From contig NZ_JAPVQY010000011.1 of the NCBI RefSeq assembly GCF_027257875.1, forward strand, positions 1 through 64,000: a DNA stretch of 64,000 nucleotides, read 5' to 3'. The number at the start of each line of letters is the position of its first letter. Position 1 is the stretch's first letter. The position numbers were made by a program, and so were the translations under genes. The notes below the pieces were generated by a model. That model did not search any database, was not told the origin of the DNA, and saw only the letters and a list, made by a program, of their open reading frames with translations. Source of the stretch: Burkholderia sp. IMCC1007 (GTDB lineage Bacteria; Pseudomonadota; Gammaproteobacteria; Burkholderiales; Burkholderiaceae). Shown here piece by piece: positions 1 to 64,000 of the stretch.

Positions 1-119
1 CACCAAGAGCGGGCCGACCTCGTTACCGATACCTTCCGACATCTTATGCTTCGCCAATCAGCAAAGCACCGGCCGTAAGCCCGCTTCATCCTTCGGAGTC
101 GGGCAGGCCCGATGGACAA

Positions 120-1589
120 CTACTGAGCTTTGCTGCGGGTTTCGCCGTGCGACCTCTCGGGGCGATCGTATTCGGACGTCTGGGCGACCTGGTCGGCCGC
201 AAGTACACGTTCCTCGTGACGATCGTATTGATGGGCGGCTCGACGTTCCTCATCGGGCTGCTGCCGGGCTTTGCCACCATCGGGATCGCGTCGCCGATCC
301 TGTTTATCGCGATGCGGATGATTCAGGGGCTCGCGCTGGGCGGCGAGTACGGTGGCGCGGCGACTTATGTCGCGGAGCATGCGCCGAATGACCGGCGCGG
401 GGCATGGACTGCCTGGATCCAGATGACCGCGACGCTCGGGCTATTTCTGTCGCTGGTGGTCATTCTGGGCGTTCGAACCACGACGGGCGAAGGTCTGTTC
501 GCATCGTGGGGATGGCGAGTGCCATTCCTGATGTCCATCGTGTTGCTCGGAATATCCGTGTGGATTCGTCTGCAGTTGCACGAGTCGCCTGCATTCGAGC
601 GCATGAAGGCGGAAGGCACTCGCTCGAAGGCACCCGTCGCAGAGGCATTCGGGCAATGGAAGAACCTAAAGCTGGTGCTGGTCGTGCTGTTCGGACTAAC
701 GGCGGGGCAGGCAGTCGTCTGGTACACGGGGCAGTTCTACACGCTGTTCTTTCTGACGCAGACGCTCAAGCTCGAGGGTTCGGCGTCGAACATGATCCTT
801 GCTATCGCACTCGTGATCTCGGCGCCGTTCTATGTCGTGTTCGGTTCATTGTCCGACCGGATCGGGCGCAAGCCGATCATCATGATCGGTTTCGCATTGG
901 CGGTCACCACCTACTTTCCACTGTTCAAGGGACTCACACACTTTATCAATCCCGCGTTGGAGACGGCACAACGGAATGCGCCGATCGTAGTGAAGGCATT
1001 TCCTCGCGAGTGTTCGTTCCAGTTCAATCCGGTCGGTACGGCGACCTTTACCAGTTCGTGCGATATCGCCAAGAGTGCGCTTTCGAAAGCCGGGCTGAGC
1101 TACCGTAACGAACCGGCGGCCGCGGGCGAGAAGGCGACGATCGTCGTCGGTGGCAGCGTTATTTCGTCATACGATGGAAAATCTGCCGACGCAGCCACGC
1201 AAGCGCGTGATTTCGATTGGGCGCTGCAACGCGCGCTGCAGGATAACGGCTATCCGGCGAAGGCGGATCCGAGCAAGATCAACTGGCCGATGGCGATCCT
1301 TCTGCTGGCGACCCTGATGGTCTACGGCACGATGGTCTACGGACCGATCGCGGCCATGCTCGTCGAGTATTTTCCGACACGGATCCGCTACACATCGATG
1401 TCGTTGCCATATCACATCGGCAACGGATGGTTCGGTGGATTCCTGCCGGCTTCCGCATTCGCGATCGTCGCCGCAAACGGGAACATCTATTCCGGCCTCT
1501 GGTATCCGATCGTCATTGCGACCGCTTCGCTGATCGTCGGGATGTCGTGCGTGCGCGAGACGCGCGGCACCGAAATCTGCGGAAACTGA
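120..1589 (+). pseudogene. 5'-truncated MHS-family (metabolite:H+ symporter) transporter
   Basis: The protein aligns closely with the intact MHS transporter at 14488-16179, but homology begins only at LLSFAAGFAVRP. About 65 N-terminal residues, including the first membrane helix, are missing, and the upstream 119 bases do not resemble the family. The remainder is open to a TGA at 1587-1589. It contains the MFS loop 2-3 motif GRLGDLVGRKYTF, the loop 8-9 motif SDRIGRKP and the long periplasmic insertion typical of this subgroup. A GTG at 147 could start translation, but it would give a carrier without helix 1, so I call it broken. The gap to the carbonic-anhydrase-like gene downstream is short, suggesting a former operon. 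In the first 78 bases a plus-strand tail reads to a TAA and cannot be assigned. Confidence 0.8.
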
Positions 1590-1623
1590 CCAGACGACAT
1601 TTCGATAAGGAGTCGAGCGAATC

Positions 1624-2175
1624 ATGGCGTTGTACGAATATCGAGGCGCGGCTCCTCGCATTCATGCGTCCGCTTACGTACACCCGAGCGCAAGCATCAT
1701 CGGCGACGTGATCGTCGGCGCCGGTTGCTATATCGGGCCGGGTGCATCGCTGCGTGGGGATTTCGGCGCCATTCGCGTCGGCGAGGGCAGCAACGTACAG
1801 GATAACTGTACGTTGCATGTCGGGCATGGAATGATTTGTTTGCTCGGCGCACGATCTCATGTCGGCCACGGCGCCGTGGTCCATGGCGCACAACTGGAGC
1901 GCAACGTCCTGATCGGGATGAATGCCGTCGTGATGGACGACGCGATAGTCGGAGATTCGGCCATCGTAGCGGCGTGCGCGTGCGTCAAATCGGGAATGCA
2001 GGTGCCGGCACGAACGCTGGTCATGGGCGTGCCCGCACGTATCGTCCGTGTACTGACCGACGCGGAACTGCATGAGAAGGTCGAAGCGACGAACCGCTAC
2101 TGCGAACTCGCGGCAGCGAGTTTAGCGACGACACGCCAAATCGCCCGGCCGGTGCCTCGGCCCTCTTGGGAATAA
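1624..2175 (+). CDS. gamma-carbonic anhydrase / PaaY-CaiE family hexapeptide-repeat protein
   Basis: The 183-residue protein is built of left-handed beta-helix hexapeptide repeats (for example residues 14-75, with ASIIGDVIVGAG and GEGSNVQDNCTLHVG), as in PaaY and CaiE. These proteins act as thioesterases or carbonic anhydrases next to CoA-dependent catabolic pathways. The His of HVGHG near residue 65 and the GHGAVVHG segment fit the metal-binding histidines of the gamma class. A start with AAGGAG about 12 bases upstream was chosen. It follows the truncated MHS gene by 34 bases and was probably its operon partner. A role in rescuing CoA in aromatic or organic-acid breakdown is inferred from the family only. 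Confidence 0.85.
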   Translation: MALYEYRGAAPRIHASAYVHPSASIIGDVIVGAGCYIGPGASLRGDFGAIRVGEGSNVQDNCTLHVGHGMICLLGARSHVGHGAVVHGAQLERNVLIGMNAVVMDDAIVGDSAIVAACACVKSGMQVPARTLVMGVPARIVRVLTDAELHEKVEATNRYCELAAASLATTRQIARPVPRPSWE

Positions 2176-2424
2176 GGGAAGTAGTTCCGTTATGACTTTA
2201 TGGTCGGAGCACTCGACTGGTGGCATCACAAATCGATGTTGGATGCGCGAGATCACCGAGAGGCTCGTCGAGAATCGGATCAATCTCACTGCAAGAAACT
2301 GCTGAACGGATGTCAGCTATGCCGGCTTTTGCCTCGTCAGTGAGGTCTTTGCGATGCGCTTGCGGACAGGACTCGAGCCAGTCGTTGTCGAAGAAAAAAA
2401 GGGTTTGAGGAATTGGGAGTCTTC

Positions 2425-3420
2425 TTAGTTATGACCAACGACCGCGCGCGCGGTGTAAGGCTCCTCCAGCGCAATGAGCTCGTCGGTGGTGAGTTCAACC
2501 TTCAGAGCAGCAAGTGCATCGTCGAGCTGGCCGATCTTTGATGCGCCGACAATCGGCGCTGACACCGCAGGCTTTGCAAGCACCCATGCGAGTGCCACCT
2601 GAGCCATCGGAATGCGGCGACGCTCCGCGATGCGCTGCACGACACCGATGATAGCCTCATCCGAGGAAGCTGTACTGCCCACAAGCAGTTTTCCAAAATC
2701 GTCGGCCCGGGAGCGTTCCGTTTGAACGTCTGCGGGCCGAGTGAGGCGGCCGCGTGCGAGTGGGCTCCATGGCAGCACGCCAACACCCTGATCCTGGCAA
2801 AGCGGCAGCATTTCCCGTTCTTCTTCCCGATACAGAAGATTGACGAGATTCTGCATCGTGACGAAGGTTGTCCATCCGTTGCGTCGCGCGACCTCCTGCG
2901 CCTTGGCAAATTGCCAGGCGAACATCGACGAAGCACCGATGTATCGCACCTTGCCCGAACGGACAACGTCATGCAGCGCTTCCATCGTCTCCTCGATGGG
3001 CGTTTTGTAGTCCCAGCGGTGAATCTGGTACAGATCGACGTAATCAGTGCCAAGTCGCCTGAGGCTCGCGTCTATCTCCGTCATGATGGCCTTGCGCGAA
3101 AGCCCCTGGCGATTCGGCGACGTGGAGCTTCCCACGCCGCCGGCCGGAAAGAACACTTTGGTCGCTATTACAAGTTCTTCGCGAGGAAGCAACTCCTTTA
3201 GAACTTTTCCAACAATGACTTCGGATGTTCCTGCCGAGTAGCTGTTCGCGGTGTCGAAAAAATTGATGCCCTTTTCAACAGCGTGGCGAAGAATTGGTCT
3301 CGCTGCTTCTTCGTCGAGAGTCCAAGGATGCGCACCCGCGGTCGGCTCTCCGTATGTCATGCAACCCAGACAAAGGCGGGATATGTCCAGACCGGTACTG
3401 CCCAGCTTCGTGTATTCCAT
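2425..3420 (-). CDS. aldo/keto reductase, YajO-like
   Basis: This is an NAD(P)H-dependent carbonyl reductase of the aldo/keto reductase superfamily with a TIM barrel. The sequence resembles E. coli YajO over its whole length (331 residues), beginning YTKLGSTGLDISRLCLG and containing FDTANSY with the catalytic Asp and Tyr, ATKVF with the catalytic Lys, QIHRWDY with the His, and the late IVGASK cofactor segment. The start was set at the ATG preceded by GGAGG, not at an upstream ATG that gives 21 unlike residues. It is transcribed divergently from an ArsR regulator, and the shared intergenic region carries a perfect dyad between its -35 and -10, so repression by that regulator is likely. The physiological substrate is unknown. 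Confidence 0.9.
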   Translation of the reverse strand: MEYTKLGSTGLDISRLCLGCMTYGEPTAGAHPWTLDEEAARPILRHAVEKGINFFDTANSYSAGTSEVIVGKVLKELLPREELVIATKVFFPAGGVGSSTSPNRQGLSRKAIMTEIDASLRRLGTDYVDLYQIHRWDYKTPIEETMEALHDVVRSGKVRYIGASSMFAWQFAKAQEVARRNGWTTFVTMQNLVNLLYREEEREMLPLCQDQGVGVLPWSPLARGRLTRPADVQTERSRADDFGKLLVGSTASSDEAIIGVVQRIAERRRIPMAQVALAWVLAKPAVSAPIVGASKIGQLDDALAALKVELTTDELIALEEPYTARAVVGHN

Positions 3421-3479
3421 AAAACCTCCAGTTTTATGCCGCCGGTGGTTGGCCGCTCGGCGGATAGGTATAATCGAAG

Positions 3480-3511
3480 CCATATCTTAATCACGATATG
3501 GTAAATGTCAA
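3480..3511 (-). promoter_or_regulatory. promoter of the aldo/keto reductase with internal 7-bp dyad operator
   Basis: On the minus strand TTGACA (3506-3511) is followed after 16-17 bases by TAAGAT/AAGATA (3483-3489). A perfect inverted repeat, CCATATC at 3480-3486 and GATATGG at 3495-3501 with an 8-base spacer, lies between and over these elements. This is the classic position for a repressor site. The divergent ArsR-type gene begins at 3533, so it is the obvious candidate ligand. Confidence 0.65.
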
Positions 3512-3532
3512 GCCATACCTTTGGGGGGTAGT

Positions 3533-3883
3533 ATGTCAACACAGCTTCCGCAACCGGCTCGCGATGATATCGATCTGGGAGCGGTTTTCGCAGCGCTTAC
3601 GGATCCGCTGCGGCGCAAAGCGATCGCCGTTCTGGCTACGTTGCCCGACGGTGAAGAACGTAGCTGTGCGTCTTTTGGATTCTCGGTTGCAAAGGCTTCG
3701 CTGACTCACCACTTTAAGGTGTTGCGAGAGGTAGGGCTGATCGGGCAGGTCGACTACGGCAACCGGCGCTGTTCAATTCTTCGCCGTGCAGACATCGATG
3801 CACGTTTCCCTGGGCTGCTCGCATTACTTGTTTCAGAGCTCTCCAAAGAGAATGCGGTTTGCCCAGGTTTGACCGCAGTCTGA
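3533..3883 (+). CDS. ArsR/HTH_20 family transcriptional regulator
   Basis: This small winged-helix regulator of about 116 residues contains DPLRRKAIAVLATLPDGEERSC, then the recognition-helix segment SVAKASLTHHFKVLREVGLI and the wing VDYGNRRCSILRR. The metal-binding cysteine pairs of classical ArsR (ELCVCDL) are absent, which suggests it senses an organic or redox signal. An upstream TTG is possible, but the ATG at 3533 is preceded by a GGGGGG stretch at normal distance. It probably controls itself and the divergent aldo/keto reductase through the dyad at 3480-3501. Confidence 0.85.
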   Translation: MSTQLPQPARDDIDLGAVFAALTDPLRRKAIAVLATLPDGEERSCASFGFSVAKASLTHHFKVLREVGLIGQVDYGNRRCSILRRADIDARFPGLLALLVSELSKENAVCPGLTAV

Positions 3884-3993
3884 CATCGCTTGGGGTGATC
3901 GACGATCCGCACGCCCAGCGGATGTATGATTTGTGATCGTCGCGGCAGGCGATGTCGGCGTCGTCATCAACACGGCGGCGATGGCGCGTCGCC

Positions 3994-4231
3994 CTAACCT
4001 CCGGCAAGCAGTCGTTGAAGTGCTTGGAGAAACACGCGTACGCGTAAAGGAACGTATTTTCGCAAAGGTAGAAGCGCCCACGCCGAGAGATGTTGGGGTT
4101 GGGCGTCATCTAATGTCAACCGCCAGAGAGCCGTCCGCAAGTTTTTACGGACATCCAGATGCGTTAAAAGCGCCAACCCGAGCCCAGCCAGGCAGGCCTC
4201 TCGCACGCCTTCGACGCTATTGCAAATAAAA
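3994..4231 (-). pseudogene. 3' part of a LysR-type regulator, interrupted by the ISL3 element
   Basis: Read on the minus strand this codes for FICNSVEGVREACLAGLGLALL and the following C-terminal residues, the end of a LysR effector-binding domain, finishing at a TAG (3994-3996). The reading frame enters directly from the IS. The rest of the domain continues on the far side of the IS at 5537-5600 with the same target duplication. The frame across the A-rich target is off by one base, so the gene had probably already decayed. Confidence 0.7.
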
Positions 4232-4253
4232 GGTTCATCGAGGATTACCGGGG
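4224..4253. repeat. left end of ISL3-family IS: target duplication plus inverted repeat
   Basis: The 8-bp sequence AAATAAAA (4224-4231) is directly followed by a terminal repeat beginning GGTTCATCG (4232-4253). The same 8 bases stand immediately outside the other terminus at 5537-5544, which fixes the insertion boundaries exactly. Confidence 0.85.
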
Positions 4254-5536
4254 AACGCGGCGCGGATCTTGAGGAAGAAGTATTCGTCGTCGCGGTACCC
4301 GTAACCCCGACGCTTGATGACCTTGATGGTGTTGTTGATGCCTTCAACGACGCTGGTATTGAGCGGATGGCGGCAGCGAGTAACGATTCCGTGCCAGTAG
4401 CCCTGCAGGCGCTCGGCGAACTTTTGCAGGGCAGCGATCCCGCTTTGTTGAGCCTGCTCGAACCATTGCTCCCAAGCCTTTTGCGCCCAGGCCGGTTTTT
4501 GGTAGAACCAGAGCCGCTTGAGTTCGTCGCGTAACACGTAGACGCATAACAGCGACTGATTGGCCGCCAGCAACTCCTTCAGGTGCACGGCCTGATCCGG
4601 TTTGAGGTTGTGGCGATTGCGCAGCAACAGCCAGCGGCTGGACTTCAGGACCTTGCGGGCTGGCTTGTCATGTCGGAGTTGATTGGCCTGATCGACCCGC
4701 ACCCGATCGATTACTTCGCGGCCGTACTTGGCCACGACGTGGTACAGGTCGAAGACGATTTCCGCCTGCGGGCACTGTTCCCTGATTTCGAGTTCATAGG
4801 CCGTAGTCATGTCGATCGCTACCGCTTCGATACGCTTGGCCGCGCCTTTGGGAAGCTGTTCGAAGAAGGTCCGTGCCGTCTCACGCGAGCGTCCCGGCCC
4901 GATCCAAAGTACTTGCCGGCTGATCGGGTCGACCACCACCGTGGCGTAGCGATGGCCTTTATGCAGCGCGAACTCGTCCATCGCCAGATAGCGGATCGTC
5001 GACCAGTCCGGCTCGGCCACGCGGGCACGCAAGCGCATCTTGTCGATCGATTTGACCGTGTGCCAGCCCAGATCGTAGAAGGCCGCCACCGCCTGCACGC
5101 TGGCCGCTTGCAACAACTTCTCGCAGGCCTTGGCGAAGCGCTCCGTCACTCGCTGGTAACGGCCCAGCCACGCCAGCTTCTCCAACCGCGGACCGCCGCA
5201 GCGTTCGCACCAGACCCGACGACGGGGGACGTGCAGCACCACCCGGTACTCGAACAGCGGCAGGTCACGCACCCGGCGAACCGTTGTCTCGTGGATCTGC
5301 TGGCAGCGTGCCCCGCATTGCTCGCAGTACATGACCTTGTTGACCGGCTTCAAATACAGCGACAGCGTGCGGCCTTCGCCTTCCGGCCATTCCACTCGCT
5401 CCAACCGATAGCCGGTCCAGCAGCCCAGCGTCTGAAGTGCCTTACGATCGAGCAATTGCCTCTCCTGACGTCCTTAAAGTCAGGCGTCAGGTTACGCAAT
5501 CGCTCCCAAACCCTCCACGGTTTCCTGCGATGAACC
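4232..5536 (-). mobile_element. complete ISL3-family insertion sequence (1305 bp)
   Basis: Imperfect terminal inverted repeats of about 22 bp (GGTTCATCG-AGGATTACCG against GGTTCATCGCAGGAAACCG) enclose one transposase gene. A perfect 8-bp direct repeat flanks the element, the duplication length known for ISL3 elements. The transposase frame is intact and the duplication has not decayed, so the insertion looks recent. Confidence 0.9.
4235..5455 (-). CDS. ISL3-family transposase
   Basis: The 406-residue DDE transposase has the N-terminal zinc-binding region typical of ISL3 (YCEQCGARC near residues 43-51 and CERCGGP near 83-89). A helix-turn-helix segment follows (VQAVAAFYDLGWHTVKSIDK), and then the DDE core with YLAMDEFALHKGHRYATVVVD and VAIDMTTAYE. 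It ends at KIRAAFPGNPR, as in close relatives, with its stop inside the terminal repeat. No frameshift is visible, so it should be functional. It was not assigned to a named IS because that needs a database search. Confidence 0.93.
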   Translation of the reverse strand: MLDRKALQTLGCWTGYRLERVEWPEGEGRTLSLYLKPVNKVMYCEQCGARCQQIHETTVRRVRDLPLFEYRVVLHVPRRRVWCERCGGPRLEKLAWLGRYQRVTERFAKACEKLLQAASVQAVAAFYDLGWHTVKSIDKMRLRARVAEPDWSTIRYLAMDEFALHKGHRYATVVVDPISRQVLWIGPGRSRETARTFFEQLPKGAAKRIEAVAIDMTTAYELEIREQCPQAEIVFDLYHVVAKYGREVIDRVRVDQANQLRHDKPARKVLKSSRWLLLRNRHNLKPDQAVHLKELLAANQSLLCVYVLRDELKRLWFYQKPAWAQKAWEQWFEQAQQSGIAALQKFAERLQGYWHGIVTRCRHPLNTSVVEGINNTIKVIKRRGYGYRDDEYFFLKIRAAFPGNPR

Positions 5537-5544
5537 AAATAAAA
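5515..5544. repeat. right end of ISL3-family IS: inverted repeat plus target duplication
   Basis: The terminal repeat (5515-5536, ending CGATGAACC) is the partner of the repeat starting at 4232 and is followed by AAATAAAA (5537-5544), identical to 4224-4231. Confidence 0.85.
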
Positions 5545-5600
5545 GCGGCCGTCTACGCGCAACGACTTCATATGTTCGCCGTCCATGAAGGGCCATGTCG
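5537..5600 (-). pseudogene. middle fragment of the LysR-type regulator upstream of the IS
   Basis: On the minus strand this reads LYLPTWPFMDGEHMKSLRVDGRF, matching the LysR effector-domain pattern (W.F....VRVRGRF) that immediately precedes the part found at 3994-4231. The N-terminal DNA-binding half is missing: the sequence joins an oppositely oriented old-yellow-enzyme fragment near 5600. The regulator was therefore broken by a rearrangement as well as by the IS. Confidence 0.6.
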
Positions 5601-5783
5601 GCAGATATAGGAGTGGGCGTCGTCGCTATTGGCCGCGGTGCGCTGGCGAAACCCGATTGGCCAGCGAAAGTTCCGGCAGACGTCGAGTTGCTGAGCTTTG
5701 ATCAGGAGATTCTGCGCCCGATCGCGAACATCAAGGACAGCGAAATCGCAATGCAGACCGGCGACTTGCGACTGCCAGATTGA
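5601..5783 (+). pseudogene. 3' fragment of an NADH:flavin oxidoreductase (old yellow enzyme family)
   Basis: The translated end VVAIGRGALAKPDWPAKV followed by FDQEILRPIANIKDSE is characteristic of the C-terminus of old-yellow-enzyme-type oxidoreductases (pattern GRGALANPDWP...F...IL.PIANIK). Only about 60 residues remain before the TGA at 5781-5783, and the rest is replaced by the LysR remnant. It lies tail to tail with the intact LysR gene that ends at 5795. Confidence 0.65.
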
Positions 5784-5794
5784 GCGCCAGGACG

Positions 5795-6754
5795 TCAAGT
5801 TGTCTGCGTCCGATTCTTCCTGGCGTATTTGCGCAGTTCACTCGCGGTCAGCACGAATTCATGGTTATCGAGCAACTCTCCGATCGCGAAATCGATGAAA
5901 ATCCGTACCCGTCGCGGTAGGTTGTCGCGTTGACCGTAATAGATGTAGAGCCCTCTCCTGTCACTGATCTTGTCGACGAAGAGAGGAACAAGTCCGCCAC
6001 TTCGGATTCGCGGCGCGGCATTGATACTGTCGATCATTCCGATTCCAAAGCCCGACGCGACCGCCTCCATTTCCGCCTCAGGATCGTTGGTCGAGAATAC
6101 GGCCGCGACATTGCGCACTTGAATTTCGCCGCGCACCTGGAACTCCCACGGTAGCAGTCTGCCGGTTGACGGATTCCGGTAACCGGTACACCGGTGGTTC
6201 GACAACTGCTCGATGCTAACTGGTACGCCCGCCGCTTCTAGATAGGCGGGCGCTGCGCACGGGATATCCTGAATCGGGAAGAGCCGCCGTGCGATGACCT
6301 GGTTTTCAGGCGGCGAACCAGCACGGAAGCCGACATCGATGCGTTCGGACACCAGATCAGAAAAGCGCTCTTCCAGGATGAGTTCCACCTCGACGCGAGG
6401 ATGCGCGGCGCGAAAGCTGGCCAGCAGTGGAAGAAGTACTCTCCGGCCTACGGGCCCGGCTGCGGCAATGCGAATGATTCCTTGCTCGTCACTGCTGGCA
6501 TTGCGTGCCCCACTCAAAACGCGCTGCAAACCCTCGAGTTGAGGCGTGACCGCATCGAGGAATTGCCTGCCGTCCTCTGTCAGCGTGCTGCTCCTCGTGG
6601 TCCGGTGGAACAGTCGGGTTCCAAGGTGAGTTTCGAGTTGGCCGATTGCCTTGCTGACGGCTTGAGCCGTCATGCCCTGCGCTAATGCAACTTGCCTGAA
6701 GCTGCCAGCTTTTGCAGCCTCGATAAAAATCTCAACAGCGCGTAGCTCGTTCAT
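5795..6754 (-). CDS. LysR family transcriptional regulator
   Basis: This 319-residue regulator has an N-terminal winged helix-turn-helix (MNELRAVEIFIEAAKAGSFRQ and the recognition segment TAQAVSKAIGQLETHLGTRLF) and a periplasmic-binding-like effector domain. The LFHRTTRS and GR.FLD patterns are those of the LTTR subgroup that guards short oxidoreductase genes. The start at the ATG of MNELRAV was preferred to an upstream in-frame ATG that adds 18 unlike residues. It is transcribed away from the SDR/DJ-1 pair at 6904, so that pair is the likely target. Confidence 0.88.
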   Translation of the reverse strand: MNELRAVEIFIEAAKAGSFRQVALAQGMTAQAVSKAIGQLETHLGTRLFHRTTRSSTLTEDGRQFLDAVTPQLEGLQRVLSGARNASSDEQGIIRIAAAGPVGRRVLLPLLASFRAAHPRVEVELILEERFSDLVSERIDVGFRAGSPPENQVIARRLFPIQDIPCAAPAYLEAAGVPVSIEQLSNHRCTGYRNPSTGRLLPWEFQVRGEIQVRNVAAVFSTNDPEAEMEAVASGFGIGMIDSINAAPRIRSGGLVPLFVDKISDRRGLYIYYGQRDNLPRRVRIFIDFAIGELLDNHEFVLTASELRKYARKNRTQTT

Positions 6755-6903
6755 CGCAGGAATAGTATGGAGCAAGGCGGACAAATGGTAGCAACTTTTG
6801 GTTGTCAATGATTTTACCGATCTGGCGCTACCGTGTCATGAAGCCGTTGAATAGACTTTAGTTCGTTCCCGAAAGGGCTTGACCAAACCGTTGGAGAAAA
6901 TCG

Positions 6904-7674
6904 ATGACGGACCAAAACCAGACTTTTTCAGAACGCACCGCGGTCGTGACTGGCGCCTCGAGCGGGATCGGTCTCGCAACGGCGCGCCTTCTGGCCGCAC
7001 GCGGCGCAAAGGTTGCGTTGCTGGCGCGCCGCAAGAAAAACCTTGATAAAGCTGTCGAAGAGATAAGGCAGGCTGGCGGTACCGCTCTCGCCGTTGAGGT
7101 AGACGTGACAGTTCAGGCGTCTGTCGACGTTGCAGCACAGGCGGTATCGACGGCATTCGGCCGAACGGACCTTGTCTTCAACAATGCGGGGGTGATGCTG
7201 CCGGGCGCAATCGACGATCTGAATCTCGGCGAGTGGGAGAAACAGATCGACCTCAACGTGACGGGCGTCATGCGCGTTCTGCACGCCTTCATCCCTCAAC
7301 TGAAACAGGCTGCCTCAGAAGGCGCAAGCGTCGATCTAATCAACACTTCTTCGATCGCGGCCCAGTATATTTATCCATACTTCTCCGTGTACACCGCGAC
7401 GAAGGCGTATGTGAGCCACCTGACGCGGCACCTGCGCGTGGAGCTCGGCCAACAGAACATCCGCGTTTCGATGATCGAACCGGGCATCGTCGCGACCGAA
7501 TTGCAGGGACATGTCACTTTCCAGGGTGCCAAGGACTGGCTGGCATCGGCCGAGAAGACGATCGAGTTTCTGCAGCCAGGGGATGTCGCCGAAGTGGTGG
7601 CGTTCCTCGCAAGCCAGCCGAAACGCGTGAACCTGCAGCAGGTCGTAATCATGCCGACCAGACAAGGCGTCTGA
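6904..7674 (+). CDS. short-chain dehydrogenase/reductase
   Basis: This 256-residue classical SDR has a Rossmann fold. TGASSGIG at 16-23 binds the cofactor, NNAG is at 93-96, and the catalytic residues are Ser150, Tyr163 and Lys167 (YTATK). ARRKK just after beta-strand 2 suggests NADP(H) preference. A GGAG precedes the ATG by 8 bases. The gene is followed by a DJ-1/PfpI-like gene and is divergent from a LysR regulator, a common redox or aldehyde-stress arrangement. The natural substrate cannot be told from the sequence. Confidence 0.92.
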   Translation: MTDQNQTFSERTAVVTGASSGIGLATARLLAARGAKVALLARRKKNLDKAVEEIRQAGGTALAVEVDVTVQASVDVAAQAVSTAFGRTDLVFNNAGVMLPGAIDDLNLGEWEKQIDLNVTGVMRVLHAFIPQLKQAASEGASVDLINTSSIAAQYIYPYFSVYTATKAYVSHLTRHLRVELGQQNIRVSMIEPGIVATELQGHVTFQGAKDWLASAEKTIEFLQPGDVAEVVAFLASQPKRVNLQQVVIMPTRQGV

Positions 7675-7711
7675 CGAACAGTATGAAAAGCACATGAGGA
7701 ATCCATTAGCT

Positions 7712-8584
7712 ATGAAGTTCAAGACTCTCGTGTTCGTCGTTCTTGGAATAGCGACCGTAGCGACCGCATACGCGGCTAGCGAATCCGGTGGGCCAGCGAC
7801 GAAGGGTCGAGTATTGCTTGTCGCGTCGAGCACCGATACCCTGCGTCTGAAAGAAGGCAAGAAGGACCCCACAGGGTTTTATCTCGACGAGCTGGCCGTG
7901 CCCGCTCGGCGCCTCATCGCCGAGGGCTATGACGTCGTGGTCGCGACTCCTAACGGGAAAAAGCCGGTCATGGATAAGACGTCGGTTCAGATTTCGCTGT
8001 TCGACGACAGGGCCGAGCTCGACAAGGCACTCCATTTCGTCGCGACATACCCGAGCATGCAGCATCCCATTACGCTTAAACAGGCTGCTGCGCAATCCGA
8101 GCAATTCGCCGCCGTGTATGTCCCGGGCGGTCACGCGCCGATGAACGACTTGATGCACGACCCTGACCTCGGGCGCATCCTGCGGCAGTTCCACGAGGCG
8201 GGAAAACCGACGGCATTCCTGTGTCACGGGCCCATCGCGTCGCTTGCGGCACTTCAACACAGCAATGAATACCGAACAGCGCTCACAGACGGCGACAACG
8301 CGGCCCTGAAAAAGTACTCAGCTGGTTGGCAATACGCCGGCTACAACATGACGATCTTTTCGAATGGTGAAGAGTCCATCATCGAGAAGGACGTGCTGCA
8401 TGGTCATGTGCCGTTCTATGTGGCCGATGCGTTGAAAGCGGCAGGAGGCAACATCACAAACGGACCGATTTGGAAGAGCTATGTTGTGCGGGATCGCGAG
8501 TTGATCACCGGGCAGAATCCCCAGTCGGACAAGGCGCTCGCGAGCGAGCTTTTGAAGGCGCTCGCCGAACGCAGCACAGGGTAG
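7712..8584 (+). CDS. secreted DJ-1/PfpI family (class I glutamine amidotransferase-like) protein
   Basis: The protein has an N-terminal hydrophobic signal peptide (KFKTLVFVVLGIATVATAYA), so it is probably exported. The body has the DJ-1/Hsp31 fold: EGYDVVVATPNGKKPVMD, a GGHAPMNDLMHD segment and the nucleophile elbow FLCHGPIASL with the reactive Cys. Such proteins detoxify reactive carbonyls or act as chaperones. An in-frame ATG at 7694 would add six residues, and the choice does not change the signal peptide. It lies 37 bases after the SDR gene and probably forms an operon with it. Confidence 0.85.
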   Translation: MKFKTLVFVVLGIATVATAYAASESGGPATKGRVLLVASSTDTLRLKEGKKDPTGFYLDELAVPARRLIAEGYDVVVATPNGKKPVMDKTSVQISLFDDRAELDKALHFVATYPSMQHPITLKQAAAQSEQFAAVYVPGGHAPMNDLMHDPDLGRILRQFHEAGKPTAFLCHGPIASLAALQHSNEYRTALTDGDNAALKKYSAGWQYAGYNMTIFSNGEESIIEKDVLHGHVPFYVADALKAAGGNITNGPIWKSYVVRDRELITGQNPQSDKALASELLKALAERSTG

Positions 8585-8591
8585 TCGAATC

Positions 8592-8870
8592 ATGCACAGG
8601 GACATCGTAGCGCGGACCGTTGGCCAAACGCCGTTTGAGGGAAACATTGTAACAGCGCCATTCGGCCTGCTGCCGATCTTGCTGATGCTCGGTATGGGCG
8701 GCTTGTGCATCGGCACGGAAGAATTCGCGTCGATGAGTCTTTTGCCTGATATTGCCGCGACCACGCATGTATCGATCGCGAATGCAGGAGGCTTGATCAG
8801 TGCGTACGCGACGGGCGTCGTGGTCGCGGTCATATCGGGTGGAAGAGTCGGTCGGTTTCCGACTGACTAG
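8592..8870 (+). pseudogene. N-terminal fragment of an AraJ-like MFS exporter
   Basis: The first membrane segments match the AraJ/DHA1 pattern (LLMLGMGGLCIGTEEFASMSLLPDIA...ISAYATGVVV), but the frame stops after 92 residues and no later helices are found downstream. A full carrier would need about 400 residues. It starts 8 bases after the DJ-1-like gene, so it may once have been third in that operon. Confidence 0.7.
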
Positions 8871-8989
8871 GGTACGGAAGCAAATTCATACCTGAAACGA
8901 TGCTAGCGCACGCTGCTGGCCGATGCCGGTTCAGACAGACTGGCGGGCGGCATCACCCTTCCGAGCGGCTGGTCGATCGCGGCTTGCGC

Positions 8990-9631
8990 GTGCGGGGGGC
9001 CGCAGCGGCGCAGTCGCCGCATCGGTGCTGGCGCAGGCAAGTGACGAATGACGCCTCCTGCCCGTTGACGGCGCTCAAGCTGTGCCCCAGGCGCTCGCCC
9101 TCGATGCCGCGTTCACTTGGACAGCCGTGCAGGCGCAGGCTTCCCATGGGCGCCAACGTGCGCACCCTGCAGGCCGCCGTGGTTGCAGCGCAGATGGCGG
9201 GCGCGCTGATGATGGTGTTCCAGCGCACGCTGCAATACGCCAACGAGCTCCAGCAGTTGGGCGGCCTATCGGCAGGTTCCAACCCAGACAGCACCGGCTG
9301 TCGGTGATGAGGGAGCATATGTTCGCCGCACGCATGGCTGGCAGCTCGGCTGCAGCGGCAGTGGCGCGCTGCCCGACCGCCTGCGCGTAGCCACTGCGGC
9401 TGCAGTGAGGCGGCGCTGGCCATCTCTGAAACCGCGTACGCGATCCACGGCGCCATCGGCTTCAGCACTGAATACGACTTGCAGTTGTTCACGCGCCGCC
9501 TGCACGCACGGCGGCAGACGGCGGGCAGCGAGGCGTACTGGCACGATGTGGCGGGCGATGTGCTGCTGGCCCGCGAAGGCATGACGCTCGACGTCGTGCG
9601 CCGCATCACATTCTTTAAAGCGGTGCTTTGA
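8990..9631 (+). pseudogene. decayed acyl-CoA dehydrogenase (C-terminal half)
   Basis: Pieces of an acyl-CoA dehydrogenase appear in successive frames: AALMAG-like VVAAQMAGALMMVFQRTLQYANELQQ, then FQPRQHRLSVMREHMFAARMA, then AISETAYAIHGAIGFSTEYDLQLFTRRLHA and EAYWHDVAGDVLL to a TGA. The frame changes several times, so it cannot be expressed. With the enoyl-CoA hydratase remnant just downstream it represents an old CoA-pathway module that decayed. Confidence 0.7.
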
Positions 9632-9636
9632 AATCA

Positions 9637-9717
9637 ATAGCTGCCGGCGCTTTATTTCATTTCGATTCAGCATGAAAAATTGCTAAAAGCGTTGCTGCTA
9701 AAGCGCCAGTAGCTTAT
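9637..9717. repeat. imperfect inverted repeat between two decayed genes
   Basis: ATAGCTGCCGGCGCTTTA (9637-9654) and TAAAGCGCCAGTAGCTTAT (9699-9717) are near-perfect inverted copies separated by 44 AT-rich bases. The ATAGCTGC...GCGCTT wording resembles short intergenic repeats I know from Comamonadaceae genomes, so this stretch may come from such a donor. It could also act as a bidirectional terminator. Confidence 0.5.
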
Positions 9718-9739
9718 TTTTTGATAACCGGGAATCAAG

Positions 9740-9960
9740 ATGGCCTCTCTCACCACCAGTCGAGACGGCGGCATCCTCACCGTGACCATGAGCCAAGCCG
9801 AGACGCGCAACGCGTTCACCGGCAACACGACCGTGTAGGAATTCGCGCAACTGGGCGACGGCGTGCGCAAGGACGCGAGCGTGGAAGTGGTCATCCTCAC
9901 GCGCTCACCCACGCACAGGGCCAGCAACATTGCCGCGTTTTCGCCGCCTCGCTGGTAGCC
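9740..9960 (+). pseudogene. decayed enoyl-CoA hydratase/isomerase, N-terminal fragment
   Basis: MASLTTSRDGGILTVTMSQ followed by ETRNAFTGNTTV is a crotonase N-terminus. An in-frame TAG (9837-9839) interrupts it, after which EFAQLGDGVRKDASVEVVILT continues the same protein. Homology is lost by about 9960. From there to 10165 nothing coding is visible. Confidence 0.65.
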
Positions 9961-10165
9961 GAAATCGACAATTGCCTAACCGGGCCCGCTTGCAGGACTC
10001 GGCGTGCGGCCGCCCCCCAAGCTGCTCGGCTCCGCGTGGCATGTTCAGTGAGGCGACGCGAGCGGGGCCAGCGCGCAAGATCAACTGCCTGCGTGCCGTG
10101 AGGCCGACTGATCGCAGAGGCACAGCAGGTTCCAGCGACGGTCAAAATAAGATTTTCATATCGCC

Positions 10166-10185
10166 CTATCCGAATTCCGTATTTT
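10166..10185 (+). promoter_or_regulatory. copy A of a shared promoter/operator motif
   Basis: The core CGAATTCCGTATTTT, preceded by CTATC, matches sites at 14376-14395 and 23966-23985 (consensus CGWATTCCRTATTTT, with CTAT or GAT before it). It stands before the MFS fragment at 10276 and the CoA-transferase unit. Confidence 0.5.
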
Positions 10186-10275
10186 CTCTTATAGCACCGG
10201 CCCAATAGACTGGTGTGTAGCAGCACTCTGCTTGTGAGATTGCTGCGGACATCCAAAAAGAGAATAGTGGAGACG

Positions 10276-10548
10276 ATGAAGAGCGCTGCGATCGATTCGA
10301 CGCTCGTCGCAGGTGGGTTGGCGTTGATCAATAGTATCGGTGCTAGCTCCGGCATCGTGGCGCCATTCGTGGTTGGTCTGATGAAGGAAGCAACGGGATC
10401 AATGGCATCAGGCCTCTATTTGCTTGCCGTGCTTCTGTGCGGCGGAGTTCTTCATCTCCTCAAGATCGTTCCGCCGACGATACGACCGCAAGTCTCTCAG
10501 GTGACCAACGAAGACGACTCGGTCGTTGCGAGCACCATTGAAGAATGA
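10276..10548 (+). pseudogene. C-terminal fragment of an MFS transporter (anion:cation symporter-like)
   Basis: The 91 residues include ALINSIGASSGIVAPFVVGLMKEATGS and a last hydrophobic helix, which fit helices 11-12 of ACS-type MFS carriers. No earlier helices are present in any frame upstream. The stop overlaps the region just before the CoA-transferase, suggesting the transporter once led this operon. Confidence 0.65.
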
Positions 10549-10574
10549 TGACCATGTTGCTGAAAGGATCAAAC

Positions 10575-11825
10575 ATGAACCAACCGATTGCTGGTCTTAG
10601 CAAGCCACTCGCAGGCGTCAAAGTCCTGGAACTCTCACAGATCATGGCCGGCCCGACGTGCGGGTTGATGCTCGCCGACTTGGGTGCCGATGTAATCAAG
10701 GTCGAACGCTATCCGCAAGGCGACGATGCGCGGCGCTATCGTCGCGCAGGGGACGACGGATTGCCACCTTCATTCATGATGCTTAACCGGGGTAAGCGCT
10801 CCATCGCACTTGATATTAAGCGGCCCGAAGGCAAGGCAGCGCTGTTGAAACTCGTCAAGCAAAGCGATGTCGTGACTGAGAATTTCCGCATGGGCGTGAT
10901 GGAACGGCTGGGCCTCGGATACGACGTCCTGCGTGAAGCGAACCCTGCGCTTGTCTACTGCGCCATCACTGGATATGGGCGCACCGGCCCACTGGCTGCT
11001 CGCGGTGGATTTGACCTGATCCTTCAAGCGTTCAGTGGACTGATCAGCGTCACCGGTGAAGATGGGGGCGATCCCGTCAAACCAGGTGTCTCGATTGCTG
11101 ACGTGAATGCCGGCATTCTGGCGGCTTTTGGCACGCTTGCGGCGTATATTGAAAGATTGCGAACCGGGCAGGGGCAACGTGTCGATACATCGTTGCTCCA
11201 AGCCTCCATGCAGCACATGTACTGGTACGCGGCGGCTTATTTCTCCAGAGGCATTGTTCCAAAGCCTGCCGGTACCGCACATCCCTTGATTGCTCCATAC
11301 CAGGTGTACAAGTGCCGCGACGGTGGTCTCGCGATCGGCGGCGCCAATGAGACGAACTGGGGGCGCGTCGCGCAGGTACTCGGACACCCGGAGTGGGTAG
11401 ATGACCCGCGATTCAATACGCCGGACATTCGACTCGCGAACCGCCGAGAGCTTGAGGTGCTCATCAATGAGATCCTGTCGACAGATACTCGCTCGGCTTG
11501 GGCGTCGCGATTCGATGCGGCTCAGGTCCCCTGCGGTCCTGTCCAGACAGTCGGCGAAGCGTTGGACCACGAGCAAACGCGCAGCGTGAGAATGGTTGTC
11601 GATGTTCAGTCGCCCCAAGGCGGTTCAATGCGCGCGCTTGGCCTTCCGGTATTGCTCAACGGGTCTTCCTATGTCGCTGAGGCACCGGCGCCGCGCGTCG
11701 GGCAGGACACTACCGAGGTCCTGCGTGAGTACGGCTTTGCGGAAGACGATATCAACCGGCTCTTGGACTCGGGCGCTGCCTTTCAAGGTGATGCTTCCGA
11801 GCCGCTGACGGCCGACGAACTGTGA
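10575..11825 (+). CDS. class III CoA-transferase (CaiB/BaiF family)
   Basis: This 416-residue enzyme moves CoA between carboxylic acids through an enzyme aspartyl-CoA intermediate. The N-terminal signature GVKVLELSQIMAGPTCGLMLADLGADVIKVE is clear, and the catalytic Asp lies in GGFDLILQAFSGL after ITGYGRTGP. The ATG at 10575 has AAAGGA seven bases upstream and was preferred to the ATG at 10545. It ends 7 bases before an enoyl-CoA hydratase gene, so the two form an activation/hydration pair. The acid it activates is not evident. Confidence 0.92.
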   Translation: MNQPIAGLSKPLAGVKVLELSQIMAGPTCGLMLADLGADVIKVERYPQGDDARRYRRAGDDGLPPSFMMLNRGKRSIALDIKRPEGKAALLKLVKQSDVVTENFRMGVMERLGLGYDVLREANPALVYCAITGYGRTGPLAARGGFDLILQAFSGLISVTGEDGGDPVKPGVSIADVNAGILAAFGTLAAYIERLRTGQGQRVDTSLLQASMQHMYWYAAAYFSRGIVPKPAGTAHPLIAPYQVYKCRDGGLAIGGANETNWGRVAQVLGHPEWVDDPRFNTPDIRLANRRELEVLINEILSTDTRSAWASRFDAAQVPCGPVQTVGEALDHEQTRSVRMVVDVQSPQGGSMRALGLPVLLNGSSYVAEAPAPRVGQDTTEVLREYGFAEDDINRLLDSGAAFQGDASEPLTADEL

Positions 11826-11832
11826 GGCGATC

Positions 11833-12645
11833 GTGAAGGTACCAGTGAGTTTAAAAAGTGAAGTCGTGGGTGACCGAGACATCGTGGTCGAAATCGCCAA
11901 TGGCGTCGCCGTGGTGAGATTGAACCGCGAAGCCAAGCGGAACGCCTTGACGCTAGCGCTTTGGAAGCGTCTCGGCGCGACGTTCTCACAGTTGGACGCA
12001 AACATCGAGGTCCGCTCGATCGTCTTGATCGGTACCGGTGCAAGCTTCTGTGCTGGAGCGGATATTTCCGAATTTAATGAGGTCAGAGGCGATCCGGAGC
12101 AGGCCATTGTCTACGAGAACGCATACGACGACTGTTGCGACGCGATCGCGGCGACCTTCAAGCCGACGATCGCAGCAATTAATGGGTATTGCATGGGTGG
12201 TGGCTGCAACGTTGCTATGGCGTGCGACTTTCGAATCGCCGAATCGTCGGCTGTCTTCGCGATTCCCGCGGCGCGTTTGTCGATCGTGTATGGAGTGAAA
12301 GGCACCCGGCGGCTGTTCAACTTGGTGGGCTTGTCGAACGCCAAGCGCATTCTGTATTCGGCGAGCCGCTTCGATGCAGAACGAGCTTTTCGGATTGGAT
12401 TCGTGGACGATGTGGTAGCCGATTCGTTCGCATCGGCAACACAGTTTGCATCGGAATTAGCCTCGAATGCCCCACTTACGATCAAGGGAGCGAAATATAT
12501 ACTCGACAGCCTTGCCAGCACGAACACCGATATTTCGGAGTTGAAAGTCAACCAGATCATGGATGAGGCAGCTCAAAGTCACGACTACCTCGAAGGTCGC
12601 TCGGCATTTTTGGAAAAGCGACCTCCAAAGTTCCATGGTTATTAA
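11833..12645 (+). CDS. enoyl-CoA hydratase/isomerase (crotonase family)
   Basis: The 270-residue crotonase-fold protein hydrates or isomerises an acyl-CoA. The oxyanion-hole segments GASFCAGADISEF and NGYCMGGGCNVAMACDFRIA are both intact. The GTG start has GAGG close upstream and sits 7 bases after the CoA-transferase stop, indicating translational linkage. The usual second catalytic Glu is not obvious, so the exact reaction (hydratase, isomerase or hydrolase) is open. Confidence 0.9.
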   Translation: MKVPVSLKSEVVGDRDIVVEIANGVAVVRLNREAKRNALTLALWKRLGATFSQLDANIEVRSIVLIGTGASFCAGADISEFNEVRGDPEQAIVYENAYDDCCDAIAATFKPTIAAINGYCMGGGCNVAMACDFRIAESSAVFAIPAARLSIVYGVKGTRRLFNLVGLSNAKRILYSASRFDAERAFRIGFVDDVVADSFASATQFASELASNAPLTIKGAKYILDSLASTNTDISELKVNQIMDEAAQSHDYLEGRSAFLEKRPPKFHGY

Positions 12646-12735
12646 TGCCGCAGCCATAAAGATAAGATCGCGTCGGACGGGTCAAGACGACACTCGATCA
12701 GCTGGCTCGAAGATCTCAGACCGAAGGGATCACGC

Positions 12736-13311
12736 CTGAAGATTCACGAGTACCAGGGTAAGGAAATTCCGCGGAAATTCGGCGTCGCGGTCCCGCGCGG
12801 CAAACCCGTGTTCTCGGAGGACGATGCGGTCAAGGCCGCACGGCAGCTGGGCAGCCCGGTCTGGGTCGTCAAGGCGCAGATTCATGCCGGCGGCCGCGGC
12901 AAGCGCGGTGGTGTGAAGATGGCGAAGTCGATCGACCAGGTCCGTGATTACTCGAACCAGATCCTCGGCATGCAGCTCGTCACGCACCAGACCGGGCCCG
13001 GAAGGCCAGAAGGTGAACCGCCTGCTGATCGCGGAAGGGGCGGACATCAAGAAGGAGCTGTATGTCGGCCTGGTGCTTGACCGTGTCTCGCAGCGGATAG
13101 TCGTGATGGCGTCGAGCGGACATGAAGACATGATGAAGCCGGTGGTCGGCTTCATCGCGGGCGTGACGGCGCCTCCGGGCAAGCGCATGGGCCACGTAGG
13201 CACGCTGATCTCGGGCGGTGCGGACGCCAAGCTCGAAATCATGGAGCGTGCGGCATCAAGGGCACAAAGAACCCGTCAGAGATGGCGCGGCTGCTGAAGT
13301 CTGTGATTTGA
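12736..13311 (+). pseudogene. sucC-sucD remnant fused by deletion
   Basis: The first part is the succinyl-CoA ligase beta-subunit N-terminus ([10 protein letters not shown]...[12 protein letters not shown]...QIHAGGRGK...), with a CTG where the start ATG should be. After a frameshift near 13000 it continues as [27 protein letters not shown] to ASSGHED. It then jumps directly into the end of the alpha subunit ([20 protein letters not shown], then [14 protein letters not shown]), with another frameshift before the TGA. About 900 bases of the normal pair are missing. The housekeeping sucCD must lie elsewhere in the genome. Confidence 0.85.
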
Positions 13312-13386
13312 CCACGCCCCGATCCCCCCGGCCGCCAGACCCTTAGGTCATAGCCACGAAAAACCGACATTGGAGAAAGAGTGCGC

Positions 13387-14313
13387 TCAATGCTCGATTA
13401 GCCGTGCGCCTTCCCACTTCCCCGAAGCGAGCATGTCCTCCAGGACTTTCACAACTGTGTCTCGCACGACCTCTGCCGCTCGGCTGAGGGGTAGGCTGTC
13501 GGACACGCATAACGAAAGTTCGCGTTGAAGAGTGCGCCCGCTTATCGACGCAATGCCTATCTGTCCCCTCTCGACATACTCAGCAACGGCTGACCAGGGG
13601 AGCACGGTCCACCCCAGTCGCGCAGTCACCAGGCGTACCAACATATCAGTTGCGCTCACCTCGCTTACGAGCCGGAATGCCAAGTGTTCGTCGAGAAATG
13701 CAGCGTCGATTCGCTGCCGAATTGTGCTCGGTATGCTCGGGAGGATCAACGGATGACGCGCTACATCTTTGAGGCGCAGGGTCTTCTTCTCAATGTTCTC
13801 CGAAGCCGGATACACCACATAGAGTTCTTCGTGAATGAAGGGCAGTATGGTGGTTCCTCGTCGAGGCTGCGCGTCGACCGCGATGGCAATATCAATTTTG
13901 CCGTTCGCGATTAGGTCGACAAGTTCAGCGCTGGGTCGCTCCACGATCTCGAGCAGAATTCGTTCATATGCTCTCAGCTCTTCGAGGAGTCGCACCGCCA
14001 AGATCTTGCCGGTGCTACCGGGAATACCGATCACGACGCGTCCAGATGGATGCTCACCCTCTTGGGACACGGCCACTCGGACGTCTTCGAACTGCTTCAG
14101 TAGTGACTTCGCATGTCGATAAAGGACTTCGCCAGCACCGGTTAGTCTGACCCCGTGGGCGGTTCGGTCGAAAAGGCGCGTGTCCAGTTCTCCCTCAAGA
14201 TTCGCGATCTGCTGACTCAGCGCTGGCTGTGCGATCCGGAGGGCTTCCGACGCGCGGGTCATGTTGCCAAGTTCAGCAATTCGCGCGAAATACTTCAGTT
14301 GCTTGAAGTCCAC
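13387..14313 (-). CDS. LysR family transcriptional regulator (Nac/Cbl-like)
   Basis: This 308-residue LTTR has the N-terminal helix-turn-helix MDFKQLKYFARIAELGNMTRA...PALSQQIANLEGELDTRLF. Its effector domain resembles the Nac-type subgroup, which has a GIPGSTGK segment at the domain start. It is divergent from the MHS transporter at 14488. The region between them holds a dyad with the motif also found at 10166 and 23966, so it is the best candidate activator of those three units. Confidence 0.9.
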   Translation of the reverse strand: MDFKQLKYFARIAELGNMTRASEALRIAQPALSQQIANLEGELDTRLFDRTAHGVRLTGAGEVLYRHAKSLLKQFEDVRVAVSQEGEHPSGRVVIGIPGSTGKILAVRLLEELRAYERILLEIVERPSAELVDLIANGKIDIAIAVDAQPRRGTTILPFIHEELYVVYPASENIEKKTLRLKDVARHPLILPSIPSTIRQRIDAAFLDEHLAFRLVSEVSATDMLVRLVTARLGWTVLPWSAVAEYVERGQIGIASISGRTLQRELSLCVSDSLPLSRAAEVVRDTVVKVLEDMLASGKWEGARLIEH

Positions 14314-14351
14314 CTTGTGTCTCCTGCCAGGCGATTAGCCAATGCGTGCTA

Positions 14352-14395
14352 GAGGAATACGGAATTGCGATTGGCCTATACGTATTCCATATTTT
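14352..14395 (+). promoter_or_regulatory. LysR-type operator/promoter (copy B of shared motif) between LysR and MHS genes
   Basis: The half sites ATACGGAATTGCG (14358-14370) and CGTATTCCATATTTT (14381-14395) form an interrupted dyad (GGAAT/ATTCC), the usual layout of an LTTR site. The right half with CTATA before it matches copies at 10166 and 23966. The MHS start codon is about 90 bases downstream. Confidence 0.55.
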
Positions 14396-14487
14396 AATTG
14401 TATCGCGCCAAAACTTAAACTGCCTCATAGAACGCCAGACCCTGCCAGACATGGAAAGCGTCCAGACGCCGGATGGAGACAAACCTT

Positions 14488-16179
14488 ATGAATGCAAGTA
14501 CAGAAAACCTTGCCGCGGCCTATCCTTCGCCCGATGCGGGCGTGCATAAGCGGGTGATCTTCGCTTCCTCCCTGGGAACGATGTTCGAATGGTACGACTT
14601 TTTCCTCGCCGGTTCACTGGCTGTGCAAATCTCGCACAGCATCTTCTCTGGGGTGAACCCAACCGCCGCCTTCATTTTCACGTTGCTTAGCTTCGCGGCC
14701 GGCTTTGCCGTGCGACCGTTTGGGGCACTCGTCTTTGGCCGCATCGGTGACATGGTGGGGCGCAAGTACACGTTCTTGGTCACCATCTCGTTGATGGGGT
14801 TGGCGACGTTCGTGATCGGACTACTGCCGGGATATGCTTCAATTGGTCTTGCTGCGCCGATTCTCTTCGTTGCCATGCGAATGCTGCAAGGGCTCGCACT
14901 TGGCGGTGAATACGGCGGCGCAGTGGTCTATGTCGCTGAGCACAGCAGTAATGAGACCCGCGGAGCGAAGACCGCCTGGATCCAGGCCACCGCGGCGCTC
15001 GGGTTGTTACTTTCGCTGGCGATGATTCTTCCTACCCGGTACATGCTGGGCGAAACGAGTTTCATGGCATGGGGCTGGCGAGTGCCGTTCTTGGTCTCGT
15101 TGATCCTGCTCACGATCTCGCTTTGGATCCGGGTCAAGCTGCACGAATCGCCCGAGTTCGAGCGCATGAAGCGCGAGGGGACGACGTCCAAGTCACCGAT
15201 TTCCGAAGCGTTTGGTCAATGGCGCAATCTGAAGCTCGTGTTGCTGGGGCTCTTTGGAATGGTGATGGGCCAAGCTGTCGTTTGGTATGCGGGCCAGTTC
15301 TACAGCATGTTCTTTCTGACCCAAACGCTGAAGGTTGATGGGGGAACGGCGAACCTGCTGATCATCGTCGCGACAATCATCACGACGCCGTTTTACGTCA
15401 TCTTCGGCAAGCTCTCGGACCGGATCGGCCGCAAACCGGTGTTTCTGTCGGGATGTTTGCTGGCAGCAATCTTCTTCTTTCCGCTGTTTAAAGGGCTGAC
15501 GCATTTCGCGAACCCGGCGCTCGAAGCTGCGCACCAGAAGGCGCCGATTACTGTCCGAGCAGATCCGGGCGAGTGCAGCTTTCAGTTCAACCCGGCCGGA
15601 ACTTCGAAGTTTGTGAGCTCTTGTGATATTGCACGGAGCGCAATTACGAAGGCGGGTTTGAACTACACCGATGAGCCGTCGCCGAAAGGGGAACTCGCGC
15701 AGATCAGAATCGGTGAGCGGGTGATCACCAGTTTCGATGGGAAAGCATCGAATGCAGCGGTGCTCTCGAAGACCTTCGACGCAGATATCGCCAAAGCCTT
15801 ACATGATGCGGGGTATGAAACCGGCCCGGCGGATCCGGCGCGCATCAACAAACCGATGGCGATCCTGCTGATTGTCCTTCTCATGCTCTTTGGCACGATG
15901 ACGTACGGCCCGATTGCAGCAATGCTTGTTGAACTGTTCCCTTCGCGTATTCGATACACGGCAATGTCGCTGCCGTATCACGTCGGCATTGGCTGGTTCG
16001 GTGGCTTTTTGCCTGCAGCGTCCTTCGCAATCTCCGCGGCGTCGGGTGATATCTACGCCGGTCTTTGGTATCCGGTAAGTCTCGCCGCTGTATGCTTTGT
16101 CGTGTGTCTGCTGTTCGTCAAAGAAAGCAAGGGCGCTGACATCTACACGAGCCGTACAAACCAACAAAAGAAGGCTTAA
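14488..16179 (+). CDS. MHS-family metabolite:H+ symporter
   Basis: The roughly 563-residue inner-membrane carrier has 12 predicted helices. ASSLGTMFEWYDFFLAGSLA opens helix 1, and GRIGDMVGRKYTF and SDRIGRKP are the MFS loop motifs. A long insertion of about 130 residues after helix 8 carries paired cysteines (PGECSFQFN and SSCDIA). These carriers import organic acids or similar small solutes with protons. The ATG at 14488 with GGAG upstream was chosen over one at 14473. It starts the unit MHS-hydrolase-SDR (spacings of 9 and 8 bases) and probably imports the pathway substrate. It is a paralogue of the truncated gene at the left edge. Confidence 0.92.
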   Translation: MNASTENLAAAYPSPDAGVHKRVIFASSLGTMFEWYDFFLAGSLAVQISHSIFSGVNPTAAFIFTLLSFAAGFAVRPFGALVFGRIGDMVGRKYTFLVTISLMGLATFVIGLLPGYASIGLAAPILFVAMRMLQGLALGGEYGGAVVYVAEHSSNETRGAKTAWIQATAALGLLLSLAMILPTRYMLGETSFMAWGWRVPFLVSLILLTISLWIRVKLHESPEFERMKREGTTSKSPISEAFGQWRNLKLVLLGLFGMVMGQAVVWYAGQFYSMFFLTQTLKVDGGTANLLIIVATIITTPFYVIFGKLSDRIGRKPVFLSGCLLAAIFFFPLFKGLTHFANPALEAAHQKAPITVRADPGECSFQFNPAGTSKFVSSCDIARSAITKAGLNYTDEPSPKGELAQIRIGERVITSFDGKASNAAVLSKTFDADIAKALHDAGYETGPADPARINKPMAILLIVLLMLFGTMTYGPIAAMLVELFPSRIRYTAMSLPYHVGIGWFGGFLPAASFAISAASGDIYAGLWYPVSLAAVCFVVCLLFVKESKGADIYTSRTNQQKKA

Positions 16180-16188
16180 GGGGGAGTC

Positions 16189-17022
16189 ATGGGATTCGCA
16201 AACTCAGGGGGTGTGAAGCTCTATTTCGAGAAGACCGGACAGGGCACTCCAATTGTATTCGTTCATGAGTTCGCCGGGGATTACCGGAACTGGGAAAACC
16301 AAGTTCGGTTCCTGTCGCGTCGTTATCAATGCATCACGTTCAATGCGCGGGGTTACCCCCCGTCGGATGTGCCTGAAGATCCGGAACAATACAGTGAGGC
16401 GCACGCGGTCGAGGACATCGCGAACGTTATGCGGTACTGTAATGTCAAGAAGGCTCACATTGTCGGCCTGTCCATGGGTGGATACGCGACGGTGAACTTC
16501 GGAATCGCCTATCCGGAGATGGCGCGTTCTTTGGTGATCATCGGGGCTGGGCACGGATCAGATCCGCAAGGACGCGAACGCTTCTTGCGCGACAGCGGGG
16601 AACTGGCTGATCGACTGCTTTCGCTTGGTATGCAGGAAGGGATTGTGCATTATGCGAACAGTCCAATCAGACGTCGATACAAAGAGAAAGACCCACGCGG
16701 CTTCGAAGAATTCAACAAACAGTTTGCTGAGCACTCTCCACTAGGCTCAGCACTGACGACCCGCGGTTACCAAATGCGTCGCTCAACGATCTACGAACTG
16801 GAAGCCAAGCTGAAAACTCTGGACGTTCCGGCGCTGATCGTCACGGGCGACGATGATGAGCCCTGTCTGGGTCCCGCGATTTTCATGAAGAAATCAATCC
16901 CTGATTCACGACTCTGGGTGGTTCCTCGAACCAGCCACCCCGTGAACCTTGAAGAGCCGGACGCTTTCAATCGCGCCGTGCGCGACTTCTTCACCGAGAT
17001 CGACCAGACCTCGAACTTCTAG
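16189..17022 (+). CDS. alpha/beta-hydrolase
   Basis: This 277-residue alpha/beta-hydrolase has the oxyanion region VFVHEFAGDYRNW, the nucleophile elbow GLSMGG with Ser95, the acid in VTGDDDEPC and the His in SHPVNLE. Length and pattern fit the PcaD/RutD/esterase group. A GGGGGAG precedes the ATG closely, and it lies 9 bases after the transporter and 8 before an SDR. It probably hydrolyses an ester, lactone or amide intermediate of the imported compound. Confidence 0.9.
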   Translation: MGFANSGGVKLYFEKTGQGTPIVFVHEFAGDYRNWENQVRFLSRRYQCITFNARGYPPSDVPEDPEQYSEAHAVEDIANVMRYCNVKKAHIVGLSMGGYATVNFGIAYPEMARSLVIIGAGHGSDPQGRERFLRDSGELADRLLSLGMQEGIVHYANSPIRRRYKEKDPRGFEEFNKQFAEHSPLGSALTTRGYQMRRSTIYELEAKLKTLDVPALIVTGDDDEPCLGPAIFMKKSIPDSRLWVVPRTSHPVNLEEPDAFNRAVRDFFTEIDQTSNF

Positions 17023-17030
17023 GCGCCAAT

Positions 17031-17801
17031 ATGAATCTTGAACTCCAAGGCAAATCTGTGCTGGTCACAGGTGGGTCCCGTGGTATCGGGTACGCCTGCT
17101 GTGAGATGTTTGCTGCCGAAGGATGCAACGTCACGATTCTCGGAAGCCAAAAGGAGAGCGTCGAAGGCGCATCGGCACGTCTCGAGGCGCAGGTCGGTCG
17201 CAAGGTGGAGGCTATTTGCCTAGACCTTGGTCAGCCAGACGCCGTGTCGGACATACGAGACCGCCTGCGCTTGGCGGACATCATCGTTAACAACGCCGGC
17301 GCGATTCCGGGCGGTGGGCTTGAGGACGTATCCGATTCGGCTTGGCGCCAGGCGTGGGATCTCAAGGTGCACGGCTACATCAACACCACCCGCGAGGCGC
17401 TTCCTGCAATGATTGAGCGGGGTACCGGCGTCATTGTCAATGTCATTGGGATTGCCGGCGCTGCGCCACGCTATGACTACATCTGCGGGTCGAGCGCGAA
17501 CTCCGCCCTAATGACTTTTACGAAGGCCGCTGGCGCGCATGCCGCCCGCCACGGAGTCCGCATCGTCGGCGTCAATCCAGGCCCGACCGAGACAGATCGA
17601 CTGGTGAAGCTCTACCAGTCACGCGCCGCCGAGCGATTGGGCGATGCATCGAGATGGCAGGAAATGCTCGCAGACATGCCATTTGGACGTGTAGCAAAGC
17701 CCGAAGAGATCGCAAGCCTGGTCGTTTTTCTAGCCTCTGCTCGAGCCTCGTATATCAGCGGCGCAATCGTCGATGTTGACGGCGGCGCAATGTACGGCTA
17801 A
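17031..17801 (+). CDS. SDR-fold protein without the canonical catalytic triad
   Basis: The 256-residue protein has a normal cofactor fold (TGGSRGIG at 13-20, NNAG at 87-90, NPGPTETDR later). However, at the positions of the usual Ser, Tyr and Lys it has Gly140, Gly153 and Asn157 (YICGSSANSALMTFTKA). A branch of SDRs in degradation clusters shares this GSxxN pattern, so it may catalyse a different reaction or bind without classic hydride chemistry. It is the last gene of the MHS-hydrolase-SDR unit. Function is not assigned beyond the fold. Confidence 0.85.
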   Translation: MNLELQGKSVLVTGGSRGIGYACCEMFAAEGCNVTILGSQKESVEGASARLEAQVGRKVEAICLDLGQPDAVSDIRDRLRLADIIVNNAGAIPGGGLEDVSDSAWRQAWDLKVHGYINTTREALPAMIERGTGVIVNVIGIAGAAPRYDYICGSSANSALMTFTKAAGAHAARHGVRIVGVNPGPTETDRLVKLYQSRAAERLGDASRWQEMLADMPFGRVAKPEEIASLVVFLASARASYISGAIVDVDGGAMYG

Positions 17802-17971
17802 GAGCCAACGGCATTACCTTGTTGATTGAACAAACCTAGTGCTACCTGGCAGCCCGAAACCTCGAAAATTGACGCGTTGGGAAGACGCGTTCGCGGCTGA
17901 TGGCCTAAACGTCACAGCAGGTAAGCGAAAGCACCACAGCCACTTCCTACCAAACATAGAGATCGATAAGA

Positions 17972-19123
17972 ATGTCCCTTTCCTTTGAAACGACGCCCAG
18001 AATTGTCTGCGAGCAGGGTAGCGCGCAGCGTTTGCACGAGATCGTCGCAGCTGTTGGCGGCTCTCGCGTGCTGATGGTGACGGACAAGGGCATGCAGGCG
18101 ACCGGCCTACTCGAACCAGTTATTGTTGCGTTTGCTAAGGCTGGTCAAGAAGCGATTGTCTACGCCGATGTCCAGGCGGATCCACCGGAAGAAGTTGTGC
18201 TTGCAGCCGTCGAATTTGCCATCCAACATAAAATCGATGCCGTCGTCGGGATCGGCGGCGGAAGCTCAATGGACACCGCGAAGCTCGTGGCTCTTTTGGC
18301 GAAGACGAAGCAACCGCTTGCCGAGATTTATGGGATTGGGCTTGCGAAGGGACCGCGACTGCCTCTCATTCAAGTTCCGACCACTGCCGGTACCGGATCG
18401 GAGGCGACGCCAATCTCAATCGTCACAACGCCGACCCACGAGAAGAAAGGCGTCGTTTCCTCGCTACTTTATCCGGACGTTGCGGTCCTCGATGGGCTGC
18501 TCACGCTCGGCTTGCCCCCCGCCGTAACAGCAATGACAGGCATTGACGCAATGGTGCATGCCATCGAGGCATACACGAGTCGTCATAAGAAGAATCTGCT
18601 TTCCGATATGTTCGCGTTGAGGGCCTTGACCCTACTGTATCCCAACATCCGGCGCGCGGTATCGGACGGGGCGGACGCACAAGCACGTGAGCAGATGCTA
18701 CTTGGCTCGTTGCTGGCAGGCATCGCATTCGCGAACGCGCCGGTCGCGGCTGTCCACGCGTTGGCCTACCCGCTTGGGGGACATTACGGGCTTCCCCATG
18801 GGCTGACCAACTCGCTGATGCTTGTACCGGTGATGCGCTTCAATGAGCGCGTAGCGGCTCCGCTTTACGCGGAGCTAGGCAGGGTCATGCTTCCCGAACT
18901 TGGCCCCTTGCCTGAGGCCGCAGCATCAGAAGCGTTTGTGGACGCGATTGCGACGTTAGTACGTGAGATGCCATATGCCCAGACGCTTCGCGAGGCCGGG
19001 ATTTCCGCAAGCTCACTGCCGATGCTGGCGACCGACGCGATGAATGTCAAGAGGTTGCTGATCAATAATCCGCGCGACGTCGAATACGAGGACGCGCTTG
19101 CTCTGTATCAGGAAGCCTTCTAA
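17972..19123 (+). CDS. iron-containing alcohol dehydrogenase
   Basis: The 383-residue protein belongs to the group III, metal-dependent alcohol dehydrogenases. GIGGGSSMDTAK near residues 93-104 is the NAD(P) site. PTTAGTGSEAT is the family signature. Metal ligands are expected in GIDAMVHAIEAY and PHGLTNSLML. It oxidises an alcohol or reduces an aldehyde or keto group. It follows a 170-base gap after the SDR and is 13 bases from the thioesterase gene, with which it should be co-transcribed. Confidence 0.92.
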   Translation: MSLSFETTPRIVCEQGSAQRLHEIVAAVGGSRVLMVTDKGMQATGLLEPVIVAFAKAGQEAIVYADVQADPPEEVVLAAVEFAIQHKIDAVVGIGGGSSMDTAKLVALLAKTKQPLAEIYGIGLAKGPRLPLIQVPTTAGTGSEATPISIVTTPTHEKKGVVSSLLYPDVAVLDGLLTLGLPPAVTAMTGIDAMVHAIEAYTSRHKKNLLSDMFALRALTLLYPNIRRAVSDGADAQAREQMLLGSLLAGIAFANAPVAAVHALAYPLGGHYGLPHGLTNSLMLVPVMRFNERVAAPLYAELGRVMLPELGPLPEAAASEAFVDAIATLVREMPYAQTLREAGISASSLPMLATDAMNVKRLLINNPRDVEYEDALALYQEAF

Positions 19124-19136
19124 TAGAGGTGCATGA

Positions 19137-19598
19137 ATGACGCCAAATCTGACAAGAAGCGACTTTCCCTACTTCGTAGAAATGTCTACGAGGTGGATGG
19201 ACAACGATATCTATGGCCATGTCAACAACGTCACTTACTACAGCTACTTCGATACTGCAGTCAACCAACACCTGATTCATCAAGGTGTGCTCGACATTCA
19301 TCGAGGCGACGTGGTGGGCTATGTCGTCGACAGCGCGTGTTCATACTTCAACCCGGTTGCGTTCCCCGATGTATTGCAGGTTGGAGTACGCGTGGACCGG
19401 ATCGGCCGTTCGAGCGTCCGTTATGAACTCGCAATCTTCAGCGGGCAGGATGCCGCTCCTTCAGCCGCAGGCCATTTTGTGCACGTCTATGTCAACAGGT
19501 CCACAGGTCAATCGGTTGACGTGCCGCACCAAGTACGATCGCTACTGCAAAGCCTGATCGTTACTGATTCTTCCGAACAGCCCCAAGCGGTCGAATAA
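19137..19598 (+). CDS. acyl-CoA thioesterase, 4-hydroxybenzoyl-CoA thioesterase (hot-dog) family
   Basis: This 153-residue hot-dog protein carries RWMDNDIYGHVNNVTYYSYFDTA, the active-site pattern in which the Asp acts in thioester hydrolysis, and SACSYFNPVAFPD. It releases the free acid from a CoA ester, probably the counterpart of the CoA-transferase in the same region. An AGAGG lies just upstream of the ATG. It is immediately downstream of the iron alcohol dehydrogenase. Confidence 0.9.
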   Translation: MTPNLTRSDFPYFVEMSTRWMDNDIYGHVNNVTYYSYFDTAVNQHLIHQGVLDIHRGDVVGYVVDSACSYFNPVAFPDVLQVGVRVDRIGRSSVRYELAIFSGQDAAPSAAGHFVHVYVNRSTGQSVDVPHQVRSLLQSLIVTDSSEQPQAVE

Positions 19599-20121
19599 GC
19601 CGTTCATTTTGACGGGTGTGCTATATAGGCAGCTACAGTAAACTATCGTGCCTCAACTTCTTGGAGTTGTATTCTGCGTCGGGAAAAGGCCGCGAGCGGC
19701 TGTGAACCGGGGGCTCGGGGATGTCATTGGCACCTTTAACCAGGACGACCGCCTGCGCATACGTTACCAAGTTGTGTGCTGCGATCGTCATTTTTTGCGC
19801 CGCGCTTTCCAAGCTTGAAAACGAATGAGCACGTTTGTTGTGTATTATGCAGCGCAGACGTCGGATATTTCTTGCAGTCTATGGATCATCGACAAATGCT
19901 GCTCGACGAACGAGCCGTACTCGCCGGCCAAGCTCATGACAGCGGTAAGGAATGCCTCATGTGACAATGAAAAATGGTTTACTACTTGCGGGCCGGCTTG
20001 CAAGCCGACCGTCGAGGGGTGGCTTCGCATCAAGGGCACCATACCGAAACAAGTTCGCGGACGATGGCGGCCCGAACGCTTGGAACAACGCGCTGAGGCC
20101 TTAGCGTTTCAATCTTTCTAC
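19599..20121. other. intergenic stretch without a supported gene
   Basis: Open frames of 60-110 residues exist on both strands, but none has a good ribosome site or a recognisable family. It separates the plus-strand thioesterase unit from the minus-strand nitroreductase/aldehyde dehydrogenase unit. No clear hairpin terminator is visible. Confidence 0.5.
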
Positions 20122-20721
20122 TTAGGTCCAGAACCCACGACCGTATTTGCCGTTGAAAGCTAGGTCCTTCAGCGGACGTCGCGAACGGGGCGCTGCTTCA
20201 CTTTTCCGCATCTTGTCATCCAACGCGGCCGGGTCGCCGTGATGGCCGATCGCGATTATGGTGAGAATTTCTATGTCGTTCGGCACGCTGAACTTCTGGC
20301 GAAATGCGTCAATATCAAAGCCAGCCATCGCGTGAGCAGCAAGGCCCAGTGCATGCGCTTGTAGCATCAGCGCCATCGCTGCAGCACCTGCGTCATAAGA
20401 TGCGGTGCGATTCAGTTTCCCTTTGGCGTCGATCGTATCTGTGGCGACGCACACCAGCACGGGAACACGCTCATTCCACATCTGATTAAATGGCACAAGA
20501 GTGGCGAATGCTTCTTGGAAGGACCCGGGATCCTGGGACCGGTCGAACACCAGGAAGCGCCAAGGTTGCATATTGAAAGACGAAGGTGCCCAACGGGCGG
20601 CTTCGAGAATTGAACCGAGCTGCTCACCCGATATAGGCCGGTCTGAGAAGGCCCGAGGGCTCCAACGGCCGGCGAGGAGTTCGTGGATGTCGATTTCCGT
20701 CGATGCGGGTTTCAGGTTCAT
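20122..20721 (-). CDS. nitroreductase family protein
   Basis: This FMN-dependent, probably dimeric oxidoreductase of 199 residues contains RWSPRAFSDRPISGEQLGSILEAARWAPSSFNMQPWRF, the FMN phosphate-binding and nitroreductase opening motif, and AHALGLAAHAMAGFD later. The start at MNLKPAS was chosen because the 30 upstream residues overlap the preceding aldehyde dehydrogenase and do not fit the family. Members reduce nitro groups, quinones or enals. RutE, which reduces malonic semialdehyde, belongs to the same superfamily. It follows the aldehyde dehydrogenase by 55 bases. Confidence 0.9.
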   Translation of the reverse strand: MNLKPASTEIDIHELLAGRWSPRAFSDRPISGEQLGSILEAARWAPSSFNMQPWRFLVFDRSQDPGSFQEAFATLVPFNQMWNERVPVLVCVATDTIDAKGKLNRTASYDAGAAAMALMLQAHALGLAAHAMAGFDIDAFRQKFSVPNDIEILTIIAIGHHGDPAALDDKMRKSEAAPRSRRPLKDLAFNGKYGRGFWT

Positions 20722-20776
20722 GTGCTGCCGTCCAAATTGACACGATTGCGAAACGAACGTCTTCCGGGCGCTTAAA

Positions 20777-22195
20777 CTAAGCGATCTTGAGGTCACGCCG
20801 CCGGAGAACAATCATTTTCTCTTCGGTCATATCGAGCATGCTCTCTTTGATGCCACCCACTCCGTATCCGGATTGGCGGCGACCGGCAAAAGGCATCCAG
20901 TCAACGCGGAAGGCCGTGTGGTCGTTAACTAGGACAGCGGATGCTTCGATCCGCTGCGCCACGTGCATCGCCACATCGATATCCTGTGCAAAGACCGACG
21001 CTTGGAACGCGAAAGGCAAACTATTGGCGCGAGCCAGTGCGTCATTGACGTTGCTATACCGATAGATGCAGGAGACCGGGCCGAATATCTCACGACTCGT
21101 CAGGTAACTGTCTTCGGACGGCTCGACCACAACAGTCGGTGCATAGGTGGTATTTCCTAGTCGCTTGCCTCCCACAACGACGCGTGCGCCGGATGCAATT
21201 GCGCCGTTGACCCACTGTTCAACGCGATCGACCTCGCGCGGAAGGATGAGCGGGCCTACTTCAGTTTCTTTGACTAGCGGATCGCCCACACGCAACGTTG
21301 CGACACGAGTGCCAAAGCGCTCGAGGAACTCATCGAAAATCCGATCATGCACGAAGATTCGCTGGGTCGACACGCATACTTGGCCGGCATGGTAGTACGC
21401 GCCTTTAGCGAGAGGCTCTATGATCTGGTCCAAATCGGCAGAAGAGTCGATAATGGCCGGCGCGGCTCCGCCGTGTTCCAACGTACAACGTGTGCCGGGA
21501 GGAAGTTTGCTCTTAAGGTCCCAGCCAACCTTCGCGGAACCGATGAACGAGAGGTAAGCGATTCGAGGATCGGTAGCGAGCTTTTGAGCAAGCTCGTTGT
21601 CGCTCGTAATCAAGGTTTGAACCCATTCCGGCGGCACGCCGGCTTGATGGGCAAGTTCTATCAAGCGTAGGCAGGACAGGGGCGTCGTAGCCGCGGGCTT
21701 TACGATGACGGGGCAGCCGACTGCAATAGCTGGCACCACCTGATGCACGATCAAGTTTAAAGGATGATTGAACGCTGAGATCGCTGCGACAGGTCCGATC
21801 GGCTCACGCGTCGTGAACGCCCAGCGATTCTCACATGCGACGGTAAGACCCATCGGAATTTCGCGACCGGCGAAGGAGCGAAGCTCTTCGGCGGCGGAAC
21901 GGATGCCGTCAACCGCTCGGATCGCTTCGCCCAACGCGTCGGCCCACGGCTTTCCGCCTTCTCTCGCGATCAGACTGGTTAGCTCCTGCTGGTGCTGTTG
22001 CACCAGCTCAGCGAGCTTATATAGGACTTTCGCTCGTTGATGGGTGCTCGTCCACTTTTCGCGGCGCTGGAAGACGGCATGCGCGACCGTAAGCTTATGC
22101 GCCAAATCGTCGATTGTATCCTCGGGAACGCTGCAAATTTGTTCTCGATCATAGGCTTGGAATACGTGTAACGTTGCTTCGCTGTCGGATTGCAT
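20777..22195 (-). CDS. NAD(P)-dependent aldehyde dehydrogenase
   Basis: The 472-residue enzyme has all ALDH landmarks: AISAFNHPLNLIVHQVVPAIAVGCPVIVKPA, FIGSAKVGWDL, the general base in LEHGG (usually LELGG), the nucleophile Cys in GQVCVSTQR, and EIFGPV. It oxidises an aldehyde to an acid and so could act after the alcohol dehydrogenase. The nitroreductase gene follows in the same direction. The Leu-to-His change beside the catalytic Glu is unusual but seen in some relatives. Confidence 0.92.
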   Translation of the reverse strand: MQSDSEATLHVFQAYDREQICSVPEDTIDDLAHKLTVAHAVFQRREKWTSTHQRAKVLYKLAELVQQHQQELTSLIAREGGKPWADALGEAIRAVDGIRSAAEELRSFAGREIPMGLTVACENRWAFTTREPIGPVAAISAFNHPLNLIVHQVVPAIAVGCPVIVKPAATTPLSCLRLIELAHQAGVPPEWVQTLITSDNELAQKLATDPRIAYLSFIGSAKVGWDLKSKLPPGTRCTLEHGGAAPAIIDSSADLDQIIEPLAKGAYYHAGQVCVSTQRIFVHDRIFDEFLERFGTRVATLRVGDPLVKETEVGPLILPREVDRVEQWVNGAIASGARVVVGGKRLGNTTYAPTVVVEPSEDSYLTSREIFGPVSCIYRYSNVNDALARANSLPFAFQASVFAQDIDVAMHVAQRIEASAVLVNDHTAFRVDWMPFAGRRQSGYGVGGIKESMLDMTEEKMIVLRRRDLKIA

Positions 22196-22364
22196 GAGTC
22201 AAAAACCTGTTGGAGTCGTGGCCGCAGAACTGGGCGGCTTCGCGGATAAACTACAAAAAGTCGTACGGCGAGGCAGTAGCACCTAGAAGGAAGAGGGCGC
22301 GTGTGGCTGCAGGAGTGATCTGCAGCCGGTTTCGATGCAAATCGCTTTTCTCATCCCTAAGCGT

Positions 22365-22766
22365 TTAGCTGGGAGCGCCCTCGGGGTAGGTCGGAATGTC
22401 GGGCGCAGTTTGGGTCCACGGCGCCGCGTGGGAACACCAGACACGCATCTCGGGCTTGATGCCGGGATCGTCGTCGAGCGTCGCGGCGCGAAGTACGACG
22501 AATGGAAGCTCGGGGCGCTCGGCGTAGATGTGGCTACCGCACTTCGAACAGAAATGCCTGAGTTTGCCGGGCGTTGATTCGAATGCGCTTAATGCCTCCG
22601 CACCGCTTGTCACCCGGAAGTGCTCCCGTTTCACGCGAGCAGCCGTGTTATGGTCGGCAGCATGAGCTTTTCGGCAAGTCTGGCAGAGGCAATCCCAAAT
22701 CGAGCCGTCAATCGCATCAGCTTCATATGTCACCGCTTTGCACAAACAACTTCCGTGGAGCGTCAT
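22365..22766 (-). CDS. GFA (glutathione-dependent formaldehyde-activating/CENP-V) family protein
   Basis: This 133-residue zinc protein has the beta-tent fold. The cysteine pairs GSCLCKAV, CLCQTCRKAH and FCSKCGSHI are the zinc ligands of this family. Members bind glutathione adducts or act on S-linked intermediates, and most have no proven reaction. The ATG start gives the usual MTLHGSCLC beginning, and the longer frame begins with a TTG. It stands alone between the aldehyde dehydrogenase and a small unknown gene. Confidence 0.87.
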   Translation of the reverse strand: MTLHGSCLCKAVTYEADAIDGSIWDCLCQTCRKAHAADHNTAARVKREHFRVTSGAEALSAFESTPGKLRHFCSKCGSHIYAERPELPFVVLRAATLDDDPGIKPEMRVWCSHAAPWTQTAPDIPTYPEGAPS

Positions 22767-22923
22767 ATCAGTTCTCAATCAAAGGGCCTGCTTGTGTTCA
22801 GGCCATGTACATTTTGGGGCACGGACGGTTCCAGGTCAGCTGGTCACATCCGCGTAGACGCGAGCGCGACAAATTGAAGCGAGGATCCGTCCAGCTAGTT
22901 TGATGGCACGTCTACGAGTTGGC

Positions 22924-23172
22924 CTAGTACGTCCGCATTGTGATGCCGCTGTGTGATGGAGGGAAAATGTGCCAGGCGCCATCGTCGTGCCGGAAGAACG
23001 CAAGCTCTATCGATCCAACGGATCGGAGCGCCTCGACGCAAACGAAACGTCGGTGTCCCGATGGTGTCCGGCTAAAGCGAGTCACGCGAACTGGCTCCGA
23101 ATCTGTTGGCGAAAGCCACTTTTCCACCAACGATCTCAGTGATGCCCGCGCAGTTTCTCGTTCCTGGTCCAC
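22924..23172 (-). CDS. small hypothetical protein
   Basis: The 82-residue protein, starting with GTG, contains RASLRSLVEKWL, RVTRFSRTPSGHRRFVCVEALR and AFFRHDDGAWHIFPP. This resembles conserved hypothetical proteins I associate with Burkholderia and Cupriavidus accessory regions. It has no signal peptide or membrane segment. It lies between the GFA-family gene and the flavin reductase in the same orientation. Function is unknown. Confidence 0.5.
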   Translation of the reverse strand: MDQERETARASLRSLVEKWLSPTDSEPVRVTRFSRTPSGHRRFVCVEALRSVGSIELAFFRHDDGAWHIFPPSHSGITMRTY

Positions 23173-23235
23173 GCTCGCTCCGTTGTTCAGTTATCGCCGT
23201 ACGTGATAGCGATTAAACCGGCCTAGTCGGAGCAT

Positions 23236-23802
23236 TCAGGCCGCTTGCTGGTCCAAGAATCGCGAAATCGCGAGCTTGCCGTCTTGGTAAAGCAGCGGCG
23301 CGATCGCCTCTTCGACGCGGACGCGAGTTACACGGCCGACGATGACGTCGTGTCCTCCGTAATGGATTTGGCTATCGACCTCGCAAACGATGGCCGCTTG
23401 CGCGTCCGCGAGGACTGGCATGCCCTCGTTGTGATCCCAATGGCCGTGCTGGAAGCGCTCGGCACCCTTCAACTTCCCGCTGAAGAGTCCGACGAGATCC
23501 CGATGTTCATCGCGCAGCAGGTTCACAACAAATTCGCCGCGCTGAATGAGCGGGCGGGAGATACTTGCGTTGCGATTGACGCAAATCAGTAGGGCGGGCG
23601 GATCGACGCAAAGCGAGCTCACGGCGGTCGCAACCATCCCGAACGGTTGCCCGTCTTGCTCAGTCGAAATGATAGCGATCGTCGAAGTCAGACGTCGCAT
23701 GGCGAGCTTGAAAGCCTGACATAGCTCCTGCTGCATCTGCGCGGATTCAAGTTCTTGCCGAGCGATGGTAGCGTTCGCCGCATGCGAAAGTTGCTGAGTC
23801 AT
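23236..23802 (-). CDS. flavin reductase, small component of a two-component monooxygenase (HpaC/RutF-like)
   Basis: The 188-residue protein belongs to the FMN-binding split-barrel flavin reductases. AMRRLTSTIAIISTEQDGQPFGMVATAVSSLCVDPPALLICVN is the flavin-binding part, and GGHDVIVGRV is near the end. It reduces FMN or FAD with NAD(P)H and hands it to an oxygenase, most likely the LLM protein at 30367. Its promoter region contains copy C of the motif also found before the MHS gene, which ties it to the catabolic set although it is on the other strand. Confidence 0.92.
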   Translation of the reverse strand: MTQQLSHAANATIARQELESAQMQQELCQAFKLAMRRLTSTIAIISTEQDGQPFGMVATAVSSLCVDPPALLICVNRNASISRPLIQRGEFVVNLLRDEHRDLVGLFSGKLKGAERFQHGHWDHNEGMPVLADAQAAIVCEVDSQIHYGGHDVIVGRVTRVRVEEAIAPLLYQDGKLAISRFLDQQAA

Positions 23803-23965
23803 TTTCGTCTCCGATTCAGTTTGGATTGGCTGGGTTGACAGGAAAGGCAGCTGTCACCGGTGGCCTACACACCACGTTTGACCCGTGATCGTCGCGAAGG
23901 TGGGGGCAGGCTTCGCCCGTCGGCCGGGTTTGTGACTTCAGTATAGAAACGTCATCGATAGGTTA

Positions 23966-23985
23966 AAAATATGGAATTCGTATCG
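23966..23985 (-). promoter_or_regulatory. copy C of the shared promoter/operator motif, before the flavin reductase
   Basis: On the minus strand the core CGAATTCCATATTTT, preceded by GATA, matches copies at 10166 and 14376. It is 164 bases before the flavin reductase start. Downstream on the same strand TATCG and TATACT boxes are possible -10 elements. Confidence 0.5.
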
Positions 23986-24132
23986 GTTCATCGAAAAATC
24001 CGATGGTGTCGATCAGAGCATTAGGTTCGCGTTTGCACTAGCTGTGCGGCGCACTCAGCGATCATTGGAGCGCGCCGCGGACGACCTGAATTCAGTCTTT
24101 CCTCGCAGCAAGGGTTGTGGTGTATCATTCAG

Positions 24133-24153
24133 ATTGACAGACAATCTGTCAAT
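24133..24153. promoter_or_regulatory. perfect 21-bp palindrome, likely GntR operator 1
   Basis: The arms ATTGACAGA and TCTGTCAAT flank CAA in a perfect inverted repeat, 107 bases before the SDR start. Sixteen bases (CAGACAATCTGTCAAT) recur in inverted orientation at 26965-26982. The GntR gene at 25070 lies between the two sites. Confidence 0.7.
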
Positions 24154-24259
24154 AGGTGAATCTGTCCAGCAGATAATTCGCCATCGGACCGTCGATCGGT
24201 GCGAAACTTGGCAGGACGCTTACTTGAGCATCTGCATCGAACTGACTGTCGGAGACGCT

Positions 24260-25012
24260 ATGGGACTGGAAGGAAAAATTGCGGTTATAACCGGAGGCGG
24301 GAGCGGCATTGGTCGTGCGACCGCACAACTCTTCGCGCGTGAGGGCGCGACAGTCGTGGTCGTCGACAAGAACCGGGAGGCGGCCGAAACAGTTGCGAAT
24401 GAGATCGGCGCAGGCGCGGTGGGGTTCGAGACCGATGTCGGGCAGCCTGATAAAATCCGCGAACTGTTCGCGTTCGTCGACAGGCAATTTACACGACTCG
24501 ACATTTTGGCGAACAATGCCGGATATGGCGTGCCCGGGACCATTGAGGATCTATCGGTCGAAGACTGGGACGGGATCATGAACGTAAATGTTCGTGGGGC
24601 CTTCCTGTGTTCCAAGTACGCGATTCCGCTCATGAAACGGTCAGGCGGCGGGGCGATCGTTAATACTGGTTCCTATACCGCCTTGGTCGCAATTAAGAGC
24701 CGTGCCGCGTACGTGACCTCAAAGGGTGCGATCGCATCGCTGACGCGTGCAATGGCCCTTGATTACGCTCATCAGAACATTCGCGTCAACTGCGTGGCCC
24801 CTGGCTCCATCGCGTCCCCGTGGTTTGATCGTTCGTTTGCAGAAAGCGATAATGTAGCTAAGCTGCGTGCAGAGTTGGACGCTCGATCGCCCATGAACAG
24901 AATGGGGCGGCCCGAAGAGATAGCCGAAGCCATCCTGTGGCTGGCGTCAGACAGAGCGTCGTTTGCAACAGGGTCAGTGCTTACCGTAGACGGCGGAACA
25001 TCGATCTGGTAA
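24260..25012 (+). CDS. short-chain dehydrogenase/reductase (FabG-like)
   Basis: This classical SDR of 250 residues has TGGGSGIG (11-18), NNAGYG, a Ser in NTGSYT, YVTSK as the catalytic Tyr/Lys pair, and a final VDGGTSIW. DKNREA after strand 2 suggests NAD+ use. The start was fixed at the ATG preceded by GGAG, because the longer open frame runs through the palindromic operator. It lies 57 bases before the GntR regulator in the same direction. It likely oxidises a hydroxy intermediate. Confidence 0.92.
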   Translation: MGLEGKIAVITGGGSGIGRATAQLFAREGATVVVVDKNREAAETVANEIGAGAVGFETDVGQPDKIRELFAFVDRQFTRLDILANNAGYGVPGTIEDLSVEDWDGIMNVNVRGAFLCSKYAIPLMKRSGGGAIVNTGSYTALVAIKSRAAYVTSKGAIASLTRAMALDYAHQNIRVNCVAPGSIASPWFDRSFAESDNVAKLRAELDARSPMNRMGRPEEIAEAILWLASDRASFATGSVLTVDGGTSIW

Positions 25013-25069
25013 GTCCGAATCTGTACGTTATCGTGTAGTGATTTTTTGCCGCCAAAGAACTGAGTGATC

Positions 25070-25750
25070 ATGTCTACCGTTAATTTGCAGATACCTCGTC
25101 AAGCCGCAACGATACGTTTGCTCGTTGAGGAGAAATTGCGTGAAGCAATCTCCAGCGGTCAGTTTGCCCCGGGACAGCGATTGGTCGAACGAGAGCTCTG
25201 TGAAATGACCGGCGTTGGGCGCACGTCGATTCGCGAAGCGCTTCGCCAGCTCGAGGCAGAGGGGCTGATTACAACCGTCCCTCATCGTGGTCCCGTTGTC
25301 AGCACGATGACGCTCGAAGAGACGCGCAACCTCTATGCGTTCCGAGGCCTACTCGAGGGTTATGCCGGTCGTCGCTTTGCGGAGATCGGCAGCGCGGAGC
25401 AGGTCGTTGCGCTCGAGAATGCGTTCAAAGATTTCAAGGCTGCGGCGAAGCGTGCAGACAGGAAGGCATTGCTAGAAGCGAAGACCAAGTTTTACGCGGT
25501 CCTCCTCGAAGGCGGTGGCAACCCCTTCGTGACTCAGACTCTCACCGCGCTGCACAATCGGATTAATGCGCTGCGAGGAACGTCGATGACCAAGCCTGGT
25601 CGTCTCAAGGAAAGTGTTTCCGAGATTCAAGAGATCGTTGACGCAATCAAGGCAGGAGACGGGGAACGCGCGGGTCGCGCGTGCGAACGGCACATCAACA
25701 TCGCCAGCGGAGTCGCTCTGGAGATGATCGCGATCTCCGCATCAAAATAG
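25070..25750 (+). CDS. GntR family transcriptional regulator, FCD (FadR-type) domain
   Basis: The N-terminal winged helix-turn-helix (VEEKLREAISSGQFAPGQRLVERELCEMTGVGRTSIREALRQLEAEGLI) is followed by an all-helical FCD ligand domain (EETRNLYAFRGLLEGYAGRR, later HINIASG). The total is 226 residues. A GTG two codons upstream is also possible. Repressors of this class respond to small organic acids of the pathway they control. Two matching palindromic sites, one before the SDR and one before the PcaC-like operon, are its likely targets. Confidence 0.92.
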   Translation: MSTVNLQIPRQAATIRLLVEEKLREAISSGQFAPGQRLVERELCEMTGVGRTSIREALRQLEAEGLITTVPHRGPVVSTMTLEETRNLYAFRGLLEGYAGRRFAEIGSAEQVVALENAFKDFKAAAKRADRKALLEAKTKFYAVLLEGGGNPFVTQTLTALHNRINALRGTSMTKPGRLKESVSEIQEIVDAIKAGDGERAGRACERHINIASGVALEMIAISASK

Positions 25751-26079
25751 TGTCAGTACACACGTTGGAAAGACGGACTCACCGACAACGTAGCGCGGAA
25801 GCGCAGCGGTGAGACTTCCAGCCCTGTAGCTACGGTCACATGCGAACGTGGGCTTCCTTGTGCCTGCCTATTTTTCAAAGCATATCCCCGTCGGGCGGCG
25901 GCACAACTCTGCGGTCGCGCGCATCACTCTCTCTTCTGAGCTCGGTCCGCCTGCACAGCGGGACAGACGTGATCGGGCGGGGCAAGCGTGGCTACAACGC
26001 ACGTGCTCGTGATCGAACACCTGAAGCTAGCTGAAAGCGTGCCCAAAGCACCATCGCGACAAAGTGGGATCAAGCACTG
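25751..26079. other. non-coding gap after the GntR gene
   Basis: No frame here has both a ribosome site and a recognisable product. It leads into the decayed IS66 transposase and probably marks one edge of that insertion. Confidence 0.5.
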
Positions 26080-26850
26080 GTAGTACCACGCACCGCACCG
26101 CCCTGGCCGGCGGCAAAGTTCCTGCGACCACATGCAGCGGCCAGTCCTGCGCCCGATAACGGTCAAACGAAGACACAACGCCTGTGGGTCCACGGTCTAT
26201 GTGTGCGACGATCGGCCCGATAGCTCCGCGGGACCGCTAGCGCTTTGGACTCTCTATACCGCCGACCGACTTCGCGAACATTCCCGGCAGCATCAAACGG
26301 TTTGCTGACGAGCTGCGAGCCGACGCATTCGCTGGCTATGCCGAGCTGTATCCTGCGGCCGCGTCTGGAAGGCCACATGTATGACTTGCGCTGACTGGAA
26401 GGTCCGTAACCGCATGCACTGTGTGCCAACGCCGTCTCGGAGGAAACACTGCACCGGCGTGGTCTATAAGCTCAAGGAGCCGATTCGTGGCAAATCGACC
26501 GGCGAACGCACGGCATGCGCCAGGCTCGAGCGGTGCTGCCAGTCGACGGCATAAGCAGTAGCCCGATGCGGTATGCGCCGAATCGCCGGCCGACGCTCGT
26601 CTTCAGTGCCGCCATCAGCGGCTTTGCCGGCGACCGGGTAGTTCCGTCTTCGCTGCGCGGGAATGTACAGGTTGTTCGCCTCAGTACGACCGAACGGCCT
26701 GATGCCGAGGCATTTCTCGGCTACGTGTCCGAGGACATTGCTGACCACCTGCACAATCGCAATCTACAAGCTGCCGCTTGGAGCGTGTTGCCACCGTTGC
26801 CTTCGATCATTCACCTCGAGCGCATTCGATAGTCATCTGCATTGCCTTTC
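26080..26850 (+). pseudogene. decayed IS66-family transposase (TnpC) remnant
   Basis: Broken frames read PDNGQTKTQRLWVHG, FADELRADAFAGYAELYPAA, MRYAPNRRPTLVF and DAEAFLGYVSEDIADHLHNRN. They correspond in order to the IS66 TnpC segments NGKTKTGRLW, LQADAYAGY, the ALNRW helix and DPEAYLR.VL..IADHPINR. Deletions and frameshifts remove the DDE core. No terminal repeats were identified. It separates the GntR regulator from the operon that begins at 27084. Confidence 0.6.
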
Positions 26851-26964
26851 CTCAACCACCTACGCTATGGAACTGGTCGAGCGCTTTCTGCTCGCCCGCC
26901 ACAGCGACCGAGCAAATTCGATGGACATTAGGGATAGTCCCACCTATAGCCATCAGATTGCCTT

Positions 26965-26982
26965 ATTGACAGATTGTCTGAT
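26965..26982. promoter_or_regulatory. likely GntR operator 2 before the PcaC-like operon
   Basis: ATTGACAGATTGTCTGAT carries, in inverted orientation, 16 bases identical to the palindrome at 24133-24153. It lies about 100 bases before the 27084 start codon, the same distance as operator 1 from its gene. Confidence 0.65.
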
Positions 26983-27083
26983 AGCGGACATTATCGTGTC
27001 CATGGTTGAGGCATCCAGAAAGCCCCGCCAACGCAAGAACTAGTACGGGATGTCCCGTTTGCTCAATGACTAGGAGTGGTGCA

Positions 27084-27479
27084 ATGCATAACAAACATGA
27101 AGTGTCGGAGAAGTTCGAGCGCGGTCTTAAAACGCGTAAGGAAGTGCTGGGAAGTGAGTACGTGGAAAAATCGGTGCAAGGCGCCGACGATTTCAACTGG
27201 CCGATGCAGGAGTTGGTCACCGAGTATTGCTGGGATGAGATCTGGAATCGCCCCGGCCTCGATCGTCGCAGCCGCAGCCTGTTGAATCTGGCGATGATTT
27301 CCGCGCTGAATCGACCGCACGAACTGAAGCTCCATGTGCGCGGCGCGATCCATAATGGGGTCACGAAACAGGAGATCTCAGAAGTATTTCTGCAAGTGGC
27401 TATTTATTGCGGCGTACCGGCCGCCGTCGACAGCTTCCGCATTGCCAAAGAAACCTTCAATGAGATGAATCTGGACTGA
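27084..27479 (+). CDS. carboxymuconolactone decarboxylase family protein, PcaC-like
   Basis: The 131-residue protein is colinear with PcaC (gamma-carboxymuconolactone decarboxylase): KFERGLKTRKEVLG, DEIWNRPGLDRRSRSLLNLAMI, ELKLHVRGAIHNGVTKQEISEVFLQVAIYCGVPAAVDSF. The His of LKLHVRGA and the EI.EV segment line up with the family's active region. AGGAG precedes the ATG, so 26 upstream in-frame residues were dropped. It heads the unit continuing with the hydrolase and, further on, ribB, the LLM oxygenase and ribA. Whether it decarboxylates a lactone or acts on peroxide as some CMD proteins do cannot be decided. Confidence 0.9.
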   Translation: MHNKHEVSEKFERGLKTRKEVLGSEYVEKSVQGADDFNWPMQELVTEYCWDEIWNRPGLDRRSRSLLNLAMISALNRPHELKLHVRGAIHNGVTKQEISEVFLQVAIYCGVPAAVDSFRIAKETFNEMNLD

Positions 27480-27572
27480 GCACGGTGAAACGCATGGCGC
27501 ACTCCGGAGATCCGATGGGACGCGCCTGCCCAGGTCAAATTCCGCTGTAACCGCTTAGACAGGCGAAAGAAA

Positions 27573-28805
27573 ATGGATGTTTTTGCGCAACTCGGTGACC
27601 GCTTGAAGACTGCGCTCGCTGACCAGGAAATTCCGCGCTTGGCCGCCGGACTTTCGGCAGTCGTTGAGCTAGCTATCGCTGGACAAGCTATCCGATTCTC
27701 AGTCAACGACGGTGCGGTCGAACTCATTGAAGGTCCAGCGAATGCAGACGTCCGAATTGAGGCTGCGCAAACAGAGTGGGCCAAGGTGATCGGGACACCG
27801 CCACCGCCCACGTATCACTCATTCACGGCGCTCGAGCTTGCAAATCCTTCCTTCGAGGTGAAAGGTGAGCCCGTTGTGGTCGCACGGTGCCGACCGTTGT
27901 TGGAACGAGTATTCGAATTGATTGTGGCTGTCCCGCCCATGCGCTCGGCATCCGTCGAGCGCGACATTACCACGGTGATTGGTCGCTACTATCCCGTTTC
28001 AATCAATGGCATCACGCACAACGTATTCGTCGAGCGTTCAGGCGAAGGAGCACCCGTCCTGTTCCTTCATACAGCCGGCGCCGACGCGCGGCAATACCTC
28101 GGGCAGCTCTCCGACGTCGAGCTTGCCCGCAGCTATGCGATGTGGGCCGTCGATATGCCGTTTCATGGCCGTTCCTTACCGCCCACGGAATGGACGGGCG
28201 ATCCTTACAAACTTACCACCGACCTGTATCTCTCGTGGTGTGTAGCGATTATCGAGCAAGTCATCAAAGCTCCCGCCTATGTGGTTGGGGGGTCAATGGG
28301 CGCCGCGATGGCAATGGTCTTGGCGGCGAAGCGACCCGATCTCGTCAAAGGAATCGTCGCAGTTGAGCCTCCTTTCCGCTCGACTGGACGGCGTAACGCT
28401 TTCCAACACCACGTCGGTGTTCATGGCTCTTTGCATAACGCAAGCTATGTTCGCGGCTTGATGAGCCCGTTCAGCCCCGAGCGCGAAAGACGGCAGGCCG
28501 CATGGATCTATTCGCAAGGTGCGCCAGGAATCTACACCGGCGATCTCGCCTTCTACAGTGAAGAATTCGATGGCGCAGTGGTTGGTCCGCTAATCGACTG
28601 CTCGCGAACTCCGGTCGCTTTGCTTTGCGGCACCTACGATTACTCAGCCTCGCCCGAGCACGGACGCAAACTTGCCGAGGTCATTCGTGGCGCCAAATTG
28701 GTCGTGATGGATGCGCTGGGACACTTTCCGATGTGTGAAAACGCCGATCTTTTCCGCTCGTATCTCATAGACGCACTTGCTCATATCGGTCAAAAACAAA
28801 GCTGA
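27573..28805 (+). CDS. alpha/beta-hydrolase with an N-terminal SCP2-like domain
   Basis: The 410-residue protein has two parts. Residues 1-115 resemble an SCP2/sterol-transfer-like fold (IRFSVNDGAVELIEGPANADVRI...). Residues 140-405 are an alpha/beta-hydrolase with VLFLHTAGADARQY, the nucleophile elbow VGGSMGAAM (Ser241), the acid in LCGTYDYSAS and the His in ALGHFPMCEN. The added domain may present a hydrophobic or CoA-linked substrate. The gene lies between the PcaC-like and DUF1097 genes in one direction. The SCP2 assignment is by pattern only. Confidence 0.85.
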   Translation: MDVFAQLGDRLKTALADQEIPRLAAGLSAVVELAIAGQAIRFSVNDGAVELIEGPANADVRIEAAQTEWAKVIGTPPPPTYHSFTALELANPSFEVKGEPVVVARCRPLLERVFELIVAVPPMRSASVERDITTVIGRYYPVSINGITHNVFVERSGEGAPVLFLHTAGADARQYLGQLSDVELARSYAMWAVDMPFHGRSLPPTEWTGDPYKLTTDLYLSWCVAIIEQVIKAPAYVVGGSMGAAMAMVLAAKRPDLVKGIVAVEPPFRSTGRRNAFQHHVGVHGSLHNASYVRGLMSPFSPERERRQAAWIYSQGAPGIYTGDLAFYSEEFDGAVVGPLIDCSRTPVALLCGTYDYSASPEHGRKLAEVIRGAKLVVMDALGHFPMCENADLFRSYLIDALAHIGQKQS

Positions 28806-28905
28806 CGCGAAGCGATAACCAACCGGGTAGGCTAGCTCAACGGCGGAGCCTGTCTCTCCCGACAGAGGAAAAACAACAATCAGAAGGGAAAAAATCCCTC
28901 TATCA

Positions 28906-28918
28906 AGTACGTAGTACT
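28906..28918. promoter_or_regulatory. short palindrome before the DUF1097 gene
   Basis: AGTAC-GTA-GTACT is a perfect 13-bp inverted repeat followed by an AT-rich TAATATATAGGAG stretch just before the ATG. It could be a regulator site or part of an internal promoter of this long gene set. Confidence 0.3.
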
Positions 28919-28933
28919 AATATATAGGAGACA

Positions 28934-29485
28934 ATGATGCAACCGATCGTAGCGTACGCACTAGCTGGAAGTGTTATCTCATCAGTAGCCGTCTGGGCAT
29001 TTCTGCAGTACCCCGGTCTTTTGGTGTGGGCTGCCTTCATCGGCTGGGCAAGTTTGCATCACTGTGGTGGCGGCGCTTTGGCTTTGCGAAAGAGCATCAG
29101 TTGCAATACGTTCGGCGTGGTCACGGCGTGGGCTGTTGCACTCCTCGTTGTGCACGGGCTCATCCCACTACCCGTCCCCATCTCCGCGGCCCTCTGGGTT
29201 GCACTTGCGACGCCGTTCGTCATATTGATGTCGAGGGTGAATGCACTCGACGCGGTTCCCTCCAGCTTCTACGGTTTCGCCTCGACGTTCGCATATCTCG
29301 TTCAGACGCCAGGGAAATTCAGCATCGAGACGATGTCGACGCTACGCTTAGACAACGCTTTGATTGCTGTAACCGCATCGCTCATCATCGGGAACATCCT
29401 TGGATACCTTCAGGTTCTTATGGGAAACGCGCTTATCAAGCGCTTCCACCATCAAGAGCCCGCAATCGAAATCGTTGGGCACTAG
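28934..29485 (+). CDS. DUF1097 family membrane protein
   Basis: The 183-residue inner-membrane protein has about five to six hydrophobic helices (for example VAYALAGSVISSVAVWAFLQ, FGVVTAWAVALLVVHGLI, ALIAVTASLIIGNILGYLQ) and the HHCGGGALALRKS segment seen in DUF1097 proteins such as YcdZ. A GGAG lies 5 bases upstream. The position between the hydrolase and ribB suggests a channel or carrier for a pathway compound, but no function is established. Confidence 0.8.
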   Translation: MMQPIVAYALAGSVISSVAVWAFLQYPGLLVWAAFIGWASLHHCGGGALALRKSISCNTFGVVTAWAVALLVVHGLIPLPVPISAALWVALATPFVILMSRVNALDAVPSSFYGFASTFAYLVQTPGKFSIETMSTLRLDNALIAVTASLIIGNILGYLQVLMGNALIKRFHHQEPAIEIVGH

Positions 29486-29550
29486 AAGCGATATCGCAGT
29501 GACATGTGAATCGCGCAGACGATTTGAAAAGACCCAGGATCGATTTGAAA

Positions 29551-30183
29551 ATGATTGCCAGCACTGACGAAATCATCGCAGAGCTTCGTAACGGACGAAT
29601 GGTGGTTCTCGCAGACGACGAAGATCGCGAAAATGAAGGTGACCTCGTGATCGCCGCAGAATTGATTACTCCGGACGCGATAAACTTTATGGCGACTCAT
29701 GGTCGAGGTCTGATCTGCCTGACGCTTACGGCGCACCGTTGTAAGAAGCTTGGTCTGCATCCGATGGTAGCGCGGAACGAAGACGAATTCGGCACCGCGT
29801 TCACTGTGTCGGTCGACGCCGCGGTGGGAGTAACGACGGGCATCTCAGCAGCAGATCGCGCGTTGACGATTCGCGTCGCAACTTCAAGCCTCGCCCGGCC
29901 CGATGATCTTGTCCGGCCCGGGCACGTCTTCCCGCTCATTGCGAGAGACGGCGGAGTCCTTGTCCGCCGCGGCCATACCGAAGCCGGATGCGACCTCGCA
30001 GGTCTAGCCGGCCTGACCCCGGCAGCTGTCATTTGTGAAGTCATGAACGACGACGGGACGATGGCTCGCTTGCGTGACCTTGAGCGTTTCGCAGAAAAGC
30101 ACGGACTGAAGGTCGGAACAATCGCGGACCTTGTCCAATATCGCCTCAGTATGGAGGCCCTTTCTGAGCCAGCATGTTTGTGA
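29551..30183 (+). CDS. ribB: 3,4-dihydroxy-2-butanone-4-phosphate synthase
   Basis: The enzyme makes the four-carbon unit of riboflavin from ribulose 5-phosphate. The family motifs are intact: [19 protein letters not shown] with the acidic metal ligands, [17 protein letters not shown] and [17 protein letters not shown]. At about 210 residues it is the RibB domain only, without fused GTP cyclohydrolase. The ATG preceded by AGGA was chosen over a GTG 45 bases upstream. It stands directly before the LLM monooxygenase, with ribA just after, so it is a second copy dedicated to flavin supply. No FMN riboswitch precedes it. Confidence 0.93.
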
Positions 30184-30366
30184 TGTCAGTTCAGACGAGA
30201 GTGTGGGACAAGGAATCATAGGCAGAAGAAAATGCCTGAAAAAGGTGATCAACTGCAGGCCACCGCCCACATCTTTAGTAGCTTATACAGAGCAATCCTA
30301 AAGTTACCGAAATGAAAAAACCCATCGTTTTATTGACCTATCTTGAAAATCAATTTGGAGGATGAC

Positions 30367-31512
30367 ATGAACAATCTCGACGCATTCCGCGAAGCCGGCA
30401 ATCCGATGTTCAGCGAGAACAAGCTGAAGCTGGGTATTTTTGGCGCCAACTGTTCGCACGCTTGTGCTATCACGACCCTGGAAACGGATTTTCAGCCGAC
30501 GTTCGAAAAGAACCTGCAGATCGCCAACATGCTGGAGCAGTCCGGTATGGAATGCATGGTCCCGATTGCGCGTTGGCGTGGTTTCGGCGGACCGTCGGAC
30601 TTCAACGGGGAGAACATGGACACATTCACGTGGGCAGCGGCGTTGGCCGCTGCAACGAAGAAGATCTACCTATTCTCGACTACTCACGTGCCGACCCTGC
30701 ATCCGATCGTAGCCGCAAAGATGGCGACCACGATCGATCGCATTTCGAAGGGGCGCTATGGCATCAACATCGTCTGCGGCTGGTTCACGCCGGAGATGGA
30801 GATGTTCGGCCAAAAGATGCTTGAGCACGATACCCGCTACGAATATGCCACCGAGTGGATCGAGGTCGTGGAAAAGCTGTGGACCGAGAACAACTTCGAC
30901 TATAAGGGCGAGTTTTTTACCATCAATGATGGTGTCAGTAACCCGAAGCCGTACCAAAGCCCGCGCCCGGTGCTGATTTGCGCGGGATCGTCGCCGAAGG
31001 GTCGTGACTTCGTAGCTAAGTACTGCGACATCAGCTTCGGCTTCATGGAAGACATGGAAAAAGGCAAGGCCTGGGTGAGCGAAACGAAAAAGCTCGCGGC
31101 GGAAAAATACAACCGCGAAATCGGAACCTTCACGTCGTGCCCGGTGGTCGTACGCGAGACCGAGAAAGAGGCGAAGGAGTTCTACGATTACTACGTTCAC
31201 GAGAAGGGTGACTGGGAAGCCTGCGAGAACATCTGCCGCGTACTTCAGGTCCAGAGCATGAACCACAGTCCCGAGATGTACGAGAAGTTCAAAGCTCGAT
31301 TTATCGCTGGCTGGGGCGGCTACCCATTGGTAGGCACGCCAGAGCAGGTGACGGACAAGCTAGTCGATCTCTCGAAGACGGGTGTCGACGGCACACTGAT
31401 TTCCATGGTCGACTACAATACCGAATTGCCGTTCTGGAACGAGCGCGTGATGCCTCTACTGGAGCAAGCGGGGCTGCGCAAGCCGGCGAAACAAGCGGTA
31501 GAAGCTCTCTGA
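30367..31512 (+). CDS. LLM-class flavin-dependent monooxygenase (RutA-like)
   Basis: The 381-residue luciferase-like TIM-barrel oxygenase uses reduced flavin and O2. Recognisable stretches are LKLGIFGANCSHA, GFGGPSDFNGENMDTFTWAAALAA, STTHVPTLHPIVAAKMATTIDRISKGRYGINIVCGW, YEYATEWIEVVEKLW and PVLICAGSSPKGRDFVAKY, in the same order as RutA and related N- or C-oxygenases. GGAGG precedes the ATG strongly. The flavin reductase at 23236 should be its partner, and the flanking ribB and ribA supply flavin. It is the probable key step of the pathway. Relatives open heterocyclic amides or desulfonate, so the substrate is open. Confidence 0.93.
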   Translation: MNNLDAFREAGNPMFSENKLKLGIFGANCSHACAITTLETDFQPTFEKNLQIANMLEQSGMECMVPIARWRGFGGPSDFNGENMDTFTWAAALAAATKKIYLFSTTHVPTLHPIVAAKMATTIDRISKGRYGINIVCGWFTPEMEMFGQKMLEHDTRYEYATEWIEVVEKLWTENNFDYKGEFFTINDGVSNPKPYQSPRPVLICAGSSPKGRDFVAKYCDISFGFMEDMEKGKAWVSETKKLAAEKYNREIGTFTSCPVVVRETEKEAKEFYDYYVHEKGDWEACENICRVLQVQSMNHSPEMYEKFKARFIAGWGGYPLVGTPEQVTDKLVDLSKTGVDGTLISMVDYNTELPFWNERVMPLLEQAGLRKPAKQAVEAL

Positions 31513-31527
31513 TTTGCCACGTGGCAC

Positions 31528-31556
31528 TGACCCCGCGGCCTTGGGTCGCGGGGTCA
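31528..31556. terminator. GC-rich hairpin between the LLM gene and ribA
   Basis: TGACCCCGCG and CGCGGGGTCA form a perfect 10-bp stem with a 9-base loop, 16 bases after the LLM stop codon. No T-run follows, so it may be a partial terminator or RNA-stabilising element that sets different levels for the monooxygenase and RibA. Confidence 0.55.
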
Positions 31557-31628
31557 ACGCTCAGGGCAGCTCAAGCACGGGCAAAAGCCGCTGGAGCGCT
31601 TCCGGGTGCCGGCTTTTGGGATAACACT

Positions 31629-32243
31629 ATGCTTACCAAAACCCATTTCACGCGCTTTGTCGCCAAGTGCGACCTTCCGACTGCCTTTGGGTGCTTCAAA
31701 GCGTTCGCTTTCGAACGCTCCGTACCGGAGTCTGCCTCGCTTGAGTGCCTGGCGTTGGTCCGAGGTGACGTTCGAGATAAGGAAAGGGTACTGGTTCGGA
31801 TCCATTCGGAGTGTCTGACAGGCGACGCATTAGGTTCCCTTCGATGTGATTGCGGCGACCAATTGGGGATCGCCATGCATGCATTGGCGGACAGCCGCGA
31901 GGGTGTACTTGTATATGTCAAGGGACACGAGGGTCGTGGGGTAGGTCTGTTGAACAAGATTCGCGCATACGCACTTCAGGACAAGGGGGCCGACACGGTA
32001 GACGCGAACATTCGGCTTGGATTTGAGGTGGACGCCAGGACGTACGATATCGCTGTCGACGCCCTGAGGTTCCTGGGAATCCGCAGCGTAAAGCTTATGA
32101 CAAACAATCCCATGAAAGTAGAGGCGCTGACCAATGCTGGCGTCAGTGTTGATGAAAGAGTCGGTGTCTCGACGGCCACACAGCAGCATAACGCGCGCTA
32201 TCTCGACGCAAAACGGACACGCATGGGGCACCTATTCGATTGA
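31629..32243 (+). CDS. ribA: GTP cyclohydrolase II
   Basis: The 204-residue enzyme opens GTP for riboflavin synthesis. The zinc-binding motif RIHSECLTGDALGSLRCDCGDQL is complete, followed by VKGHEGRGVGLLNKIRAYALQD and LGIRSVKLMTNNP. The start is the ATG 117 bases after the LLM stop, after the hairpin, and the long upstream extension covers that hairpin and is unlikely. It is a stand-alone RibA next to an accessory RibB, implying extra FMN demand by the monooxygenase. Confidence 0.93.
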   Translation: MLTKTHFTRFVAKCDLPTAFGCFKAFAFERSVPESASLECLALVRGDVRDKERVLVRIHSECLTGDALGSLRCDCGDQLGIAMHALADSREGVLVYVKGHEGRGVGLLNKIRAYALQDKGADTVDANIRLGFEVDARTYDIAVDALRFLGIRSVKLMTNNPMKVEALTNAGVSVDERVGVSTATQQHNARYLDAKRTRMGHLFD

Positions 32244-32563
32244 TCAATATGCCGCGTGAAACGCAATCTTTCCAGGTTGCCAAGAATGAAAGGCGAATAT
32301 CTTCCCAACATGAGCGGCGAGAGCGCATCTCCGTGGATGGGTGTGCGTTCCTCGCGGCCCGACGGCATACCTGCCATCGGACTACTCGGTGAGGCGGGAA
32401 AGATCGCCTATGCCTTTAGCCTTGCACATAACGGCCTGACGCTTTCCGTCACTATTGCGCGCTGCGTCGCTGCTCTGCGCCAACATCAGACAACTCCGGT
32501 CGACATGAAACTCTACAGCATTGACCGGTTTCGATCGCCAGCGCGATTCGGTGTCCGTTCGAT
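32244..32563. other. intergenic stretch without a recognised gene
   Basis: An open frame crosses this stretch, but its translation is Arg- and Ser-rich, matches no family I know and changes into the SDR remnant downstream. I regard it as non-coding or decayed. Confidence 0.4.
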
Positions 32564-32910
32564 GTGGCGGACCATAAAGTCGTTGCAGCGGCACGGAGAA
32601 AGGACCGTCTGCTCGCTCTTGCTGATGAACTCTGCGATGCTTTGCTTCCGACAGCCTCGATGTGCGCGACACTGATGCCGTTTGAAACGTTGCGACTTCT
32701 CTTCCTCGGGAGTTTTCGGACATCGGCGTACTTGTCAACAATGCGGGCCTCGCGGTCGGTTTGGAGCTTGTGCAGCGCGCGGGCATCAATGCCTGGTGGA
32801 CGATGATTGACACCAACTGCACGGGCCTGGTGCGAGTTCGGTCGAGATTCATGTCAAGCGAGATCGCCCCGGGCAGGAAGCACCCGCGGAAGATTTTTGG
32901 GTTAGCCGAC
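32564..32910 (+). pseudogene. decayed YdfG-type short-chain dehydrogenase
   Basis: DHKVVAAARRKDRLLALADELCDA and, in another frame, FSDIGVLVNNAGLAVGLELVQRAGINAWWTMIDTNCTGLV match the cofactor and NNAG regions of YdfG-like SDRs (pattern LDVLVNNAGLALG....W..MIDTN..GL). The start, the catalytic YxxxK and the C-terminus are missing, and the frame shifts in between. Confidence 0.6.
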
Positions 32911-33093
32911 GCCAATTCGGCAGGCGATATCACCGGAGATGTTCCCGAGCCTGGTATGAACGTTTGGGGGAGTCAGACGCCGCATGCCGACATGCGGTCG
33001 CGTGCGCATGTCGTGACTCAACGTCTAACTCGTCGAATGTCGCGTGAAATTGATGTGGCTTGTATTTTCGAATACTCCGAGGAGTGAAGGAAA

Positions 33094-34020
33094 GTGCGCG
33101 CAACGTTGAACATGAGCGAACTGGCGACGTTCGCAACGGTGGTTGAGTATCGCAGTTTCTCGCAGGCGGCCGCTGCACTGAACATATCTTCTGCTGCAGC
33201 GACACGCCGAGTCAAGCGGCTTGAACGGTCGACGGGCGCATTGCTCCTGATCCGCGACCGGACGCTGATGCCGACGCAGGCAGGGGAAAAGGTCTATCGT
33301 CATTTCATGTCCATCCGCCTTCGTGAGGACGACCTGCTGCGAGATATCGAGCCCGGAAGAGCCGCGACGACTGCACTAGCACTTGCGATCAACGCGGATT
33401 CCCTTGCAACCTGGTTCGAACCGCTTACGCGCGAGTTGGTGCGGCACCATGTGGAGCTTGAGATTCTGGTGGACGACCAGGATCACACGCTCGATGCGCT
33501 CGCGCGCGGCGACGTCAAAGGCTTTCTTTCGACGCAGGCGGAGCCTGTCGGTGATCGCTTTTTGGCCGAGCCGCTCGGACAGATGCGCTATCAGTGCGTC
33601 GCTTCGCCCGGATTCGCTCACCAATATTTCGCTGGCGGCTTGGTCTTGCCCGCCGCGCTCAAGGTACCAGCCGTCCTGTTTGACCGGAAGGACAGGCTGC
33701 ACGACACATTTCTCAGGTCGTACTTCGTCGGTGCGACAGTCGGCAGGTACGTCAAGCATTATTTGCCATCACCGACTGTGTTGCTCAATGCGATTGTCGA
33801 CGGTGTCGGGTATGGCCTCGTACCCGCGATGCAAGCAGCGCCGCTTATCAGTGGCGGCAGACTGCTTGCGCTTGCCCCCGATTGCGACGTGATGGTCGAT
33901 CTGTACTGGCATCACTGGGAAGAGGAACCCGAGTCGCTCGCGAAGATCAGCGCACTGGTGATGGACGCCGCACGACGAAGCCTAGCCCAGCCGACCCAGC
34001 AGAGGGAGCCGACCAGTTGA
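33094..34020 (+). CDS. LysR family regulator, ArgP-like
   Basis: The 308-residue LTTR has SELATFATVVEYRSFSQAAAALNISSAAATRRVKRLE as its DNA-binding head. The C-terminal domain, with GFLSTQAEPVGDRF, CVASPGFAHQYF and the ending LYWHHWEEEP, resembles ArgP/LysG, regulators of amino-acid or cation export. The GTG with AAGGA upstream was taken as start because the ATG 18 bases later lacks a ribosome site. It directly precedes a broken MFS exporter gene, a possible former target. Confidence 0.85.
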   Translation: MRATLNMSELATFATVVEYRSFSQAAAALNISSAAATRRVKRLERSTGALLLIRDRTLMPTQAGEKVYRHFMSIRLREDDLLRDIEPGRAATTALALAINADSLATWFEPLTRELVRHHVELEILVDDQDHTLDALARGDVKGFLSTQAEPVGDRFLAEPLGQMRYQCVASPGFAHQYFAGGLVLPAALKVPAVLFDRKDRLHDTFLRSYFVGATVGRYVKHYLPSPTVLLNAIVDGVGYGLVPAMQAAPLISGGRLLALAPDCDVMVDLYWHHWEEEPESLAKISALVMDAARRSLAQPTQQREPTS

Positions 34021-34049
34021 CCGCCGCAGTTCGCTGCTACGACCCGGGC

Positions 34050-34649
34050 CCCTTCTCATCGCTCTTGTTGGTCCGCGCGTTTCTCCACATGCACCGCACC
34101 GTACAGCCCTTACTCGATCTGAATTTTCTTGGTATTCCCCGTTTTTTTGCGAGCGTATTGAGCGGATCGATGTTTCGCATCGGATTGCCGCGGTGCCATT
34201 GCTCCTGCCGCTTGGTCTGCAGGTCGGGCGTGGCATGATGGTTTTCAGTCGAGTCTCATCACGTGCGCTTCTGAAGTCGGGAGCCTGCTCCTGCGCGCGC
34301 TTACGTCCTTCGCGCTTGGCAGATTCGGATCGGGTACGGTTCTCATGCGTTGATGTACGCAGACATCACTGACAGTAATGTTGGCCGTGCCACGAGTCTC
34401 AGTAGTATTGTGCGGCAAATGTCGCTGGGACTTGGGGTTGCTGTCGGTGGGATTGCCCGGCAGGTGTCGCGCGACCTACACAGCCACACGTACACCATGC
34501 TCGATTTTGTGCTGGACTTTTTCGTTGTCAGCGTCCTGTCGTTCGGCTCAATTCCATTCACCCTTTCACCGGTCGATTACCGATTACCGGTGGACGCCGG
34601 CGATGAATTGTCTCGCGGCAGAACCATTTGGAACCGAAGTGATTGGTAA
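34050..34649 (+). pseudogene. decayed DHA2-type MFS drug exporter (C-terminal half)
   Basis: The pieces RTVQPLLDLNFLGIPRFFASVLSGSMFRIGL, then in another frame VPLLLPLGLQVGRGMM, then MMYADITDSNVGRATSLSSIVRQMSLGLGVAVGG correspond to helices 9-13 of EmrB-like exporters (pattern YADV....M..ATSLSS..QQLS.SLGVA). Several frameshifts and a missing N-terminal half show it is dead. Confidence 0.65.
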
Positions 34650-34810
34650 GCTCGCGATACGCTGTCCGTGAGCTGACCGTCACGCGGCCCCCAACTGGCG
34701 AAACTATGCGGACCTGGACCTGGTTTGAGGGTGTCAGCGGTGAGCAGCGCACTATTGCATGCACCTGCCGGAGCTAGTCTGCTCGGTACCGGCAGGCGTA
34801 ACCTACTAAC

Positions 34811-36049
34811 TTACGACCGGATGCGGCCGAGAAACGGGGCGAACTGCCATGCAGCCAGCACGCAGGCGGACGCGAGCAGCCCGGCTGGCAGCGGAAGCCA
34901 GCCGGGTAGATCGCCGGTACCTGTCCAGTTCATCGCTGAAACGAACAGGGAGGCCGCGGCTCCGGACACCAGCATCCATGATGCGCATCGTGGTGCGATC
35001 CCTCGTCCGGCTTCGTCGATAAGGAACAGCAACCCTACGGCCGCAACATAGACGGTGTTCAATGAAACGATGGTCGATACGATTGCCTGACCATCCGTCG
35101 CGATTGCGCATCCAGTGGCGGTGATCAGCACACGCCACGCGAAGCCGTGTTGATCATTCCCTGGTTGCAGGCCCTCAAGCGCCGATGACATTGCTCGCGT
35201 GATGGCAGTTCCCGAACCCAGCGCGGCAAGCAGGATGGCGACGACGCAAACCATTCCCATGGGCCCATTGATCTGCAGCATGATCCACGGGACCGCACTC
35301 GCGGTATCCGTCAGCCCGGAGAGGTTGCCGGCGTGAAGCGCAGCGACAATCGTCGCGGCCGGAAGAAACCCCGTCACCATAAGGAATAGGCCCGCGAGCA
35401 CGCAGCCTAGCCAGGCATCGCACGCCCTGCGCGCAGCGATGGCGAACTGTTGATAGTCGGATCCGGTAATCACCAGAAAGCCGACTGCAGCGATGGTCAC
35501 CAGTGTCCCGGCGCGCGGCGCAGCACGGATTTCCCGGAGGAAAGCCGGCCAAGCATGCAGGTACACGGTGAGGCCGTCGCAATGGATCAGCGCATGCACA
35601 AGGGCGAGATTCGTCGCCACCAGGCAGCACGCGAAAAACATCGATGCCGCGCCGAGCTCAATGGACGACATGGCCAGCAGCGCTGCGGCGATCAGCGCCA
35701 GTGCATGCGTTGGCGAGAGTCCCGCCGCGACGAGCACAGCTATACCGCCATGAATCTGCGCGGCCAGTACGCCGGCCATCCACACAAGTGATAGCAGCGC
35801 CACCAGCTTGCGTACGACGGGGCCGTAACGCTCGCCAAACACGTCCCAAATGAGTTGGCGTCCGCGCCAGAGCGTCGGCGCGGCGAGCGCGAGCGCCAGC
35901 ATGCCAAGAGCCGTCACGATCGGATACAGGCTACCCGCCATGCCGGCATGAACCGCCATCTCGCCCGAGCCGAGTAGAAACGCAACACCATAGCTTGCCG
36001 AGACGAGCAGTGCGGCCACCTGAGTCGCACCAAGATTACGTTGCACCAT
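34811..36049 (-). CDS. multi-pass membrane transporter, sodium:solute-symporter-like
   Basis: The 412-residue protein has about 11 to 12 hydrophobic helices. The opening (ATQVAALLVSASYGVAFLLGSGEMAVHAGMAGSLYPIVTALGMLALAL) and GSDYQQFAIAARRACDAWLG resemble the LeuT-fold sodium:solute symporter group. GGAG six bases before ATG 36049 fixes the start, which makes the frame overlap the end of the desaturase gene by 14 bases and implies coupled translation. The transported solute is unknown. A link to lipid or amine metabolism is suggested only by the partner. Confidence 0.75.
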   Translation of the reverse strand: MVQRNLGATQVAALLVSASYGVAFLLGSGEMAVHAGMAGSLYPIVTALGMLALALAAPTLWRGRQLIWDVFGERYGPVVRKLVALLSLVWMAGVLAAQIHGGIAVLVAAGLSPTHALALIAAALLAMSSIELGAASMFFACCLVATNLALVHALIHCDGLTVYLHAWPAFLREIRAAPRAGTLVTIAAVGFLVITGSDYQQFAIAARRACDAWLGCVLAGLFLMVTGFLPAATIVAALHAGNLSGLTDTASAVPWIMLQINGPMGMVCVVAILLAALGSGTAITRAMSSALEGLQPGNDQHGFAWRVLITATGCAIATDGQAIVSTIVSLNTVYVAAVGLLFLIDEAGRGIAPRCASWMLVSGAAASLFVSAMNWTGTGDLPGWLPLPAGLLASACVLAAWQFAPFLGRIRS

Positions 36050-36989
36050 TTTCGTCTCCATGTACTTCCCACTCACGCACGACCGCATCAGGGCCTCGAA
36101 AATACGCATGACAGACTTTCGCCGCCCCGGCGAAGACGGGCATGGCCAAAAGCCTGCGTTGCGCTCCAGGTAGACGGTGATAGGGAATCGATGGCATCAG
36201 GTGATGCGTCAGGTGGTAGCCGTTGTTGCGAGGGTGAATCACCGGGCGCCAGATACTGCGGGTCGAGACATCACGCGTGTAACTGAAGATTCCGCCTGGT
36301 TCCAGACCAAAGTGGTCACACAGCTCACGAAACGTCGTGATCGCGTGAAAGAAAGTAGCCTTCGCCAGCATCCAAGTGCAGAAGAAAAGTGCTGCCGTAT
36401 GAATGTTCCATGCAAGCGTCACTGCGCCCAGTGCGGCGGTCCACCATCCGACGATGCAAAATCGCTGCATCCAGCCAAGCCTGGACAGATGGAGGTGCCC
36501 GAACGTCGAACCTAACCAGGCCGCTGGCGTAAGCAGCACTTTGAGAAACGGCTGCCACCAGCCATCGCGGTCGCTTGGGCGAACGGCGATATAGTCAGGG
36601 TCGCGCCTTGGATCGCCGAGCCACGCATGATGGTGGGCGTGGAGTTCGCGATAGAGCGCAAGACTGTTGAAGAGCGCCGGTGCGATGAAAAGGCGCGCGA
36701 GCACGTCGTTGAGCCGGCCATCGTGTGCGAGATTACGGTGTGCGGCGTCATGCAGCAGGTTGCCGAGCGCACGCTGCCGGTTGCCGACCCAGGCAACGAC
36801 CGCGGGCGCCGACCAGCATCCCAAACGATGCAGGACAAGCATGGCGATGATGATGCTCACCCAGTCGAACACGATATCGGCGACGACGTTGATGACGTCA
36901 GGCGATGTCATGGCGAGGTGAAGCTTATCCCATTCGGGGAACGCGGAGCGGATCAGATCCTGGTCGTGAATTACGGGGCGACTATTCAT
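36036..36989 (-). CDS. membrane fatty-acid desaturase family protein
   Basis: The 317-residue di-iron membrane protein has the three histidine boxes H80DAAH84, H117AHHH121 and HLTHH (about 264-268), plus HAITTFRELCDHFGLEPGG. These coordinate the two irons of acyl desaturases and related hydroxylases. Hydrophobic stretches around 35-70 and 160-205 are membrane segments. GAGG lies before the ATG. It is the first gene of a two-gene unit with the overlapping transporter. The substrate may be a lipid or a lipid-like small molecule. Confidence 0.87.
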   Translation of the reverse strand: MNSRPVIHDQDLIRSAFPEWDKLHLAMTSPDVINVVADIVFDWVSIIIAMLVLHRLGCWSAPAVVAWVGNRQRALGNLLHDAAHRNLAHDGRLNDVLARLFIAPALFNSLALYRELHAHHHAWLGDPRRDPDYIAVRPSDRDGWWQPFLKVLLTPAAWLGSTFGHLHLSRLGWMQRFCIVGWWTAALGAVTLAWNIHTAALFFCTWMLAKATFFHAITTFRELCDHFGLEPGGIFSYTRDVSTRSIWRPVIHPRNNGYHLTHHLMPSIPYHRLPGAQRRLLAMPVFAGAAKVCHAYFRGPDAVVREWEVHGDENGAT

Positions 36990-37570
36990 GAATTACCTCG
37001 CATGGATCACCTCACAACGAAGACGAATACCTCGTCGGCAGCGCACGCGAATCGCATGGCACGTGGATGAGCGATAACGCAACCGAGCTTTGATCTTACG
37101 AAAGAAGTGGGGGGCAAATCGGGCGTTGCGAAAATATTCGTGCGGTTGCATTTTCGGCAATCGCGCCGTGCCATGGTTTGCGATTCCTGCCGACGGATTT
37201 AACGGCAATGCATTGAATTGCGAGGTAGGGCTTGCGGATAATACGCACCAGACACGCAAGGGAATCAATGCGCGCGGCCGCACAACTGAAAGCGTCACGC
37301 GACATCACGCAACATCACGCCGGAAGCCTTGAAGAGTATTGAACGGACACGCGATCGCCAGGCGTTACGGCGCGTTGTGCTGCGAGGTGAGGACAGCCGC
37401 AGGCGTTGTGATCACCAGCCACGCTAATCGGGCGAAACCGTTTCGTCTTCGATTGCGAAAATCGAGGTACGAACACCTACTGACGCTGCGTCCAGCGAAT
37501 AGGATCGACGAAGGCGCAGCAGGCTTTCCACACATAAGTGTGCCGGCTGGCGCATGAAGAATGCGCGCCG
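36990..37570. other. 581-base gap, catabolic side to ICE side
   Basis: No frame is convincing. It contains short direct repeats of ATCACGC (37307-37330). It lies where accessory catabolic genes give way to the integrative-element backbone, so an end of the element could be in or near here, but no tRNA, integrase or att-like direct repeat was found. Confidence 0.4.
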
Positions 37571-37783
37571 CTACGATGGGCCGCCATCGGTGACCGGGTT
37601 CGTCGAGACACGGATTTGCAGCCTGGTAGACGCGTGCCGTGGAATGACGATCTCAACAAGCAGATGCATATCAAGTACCGATACGATTTTTGGCGCATGC
37701 TCGTCACGCGCACGCAGGGCGTCCTTCTCTATCTCGTTGGCGAGCTGATCCAGTTCCGTACTGATTTCTTCCCGGCGTCCCAT
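37571..37783 (-). CDS. small hypothetical protein
   Basis: The 70-residue protein begins with an ATG preceded by GGAG at 6 bases. It contains REEISTELDQLANEIEKDALRARDEHAPKIVSVLDMHLLVEIVI, suggesting a short helix then strands. A longer frame from 37882 is possible. It lies downstream of the XRE regulator in the same direction. No family is recognised. Confidence 0.4.
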   Translation of the reverse strand: MGRREEISTELDQLANEIEKDALRARDEHAPKIVSVLDMHLLVEIVIPRHASTRLQIRVSTNPVTDGGPS

Positions 37784-37919
37784 TACTATCTCCACGGCCG
37801 ATGTAGACATCGCAGGCGTTTTCACGCGTGCGTCATAAACCTTACGTCGGAAGAGTAAAGTTCGACGATGATCGGCGGACATGATTGCGAAATTGTTCTC
37901 GTCGTTGACATAAGCGCAA

Positions 37920-38357
37920 TCAGCATGTCAGACGACCGATGCGTGAGTCCTTGAGGATCTGCTCTGCACTTTCGCCGAGCAATTGGCACTGCTCGTAAAG
38001 CAGGCCAATGAGTCGCGCTTTTTTCTTTGCATCGAGGGGCACCGGAAGGCGTTGCTCGATCCGCCCGACCGCGTTCATCACACTGTCTAGGGTTTTCTGG
38101 TCAAGCCGGTACCGCACGTCGCGATCGAGAATCATGTGGCCGCCTCCTGTCAGCAGCCACACGGGGTCCACCGAAAACTGCTCGTACAGCGCGCGCAGCA
38201 GTTCGACAGGTACCGCACGCTCGCCACGCTCATAATTCGCATAGGCGCGCAACGACATCCCGAGCTGCCGGGACATCTTTTCCTGGGACAGGTCGAGGTG
38301 CTCGCGTACTTGTGCAACGCGCCGATGATAGTCCCCGTGATCCGCGGTGCTTGACAT
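37920..38357 (-). CDS. XRE-family helix-turn-helix regulator
   Basis: The 145-residue repressor-like protein has an N-terminal HTH (VREHLDLSQEKMSRQLGMSLRAYANYERGERAVPVELLRALYEQFSVDPVWLLTG) and a C-terminal helical region for dimerisation. It is divergent from the AlpA-like gene and the parA operon. The dyad CGTACC/GGTACG over its -10 box suggests autoregulation. A control role in maintenance or excision of the element is inferred from position. Confidence 0.87.
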   Translation of the reverse strand: MSSTADHGDYHRRVAQVREHLDLSQEKMSRQLGMSLRAYANYERGERAVPVELLRALYEQFSVDPVWLLTGGGHMILDRDVRYRLDQKTLDSVMNAVGRIEQRLPVPLDAKKKARLIGLLYEQCQLLGESAEQILKDSRIGRLTC

Positions 38358-38385
38358 GTCTGTCTCGCCTTCCTAGAGTTGATTT

Positions 38386-38406
38386 CGTACCTTGATTATA
38401 GGTACG
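38386..38406 (-). promoter_or_regulatory. XRE promoter with overlapping dyad operator
   Basis: Minus-strand TATAAT (38395-38400) with TTGCCC 16 bases before it forms a promoter. The inverted repeat CGTACC (38386-38391) and GGTACG (38401-38406) encloses the -10 box and could also block the divergent promoter. Confidence 0.6.
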
Positions 38407-38491
38407 TTCGAGTAATGGGCAAGCTTGGACGTGCCTGGACCAAAGCGGCTGTTGTTGGACGAGTGATGCTTCAAAGTCTCGTGGAGGAAAA

Positions 38492-38758
38492 GTGGCGAGC
38501 AGGCGGTTCTACACGCTGGAAGAGATTGCGCGCGAACTGCATATCGCGCCGGCCACAGCACGCAATCGATTGACGCTCGGGCTGCCGATGCCACCGTCGA
38601 TCCGTGTGGGACGTCGTCGTCTATTCCCCGTCGACGAGTATGAAAAGTGGATCGCTTCCCAACTAATGCACTCTGGCGAGGGCGAGGGCGAGGGCGTAGG
38701 AGACGCGACTGAAGTTGCCGACCGTGGTCCACATGGGCCGTCTCTCGATCCGAAGTAA
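38492..38758 (+). CDS. AlpA/excisionase-like helix-turn-helix protein
   Basis: The 88-residue protein begins SRRFYTLEEIARELHIAPATARNRLTLGLPMPPSIRVGRRRLFPVDEYEKWIA, the winged MerR-like domain of AlpA and excisionase proteins. A GEGEGEG tract follows, encoded by a short GGCGAG repeat (about 38675-38696). GTG start with GGAGG upstream. It is 66 bases before parA and may be the first gene of the backbone operon. It could act in excision or as an activator. Confidence 0.75.
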   Translation: MASRRFYTLEEIARELHIAPATARNRLTLGLPMPPSIRVGRRRLFPVDEYEKWIASQLMHSGEGEGEGVGDATEVADRGPHGPSLDPK

Positions 38759-38824
38759 TTGCGCCACTTCCGTTTCATTCATTCAATGCCGCTCAAGCGA
38801 TGACGCTGTACTGGATATCCCACC

Positions 38825-39703
38825 GTGCCGGTTGTTATCTCCTTCGTCTCCACCAAAGGCGGCGTCGGTAAGACGACCGTCGCCGCGAACCTTGGCGGCT
38901 TGCTCGCAGCCTTCGGCCTGAAGGTTCTCGCGATCGATGCAGATGTCCAGCCAAGTCTAAGTAAGTTCTTTCCCATCCATTACCGTTCATCGCAAGGTCT
39001 GACTGCCGTCGTGACCTCAGGCGGCAATCCTTCGGCCGACTGCGTCAGTCGCACAATCTTCTCGAATCTCGACCTGATCTATTCCGATACGCCGGATGCT
39101 GCGCTGCAGGCATGGCTCAATCGCCGTGAGGATCGCTTAATGATCCTTCGCCGGGCGATGCGCAGTCCATTCATCGAGCCTTATGACGTTGTGCTGATCG
39201 ACACGCAAGGAGCGGTCGGCGAACTGCAGAAGTCCGCGGCGATGGCGGCCGACGTGATGGTGTCACCCGTCAAGCCCGATGCGCTGAGTGCTGGCGAATT
39301 CGCCACGGGCACGATTGCCATGCTCGACGAACTGAACCGGCTTGCCGACTTCGGCGAATCATTCCGTTCGGGCGACCTGCTGACACTGATCAATGCACAC
39401 GAACGCACCACCAGTGCAAGGGCACTCGCAGCTGTATTGCGAGAGCGGTTTACCGGCCATCCCAAAGTAAGGGTACTCAGAACGGTCATTCCGTCTGCCG
39501 CCGCGTATGCGGCAGCTGCGACGGCGCGCGTTCCCGTCCACGCCTTCGATCGCCGCCGCCAGTTCGACAATTCGGCCTGGAACGTCATGCATCGCCTCGC
39601 CTGGGAACTGTTCCCGTCGCTCGCGAACGTGTATGCGGGGTCTCCGATGCCCGCGGTTGACCGCATGGAGACTGTGAGAAGCGGACAGGGAGCAGTCGCA
39701 TGA
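38825..39703 (+). CDS. parA: ParA-family partition ATPase
   Basis: The 292-residue ATPase has a deviant Walker A at STKGGVGKTTVAANLG (residues 9-24), a switch region in LIDTQGAVGELQ and a following PVKPDALSAGE stretch. These are signs of the ParA/Soj type used by integrative elements of the ICEclc/SPI-7 group for stability and replication after excision. GTG start. Its stop overlaps the parB start (ATGA), so they are translated together. Confidence 0.93.
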   Translation: MPVVISFVSTKGGVGKTTVAANLGGLLAAFGLKVLAIDADVQPSLSKFFPIHYRSSQGLTAVVTSGGNPSADCVSRTIFSNLDLIYSDTPDAALQAWLNRREDRLMILRRAMRSPFIEPYDVVLIDTQGAVGELQKSAAMAADVMVSPVKPDALSAGEFATGTIAMLDELNRLADFGESFRSGDLLTLINAHERTTSARALAAVLRERFTGHPKVRVLRTVIPSAAAYAAAATARVPVHAFDRRRQFDNSAWNVMHRLAWELFPSLANVYAGSPMPAVDRMETVRSGQGAVA

Positions 39704-41451
39704 GTGTGTCTGGAGAGCCGGTCGGTGCAGCACGCGAGAATCTCGCCGCTCAGCGCTTGGACGTGCTGTCGCCCGGTGTGCGCACGCCCGATCCGCAGCT
39801 GACGTCGCTTATCCGGCTCAAGATCACTGACGTGATGGCTTATGAACGCAATCCGCGTCGCGCGTCGCATGAGCGCATCGCGGAGCTCAAGGAGTCGATC
39901 CGCACCAACGGCATCGAGCAGATCGTGACGGTGACCCGCCGTCCGGGCGCACAGACGTACGTGGTAGCGAAGGGTGGCAATACGCGCGTGACCGCGGCGA
40001 CAGCTCTTTATGACGAAACGCGCGACGATCGCTTTCTTTACTACGACTTCTTCTACGTGCCGTATCCCGGCGAGGCGAAGCTGCTGGCCGCCCACCTGCG
40101 AGAGAACGACCAGCGGGCGGATCTCTGTTTCTGGGACAAAGCCAATGGTTATCTCGCGCTCAAGAAGGATCTCGAAGGCGAGCGGGGCGAAGTGCTGTCG
40201 CTGCGCGAGTTCTCGCGGCTGCTCGAAAAAGAGGGGGCACCCGTGAGTCACGTGCTGCTTGCGCTGTTCCAGTTCGCGGTAGATCGGCTGTCGGCGCTCG
40301 GACCAGCAACAGTGTATTTGAGCCGCCGTGCACTCGTCGATGTGATTCAGCCCGGCATCGGCATACTGCTGCGCCTCGGGCGACGCCTTGGTTTTGACGA
40401 CCACTGGATGCAGGAGCGGGTAATCAACCCGCAACTGAATGGCATTGCTGCACGCTGCGGTCTTGACGATGTCGGCCTTGCGCAGCACGCGCCGGAGAAA
40501 AGCGTCGCGTTAGACGCAGCGCAGTTGGTGGACGGACTGCGACTTCGCCTAGCAAGCGAGCTTGGGGTCCCGCGCGCCGCGCTCGACCGGATGTGCCATC
40601 TGCTAGAACACATGGCTGATGTCGCAGCCGACGAGTTGCGCGAGGTAGGTGGCATACAAGTCGAGCGGGGTGAAGCTTCATCAGACGCATCTTCTCCAGA
40701 AGCGAATAACACATTGGAAACACGGGGCCCATCGGCGTCATCGAAACAGGGCGCTGGCGAGGAAGCTCGCGTGGTGCAGGCCGTCAGCGGGACTGTGTCA
40801 AGGCCGACTGCTATCGAGAAATGGACTTGCGAATCCGGTGCAGCGGCGGATGGTCTGCAATTGGCTGCGGACGACGGGTCCATACTGGTCGCTGATGAAA
40901 GGGACGCGGCGCGGGGTCCGCAAGCTGCGCCGTCGGCACAGCAGAGTGAGATATTCCGGGAGACAGTGCTCGCATTCGCGCGGCGCTGTGGTCTCAACGG
41001 GTGCGTACGTGATGCACCCGGACTGCCGTATGGCTTCATGATCGAGCCGCCGCCACCGGGCGGACTGCGCTTTTCACCCGACGCTGATGCGCAGGGTGAT
41101 GAAACTGCACTAACCCGCTATCTCGGCTGGTGGTGGCTGGTCTGCCTAGCGCGGCAGAACACCGCAACGGGCCTCACGCGCGTGCCCACCGATAGTCTAT
41201 TTGCGCAGATGGCTCGCGATGACGAGACGTGGAACCGCACGTGTGACGCGAGCGTTGGCGAGCCGTTACTCGCTGATCGCATGGACGTGATGTTCGACGT
41301 CATGCTCAATCCGGATCATCCGATCGGTCAGTGGTGGACCGAGGTCGTTCTCGCCGCGCGCGCGTTCCGCGCGGCCCATCCTGAACGGTTTGTGCCGGAA
41401 TGCTGGCCGGAACCCAGTGCAGATGAGCGGCTTCAGCGAGGGGGGCCGTAA
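39700..41451 (+). CDS. parB: ParB-family partition protein of an integrative element
   Basis: The 583-residue protein has an N-terminal ParB/Srx domain: VMAYERNPRRASHERIAELKESIRTNGIEQIVTVTRRPG...YVVAKGGNTRVTAA, with GGNTR replacing the GERR box of chromosomal ParB, as usual in ICE ParB proteins. A helical DNA-binding region follows (REFSRLLEKEGAPVSHVLLALFQFAVDRL), then a variable linker rich in Glu, Ser and Ala, and a C-terminal region ending after residue 560. A parS-like site lies 120 bases downstream of its stop. Confidence 0.92.
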   Translation: MSVSGEPVGAARENLAAQRLDVLSPGVRTPDPQLTSLIRLKITDVMAYERNPRRASHERIAELKESIRTNGIEQIVTVTRRPGAQTYVVAKGGNTRVTAATALYDETRDDRFLYYDFFYVPYPGEAKLLAAHLRENDQRADLCFWDKANGYLALKKDLEGERGEVLSLREFSRLLEKEGAPVSHVLLALFQFAVDRLSALGPATVYLSRRALVDVIQPGIGILLRLGRRLGFDDHWMQERVINPQLNGIAARCGLDDVGLAQHAPEKSVALDAAQLVDGLRLRLASELGVPRAALDRMCHLLEHMADVAADELREVGGIQVERGEASSDASSPEANNTLETRGPSASSKQGAGEEARVVQAVSGTVSRPTAIEKWTCESGAAADGLQLAADDGSILVADERDAARGPQAAPSAQQSEIFRETVLAFARRCGLNGCVRDAPGLPYGFMIEPPPPGGLRFSPDADAQGDETALTRYLGWWWLVCLARQNTATGLTRVPTDSLFAQMARDDETWNRTCDASVGEPLLADRMDVMFDVMLNPDHPIGQWWTEVVLAARAFRAAHPERFVPECWPEPSADERLQRGGP

Positions 41452-42110
41452 TGGAAACAGCCTTTCTGCGTCTCGAGAGTGAGGCGCTCGAACGTTTCGT
41501 GCTGCTCGAATTGATTGCCTTCGCTTGCATGACAAAGCGGCCAGCTGTCATAGGCATTGGGAATCGGCAAGTTTCATGTGAAACAGGCACGATCGATACC
41601 CGACGGATAGACCGATTACCAGATGCAATCCGGCGAGTGCTCGGTGATGCCAGGTCGTCAGCGCTTACGCGCGATCTACTGGGTGCCGGTGCATTACGCA
41701 TCTTCGTGGATGCCGGCGCGTTGCAGCGTCGCTGTGAACTGATCGAGCGGCAGTGGCGCGATCAGGATCTGTTGCGCGCGTTTGTCGAAAGGCAAGCGAG
41801 CATCCCGATGATCCGCGCGTTCTTCCGCACGGCCACGCGCGCAACAATCACGCACTTGAGGTTGGAACTGAATGTCGCGGCTCCGACGAAACCGCGTGCA
41901 CTCTCGCCGTCCGAATTGGACACACTGTTTGATGCGTGGTGCGCACTCAACGACATCGTCGATTTGCGCGAGCGGTACCTGGCGCTGCATGAGCGATGTG
42001 ATGGTCAATGGTCGCTCGCCACGCTTTTCGCGGCACTGAACGCGGATACGGGCGCGTGCCGCCCATCTTCTTCCCAGCAGGAGCTTCAGTATGTACGACA
42101 TGCGACTTGA
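41451..42110 (+). CDS. DUF2857 domain-containing ICE protein
   Basis: The 219-residue protein starts on the last base of the parB stop. ALSPSELDTLFDAWCALNDIVDLRERYLALHERCDGQWSLATLFAALN is the conserved end of DUF2857 proteins that follow parB in these elements. The middle has many Arg and helices. The function is unknown, but the fixed position suggests replication or transcription control. Its coding sequence contains the parS-like palindrome at 41570. Confidence 0.82.
   Translation: METAFLRLESEALERFVLLELIAFACMTKRPAVIGIGNRQVSCETGTIDTRRIDRLPDAIRRVLGDARSSALTRDLLGAGALRIFVDAGALQRRCELIERQWRDQDLLRAFVERQASIPMIRAFFRTATRATITHLRLELNVAAPTKPRALSPSELDTLFDAWCALNDIVDLRERYLALHERCDGQWSLATLFAALNADTGACRPSSSQQELQYVRHAT
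41570..41585. promoter_or_regulatory. parS-like palindrome inside the DUF2857 gene
   Basis: AGTTTCATGTGAAACA matches the bacterial parS consensus TGTTTCACGTGAAACA at 14 of 16 positions and keeps the dyad. It lies just downstream of parB, where centromere sites often lie. Confidence 0.55.
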
Positions 42111-42582
42111 TCCGGAAGGCAATCTGCTACCCGGCAAGACCTGGGACGATTCGCCTGGATTGCCGCCTGCTGAGGCCGAAATGGTTCTCTCAATGCTCGA
42201 TGTTCCGATCACGATCGACCGCTGTTTCGTCGAGATCTGCGGCGACCTCGCTGCGGCCGCAATGCTCACCGAACTGTCGACGCTTGAAAGCGAGACAGGA
42301 TGCCAACATGCCTGGCTTCGGGTCGCGCCCGAAGACTTCGAACGAAGACTTGCGCTCACCGAGCCGCAGCAGCGCGCCGCGCGGCGGCTACTCCGGTCGA
42401 AAGGGCTGATTGCGCATAGGCGGCAAAAGACGCGCGAGGCGGACGAGTTCCGCGTCCTATGGCCGGCCGTCGTCGCGCTACTCCAGCGCAAGGCGGAGGA
42501 GCGAACGGCCCATATCGTCTGGCCGCCCGTACATCCGAGCTATCCGGACCACCTCGAACAGCTGAAGGAGCTTGAATCATGA
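42091..42582 (+). CDS. hypothetical ICE protein with a likely winged-helix part
   Basis: The 163-residue protein overlaps the DUF2857 gene by 20 bases and the next gene by 4. PEDFERRLALTEPQQRAARRLLRSKGLIAHRRQKTREADEFRVLWP resembles a winged-helix with the same pattern (two helices, KGLI, strand) as in the downstream 528-residue protein. It may be a DNA-binding helper for replication of the element. No named family is recognised. Confidence 0.75.
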   Translation: MYDMRLDPEGNLLPGKTWDDSPGLPPAEAEMVLSMLDVPITIDRCFVEICGDLAAAAMLTELSTLESETGCQHAWLRVAPEDFERRLALTEPQQRAARRLLRSKGLIAHRRQKTREADEFRVLWPAVVALLQRKAEERTAHIVWPPVHPSYPDHLEQLKELES

Positions 42583-44165
42583 TGCCCGGATGCCATCCCT
42601 ATATCACTGAGTTCGAAGCGATGTGGGCAATGCTGAGACCGCACCGCCCCATTGCTTTTGGAACACGGCTTGCCCGCATCACCGGACATCCCAAGCAGGC
42701 GCTCCTGCTCTCGCAACTCGTGTACTGGACACGCCGCGGACGTGATGTGGACGCAAACGGCGGATGGGTCCACAAGACGCGCGAACACTGGCTGCTGGAG
42801 ACGGGACTGTCGCGTGAGGAGCAGGAAAATGCGCGGCGACGCCTGCGGAGCATGAAACTGCTGACAGAATGGCGCGGTGGCCAACCCGCGCGTATGCACT
42901 ACCGGCTGGAGGTGGAAGCAATCTCGAATGCAGTTCATTTCACTTGCCCAATGGTCGCGCAGCTTCCATCGTCGATCGAAGCGATGCGGGCGGATCAGTT
43001 CGCGGGCGACGCCTTGCTTGGGCCGACTGTCGCGTACCGGCGCATTTTTGTTGACCTGGTCGGTAACGTGAACGCGGCATTGCTGCTCTCACGCATGGTG
43101 CAGCTGCAGCGCCGCGAGGCCGATCGGCAATGTACTTGGTTCACGCTCACGGCCGGAGAATGGCAGCGCACGCTCGGCCTGAACCGGCGCCAGCTCGAGA
43201 ACGCGAGAGCGCGGCTCGTGCGCCAAGGGCTGATTCGCGAGCTCACGCGCCAGTGCACCGGCCGGCGTGTGTTCACCCAGCTCAATGCGGGCGAACTGAA
43301 GCGCCAGCTTGAACGCCTTGTGTCGCGCGGTGAGATGTGCGAGCGGCTCGCGACGCGCAAGCGCATGCTCGCGCAGAGTCTGCGCGAAGGAGGCGAGCGT
43401 GCCGCAGCGATACCGCCGGCTGTTACCCCGGGTAACAGCTGTCCGGGCGGCATTGCAGTTCATGCGCCGCAGCTATATGCGCGGACGATGGAACACCCAA
43501 AGTCGCCAACCAGAAGTGTCCGACTGAATGTCAACGTGCCTGTGGTGCCCCCGCGGTCGGCGGGTTTGATCCATTACCGATGGCGGGAAACGTGCGTTGC
43601 AGACGCGCGCGTATACGGAAGGATTACATACTGGACTACAACGACTGGCGGCCCAGCGATCTCGCCAGGCGAGCGGCCGAATCCGGTTGTAGTGGGGATC
43701 GATTGTCCGTTCTCGCAACTGTGCGCCACAGATGACATCGGTGCCCTCGTCTGGCCAGCGATGGTGGCCGAGAATGACCGCGCACTGATCGCCTCCCACC
43801 TCGCACGGATTCCTGCTGCGGATCGGCAGACGCTGCTGGACGAAATGGCGGCAGGTCACCGGCACCAGCCGGTGCAGCTGCCCGTCGCGTACATCGCAGG
43901 TCTTGTGCGCCGCTATCTCGCGGGAGACTTTATCGCCACCAGGGCGCATCTCGAACGCGCGGCGCGGGAGCGGGCAACGCAGCGCGAGGGCGCAAACGCG
44001 GCTTCGCCAAGCTCCCACGAAGCCAGCGACTTGCCGGCGTCAACGCGCGAGACCGCCTGCAAGCATCTTGCGGCGATCCGCGACGCACTTCGCACACGGA
44101 CGGCGCATCGGCCGACTCGTCGATCGTCGAGCGAGTTGGCCAGTCAGGCAGCCACCCATGCGTGA
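42579..44165 (+). CDS. winged-helix ICE replication-type protein, STY4528-like
   Basis: The 528-residue protein has two similar winged-helix units: KQALLLSQLVYWTRRGRDVDANGGWVHKTREHWLLETGLSREEQENARRRLRSMKLL (about 35-90) and NAALLLSRMVQLQRREAD...WFTLTAGEWQRTLGLNRRQLENARARLVRQGLI (about 165-220). Position after parB-DUF2857 fits the STY4528-like genes of SPI-7-type elements, thought to act in replication. A palindrome GTTACCC-C-GGGTAAC lies within its gene (43421-43437). The Ala/Arg-rich tail is probably disordered. Confidence 0.78.
   Translation: MMPGCHPYITEFEAMWAMLRPHRPIAFGTRLARITGHPKQALLLSQLVYWTRRGRDVDANGGWVHKTREHWLLETGLSREEQENARRRLRSMKLLTEWRGGQPARMHYRLEVEAISNAVHFTCPMVAQLPSSIEAMRADQFAGDALLGPTVAYRRIFVDLVGNVNAALLLSRMVQLQRREADRQCTWFTLTAGEWQRTLGLNRRQLENARARLVRQGLIRELTRQCTGRRVFTQLNAGELKRQLERLVSRGEMCERLATRKRMLAQSLREGGERAAAIPPAVTPGNSCPGGIAVHAPQLYARTMEHPKSPTRSVRLNVNVPVVPPRSAGLIHYRWRETCVADARVYGRITYWTTTTGGPAISPGERPNPVVVGIDCPFSQLCATDDIGALVWPAMVAENDRALIASHLARIPAADRQTLLDEMAAGHRHQPVQLPVAYIAGLVRRYLAGDFIATRAHLERAARERATQREGANAASPSSHEASDLPASTRETACKHLAAIRDALRTRTAHRPTRRSSSELASQAATHA
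43421..43437. repeat. GTTACC palindrome copy 1 (inside the STY4528-like gene)
   Basis: TGTTACCCCGGGTAACA is a perfect 17-bp inverted repeat. Two related palindromes stand at 44229 and 44277. Confidence 0.7.
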
Positions 44166-44228
44166 CCGAATCCGTCACGCCCGCTGGGCGCGCCCCACGT
44201 CAGCTCGTGATTGCCATTGCGCGCCGCT

Positions 44229-44243
44229 GTTACCCGGGGTAAC
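44229..44243. repeat. GTTACC palindrome copy 2
   Basis: GTTACCCGGGGTAAC is a perfect 15-bp inverted repeat in the gap before the PFL_4669-type gene, 34 bases before copy 3. Confidence 0.7.
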
Positions 44244-44276
44244 GGCAACCCGGCCTGTCGCCCGCCAATTACGCGC

Positions 44277-44295
44277 GTGTTACCCAAGGTAACAC
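44277..44295. repeat. GTTACC palindrome copy 3
   Basis: GTGTTACC-CAA-GGTAACAC is an inverted repeat with 8-bp arms, 52 bases before the next start codon. With copy 2 it could be a paired operator or part of an origin. Confidence 0.7.
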
Positions 44296-44346
44296 GACGA
44301 GCACGCCGTTAGTTGTCACTGAAAGTCTATCTTTGAGGAGCCTGAC

Positions 44347-45408
44347 ATGGAGCCATCGCCCAGCGCTATCGACCCATCTGTTGACGCCTTTGCATGCTCT
44401 GCGTCGTCGCCGTTTCCCGATGGCTACGACGTTGAAGCAGAGCGTGTGATTCTAGGGCGCGTCATTGCCGAGGGCGATCCTGATCCTGCTGATCCGCTGT
44501 TCGGGCGTTATCAGTTGCTTCTCGAACGCGAGGAAGCGCTGAATCACATGCGCGAGGCGCACGCGTTGCGACAGGGCAGCGATCCGCTAGTACGCCCGCA
44601 TGAGGCGCAGGCCATCAGCCGAATCGGCCAGCTCGGCAGCCAGGGCGTGGACCGCATGCGGTTGCATACTCGGGATGCGATGCGGCTCTTTCTTGGTCGA
44701 TCGATCGCGCCAGGCGAGCAGGGCCATCCAATGGCAGGCGGCCGCCGAGTGGCCGCGTCCCTGCGCGCGCTATGGGCGCTGTCGGGCAACGACAATCCGT
44801 ACGCGGACTGGAAGCTCATCGAGATCGCGGATCGCATCGGCGGTATTCGGCGCGCGAACGAACTCGAGCAGCAACATGCCCGCCAGTTGCTAGACGCCGC
44901 GCACAAAAAAGGCCTCGAGTATTCAGTGCTGCAATCGCGCGAACCTGCACACGTCTCGCTCGAATTTGGCTCGCCATACGGTTACATGATCGTAATGCTG
45001 CTCGTCGAGCTCGATTATCTGGTGCGCCTCGTGCGTTCGTCGGTGTTGCGCGACCTGATGTCGTCGACCGAGGGCTTCCGGCGCATCGGCTCGGCCAAGC
45101 ACCGGTGCCTGTCCGTGTTCCATTTCGCGGTGCACTGCCAGCGCGTGCTCACGCGCGCCGAACTGCTGCCGCTTTCGCGCGTCGACTTCCTGCCGAATGC
45201 GGATGCTGCCGCACGCGAACGCGTTGAAGCGGCGCGCTCGCTGCTCGGTGTCTTGCCCAGGGACGTCTTTGCCGGCGGGCGTGAGCCACGTCACAGCCGG
45301 CGGCGCGCGAGCCGCCTGTCAGAGGCGGAACTGCGGCTGCTCGACAGTGTGCCGCTGTCCGGGGACGATGCGGTCGCGAAAGCTGCATCAGGCGCGTTAG
45401 TGCAATGA
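44347..45408 (+). CDS. PFL_4669-family integrating conjugative element protein
   Basis: The 353-residue protein contains LGSQGVDRMRLHTRDAMRLFLGR, YGYMIVMLLVELDYLVRLVRSSVLRDLMSS and RVDFLPNADAAARERVEAARSLLG, the pattern of the PFL_4669 family (TIGR03761) found between the replication genes and ssb of these elements. A GAGGAG lies before the ATG. It is preceded by two palindromes in an otherwise empty leader. The role is unknown, probably DNA processing of the element. Confidence 0.85.
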   Translation: MEPSPSAIDPSVDAFACSASSPFPDGYDVEAERVILGRVIAEGDPDPADPLFGRYQLLLEREEALNHMREAHALRQGSDPLVRPHEAQAISRIGQLGSQGVDRMRLHTRDAMRLFLGRSIAPGEQGHPMAGGRRVAASLRALWALSGNDNPYADWKLIEIADRIGGIRRANELEQQHARQLLDAAHKKGLEYSVLQSREPAHVSLEFGSPYGYMIVMLLVELDYLVRLVRSSVLRDLMSSTEGFRRIGSAKHRCLSVFHFAVHCQRVLTRAELLPLSRVDFLPNADAAARERVEAARSLLGVLPRDVFAGGREPRHSRRRASRLSEAELRLLDSVPLSGDDAVAKAASGALVQ

Positions 45409-45424
45409 TGCGAGGACTGCGGCA

Positions 45425-45913
45425 ATGACTGACCGACCTTCGGATCTGGATCGACGTTCAAAGGCCTTTAAGGGTAAGGGAGCCGGCAGCCTTGCGCCAG
45501 CAATGGCGCTACCTGTATCACGGATCGCGGGCGATGCCGGGATACGCGTGCTACTGCGTTCGTACGAGCACTGGCTCGAGGAGACTATGACCGAAATGCA
45601 GACGCTGGCGCTGGAGAGCGCGACCACCGGGCTCGACGTGTCGCTGCGCTGCGTACGGATCGCACTGGCGAGCGGCGCGACACGCCATCGTCTCGACTGG
45701 TTCATCCGCGGTGAGCCACATGCGGTTGCCTGGCCGTACGTTAAGGGCTGTTTCAATCGCATTCCCGCGCCGCTACGGACGTATCTGCAGCAGTGCCAGA
45801 TTCGTGCCAAGGAGCTCAATGCACTCGAGTCGGTATTCCGGTATGCGGCGAGTCAGCTCGCGATGTACCTGGAGCACGGCACGGTGAAAATTCGGCGCAG
45901 CGATGAGACGTAA
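45425..45913 (+). CDS. DUF3158 family protein
   Basis: The 162-residue protein carries LRSYEHWLEETMTEMQTLALESATTGLDVSLRCVRIALASGATRHRLDWFIRGEPHAVAWPYVKG, which fits DUF3158, a family always found beside ssb in ICE modules. It starts 16 bases after the PFL_4669-type gene. The function is unestablished. Confidence 0.83.
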   Translation: MTDRPSDLDRRSKAFKGKGAGSLAPAMALPVSRIAGDAGIRVLLRSYEHWLEETMTEMQTLALESATTGLDVSLRCVRIALASGATRHRLDWFIRGEPHAVAWPYVKGCFNRIPAPLRTYLQQCQIRAKELNALESVFRYAASQLAMYLEHGTVKIRRSDET

Positions 45914-46042
45914 GACCGGTGCGGAGTTTCGTCCGCGTCTGATTGGCGGACACCGAGCTGACGCAGGGCACCCGAATAAAAGAAGCAGGAGTGGACAGCG
46001 CGTGCGATAGACAGGGGCAATCCTTGATGAACGGAGTCGGGA

Positions 46043-46621
46043 ATGGGAATCTATGCAGAACTCGTCGGTAACGTGCTGGCATCGCCGACGATGAAACAGG
46101 TCAACACCGCCAGCGGCACGCGCCGCATTGTCGAACTGCGCGTGATGTCCGCCAGTTACCGACGGCTCGAGGACGGCACGCTGGAGCAGCGCGACGGACG
46201 GACGTTCCCAGTCGACGTGACTATCTGGAACGAACTCCTCACCGAGCGCGTGCTTCAGCATATCAGGACCGGGGCGAGTGTCGTCGTCCGCGGCGACTTC
46301 TACGTCAGCCCCTGGATCAATCGCGACAACGAGGCGGACGCTGGCGCGCATATCGACGCGGAGTCCATCTCGCTGAACCTCGTGCGCATCGAACAGGTGG
46401 TTTATCGGCCGCGCCAGCCGCGCGAAGGCGAAGTTTCCGGCGGCTCATCACAGAGCGAGGGCGGGGGCGAGCAGGAGGGTTCGGCCAATGACGTATCGAA
46501 TCCGTCTGAGTCGACCTCGGAAGGGGAGTCGCCTGCTGAGGATCCAGAGGGTGACACGGCATCCCCGGGGCAAGCCGCGAGCCGGCGTTCGCGCCGGGCG
46601 GCGCGGGCGCAAGGCCAATGA
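46043..46621 (+). CDS. ssb: single-stranded DNA-binding protein of the element
   Basis: The 192-residue protein has an N-terminal OB-fold (YAELVGNVLASPTMKQVNT...FPVDVTIWNELLTERVLQHIRTGASVVVRGDFYVSPW) and a long Glu/Ser/Gly-rich tail. The OB part differs from chromosomal SSB in the way typical for ICE SSBs, and the usual DDDIPF tip is replaced by an Arg-rich end. It would protect transferred single strands. The downstream gene overlaps its stop. Confidence 0.87.
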   Translation: MGIYAELVGNVLASPTMKQVNTASGTRRIVELRVMSASYRRLEDGTLEQRDGRTFPVDVTIWNELLTERVLQHIRTGASVVVRGDFYVSPWINRDNEADAGAHIDAESISLNLVRIEQVVYRPRQPREGEVSGGSSQSEGGGEQEGSANDVSNPSESTSEGESPAEDPEGDTASPGQAASRRSRRAARAQGQ

Positions 46622-46902
46622 CTCGCAGCGGAACTCGCGTGCCGATGGACGAGTCGTCAATGCGTGACGGCGCCTGTCCGACCACGCCTGACGCCGAAGA
46701 AGAGCGCATGTTACGGGCCCTCGTGTTTGAAGGCGCTGCGCTCGCACACTGCGGCCCCTACGTTGCATGCTTTCGTGGGTGGCTCGTTCGAGTTTCGCGT
46801 GAGAATTCCTCCGAAGCCGGTTGCGCAATGCGAGTTACCGCTGAAATTTGTTGCCGCCATGGTGGCCTGCTATGGCGCATCAGTTTGCTTCCGAACGTCT
46901 GA
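46618..46902 (+). CDS. hypothetical protein overlapping ssb
   Basis: The 94-residue frame starts at the ATGA overlap with ssb, which favours expression. The first half is acidic and Ser-rich, and the second contains ALVFEGAALAHCGPYVACFRGWLVRV. No family is recognised. In related elements a topoisomerase III gene often follows ssb, but none is here. Confidence 0.35.
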   Translation: MTRSGTRVPMDESSMRDGACPTTPDAEEERMLRALVFEGAALAHCGPYVACFRGWLVRVSRENSSEAGCAMRVTAEICCRHGGLLWRISLLPNV

Positions 46903-46966
46903 GTCAGCAGGTGCTCATGTAAGGTTTCTCTTGCCGCATACGCGCCGGATACGGATGTGTCTTGTT

Positions 46967-47158
46967 TCACAGAACCCGGAGATTGCGAATGCGTCCGATT
47001 CCCGGTGAGCGCTGTAGTATGAGATCCGTGATGTATTCGGGCAGCAGCGCACGCGGTATGTTCGGCGGAATCCCTTCTACAAGTTGCGACGGGACCTGGA
47101 CAATGAGTCGGTCGGGATCGCTTTGCAGGCTGTGCTCGTAGCTAACTCGGTAATCCAT
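46967..47158 (-). CDS. small hypothetical protein
   Basis: The frame from the ATG at 47158 codes for about 63 residues, including DPDRLIVQVPSQLVEGIPPNIPRALLPEYITDLILQRSPG. This looks protein-like but matches nothing I know. No strong ribosome site is seen. Apart from this and the ssb-overlapping frame, the 46.9-47.5 kb stretch has no supported gene. Confidence 0.3.
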   Translation of the reverse strand: MDYRVSYEHSLQSDPDRLIVQVPSQLVEGIPPNIPRALLPEYITDLILQRSPGIGRIRNLRVL

Positions 47159-47552
47159 GTGACGTGCCGTCTGATAGGCGGGAGCGGATGGGACATCCAA
47201 TATGGCGGTCGTTTGCTGATTTTCAATATCGAGCGATCCTCTCGGAGCCACTCAGCCTGAGTGATGCAGGGACGCGGACCGAGCCGAGGCTGCGAGGGGA
47301 TTGCGTATTGCCGGTCTCGCATGTTTCTCGTTTGTCGCTTCAATGACGCGGACTACGCGAAGGCTTGTCGGTGGCAACCCGCATCTCCTGACCGTATCTG
47401 TGTCGCGCGGTGCGCGGAAAGGCTGTTGCGGAAAGGCTTGCGCGCGTACCGCCTTCGCGATACGGTAGCTGGGCTGGCTTTCGACGGCTGCCGTCCACGT
47501 ACCCGACGGGGAAGCTGTCGGCCAGTCTTGATTACTGAAAGAGGAAGAGGTA

Positions 47553-47837
47553 ATGAATAAACAGGAACTGATTGATGCGGTAGCGTCGGCTACCGGTTCG
47601 AGCAAATCCATCACCGGCGAGGCGATTGATGCCGTGATCGGCGCGATCACGAACGCGGTGGTCAAAGGCGACACGGTGCAACTGGTTGGCTTTGGCTCCT
47701 TCACTCAGGGCAAGCGTGCCGCGCGCACCGGCCGCAATCCGGCGACGGGTGAGGAGATCAGCATCGCCGCGGCGAAGACCGTAAAGTTCACGGCAGGCAA
47801 GGCGTTCAAGGACGCGGTCAACGGCGGCCAGCGGTAG
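47553..47837 (+). CDS. hupB: HU-family DNA-binding protein
   Basis: The 94-residue histone-like protein starts [18 protein letters not shown], and the beta-arm segment [24 protein letters not shown] carries the conserved RNP tip that bends DNA. It is complete, with an AAGAGG before the ATG. HU-like proteins occur often on ICEs and may aid recombination or silencing. A hairpin terminator follows. Confidence 0.93.
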
Positions 47838-47868
47838 GCGCGCGGTCCCATAAGGGGTTACCTGACAG

Positions 47869-47887
47869 GCGGCGGTTGCTCCGCCGC
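47869..47887. terminator. bidirectional hairpin between HU and the converging unknown gene
   Basis: GCGGCGG and CCGCCGC form a perfect 7-bp stem with loop TTGCT, lying between two converging genes. No T-run is present on either side. Confidence 0.5.
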
Positions 47888-47893
47888 GCGTTG

Positions 47894-49108
47894 CTACCGG
47901 ATATACGGCGCGAGCACCTTGCTGACAAATGAGGAAGCGGCGTACTGTCCGAATTGTTCCTTAAGTCGGGCGTTGAGCGCATCGCTGGACGTGCCGTTCG
48001 CATAGGCCGCGTCGGTGAGCGCGGCATGAGCATCGAGCACATCGGCCGCCGTGATCTCATACCCGGCGCCGGCGTCGATCCAGCGCAGCGCAGCCAGGCC
48101 GCAGCTCATCGCGAACACCGGTTGCCGCTGCGCGAACTCACGTGCGGCCCGAATCAGGGTGCGTGGATCGGTCGGGCTGGTCTGGATGAGCGACATCGCG
48201 AGATCGAAGAGTCCCGCGTCCTTCGCCGCAGCAAACCATTTGCCTTCCGAACCCGGCTCGCTTTCGATGAGGTCCTGCAGGATTGTAGTCTGCGACAGTC
48301 CGGGATATTTCTTCACGATCGCACGGAAGGTCGCGAGGTACGTCCCCGCGCGGTTAGCAGCGATCGCATACCGCTGGTAGGCTTCGTCCGCCATGCCGCT
48401 GGCGAGCAGGATTGTCTCGCAGGTGAGGGCGATGCCACTTTCTGGCGTATGGGCATTACGCGACTGCTCGGCGTAACGCAGCGCGTCTGCGGGCCGGCCG
48501 AGCGCTACCAGCGCCTTTACGCCCCATTGCCGGTACCCCCACCATGTCATGCGTGCGGAGTCGACCAGCGCAAGAAGTTCGTCGAACCGCTGCGCGACGT
48601 AAAGCGCACTCATGCACGCGGTTGTCCCGACAAAATATCCACCTTGGCCGTCGGGGCCGATCACACGCGCCGTGATTGGCAGTAGCCTGTTCGCCCATGC
48701 GGAGGCCATATCTGGTGTCGCACAAAGTTCGCCCCATGCATCGGCGAGGTGCTCGATATACGGTATCTGGTCTTCCTGCAGTGCTTCGAAGAGACGTTCC
48801 AGCCAAGCCTGTCTGATTGGGGAATCCACTTTTGCGGCGGCAATCAGGGGAGCCAGTGCATCGATGGCCCGGTTGACTGCGGTGCCCATCGCTCCGGACG
48901 AACTGTCGACCTGTTCCAGTGCCGGAGACACTCTCTCCAGCAGCAGCACCGCGCCTTCGGCAGCAAGGATGGCATCAGCGCGCGCCGCCTGCCGGATCTC
49001 GGCGACGGCTTCCTTTAAGCGCTGGATCGGCAACGCAGATTTCCAGCCGAAGGCGTTACGCCGGAAACGGGCAGGGAAGGTCCATCGATGTGGGTTCTTA
49101 TGTGACAT
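47894..49108 (-). CDS. conserved hypothetical protein, helical-repeat type (DUF6880-like)
   Basis: The 404-residue, soluble, mainly helical protein contains AEGAVLLLERVSPALEQVDSSSGAMGTAVNRAIDALAPLI and WLERLFEALQEDQIPYIEHLADAWGELC. This resembles proteins annotated as DUF6880, and the middle has TPR-like alternation (ALVALGRPADALRYAEQS). It follows the 290-residue unknown gene by 16 bases in the same direction, so they act together. I can offer no function beyond a scaffold or sensor role. Confidence 0.65.
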   Translation of the reverse strand: MSHKNPHRWTFPARFRRNAFGWKSALPIQRLKEAVAEIRQAARADAILAAEGAVLLLERVSPALEQVDSSSGAMGTAVNRAIDALAPLIAAAKVDSPIRQAWLERLFEALQEDQIPYIEHLADAWGELCATPDMASAWANRLLPITARVIGPDGQGGYFVGTTACMSALYVAQRFDELLALVDSARMTWWGYRQWGVKALVALGRPADALRYAEQSRNAHTPESGIALTCETILLASGMADEAYQRYAIAANRAGTYLATFRAIVKKYPGLSQTTILQDLIESEPGSEGKWFAAAKDAGLFDLAMSLIQTSPTDPRTLIRAAREFAQRQPVFAMSCGLAALRWIDAGAGYEITAADVLDAHAALTDAAYANGTSSDALNARLKEQFGQYAASSFVSKVLAPYIR

Positions 49109-49124
49109 CGCGGGCTTTCAACAT

Positions 49125-49997
49125 TCAACGGTTTTTCATGTAGAGCCGGTAGAGCGGATCATGGAGATCACGCAGATCGCGGCGGCGATCCATCAACTCG
49201 TGATGGCGGCCTTCGCGCTCGAGCGCGAGCAGCCGAAGCACCCGTCTTGCCGCACGCTCGGGCTCGGTGTTACGACCGGGTTGCGCCTGCTTTAGCAGTG
49301 GTGCCAGTCCGGTTTTCTGGATCAGTGCCCAGGCCGGAAACCACGCCAGGTCGACGACATCGCCGCTTCCGTCAAAGGACGCATCGAATGCCCTGCGCAG
49401 GGTATCCAGCGAACTGTCTTTGAGACGCGAGAACAGGGTATCGAAACGCGTGGGCGCAAGCCATGCGAGTTCGGCCAGAAGCGGCCAGGCGGCTTCGAGA
49501 CCATCGATCCGGTACCGGCATTCGGCCATCCACATCAGCGGCGCAGGAATGCGACGCCACGATTCGATGCGCATGACCGTGGATTCCGTGGCTTTCCAGT
49601 TACCCGCTTGCAGGTAGAGCGAGGCGGCATGTGCATCGGGCTGACCCGCACGGAACAGAAGACCCGCGGCGCGTTGCGCGAGTTCGTTCCAGAAGGGCGC
49701 CAGCCATGCGATGGCGCCGCGCTCGCCCATCAGGTCGCTCGCCGAGGGGTGGACGCGGGTCAATATCGTCTCCCGTGAGCCAAGTGCAGCGTCGTGACTT
49801 TCGAAGGGGCTGCTGCAACGTCCTTCGAGGGCAGTCACGAGCGTGTCGACTGCCATGCGTGCCGCATCGTCCGGGTATTCGTGCGTGAGGATCTGCAGCG
49901 CGTCGCGGGCGACTGCGGCATCGTGGTGCTGCAATGCTGACAGGACATCGTTGCGCAGCATCACATCACGGCTGTCGTCAAAAATATCGAGTTGCAT
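49125..49997 (-). CDS. conserved hypothetical protein, helical repeat
   Basis: The 290-residue, Ala- and Leu-rich protein has helix pairs such as LSALQHHDAAVARDALQILTHEYPDDAARMAVDTLVTAL and GLEAAWPLLAELAWLAPTRFDTLFSRL. These suggest a TPR/HEAT-like solenoid. It is the upstream partner of the DUF6880-like gene. No signal peptide or membrane segment is seen, and no family is recognised. Confidence 0.65.
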   Translation of the reverse strand: MQLDIFDDSRDVMLRNDVLSALQHHDAAVARDALQILTHEYPDDAARMAVDTLVTALEGRCSSPFESHDAALGSRETILTRVHPSASDLMGERGAIAWLAPFWNELAQRAAGLLFRAGQPDAHAASLYLQAGNWKATESTVMRIESWRRIPAPLMWMAECRYRIDGLEAAWPLLAELAWLAPTRFDTLFSRLKDSSLDTLRRAFDASFDGSGDVVDLAWFPAWALIQKTGLAPLLKQAQPGRNTEPERAARRVLRLLALEREGRHHELMDRRRDLRDLHDPLYRLYMKNR

Positions 49998-50042
49998 GGG
50001 TTGGGCTCAGAAAAGCTGGTCGCCAGGATTTGCGAGGTTCGA

Positions 50043-50210
50043 TCACTTCACGACACTCCTTAACGGGCGGCCGTCTTCGAGGATGGACTCGATGACGGCG
50101 CGCTGGCCGCTTGCCTCGGCCACCACGCGTACCATCCAGTCCCGGTAGCGCATCAGCGCGCCGATTGGCGGGCACCTGGGGCGGTTTCGTCTTGGGTCGG
50201 CTTTCGGCAT
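50043..50210 (-). CDS. very small protein between the TraB-like gene and the helical-repeat pair
   Basis: A 55-residue frame reads PRCPPIGALMRYRDWMVRVVAEASGQ and then RAVIESILEDGRPLRSVVK to a TGA. The composition is protein-like, and it lies between two same-strand genes in what would otherwise be a 270-base gap. No good ribosome site stands before the first ATG, so translation may begin at the internal Met of LMRYRDW. A transcriptional link with TraB is likely. The function is unknown. Confidence 0.45.
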   Translation of the reverse strand: MPKADPRRNRPRCPPIGALMRYRDWMVRVVAEASGQRAVIESILEDGRPLRSVVK

Positions 50211-50270
50211 CAGGAAGGCGGGGGGCGGAACGACAGACGATTATCCCACGCCTGTCCGCGGTAACAGCAG

Positions 50271-51527
50271 CTACCGGTTCACCGCACGCAGCAATGGCGT
50301 ACCGGACAGGCGGGCGATGGCGGCGATACCCTGGCGCTGGATGTGTACGAGCGCGAGGTCGGAATCGAACCAGCTGTTCGCCAGGCTGATGAGCACGTCG
50401 GGCGATTGCAGCAACACGCGCCAGTGCGGCCACCACAACAGGTCCTCATAGCAGATCGAGAAGGCCACGCGTTTGCCGGCGACGATGACGTTTGACTGCA
50501 TCATGCCGCCACGGATCGCACTGACGGCCGCACCGGGACGCCATAGCGCCACGGGCACCGGCTGGCGACTGTCGATGCGCCCGCGGCTGGCGCCAACGAT
50601 GATCGCACTGTCGGTGTATCGGAACGGCGTGCCGGACACGGTCAGGTCCATGCCGATGATCAGTGTTCGCTTCGCTGAGACCAATGCCTGGATGTCGTCA
50701 CGCCACCAGTAGTCCATCGCCGGGCGCCACAGCCCCACGATTTCCTCTGGCATGACGACGACGGTGGCGCCCGCGGTGAACGCGTGTTGTGTGATGGCCT
50801 GGACCTGTTGCGTTCGGGCGTAGAGCAACGCGTAGCTGGACTGATCGAACCGGCTCAAGCGTGTGTCGAGTGCGACCCAACTGGACGATACTTCCGGCGC
50901 GCTCGCCACACTGCGCGCGACGGCGGACAGTATCAGGAGCAGCGTCGCGGCATGTCGGACGGGAGGTCCGTGTGAGACGGAGGCCGCGCACGCGATGGCG
51001 GTCACACCGAGCATCAGGCCCGGCGCCTTCCAGCCAGGAAACAGGGTGCTGGCGACGTATGCCGGCGATAGCCAGCCGATGATGCCGAGTGGTGGTACGG
51101 TCACGAGCACGGTCGCGACAGCGGCGCACAAGGCGTAGCGTGCGGCGCCCGCGTTCGGCCCCGGCTTGAGCACGGCCCACGGTGTCGCCAGCACGCACGC
51201 CTGCGCGATCCAAAACAGGAAGCCGAGTACGAGCCCCTCCGGTCGCGTCAGCTCCCCATAGCCGGAAAAGAAGCGCATGCTGACGACGGGAATATCCCGT
51301 GCGCCAGCGAGGTAATAGCCCATCCAGATTGCGAGTGCCGAGGTACGTTCCCGCACGCGGGACCATATGGCTGGCAGGAGCAGCAGGAGCACCTGCCAGT
51401 GCCCTGGGTACCATGCGGACAACGCCACGAGTGCGCCGGTGGAGATGAACGTCGCACATGCAAGGCTGCGTGGGAGAGACTGGAAAGTTGCCCGTGTCGA
51501 CGGAAGAAGTGGAGGCAGCGAAAACAT
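50271..51527 (-). CDS. traB: TraB-like conjugal transfer protein: membrane part plus nitrilase domain
   Basis: The 418-residue protein has five or more N-terminal membrane helices with GARDIPVVSMRFFSGYGE, as in TraB of Agrobacterium Ti and related plasmids. The C-terminal carbon-nitrogen hydrolase domain carries the Glu of VVMPEE and the nucleophile Cys of SICYEDLLWW. TraB stimulates conjugation and resembles apolipoprotein N-acyltransferase. It is the first gene of the minus-strand group 51.5-47.9 kb. The exact substrate of the hydrolase domain is unproved. Confidence 0.85.
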   Translation of the reverse strand: MFSLPPLLPSTRATFQSLPRSLACATFISTGALVALSAWYPGHWQVLLLLLPAIWSRVRERTSALAIWMGYYLAGARDIPVVSMRFFSGYGELTRPEGLVLGFLFWIAQACVLATPWAVLKPGPNAGAARYALCAAVATVLVTVPPLGIIGWLSPAYVASTLFPGWKAPGLMLGVTAIACAASVSHGPPVRHAATLLLILSAVARSVASAPEVSSSWVALDTRLSRFDQSSYALLYARTQQVQAITQHAFTAGATVVVMPEEIVGLWRPAMDYWWRDDIQALVSAKRTLIIGMDLTVSGTPFRYTDSAIIVGASRGRIDSRQPVPVALWRPGAAVSAIRGGMMQSNVIVAGKRVAFSICYEDLLWWPHWRVLLQSPDVLISLANSWFDSDLALVHIQRQGIAAIARLSGTPLLRAVNR

Positions 51528-51672
51528 GGGTCCACAGGGAGGCAGAAGTCAGCGGCACGGTCGATGCCGTGCCGGGCTTTCCCCAGTGATGCGCGCGCTG
51601 CATTGTCGAGCATAGGACAGGTTTTGCGTTCGCGCTACGTTGAAGAATAGCGTCGAGAGAAAAGTCACCGAC

Positions 51673-51707
51673 AAAAAAAGCGCCCGGTCCCGGAAGGGAT
51701 CAGGCGC
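51673..51707 (-). terminator. strong rho-independent terminator of the 61-51.7 kb operon
   Basis: On the minus strand GCGCCTGATCCC-TTCC-GGGACCGGGCGC forms a long stem, immediately followed by seven T. It lies 37 bases beyond the DUF3085 stop and ends the long operon. Confidence 0.85.
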
Positions 51708-51743
51708 ATCGCTTTGAATGGGAGCGAAAAGGGAAGGAGACCT

Positions 51744-52094
51744 TCAGGAGCGCGGGGCGACAGCGTTGATGTAGAGGTAACCGGCGTCGGCTTCGATTTG
51801 GAGATCGAAGCCTTCGGCGATCACGCGGTCGAAGACCGCATCGCTGCGATCGAGATACTCGACGAAATCATCGCCGGCGAATTCCGCCTGGGCGCGTTCC
51901 CACCAGTCGGCGAATGGCACCGTATCGGGATTGCATTCGACAGCCCACGCGATGATCCTGCGACGGCCGTTTTCTATTTCGCCTTTCTCCGAGAGCATGT
52001 AGACGCCGTGATCCTTGACCAACACGATTCGACATTGCTGTGTGCGGGCTTCGGAGATGACGGGACGCAGATCAGCGGTCAGGAAGTGGATCAT
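51744..52094 (-). CDS. DUF3085 family protein
   Basis: The 116-residue protein contains CRIVLVKDHGVYMLSEKGE, AWAVECNPDTVPFADWWERAQ and GGDDF-like AGDDFVEYLD, the hallmarks I associate with DUF3085, found in ICE cargo clusters. GGAGG precedes ATG 52094. It is the last gene of the operon, 45 bases after the helicase. The function is unknown. Confidence 0.78.
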   Translation of the reverse strand: MIHFLTADLRPVISEARTQQCRIVLVKDHGVYMLSEKGEIENGRRRIIAWAVECNPDTVPFADWWERAQAEFAGDDFVEYLDRSDAVFDRVIAEGFDLQIEADAGYLYINAVAPRS

Positions 52095-52139
52095 GATGAA
52101 TTCCTCCATGAGGGATGGGGTGGGAGATGAGGTTCCCGG

Positions 52140-54437
52140 TTATTCCTGACTCAACAGTTGCCGCGCGAGCGCAACTTCGATGCTCTCTCCGCCCTGATTG
52201 AGGATGTCGAGACCGGAATCGGGCATGTCGCCGGAGGTGGACTGCGAGACGGCGATCTTCTGTCCCATCAGCTTCAGACACCGCATCTGCGCGGTCCCCT
52301 CGTACCCGAGAAAACGCACTGTGACGTCGAGCGTCTGACCAATACGCCAGCTGCGGCGTGCGGCCTGTTGCAACGTATAGACGTTGTAGCCCGACTGAAG
52401 AAAAGCAATCGTCGGGAATTCGAGCAGATCGAGCCCGGTCTTGACCAGTTCCGGGTTTGTGATGATGACCTCGGCGCCGCGTTCGAGCTGGTCCGCGACC
52501 CAGTCCTCGCGCTTTTCAGCAGGGACACTCGCACGGAGCACGGATGCCCTGACGCCTACTGCATCGAAGAGGTTCTTCAGCCGCACCGACGTATCGCGCG
52601 TACCGGTATAGGTCGTGTAGACCAGCGTGCGCCGGCGATTCAGCAGTTCGCCGCGCACGAGTCGCAGCAACGCTTCCTCCTTGGGACCCGGCTGGTCGTC
52701 GCGCAGCAATGCAGGCACGCTGGCGAGGATGCGCTTGGTACGCGGATGACGTACGAGCTCGGGCCTAAAACAGCATTCCGGCCATGCAAGTAATGCATTG
52801 AGCACCACACCTAGCAGGCTCTTGTCGCCGCAGCGTAATGCGGCGCGCAGTTCCGATGTCAGCGTCGACTCGAGCGCACGATAGGCGGCCGCCATGTCGT
52901 CGGTCATTGCGACCGGGAGCAACGATTCGTCGTAGGGCGGCAAGACATTCTGGCCGAGCTGCGAGAGCTTCAGAAAGGCCGTGTACGGCACGACGTACCG
53001 CATGATGCCCTTGGGGCCGAAGCCCGGGCCCTTCACCGTCGAGACGCTCTTGCGATCGCCCTTCGCGGTGCGGTGTGAACCTTCATCGACCTGCTTGTGA
53101 ATATCGATGAGCACGCCATGCTCGCGCATGAACGCCATCGTTGCGGCCGCCATCGAGCCGTTGTTGTTGTAGTTGAACCCGTCTTCGATCAGCATGGACG
53201 GATTCAGGCGATAGAGCAGGTGATACAAATCGTCGGCGTAGCCGCCCATCAGCGTGCCGGTGAGCAGCAGCGTTTTCGAGGCCTTGCGGGCCAGTACGCC
53301 CATGGCCTGTCCCTGGGCTGAATTTTCGTTCTTGTATTCGTGGCCTTCGTCGGCAATCAGCAAACCGAAGTAGCCTTGAGGAAGGTATCGCTTGATGAAC
53401 TCCGAGGCCTGATAGCCACCCTGTCCGAACGAGATTTCGGTGTGGGCGAGCGCACGCTCCATGCGCTTGGCCTGCCGGTCCGAGAATACAAGCTCGCCGG
53501 TGTCATCCATCAGATTGATGAACTCATACAGATTATCCTGCAGCATGTCGGCGAGCATCGATTCGCCAAAGCGGGAGAGCAGCCGCTCGGCGGTCTTCTC
53601 GCCAACGGTCGGCATCTGTAGCAGCGCGCCCTTCACCAGTTCGCGCATCGTTCGTGTGCCCTGGCCTTTGGGCGCAAGGGTCCACAGCCGCTCACCACAA
53701 CTGCACGCCCGACGCTTTTCGTTGAGTGCGGACCGCGCCAGGGTGGGCGTCAGTGGATTGCCGTCTTCATCGCAGACGAACTCGCCGCACGAGGGGCAAC
53801 AGGCAAAGACGCGTGTGACTGCGTCGGTCTCCATGTCGAGCGTAGCGACGCGGCGCGCGAACGCGGGCTTCCAGTCGAAGCCCATACGCATACGCACGCG
53901 ACCGAGAATGAAAAATTCCGGCACCGCTGGCTTCGAATGCATGACTCGTAGCTGAAGCAGCTTGCGCAACGTATCCGGGCCGTTGAGAATCCAGACGCGT
54001 GCACCCGGGACCGTCGTTTTGATTTCGCGTCGCCATTTGTAGACGAGATGCGGTGGGGCGATGACGAGCGTGCGTGGATAACCGGTGTGATGCAGCAGGA
54101 CCGCGACGCCAATACCCATCAGCGTTTTTCCGGTGCCCATTTCTGCATTGATGACACCGCCTGGCGCGTGCTGCGTGAGCAGCGTCGTGATCGCGTGGAT
54201 GACCTCGCGTTGCGCCGGAAACGGCTGGCGCGAAAGTGCACCCAGTAGCGCGTCCCAGCGTTGTGGACGCTGGCCGTCATAGATCGACGGATTCTGCTGG
54301 CGGACAGCCTCCAGCAGTCCGGCACCGAAGTTGGCAATGAAGTCCGGTAGGGAAATTACGTTACGAGCTTGATCGCCGCTTACCAGATCGTCGTCGGTGG
54401 TGCTGCTATCGACGACAGCGGATTGCAGATCTTCCAT
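52140..54437 (-). CDS. SNF2-like DEAD/DEAH superfamily 2 helicase with a zinc finger
   Basis: The 765-residue ATPase has INAEMGTGKTLMG (motif I, near residue 105), LVIAPPHLVYKWRREI (Ia), LLIADEGHEYKN (motif II, DEGH), LLLTGTLMGG (III), LVYTTYTGT and the late QQAARRSWRIGQ (motif VI). A two-part zinc finger (CCPSCGEF and CSCGERLW) is inserted between Ia and II. This is the SNF2/RapA-type translocase architecture. The ATG with GGAG upstream was chosen over one 27 bases earlier. It shares the operon with an NPPY methyltransferase, so it could belong to an element-borne defence or anti-defence module. Confidence 0.9.
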   Translation of the reverse strand: MEDLQSAVVDSSTTDDDLVSGDQARNVISLPDFIANFGAGLLEAVRQQNPSIYDGQRPQRWDALLGALSRQPFPAQREVIHAITTLLTQHAPGGVINAEMGTGKTLMGIGVAVLLHHTGYPRTLVIAPPHLVYKWRREIKTTVPGARVWILNGPDTLRKLLQLRVMHSKPAVPEFFILGRVRMRMGFDWKPAFARRVATLDMETDAVTRVFACCPSCGEFVCDEDGNPLTPTLARSALNEKRRACSCGERLWTLAPKGQGTRTMRELVKGALLQMPTVGEKTAERLLSRFGESMLADMLQDNLYEFINLMDDTGELVFSDRQAKRMERALAHTEISFGQGGYQASEFIKRYLPQGYFGLLIADEGHEYKNENSAQGQAMGVLARKASKTLLLTGTLMGGYADDLYHLLYRLNPSMLIEDGFNYNNNGSMAAATMAFMREHGVLIDIHKQVDEGSHRTAKGDRKSVSTVKGPGFGPKGIMRYVVPYTAFLKLSQLGQNVLPPYDESLLPVAMTDDMAAAYRALESTLTSELRAALRCGDKSLLGVVLNALLAWPECCFRPELVRHPRTKRILASVPALLRDDQPGPKEEALLRLVRGELLNRRRTLVYTTYTGTRDTSVRLKNLFDAVGVRASVLRASVPAEKREDWVADQLERGAEVIITNPELVKTGLDLLEFPTIAFLQSGYNVYTLQQAARRSWRIGQTLDVTVRFLGYEGTAQMRCLKLMGQKIAVSQSTSGDMPDSGLDILNQGGESIEVALARQLLSQE

Positions 54438-54471
54438 GATGCGTCTCCATAAGACGCGGGTCACACGTTCC

Positions 54472-54498
54472 CCTGGCAGGACGTATGAGTCCCGCAGG
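54472..54498 (-). ncRNA. leader hairpin before the helicase gene
   Basis: On the minus strand CCT-GCGGGAC-TCATAC-GTCCTGC-C-AGG folds into a 7-bp inner stem (one GU) with an outer 3-bp stem, 35 bases before the start codon. It is one of a series with the wording CCY-GCGGG...CCYGC-RGG. Confidence 0.55.
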
Positions 54499-54558
54499 TT
54501 GGGGTAAGAGTCGAGGACCGCGGATGCGGCGAGTGCTGCCAGGATGCGCTAGTGCGCT

Positions 54559-55170
54559 TCAGTCGAGCGAGAGCGTGCCGCTGCTGACGAATTCCGAGAT
54601 CGCCTTTGCGAATGCGTCGGGGAGCGTGACTCGCGAAGCATGGATGCGTCCGACAGGCGCATAAGGCGCATCGCCGAGATGGGCGACGAGCTGACTGCCA
54701 AGTGCATCGAGCACCGGTGTACGCCAATGCGGTAGCAGCGGTATTGGACTGAGCTGTTCGATGAGTGACCAGACGCGGGCCTGCAGGGACTCGTCATCGT
54801 GCACCTGCGTTTCGCGATCGACCAATAGCCATGCCGACCCGGCGGCTTTAGATGGGGTAAGGAGCGACTCGTCGTAAATCCACGTATGGACGAGGTTGCC
54901 GAACAGGTTGTCTTTCGGCAGGCGACCGCTGTACTTGTCCAGCCGCCGAGGGTCACCGACGGGAACGGCCGCAACCGGCTGGTTGTCATCGGGATCGAGC
55001 AGCGTGAGCTGCCGGATGCCGCCTTCCTGAATGCCCAGGTGTAGCGAGGCATACAGCTGCTGAACGGCGCCATCCCGTCCGAAGACGGAGATGAAGACGA
55101 GCTCGCCATCGGGTGCACGTACGCAGGCGTCGACGAAGATGTCCTGCAATTCTTTGATGGGATACAGCAT
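54559..55170 (-). CDS. hypothetical ICE operon protein
   Basis: The 203-residue soluble protein begins LYPIKELQDIFVDACVRAPDGELVFISVFGRDGAVQQLYASLHLG. It contains TLLDPDDNQPVAAVPVGDPRRLDKYSGRLPKDNLFGNLVHTWIYDE and WLLVDRETQVHDDESL. The start at the ATG with GGAG upstream excludes 53 extra residues that span the leader hairpin. It sits between the 150-residue protein and the helicase. I know no function. Confidence 0.75.
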   Translation of the reverse strand: MLYPIKELQDIFVDACVRAPDGELVFISVFGRDGAVQQLYASLHLGIQEGGIRQLTLLDPDDNQPVAAVPVGDPRRLDKYSGRLPKDNLFGNLVHTWIYDESLLTPSKAAGSAWLLVDRETQVHDDESLQARVWSLIEQLSPIPLLPHWRTPVLDALGSQLVAHLGDAPYAPVGRIHASRVTLPDAFAKAISEFVSSGTLSLD

Positions 55171-55197
55171 GTGGGTGCTCCAGTGTGAATGTCCGGC

Positions 55198-55216
55198 GCA
55201 CCCACCGGGTGGGTGC
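55198..55216 (-). ncRNA. leader hairpin before the 203-residue protein gene
   Basis: GCACCCA and TGGGTGC form a perfect 7-bp stem with loop CCCGG (minus strand), 28 bases before the start codon, with the common CAACCCGC lead-in just before. Confidence 0.5.
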
Positions 55217-55460
55217 CCGGGCGGGTTGGGGACAATTCCGAAGCTTCGCGAACGAAGCTGCAGCTGCGCAGACGAAGGCGCCGGAAGAAAGCTGCGGGTG
55301 GTGCAAAGGTGCCGCGTGACGGACGACAACGAATCTGCGGCCGGCAGATCAGCGGAAATGAGGGCTGCGAACTACGCTTTCCCCGAACGCCGTATGCGAC
55401 GATCCGGGAAAGCGCCCCATTCGAGGGGCGCAAAAGGATGTCCGGCAATGAACTCGCCAG

Positions 55461-55913
55461 TCAACAGCCATCCAGCGTGCCGAGCAGCGCGCGAAGATCA
55501 CGCGCCTGCCGGGCGGTGACCGTCATCGGCACCAGGGCATCGGGATGCCACGCTTCGATTGCTGCTGCGAGCGGCAACCGTCTGTCGGCAAGCCGTACGA
55601 ACGCGAGCAGCCGATGCGCAGCGACATGGAGTTTGACTGCGCGTACCGAGACATCGGCGGTCGGCCATGCTGCGACTGGCGTGGCATCAAAGTTGAGGAC
55701 CTGCCCGTCAATCTCTTCGTAATCGTCGTAGAGCTGCGGCATGTCCGGCGTGTCATCCCACAATGTCCCGGCGTCGAATGCCGCGCGAGCGATGGCGCAA
55801 GCTGCGTCGCCGCTGGCGGCGCGAATGCCGATGACGACGCGGTGGGTATGGTCAAAGCTGTAGCCGACCATGAAGGTAGGCAGTGCCTGCCCGGTGAGGC
55901 TCATCTCATTCAT
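55461..55913 (-). CDS. hypothetical ICE operon protein
   Basis: The 150-residue protein contains MVGYSFDHTHRVVIGIRAASGDAACAIARAAFDAGTLWDDTPDMPQLYDDYEEIDGQVL and ends in QARDLRALLGTLDGC. It is acidic and probably soluble. It follows the methyltransferase gene in the same direction. Between it and the next gene lies a 290-base stretch holding only a leader hairpin. No family is recognised. Confidence 0.7.
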   Translation of the reverse strand: MNEMSLTGQALPTFMVGYSFDHTHRVVIGIRAASGDAACAIARAAFDAGTLWDDTPDMPQLYDDYEEIDGQVLNFDATPVAAWPTADVSVRAVKLHVAAHRLLAFVRLADRRLPLAAAIEAWHPDALVPMTVTARQARDLRALLGTLDGC

Positions 55914-55938
55914 GACATAGGTGTCCTGGAGGTGCGGT

Positions 55939-55972
55939 AACCCGTCCCTGCGGGGCGTGGCCCCGCGGGGTT
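55939..55972 (-). ncRNA. leader hairpin before the 150-residue protein gene
   Basis: On the minus strand GCGGGGC-CAC-GCCCCGC, with outer CCC/GGG pairs, makes a very stable stem 26 bases before the start. It matches the other leaders. Confidence 0.6.
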
Positions 55973-55989
55973 GATGAAGGTGATCCGGG

Positions 55990-57096
55990 CTAGCGGATCG
56001 TGACGATCCGGCCGAGGTTCGGGCCGGGAGTGAAGTCGATGCCCGCGATCGTCGGAACGAACCGGTCCCGCATCAGGATCGTGGTCCGGATCTCGCCCTT
56101 GTCGGTTTCCTCGATCTGGACTTCCTGCTCCTTCTGCTTGATGGTGTCGCCGCGGATCAGCAGGCGCGTACCGTCGGCACCGGTCACGACGCCCGTGATC
56201 TGCCCGGCTGCGAGCGCGAGCGCAAGATGCCAGTCGGAAAGATCACGTAGTGGACGCCGCGGCGTGACAGCCTTCGTCGCGAACATCGTGGCGAACTGTG
56301 GCCACAGCGTGGCGTGTTGCAAGCGTTTCAGCTCGTGTTCGAGCTGCGGCGCATCGATCCGTGTCGACATGAAGGCGTATTCGCCGACCAGCGAAGGGAT
56401 GCGGTACGGCTCAGCGGTCCAGCTCACCGGCAGTTCGGGCGGCATTTCGCTTTCATGGATGCGCGCCAGGCGCGCGGCCAGTGCGGTGTCGACTCCATCT
56501 GCCCGGCGTTTGACGCCAAAAAGCACGAGTTGTTTGAACGTTTGGTCGGGCGCGAGGAACACCTCAACCTTTGTGAAGTTTCGGGCAATCATGGTGGCGA
56601 ACTCTCGGTCCATCACGTAGTGCGGCACGATCAGGACCAGCACGCCGCCGAATGCGAGCCACGGGACCGTCTTGAGGTAGAAGATCTTCTCGAGACGATC
56701 CGGCTGACGCTCGCCGGTCTGTGCCTTGTCCGATACAACATCGCCATACGGTGGATTGAGGAACAGCAGTCCCATGCTGCGGGCCGTGATGAACATGTCG
56801 TGGACGTCGGTGTGTGCCACGGTGTCAAGTACTTCCTTCGCGTGCCATGCACGCTCGCGGTCGTATTCGACGCCAAACGCACGGGCCGCATCGGGCATCG
56901 GGGAGTGCGCAACAAGCGCAGCCCTAAGTTCCTGCAGCGCGGCACCTTCGCCGCAACAGGGATCGAGCAGCCGCACGGGGCGATCGGGATCGGCCAGCGC
57001 GAGCGCCGGCATGATGCGCGCGAGCGTGGCGGCGTCGGTCGGAAAGTACCCGTTCTTCACAAAATTTCTGGCGAGGCGGGGAAAGATCAGGGCCAT
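55990..57096 (-). CDS. NPPY-type DNA methyltransferase (DUF6094-like)
   Basis: The 368-residue SAM-dependent methyltransferase has LLDPCCGEGAAL at 43-54 (motif I), GVEYDRERA at 75-83 and FLNPPYGDV at 112-120 (motif IV, typical of N6-adenine methylation). The later half lacks an obvious restriction endonuclease, so it is an orphan or protective enzyme. The ATG with AAAGGAG upstream fixes the start. Co-transcription with an SNF2 helicase and ArdB-like antirestriction hints at protection of the element from host defence. Confidence 0.88.
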   Translation of the reverse strand: MALIFPRLARNFVKNGYFPTDAATLARIMPALALADPDRPVRLLDPCCGEGAALQELRAALVAHSPMPDAARAFGVEYDRERAWHAKEVLDTVAHTDVHDMFITARSMGLLFLNPPYGDVVSDKAQTGERQPDRLEKIFYLKTVPWLAFGGVLVLIVPHYVMDREFATMIARNFTKVEVFLAPDQTFKQLVLFGVKRRADGVDTALAARLARIHESEMPPELPVSWTAEPYRIPSLVGEYAFMSTRIDAPQLEHELKRLQHATLWPQFATMFATKAVTPRRPLRDLSDWHLALALAAGQITGVVTGADGTRLLIRGDTIKQKEQEVQIEETDKGEIRTTILMRDRFVPTIAGIDFTPGPNLGRIVTIR

Positions 57097-57117
57097 ACGA
57101 CTCTCCTTTGGGGCACG

Positions 57118-57149
57118 GGTATGCCGCGGCTGTGAGGCCTGGCACACCG
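57118..57149 (-). ncRNA. divergent leader hairpin before the methyltransferase gene
   Basis: On the minus strand GGTGTGCC...GGCATACC pair over 8 bp (one GU), with an inner GGC/GCC stem, 21 bases before the start codon. It is less similar to the others. Confidence 0.4.
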
Positions 57150-57163
57150 TCGATGGATGGGAA

Positions 57164-57724
57164 TCAGGCCTTCAGCCACGTCTGGCTGGAGGCCTGGAAG
57201 GCGTAGCCAAATGCGCGAAGCTGGTCGCGCTGCTGGCGGAACACGCCGCGGTCGACGGTTGGATCGAGCTTTACCGGCTCGCCGGCGACGATCGCATCGG
57301 CCAGTTCGGTGCCGAACAGATCGGGCAGATACAGCTCGCCGGAATCGGCGCCGGTTTGCGCGGACGCCGGATTTTCGTCGGCACGCGCGGCGGCTGAGGT
57401 ACCCGGCGTACGCTCCTCGTCGACGGGGTCCGGCTCCGTCGAGGCGGGCTCGCGCCCGGTTTCGCTGAACGGTTCGTCGTTGTCGAGCTGTACGTCGGCG
57501 AGCCTCGCGCGGATTTCGACGGTAACCTTGCCGTACCACACGTAGCTGTGCGGATAGATCTTGTCGATCAGAAAAGTGCCGGTGTACGCGCCGGGCTCGA
57601 ACTGTTCGAGCACCTTGTCCTTGACCTTGAACTCGCCAACGGACGTCGAGAGTTCACCGACCCGGAACGGGCCATTGCTGCCCTTGATGGTGCGCACGTC
57701 AAGCGTGCCAGAAAGCGAAATCAT
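57164..57724 (-). CDS. DUF3275 family protein
   Basis: The 186-residue protein has SLSGTLDVRTIKGSNGPFRVGELSTSVGEFKVKDKVLEQFEPGAYTGTFLIDKIYPHSYV at its start. An acidic, Pro/Thr-rich linker follows, and a C-terminal LDPTVDRGVFRQQRDQLRAFGYAFQASSQTWLKA. This two-end layout is typical of DUF3275, found in ICE cargo operons. GGAGG precedes the ATG. It may bind nucleic acid, which is not proved. Confidence 0.83.
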   Translation of the reverse strand: MISLSGTLDVRTIKGSNGPFRVGELSTSVGEFKVKDKVLEQFEPGAYTGTFLIDKIYPHSYVWYGKVTVEIRARLADVQLDNDEPFSETGREPASTEPDPVDEERTPGTSAAARADENPASAQTGADSGELYLPDLFGTELADAIVAGEPVKLDPTVDRGVFRQQRDQLRAFGYAFQASSQTWLKA

Positions 57725-57753
57725 GATGCCTCCACGCAGTGAGGCGGGACCCT

Positions 57754-57779
57754 CCCTGGCGGGCATGGTGTCCCGCGGG
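57754..57779 (-). ncRNA. leader hairpin before the DUF3275 gene
   Basis: On the minus strand CCC-GCGGG-...-CCCGC-CA-GGG forms paired inner and outer stems 30 bases before the start codon. Confidence 0.55.
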
Positions 57780-58003
57780 TTGGGAAAGATCGTGCGGATA
57801 GACTGTCGCTGCGCGGTCAGGACAGGGCACAGCCGACACGCCGAACGCAACATTGCAGGTCTTGCTGGCAGGTTTTGTTGATAGGGCGATGCGCGACCGA
57901 TACGGCGAGGCAACAGCCATCGCTCAATCCTGGAAGCTCATGAACGGAGGCTTCCGGCATGTCGGCCAGGGAGCGCGATGCGTCACCCGACGGCATGGAT
58001 GCA

Positions 58004-58540
58004 TCAGCCCGCGCGTTGCGGACCGCACTCGTCGGCGGTGCGCTGCTCGACGATATGACGGAAGAGGCGAGGGGGAAACCTGAACAGCCGGCCGCCGCTT
58101 TCGACGATCCACGTGCGATGGTGTCGACTCACGACCACCGCCTCATTGATCGACAGACCGCTGAGCGTCAGCACATCGCCTGGCGCGAGCGAGCGTGAGC
58201 GGGCCGCATGCCAGGCGCGAACCTGCTCGCGCCATGCGGGCGCCGCGGGCGGCACCATGTCGAGATAGGCGAGCGGGCAGGAGTAATACAGCGGTTCCAT
58301 CTGCTCGCACATATCCTTGTATCCCCAGCCTGCACAGGTTTTGTCCCATGCGAGCAGATCGCAGCCGATGAAACGCATCGGCGCAACGCCCGCGCGACCG
58401 ATTTCCCAGACGGTCCAGAGTACGTTGCCACTCGTGCAGTGACGAAGGCAGCGACGTGTGAAGCTGTCATGCTCCTCGTCGCGTGTCAGGCGAGCGATGA
58501 GTTGCGCGCGCGTCTGTCCATGACCAAACAGCCATCCCAT
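58004..58540 (-). CDS. hypothetical ICE operon protein (DUF6927-like)
   Basis: The 178-residue protein begins GWLFGHGQTRAQLIARLTRDEE. It contains GNVLWTVWEIGR, FIGCDLLAWDKTCAGWGYKDMCEQMEPLYYSCPLAYLDMVP and a final RLFRFPPRLFRHIVEQR. The GWLF start with repeated Cys and aromatic residues resembles proteins annotated as DUF6927. GAGG precedes the ATG. It could bind a metal (several Cys), but its function is unknown. Confidence 0.75.
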   Translation of the reverse strand: MGWLFGHGQTRAQLIARLTRDEEHDSFTRRCLRHCTSGNVLWTVWEIGRAGVAPMRFIGCDLLAWDKTCAGWGYKDMCEQMEPLYYSCPLAYLDMVPPAAPAWREQVRAWHAARSRSLAPGDVLTLSGLSINEAVVVSRHHRTWIVESGGRLFRFPPRLFRHIVEQRTADECGPQRAG

Positions 58541-58571
58541 GATGTACCTCGCAAGGTGAGACGAGGCATCG

Positions 58572-58602
58572 TTCCCGTGGCGGGGCGATGCCCCGCGGGG
58601 AA
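58572..58602 (-). ncRNA. leader hairpin before the DUF6927-like gene
   Basis: On the minus strand TTCCC-C-GCGGGGC-ATC-GCCCCGC-CAC-GGGAA forms two stacked stems (7 and 5 bp), 32 bases before the start codon. Confidence 0.6.
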
Positions 58603-58662
58603 GCACCGTTGATACGGTGCAAGTGATGGAAGGAAGTGAAACCGGCGATCGTGATGCCGGGG

Positions 58663-59250
58663 TTACATGCGCCGCTGCGCGCGAAGATCGCGACCCATGG
58701 CGGTACGAACGGAGCTGATGATGAACACGGTCCAGTCGGCGAAGTACCGGCCATCGAAGACGATGGCCCCCGAGTCGAGCATGAGCTGGATCGGCATCGT
58801 GATCTTCCCGGCAGGAACCTCGCCATCCGGTCCGATGACGACGCCCATGTCCGGGAAGAAATGCCGCCCCTCGTACGGATCGAGGAATTCCAGCTCGAGG
58901 TCGCGGGCCTCGACGATGTGGCAGTAACGCAGCCGGCCGATCAGCGGTCCGTCAAACCCGGTGACGAGCGGAGATCCAAGTGGATCGTCGCGCCCGTTGA
59001 AGAGTCCGAGATAGAGTCCGTCTGGAAGACCGACGCTCTGGCTCATAAAGCGCGGCAACGTGCGCCCGTCACGGCACTGAAAAACCTGCTGCGACGGACC
59101 GTCTTCATCGACGGGCCAGTTCGCGGCGCGCGGGAGCGCCTCTGAAATTCGCGCATGGTGTTCCGTTTGCACGCCCGGCCAGCAACGCATTTCGATGTCG
59201 CTGGGCTTTCTGACGGGTGGCCGGGCGACGAGGCAGTTACAGCTTGACAT
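58663..59250 (-). CDS. hypothetical ICE operon protein
   Basis: The 195-residue protein starts SSCNCLVARPPVRKPSDIEMRCWPG. It continues with SVGLPDGLYLGLFNGRDDPLG, GFDGPLIGRLRYCHIVEARDLELEFLDPY and GEVPAGKITMPIQLMLDSGAIVFDGRYFADWTVFI, probably a beta-rich fold. AAGGAG is in the right place. It lies between the ArdB-like and DUF6927-like genes. No function is known. Confidence 0.72.
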   Translation of the reverse strand: MSSCNCLVARPPVRKPSDIEMRCWPGVQTEHHARISEALPRAANWPVDEDGPSQQVFQCRDGRTLPRFMSQSVGLPDGLYLGLFNGRDDPLGSPLVTGFDGPLIGRLRYCHIVEARDLELEFLDPYEGRHFFPDMGVVIGPDGEVPAGKITMPIQLMLDSGAIVFDGRYFADWTVFIISSVRTAMGRDLRAQRRM

Positions 59251-59278
59251 GATTTTCTCCTTGAGCAACGCGGAGACG

Positions 59279-59307
59279 CACCCGTGCGGGGTGCGTTCCG
59301 CAGGGTG
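59279..59307 (-). ncRNA. leader hairpin before the 195-residue protein gene
   Basis: On the minus strand CACCC-TGCGG-AACGCACC-CCGCA-C-GGGTG gives ten base pairs with one bulge, 29 bases before the start codon. Confidence 0.6.
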
Positions 59308-59325
59308 TAAGAGATAGGCAGGACG

Positions 59326-59745
59326 TCAGTCGATCGCCGCGAAGATCTCGCGAGCTTCCGGGTGAGACGGCACAAAGGCGAGCAGCTCGTGATACAGGTC
59401 CGCGAAGCGTGCTTCTTCCGTCGACCACGCCATGGCGTTCAACGCGAACAGCGTGGCAACAATGCCTGCCGCATCGCTGCTCATCTCGCCGTCATATCCG
59501 TTGCCGTCGCAGGTGATGGGCAGCGGATCACTGAGGCGGGGTGCCATATAGAAGGCGCCATTGGACAGCTCGACGTAATCCCAGAATCCACCGTGGTACG
59601 TTGCGCACAGTGACGACATGGCCGTATAGACCGCCACTTCGGCGCGGATCATGTGTTTGCCGAAATAGCGCGGCAAGATTTCTATGCGGCGCTCATCCGG
59701 CACGATGGTAGCCTTGATCGCGCGTGTTTCGCCGGCTTCAGTCAT
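59326..59745 (-). CDS. antirestriction protein, ArdB/KlcA family
   Basis: The 139-residue protein contains RRIEILPRYFGKHMIRAEVAVYTAMSSLCATYHGGFWDYVELSNGAFYMAPRL and a later AAGIVATLFALNAMAW. The YFG...Y.GGFWD...LSNG.FYM.P signature is that of ArdB/KlcA, which protect incoming DNA from type I restriction. GGAG lies before ATG 59745. In this operon it supports a role in establishment of the element after transfer. Confidence 0.87.
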   Translation of the reverse strand: MTEAGETRAIKATIVPDERRIEILPRYFGKHMIRAEVAVYTAMSSLCATYHGGFWDYVELSNGAFYMAPRLSDPLPITCDGNGYDGEMSSDAAGIVATLFALNAMAWSTEEARFADLYHELLAFVPSHPEAREIFAAID

Positions 59746-59782
59746 GACGTTCTCCGAAAAGGTGCGGCGAACGGCTACCCGG

Positions 59783-59802
59783 GCGGGGAAGCGCATCCCC
59801 GC
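59783..59802 (-). ncRNA. leader hairpin before the ArdB-like gene
   Basis: On the minus strand GCGGGGA-TGCGCT-TCCCCGC is a perfect 7-bp stem 38 bases before the start codon. Confidence 0.6.
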
Positions 59803-60206
59803 GAGGATTGGACAAAGTGAGGCCCGAAGGCGTGATAAGAGGTGATTCCGGAGCCCGCGTCATGTGACGCGGGAACAGCCGTGCAGACGGTGGCACCGGA
59901 AGTGGGCTGTAAAGGTGTCGCCTCGCGTGGCGACGAACGAGCCTGCAAGCTGGCAGGCCAGCAGTGAAACCGTCATGCGTCATGGGCCTTCATCGGCGGC
60001 ACCTGTCTATGAGAAGGGAATGACGTATGACGCCTGGCAACCGCATCTGCCAGGCGTGTGTCTGGGCCGGAGCAATCGGTCCGGCACAAACGGCGCGGCA
60101 TGGTGGGGCCACCGCGAACCCGGTGTGGATCGGGGCCAGCGCCAGCTTTCCTGAGCGTTTCGTTATTCGTCGCTCGGGAAAACAGGCGGACCGGTCATGC
60201 GAGAAG
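59803..60206. other. 400-base gap inside the operon without a supported gene
   Basis: Frames exist on both strands but have no family likeness or ribosome site. The stretch is GC-rich with several small inverted repeats (for example CGGAGCAATCGGTCCG). An internal promoter for the ArdB-like gene and those after it may lie here. Confidence 0.4.
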
Positions 60207-60229
60207 TCCCCCGCGCGAGGCGGGGGACG
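60207..60229 (-). terminator. hairpin after the STY4534-like gene
   Basis: GTCCCCCGC and GCGGGGGAC form a perfect 9-bp stem with a 5-base loop, starting 11 bases past the stop codon. There is no T-run, so it may be an attenuator or RNA-end protector. Confidence 0.5.
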
Positions 60230-60240
60230 AGGGATTGCCT

Positions 60241-60912
60241 TCACTCGGAGGTGTCGGCGGCACGGCGGGTGTTGGCGTTACTGTGACGGCGCAGTGGCGG
60301 ATAGCGATTGGTACGCGAGGCAGTGCGTTCAGTCAAAGCCGAGGCTTTACGAGGTTCCTGTGCGTTGCTACTGCTGCCGGTTTCATCGATGTCATCCGTA
60401 TCGTGCTGATCACGACCGTCTCTCGACGGCAGTTGTCCATTGACACGCTCCGGCGCCTCATCATTTCCGGCGTCCGCGTCATCGCGTTCTTCGCTTTCAT
60501 CTCGATAGACCTCCTGGCCGTCGACCTTGATCCAGAAGAGCTTCAGCAGGCGCCCCTTGAGCACGGCGCCGGTTTCGCCAGCGCGGTTGCCGGTGCGCTC
60601 GAACGTCCGGATGTAGTGATCACCCGCGCGGAACGAAACGAGGACTTTCACATCGGGATCGTTCGCGTCGTCCATCACGGAGCGGACCGCTTCCCTGGCC
60701 TTTTCGCCGGCGACGATCAGGTCGAGCGGGAGATAGACGATGCCGTTCTCGACATTCGGATCGCCATGGAACGCGGAAATGGCGCATGCGAGGAAGGGTT
60801 TCGCCTTGCTGCGGCCATTGCCCCTGGCGGTCACATCGCGCACGCGCGACAGATACCCGAGGCCACGCAGATGAAGATCGAAATACTTGCGGGGTTCGAC
60901 TGACTGATTCAT
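60241..60912 (-). CDS. STY4534-family ICE replication protein (DUF3577)
   Basis: The 223-residue protein starts KYFDLHLRGLGYLSRVRDV, followed by KAKPFLACAISAFHGD, EKAREAVRSVMDDANDPDVKVLVSFRAGDHYIRTFERTGNRAGETGAVLKGRLLKLFWIKVDGQEVY. This is the DUF3577/STY4534 pattern of an OB-like ssDNA-binding fold. The acidic, Arg-tipped tail is variable. GGAG lies before ATG 60912. It heads the 61-51.7 kb operon and carries the first leader hairpin. Confidence 0.87.
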   Translation of the reverse strand: MNQSVEPRKYFDLHLRGLGYLSRVRDVTARGNGRSKAKPFLACAISAFHGDPNVENGIVYLPLDLIVAGEKAREAVRSVMDDANDPDVKVLVSFRAGDHYIRTFERTGNRAGETGAVLKGRLLKLFWIKVDGQEVYRDESEERDDADAGNDEAPERVNGQLPSRDGRDQHDTDDIDETGSSSNAQEPRKASALTERTASRTNRYPPLRRHSNANTRRAADTSE

Positions 60913-60950
60913 GACGATTCTCCAGAACGAAAAAAGGGGAATCGCCAAGG

Positions 60951-60983
60951 CCCGTGTCGGGGAATGACAATTCCCCAGACGGG
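60951..60983 (-). ncRNA. leader hairpin before the STY4534/DUF3577 gene
   Basis: On the minus strand CCCGT-CT-GGGGAAT-TGTC-ATTCCCC-GAC-ACGGG folds as two stacked stems (7 and 5 bp) closed by a tetraloop, 39 bases before the start codon. Computationally described candidate RNAs named after DUF3577 and DUF3085, as I recall them, should be compared with it. The rest of the 60913-61316 gap shows only AT-rich promoter-like sequence. Confidence 0.6.
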
Positions 60984-61316
60984 CAAGAAGGGAGCTTCCG
61001 GTCAAACGACCTGCGGTGGTCCAGACAGTGGGACGAAGCACAACCGCAAAAAGGTGTCGCAAAGCGACGGTGCTGCAAAGGATGCTGAATGGGCTCCAGC
61101 GGGCAACTTCAATCGCGAATCATAGCCGGCGAGATCAAAAAATCAAGGTGATAACCGCGCCACATTTTTTTCGTGCGAGACCGGTATAACGGGATTAATG
61201 TTGAGGTCACGACGCATCACGCTATCTCACGGTCTGCACGTTGCCGTTACACTCGAACCACGGTCACCACGATTAGCACGACGACTGCGTGAACGGCCCC
61301 GAAAAAATGTGTGCCG

Positions 61317-61541
61317 TCACGCGAGCTCGTCAAATTCGAGCATTGAAGCGGGTGAAACCCCGAGCGTGGCGGCCAGTACGCAGATGTTGTAAAGGGCGAT
61401 ATTGCGCTGACCCCGCTCGATGCCGCCGATGTACGACCGGGCGAGGCCACTTTCGAGCGCCAGGCGTTCCTGCGACCAGCCGCGCGCCTTGCGAAGCGCA
61501 ATCAGGCGTTTTCCAAACAGGGCAAGCGGGTCGTACTGCAT
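61317..61541 (-). CDS. XRE-family helix-turn-helix regulator
   Basis: The 74-residue Cro/CI-type protein reads YDPLALFGKRLIALRKARGWSQERLALESGLARSYIGGIERGQRNIALYNICVLAATLGVSPASML. This covers the complete five-helix HTH with almost nothing else. An upstream TTG would add 29 unlike residues. It stands just above the STY4534 operon in the same direction and may control it. Confidence 0.87.
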   Translation of the reverse strand: MQYDPLALFGKRLIALRKARGWSQERLALESGLARSYIGGIERGQRNIALYNICVLAATLGVSPASMLEFDELA

Positions 61542-61735
61542 CAATATCTCGAGCGGAGGGATATCGAAGCGTACGGATTTGACCTGTTTGAGGCCACGCT
61601 CTATGATAGGACGCACTATGAGTGACAATTATTGCGTCAGTCACAATGGTGCTGTGAAAGCGACGTGGACACCGGTCAGGATCGGGATAGCCGGTGGACC
61701 AACCCGATAGACCTTCTTGCCCAACGGGGAGCACG

Positions 61736-62155
61736 GTGAGTCAACCGGTTTCGAATCTTGATCAGCTGCTGGCGTCGATGCAGCCTGAGCTGAATGAAGG
61801 TGTGTATGTCTTTTCCACGGTCCAGGCGGACCGGGACGTGTCGGGACTTGCGCCTGTGGCGACGTTTCGTGAGCGCGAGGGGTTGACCGTCATCATCGAT
61901 GAACACACGGCACTTCGCGAAGGCTTGCCGGTGCTTTTCCGGGCGGCCTGGATTACGTTGACTGTCCATTCCGACCTGCAGGCCGTGGGACTGACCGCCG
62001 CGGTGGCAGAAGCGCTGACGGAGGCCAGCATCAGTTGTAACGTCGTTGCCGCGGCTTTTCACGATCATATTTTTGTGCCGGTCGAGCGGGCGACGGATGC
62101 GCTTGCGCAACTTGCCGGACTTCAGGTGCGCGCAGGGCAGGCTGCGGTGGGATGA
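61736..62155 (+). CDS. ACT-domain-containing protein
   Basis: The 139-residue protein reads NLDQLLASMQPELNEGVYVFSTVQADRDVSGLAPVATFREREGLTVIIDEHTALREGL. The second half, AWITLTVHSDLQAVGLTAAVAEALTEASISCNVVAAAFHDHIFVPVERATDAL, forms a tandem ACT-type ligand domain. GTG 61736 with GGGGAG upstream was preferred to an upstream GTG. Such stand-alone proteins probably sense amino acids. It is not tied to the operon on either side and may be host sequence or cargo. Confidence 0.85.
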   Translation: MSQPVSNLDQLLASMQPELNEGVYVFSTVQADRDVSGLAPVATFREREGLTVIIDEHTALREGLPVLFRAAWITLTVHSDLQAVGLTAAVAEALTEASISCNVVAAAFHDHIFVPVERATDALAQLAGLQVRAGQAAVG

Positions 62156-62204
62156 ACGTTGCGGTCTGAACGTGACGCGCCGGCTGGCGCGTCACCCATC
62201 GGCG

Positions 62205-63095
62205 TTACGCTGAACTGCAGCGAGAAAATTCCTGACGGAATGCGTCAAAGAGCTGGGAGATTCGCTCGGCTGATTCGCCACCGGGAATCCGCATGCGGCT
62301 TGCCGTCATGTGAGTCAGTATCAGCGGTGATGGTTCGTCTAGGGCGAGAACTGCAAGAATCTGGTCACCCACGTCCGGCGTGGTGATACCTGCCATGTCC
62401 CGGCCGAGGAGGGCGGCGCCGCTGATGTCGGGATCGTGGTCGTGTCGTTCGATCAGATCGAAATTGTCGTCGGCATACAATCGTTCGAGATTCCCCGCCT
62501 CGCCGTACCAAGCCAGCAGAAACAGCAGATCGATCGCATCCTTGCGATCGATCGCGTGACGATCCTGCCAGGCGATTAACTTGAGCATCGCCTGGGAGGG
62601 TAATGAGGCGACGGGGACCACGAGATCGGCGTCAATGCGAACGGGAACAGCCGCACGCAGTGCCTGTTCGAAGCCGGCGACATTCATTCGGACAGCCTGA
62701 TCGGGCGGCCAGGCAATTTCGCCGCCTTCGTCGGCGATGCGCCCGAACGGAACGATGTCGAGCCAAGTGCGAGCGCCGGTATCGGGTGCCCGGTAGTGCA
62801 AGCGGTGGGCCGCGTTACCTCGTTGCTCGAAGTGTCCGGACGCGACCAGCGTCAGCCTCAATGCTTCGTGTCCAGCCCAGCTCTCGATGGAAATGCCGAT
62901 ATCGATGTCCGCGGTCGCGCGCGTCGGTTCAATGTCATGGACGTGTGTGAGCAGGATGTCGCGAGCGCTTGCCCCACCGACGAACCACAGGATGCCCTCG
63001 GCAGAGGCTGCCGCTGTCACTTCACGGAGGAGGGCAACCATTTCCGGTGGAAACGGGCGATGGGGGCACGGATCAAGAGGACAGATATTGTTCAC
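62205..63095 (-). CDS. nucleotidyltransferase, AbiEii/AbiGii-like toxin
   Basis: The protein of about 296 residues has a nucleotidyltransferase core: LWFVGGASARDILL, then RATADIDIGISIESW with the Asp pair, and later LIAWQDRHAIDRKDAIDLLFLL. These are the motifs of AbiEii-type toxins and related DUF1814 proteins. The GTG at 63095 overlaps the antitoxin-like gene by 23 bases. An ATG at 63041 is also possible. The pair would form a type IV system causing abortive infection or stabilising the element. Confidence 0.8.
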   Translation of the reverse strand: MNNICPLDPCPHRPFPPEMVALLREVTAAASAEGILWFVGGASARDILLTHVHDIEPTRATADIDIGISIESWAGHEALRLTLVASGHFEQRGNAAHRLHYRAPDTGARTWLDIVPFGRIADEGGEIAWPPDQAVRMNVAGFEQALRAAVPVRIDADLVVPVASLPSQAMLKLIAWQDRHAIDRKDAIDLLFLLAWYGEAGNLERLYADDNFDLIERHDHDPDISGAALLGRDMAGITTPDVGDQILAVLALDEPSPLILTHMTASRMRIPGGESAERISQLFDAFRQEFSRCSSA

Positions 63096-64000
63096 GCAGC
63101 AGGCGGGCCGTTTCGAGGTTGCGAGAGTCGCCACTCGCAACGAGATCTGCGTAGGCGAGCAATGGCGGGACGATGTTCTGGGGAAGCTCGGGTGCAGCCG
63201 CGAACTCGATCGGCGATTTCAGGAATTCGACATTTCCATCGCGATCAGGGCGCAGTCGCGCCTTTGCGATCCACTCTCGCGGCACCTGATCGGCGCAGTA
63301 TACGGTGAATGTGGCTGGTTTCAGGTATTCCGTGAGGATCGCCGCTGCAGGCTCACCGCCAAACCGACAACGGTCGGGAAGCTCGGGAACGTTTCGCCAC
63401 CAGTCGGGCACGTCCGTGCGGAAGCGTCCGAGCTGAAGCGTTCCACGCAAGAGCGTGGGGTACAGCGTCGTCCATTCGTCGATCATCCGACTTGCGTCCG
63501 TGAACTGCATACCGCGCCCGCTGGGACGTTCAACGAGATCCCGGCGGCCAAGCATTCCGTGAATCGCGTTCTGAACGGTTCCGTGACTGACGCCGGCGAC
63601 CTGAGCGATGTCGCGATAGGTGTTTTCCAGCAGCGACGGAACGGCGAGCAGGGCGAGGGCCACGCGCAGCGTCGACTTGGTCCAGGTCCGGCTCTGCGTC
63701 TGTTGGCTTTGATCCGGACGCGGGCGTCCAGACACAAGAATGACGTTATCGGCCAGAAGGATGCTGGCGTTGCCGGCGAGGTCAAGGGCATCGACCTGCA
63801 GTTCGCGGCACGCGTTGATCATATTGGGGGACAGATACGACGTCACGAGTAGTAGCCTTTCGGCCTTGCTGGGGGCAGCCTGTGCGCGGATGGCGGCAAG
63901 GGTGCCATAGCGGTCGATGGTCTGCTTGACGAGCGCGGGACGTTTGAAGCGACGTGTGCCAACGTGAAACTCCAGCACGGCATCCGCCCCGGACCTGGGT
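63073..64000 (-). CDS. AbiEi-like antitoxin/regulator (5' end beyond the window)
   Basis: At least 301 residues are present. A winged-helix region (LLAVPSLLENTYRDIAQVAGVSHGTVQNAIHGMLGRRDLVER) sits in the middle, and a C-terminal domain (TEYLKPATFTVYCADQVPREWIAKARLRPDRDGNVEFL) resembles AbiEi-type antitoxins. The frame stays open to the window edge (reading ADAVLEFHVGTRRF), so the true start lies outside. Its stop overlaps the toxin gene, the usual order for AbiE. Confidence 0.78.
   Translation of the reverse strand, partial: PRSGADAVLEFHVGTRRFKRPALVKQTIDRYGTLAAIRAQAAPSKAERLLLVTSYLSPNMINACRELQVDALDLAGNASILLADNVILVSGRPRPDQSQQTQSRTWTKSTLRVALALLAVPSLLENTYRDIAQVAGVSHGTVQNAIHGMLGRRDLVERPSGRGMQFTDASRMIDEWTTLYPTLLRGTLQLGRFRTDVPDWWRNVPELPDRCRFGGEPAAAILTEYLKPATFTVYCADQVPREWIAKARLRPDRDGNVEFLKSPIEFAAAPELPQNIVPPLLAYADLVASGDSRNLETARLLREQYLSS

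Follow-up and report, generated by a model that had tools for sequence, protein, structure and literature searches.

Why does nearly every gene of a single operon carry a GC-rich hairpin before its start codon, and what could such a series do? The operon lies on the minus strand of the window, by which we mean the whole 64,000-nucleotide stretch of Burkholderia sp. IMCC1007 DNA that was analyzed (contig NZ_JAPVQY010000011.1, positions 1 to 64,000), and it comprises the following genes and terminator.

60241–60912, minus strand: DUF3577/STY4534-like gene (PF12101, 6.8e-35; NF040584 score under its cut-off)
59326–59745, minus strand: antirestriction protein gene (PF03230, 1.7e-29)
58663–59250, minus strand: gene 3 (no Pfam family)
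58004–58540, minus strand: DUF6927-like gene (PF21992, slightly under cut-off)
57164–57724, minus strand: DUF3275 gene (PF11679, 7.7e-42)
55990–57096, minus strand: DUF6094 methyltransferase-like gene (PF19587, 1.7e-24)
55461–55913, minus strand: gene 7 (no Pfam family)
54559–55170, minus strand: gene 8 (no Pfam family)
52140–54437, minus strand: SNF2-type helicase gene (PF00176, 2.5e-12)
51744–52094, minus strand: DUF3085 gene, start 52094, without a leader hairpin (PF11284, 1.3e-23)
51671–51710, minus strand: intrinsic terminator at the operon end (stem, then T7; −20.8 kcal/mol, z −4.28)

Leaders of the operon genes

The original prediction, made from the sequence alone, placed a GC-rich stem-loop before nine of the ten genes, all except DUF3085, and a strong T-tailed terminator at the end of the operon, and both are borne out. 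The spacing of 21 to 39 nt that it gave from hairpin to start codon has to be widened: with the stems chosen here, 18 to 46 nt lie between the hairpin 3' end and the start codon (18 to 37 nt once the outer DUF3577 stem is included). A sequence wording was also said to be shared by eight hairpins; eight leaders do match one covariance model, and the hairpin before DUF6094 is of a different type. A typical leader consists of four segments, in which R1 and R2 form the first hairpin (H1) and R3 and R4 form a second stem (H2) that buries the Shine-Dalgarno (SD) sequence; an alternative R1:R3 pairing competes with both H1 and H2. The hairpins first described are half of this structure, and the SD stem and the R1:R3 alternative are missing from that description. 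The leaders are as follows.

60910–60987, minus strand: DUF3577/STY4534-like gene leader, model match 24.2 bits (R1 60966–60976, R2 60959–60965, R3 60936–60946, R4 or SD arm 60913–60923, T6 60930–60935; R1:R3 of 11 bp, −18.1 kcal/mol; leader fold z −5.03)
59743–59811, minus strand: antirestriction gene leader, H1 59778–59806, 39.5 bits (SD stem GTTCGCCG/CGGAGAAC becomes ATCCTCCG/CGGAGGAT in relatives)
59248–59309, minus strand: gene 3 leader, H1 59269–59302, 22.3 bits (TCTCCG can pair with the SD or with an upstream GCGGA)
58538–58604, minus strand: DUF6927-like gene leader, H1 58572–58602, 13.7 bits, E 0.028 (R1:R3 −17.1 kcal/mol)
57722–57783, minus strand: DUF3275 gene leader, H1 57754–57779, 21.5 bits (R1:R3 −18.3 kcal/mol)
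57118–57148, minus strand: hairpin before the DUF6094 gene, other type, no covariance model match (GGTGTGCC..GGCATACC; judged by eye, its pairing survives base changes among relatives)
55916–55974, minus strand: gene 7 leader, H1 55946–55970, 23.9 bits (R1:R3 −11.9 kcal/mol)
55168–55229, minus strand: gene 8 leader, H1 55201–55225, 19.0 bits (R3 GGGTGCGCC, SD arm GGAGCACCC)
54435–54502, minus strand: helicase gene leader, H1 54472–54498, 18.0 bits (R1:R3 −16.1 kcal/mol, reaching into the H1 loop)

Gene 3 fits the four-segment architecture poorly, with 3 of 10 leaders well formed.

The covariance model derives mostly from relatives' leaders, and its training alignment held one window leader (59743–59811) and orthologous leaders from close relatives. 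Its eight top matches in the 64 kb are the eight window leaders, all in the orientation of the operon (E 2.6e-11 to 0.028), and the ninth-ranked match lies on the opposite strand (E 0.032). The first model, whose seed contained no window leaders, matched at least five of them (E 1.2e-9 to 0.0054). The 8.57-Mb genome as a whole has 8 matches with E ≤ 1, of which 6 belong to the operon. Of 200 genomes sampled from the phylum, 13 contain matches, the window's own genome counted, and related operons of beta- and gammaproteobacteria repeat the design. The first-model search covered 41 of 81 sources, and among the 300 of 395 matches listed, counting by eye, at least 12 fall in one related locus (L026) and 9 of the 295 outside the window are on the opposite strand. 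Matches end at an ORF start in 141 of 149 cases, the start codon being itself part of the model. An attempt to call leaders at every window gene from one combined energy score was dropped, since it gave no discrimination in such GC-rich DNA. Translational coupling to the upstream gene is unlikely as a general rule, since the upstream stop lies a median of 116 nt from the leader, though at most 40 nt away in 55 of 148 cases.

Pairings within the leader

Abundant compensatory changes (both sides changed in 426 cells versus 219 in shuffles, 0 of 500), frequent G-U pairs in the leader stems, and matches that are mostly in gene orientation, immediately 5' of the start codon, point to selection on RNA structure, as had been proposed for the hairpins. 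MAFFT alignments were poor near R3, and the main tests are therefore alignment-free permutations; an N-padded seed was abandoned. From 400 ortholog leaders, 314 passed an energy filter, 100 were compact, and 68, drawn from the window and its relatives at <75% identity, were nonredundant; R1:R3 pairing played no part in parsing them.

In these 68 leaders, R1:R3 pairing is leader-specific (own −15.2 versus GC-matched permuted −10.6 kcal/mol, z −13.5, 0 of 2,000), and no leader-specific complementarity was found for R2:R3, R1:R4, or R2:R4 (|z| ≤ 1.5). Permutation within loci (294 leaders, 65 loci) gives z −12.2 for R1:R3, against 2.6 for R1:R4, 1.2 for R2:R3, and −0.5 for R2:R4. Two further tests drew on 205 of the 314 leaders, nonredundant: R1:R3 has z −9.7 in the 129 leaders whose H2 loop has no T-run above 2 and is weaker in the Paraburkholderia/Trinickia group alone (n = 27, z −2.5, 20 of 3,000). 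Held-out leaders (25 of 35 matches, picked by hand) retain R1:R3 (z −3.7, 4 of 10,000), with R3:R4 weak (z −1.9, 345 of 10,000). For seven window leaders, gene 3 and DUF6094 left out, 4 of 5,040 R1:R3 assignments, the true one among them, do as well as the true one. The tail of R3, which lies within the H2 loop and which SD pairing can do without, matches the sequence flanking R1 on its 5' side (z 4.9, 0 of 5,000; 124 of 150 rows parsed, 113 kept).

When the alignment is fitted to the H1-plus-H2 (OFF) structure, antidiagonals 56 to 58 of the R1:R3 (ON) structure stand out (z 3.7, 2.3, and 4.2). ON pairs in the alignment are not above shuffles, either in both-side changes (191 of 500) or in pair types (116 of 500), and sliding the ON partners by +2 columns brings no loss (60.9% versus 61.0% of cells paired). 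The SD sits inside the conserved R3:R4 stem, which is weaker in held-out leaders, and the SD-proximal 40 nt are more folded in 302 ortholog leaders (mean z −1.49) than in 273 control genes (−0.32), 18 near-duplicate loci being left out. Judged from sequence, all three pairings (R1:R2, R3:R4, and R1:R3) are conserved from leader to leader, and the last of them uses one strand of each of the others.

A proposed switch and its alternatives

Three explanations had been offered for the hairpins, namely, binding sites for one regulator, RNase processing points, and translation switches; the last fits best, because H2 contains the SD and the 5' arm of H2 can pair with R1 instead. We consider it probable, on the pattern of pairings, that every typical leader works as a compact, self-sufficient RNA switch for its own gene. 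R1:R2 pairing would form H1 and leave R3 free for R4, the SD arm, and the resulting H2 would block initiation; were R1:R3 to form instead, H1 and H2 would each be short of one strand and the SD could be released. The resting full-length state would be H1 plus H2, with translation off, and the open state, in which R1 captures R3, would be enabled by some factor, perhaps a protein or RNA at H1 or a 30S subunit that has already bound the SD. In leaders with a U-run directly after R1:R3, that helix may double as an intrinsic terminator. The likely purpose would be to keep an integrated mobile element silent gene by gene despite read-through transcription.

In 66 of the 68 full-length leaders, OFF has the higher stability (median 8.3 kcal/mol); before the SD is made, R1:R2 and R1:R3 are near balance (median −2.2, with R1:R3 ahead in 47 of 68). 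When R1:R3 is imposed, the median probability that the SD is unpaired rises only from 0.24 to 0.42, and the SD is freed in neither of the window leaders modeled (DUF3577, 0.25 to 0.21; DUF6927, 0.0 to 0.0). In the window's helicase leader, the best fold combines R1:R3 with a short SD hairpin, so exclusivity is weak there.

The leaders might instead be transcription attenuators, with R1:R3 and a U-run forming an intrinsic terminator 5' of the SD, R1:R2 acting as the antiterminator, and SD pairing secondary. The roughly 8 nt after the R1:R3 helix are T-rich and G-poor (T 0.41 to 0.64), the next 7 nt contain at least 5 T in 27 of 68 leaders versus 5.7% of control 7-mers, and T-runs of at least 5 start within 2 nt of the R1:R3 end in 64 of 79 cases, a location that suits a terminator. 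Such runs occur in 58% of the DUF3577 leaders and 40% of the helicase leaders counted, the window's first leader (DUF3577) has T6, and the balance of 1:2 and 1:3 in nascent RNA also favors attenuation. However, a T-run of at least 5 is present in only 79 of 272 leaders and follows R3 within the window only in the DUF3577 leader, R1:R3 is leader-specific even where no U-run exists (z −9.7), and R3:R4 pairing beyond the SD core would go unexplained. We think attenuation unlikely as a general account; a U-run does directly follow R1:R3 in 64 of 272 leaders, so transcription termination may apply to some. A further reading, which we also think unlikely, makes the leader a fail-safe AND gate, both folds of which would be silent under ordinary RNA polymerase: R1:R3 would expose the SD yet terminate at the U-run before SD synthesis, R1:R2 would read through, but R3 would keep the SD locked, and passage with R1:R3 formed and the SD open would be reserved for polymerase that an element-encoded processive antiterminator had modified. 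If this were true, an array of such leaders would all but abolish expression of a resident element by read-through.

The likelihood is lower still that the leaders are all bound by a single RNA-binding regulator, or act as RNA thermometers, with R1:R3 lacking a function of its own. An unpaired A-rich stretch 5' of H1 would suit such sites (95% of 124 nonseed genomic rows have A at position 4, a count that is partly circular because the seed pattern demanded A there), but H1 loops are variable, and the specific complementarity of R1 to R3, over and above H1 and H2, would be left unexplained. Conjugative elements typically carry antirestriction genes among their early genes, and the presence of one in this operon, together with the palindromic nature of H1, could suggest a DNA-level feature, either operator palindromes or leading-region-type single-stranded-DNA promoters. 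This we regard as very improbable, given the gene-strand matches (9 exceptions among the 295 listed outside the window), the 141 of 149 matches ending at an ORF start that the model includes, the many G-U pairs, and the SD inside the second stem. A plain sigma-70 consensus scan of 51400–61400, which is blind to single-stranded (Frpo type) promoters, gave one site, 61146–61119, outside the hairpins. Equally little credence goes to RNase processing or mRNA-stabilizing intercistronic hairpins, which the long gaps between cistrons (the median of 116 nt from upstream stop to leader) would accommodate but which predict neither SD pairing nor R1:R3.

Relation to known RNAs and systems

As translation switches, the eight leaders here would be a cis-regulatory RNA with competing folds that acts gene by gene and matches no Rfam 15 entry. 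They would show by what means integrated elements keep genes for antirestriction, replication, and unknown functions off but poised for expression, would give a sequence-defined handle on the timing of element gene switch-on, and, having a strand complementary to the SD and an upstream SD-like segment, would be a natural counterpart of engineered strand-displacement switches. The ermC leader is a four-segment translational attenuator in which alternative pairings decide SD masking, as they would in the window leaders; unlike ermC, the latter would open by 1:3 rather than 2:3 pairing and are repeated before most operon genes. The phage MS2 maturation gene and hok mRNA are under metastable nascent-RNA control, and there too nascent and full-length RNAs favor different folds, although their organization differs and the likeness is one of general description. 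Conjugation operons are described as insulated against spurious transcription by internal terminators with processive antitermination (PMC8955417), and Tn916 canT is of the same kind (PMC11658703); both insulate mobile-element operons, as the window leaders would, but they act on transcription, whereas the leaders would mask the SD and mostly lack a long U-run. We recognized no description of such leaders in the literature covered, which took in few subscription papers, or in the available parts of PMC2864571 and PMC2892462; an earlier description is possible.

No Rfam 15 family reaches its gathering score in the window, and none has E ≤ 5 in 51400–61400, radC RNA (RF01754) included. RNAs named after DUF3577 and DUF3085, which the original prediction brought up, have no such Rfam 15 match in the window, and these models may not be in Rfam. 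A divergent radC RNA in the gaps 57725–58003 and 59746–60240 was considered and rejected, Rfam giving only unrelated matches there, far under gathering scores. Across 12 related loci, Rfam found only radC RNA in one and tRNA in another. Like the leaders, radC RNA is a cis-regulatory RNA of Proteobacteria, with four copies in an operon of the same kind at locus L077, but it is 149 nt long and has another structure. At L077, three of the radC RNA copies overlap or sit just 5' of a putative switch leader.

Leader hairpins of the operon

Pfam-type family assignments give the operon the order DUF3577 (STY4534-like), antirestriction, two genes with little or no similarity, DUF3275, DUF6094 methyltransferase-like, two unknowns, SNF2-type helicase, and DUF3085. 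The nearby ParA, AcaB, and SSB genes we take to be core genes of integrative conjugative elements.

51.7-61.0 kb, minus strand, ten-gene operon
38825-46621, plus strand, ParA, ParB-like, AcaB, and SSB genes
38825, plus strand, ParA gene
44347, plus strand, AcaB gene
46043, plus strand, SSB gene

Upstream of the operon lies an AbiEi/AbiEii-type toxin-antitoxin pair (62205-63978), together with a small HTH gene (61317-61628).

The original prediction had a hairpin close ahead of the start codon in nine of the ten genes, none before DUF3085, and a terminator at the operon end, and all three are as described, the terminator following DUF3085. The spacing to the start codon is indeed short, but it spans 18-46 nt by the stems chosen here rather than 21-39, and the DUF6094 hairpin is of another type. 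That hairpin (57118-57148) has a stem, GGTGTGCC/GGCATACC, that by eye is kept despite changes in relatives. Two long intergenic gaps, 59746-60240 and 57725-58003, carry more hairpins upstream of the switch leaders; compared with Rfam, these gaps gave nothing above chance.

Pairings within the leader

A typical leader has four segments, R1 to R4, of which R1:R2 forms the first hairpin (H1) and R3:R4 a second stem (H2), whose 3' arm, on leader folding, holds the Shine-Dalgarno (SD) sequence. The SD stem is GTTCGCCG..CGGAGAAC in the antirestriction leader (ATCCTCCG..CGGAGGAT in relatives) and GGGTGCGCC..GGAGCACCC in the leader of gene 8. Loci with a helicase relative were fetched for the best 80 of 212 candidates, and the last 40 nt of 302 ortholog leaders, from all ten genes, fold more strongly than mononucleotide shuffles and than control genes (mean z of -1.49 versus -0.32 for 273 control genes outside the operon).

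R1, comprising the 5' arm and loop of H1, is also complementary to R3, the SD-masking strand. This third pairing was tested free of alignment: energy alone served to divide each leader into H1 and H2, and its R1:R3 duplex energy was compared with that of the same R1 paired with the R3 of other leaders. In 263 of 314 leaders, the leader's own R1:R3 is better than the average over 40 foreign partners. Under GC-matched permutation of 68 non-redundant leaders, R1:R3 reaches a z of -13.5 (0/2000), alongside -15.3 for R1:R2 and -16.5 for R3:R4, both of which the parse favors by construction, and R2:R3, R1:R4, and R2:R4 are flat; permutation within loci gives -12.2 for R1:R3. The 3' tail of R3, which is part of the H2 loop, matches the sequence flanking R1 on its 5' side (z of 4.9), with partners such as GCGGGG with CTCCGC and CACGGGGA with TCTCCGTG. 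Held-out leaders from other genomes retain R1:R3 (z of -3.7), and their SD pairing, R3:R4, is weak (z of -1.9). In the window, 4 of 5040 assignments of seven R3 to seven R1 segments equal or exceed the true one, itself counted, in a test that leaves out gene 3 and DUF6094; the effect is weaker when the window is pooled with the nine loci closest to it (z of -2.5, n = 27).

Covariation was counted on 150 aligned covariance-model matches, fitted to the OFF structure (H1 plus H2). OFF has changes on both sides in 14 of 18 pairs and 426 doubly changed cells versus 219 in shuffles, which, with common G-U pairs, bears out the claim of selection on RNA structure. Even in this OFF-fitted alignment, the ON helix (R1:R3, competing with both stems) has changes on both sides in 11 of 12 pairs and 234 doubly changed cells versus 167 in shuffles. 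Neither the number of ON pairs changed on both sides (191/500) nor that of pair types (116/500) exceeds shuffles in this alignment, whereas doubly changed cells, share paired, and covariation score all do (0/500). Sliding the ON partners by two columns leaves paired cells almost unchanged (60.9 versus 61.0%) and lowers the covariation score from 0.291 to 0.190. G-U pairs are frequent in both OFF and ON, which argues for RNA and against a DNA palindrome.

Proposed switching of translation and possible termination

The calculated energies favor H1 plus H2 over R1:R3 in 66 of 68 full-length leaders (median, 8.3 kcal/mol), and in nascent RNA that stops short of the SD, the two alternative pairings of R1 are close to balance, with R1:R3 better in 47 of 68 (median, -2.2). 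These values suit a switch whose resting state is off and that an additional input turns on. The resting leader would have H1 and H2 formed; it would be opened either by some factor at H1 or by a ribosome that already occupies the SD, after which R1 would hold R3 away. The unpaired A-rich stretch preceding H1 may be a candidate binding site; A stands at its position 4 in 95% of 124 rows that were not part of the 30-leader seed, an enrichment that is partly circular because the seed pattern demanded that A. Against the switch model, forcing R1:R3 frees the SD only partly (calculated unpaired probability, 0.24 to 0.42) and does not free it in the two window leaders of the calculated set, and in the window helicase leader, R1:R3 and the SD element can coexist.

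R1:R3 is followed by a T-rich, G-poor stretch, and runs of at least 5 T occur in 79 of 272 leaders, most frequently before DUF3577 (58% of 38) and the helicase (40% of 48). In 64 of the 79, the run begins at most 2 nt from the R1:R3 end (the H2 arm gives 41 of 79), so in a subset of leaders R1:R3 may act as a terminator. Yet the specificity of R1:R3 also holds in 129 leaders that lack a U-run (z of -9.7), so termination cannot be its sole reason, and on this sequence evidence, we favor SD control as its probable role, with termination added in some leaders.

Distribution and relation to known RNAs

The first covariance model, built from 30 leaders, 7 of which begin with one to three unverified letters, gave 395 matches at an E value of ≤1 in 41 sources. 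Of the 300 matches listed, 295 fall outside the window, and 9 of these are on the opposite strand, 5 of the 9 covering the H1 part alone. Among the loci counted in this listing, a locus carries between 2 (L073) and 12 (L026) copies, the average being about 7 over 40 loci. Where an open reading frame of at least 50 amino acids starts, 141 of 149 aligned non-window matches end, the model itself including the start codon. With the model rebuilt from the 150-match alignment, eight window leaders are the top-ranked matches in the 64 kb, and the 8.57-Mb genome has eight matches, six of them in this operon. No match to the covariance model occurs at 38825-46621 at an E value of ≤10.

Matches at an E value of ≤1e-4 occur in 13 of 200 sampled genomes of the phylum, own included, and DUF3577 in 3 of the 200, all 3 with the leader; 10 genomes thus have a match without DUF3577, and some of these may be chance or other elements. 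A 319,548-base contig (L093-L096), from a genome without a DUF3577 match, has 14 scattered leader matches, which precede DUF3150, PRTRC E, a Toprim primase, and further genes; the leader is thus not confined to the DUF3577 operon.

Conceptually, the leader belongs with attenuators. Comparison with Rfam 15 gave no match in the window (none at an E value of ≤5 in 51400-61400) and none to the leaders of 12 other loci, where the only matches are radC RNA (L077) and a tRNA (L001). We recognized no description of such leaders in the open-access literature searched. In its likely role, the proposed switch is similar to the terminators and antitermination that insulate conjugation operons (PMC8955417, PMC11658703). 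The Collimonas operon (L077) carries four radC RNAs (RF01754; 70-206, 2120-2266, 3607-3754, and 6603-6741), three of them just upstream of or overlapping leader matches (2235-2304, 3762-3839, and 6792-6863), placing two leader RNA classes in series.
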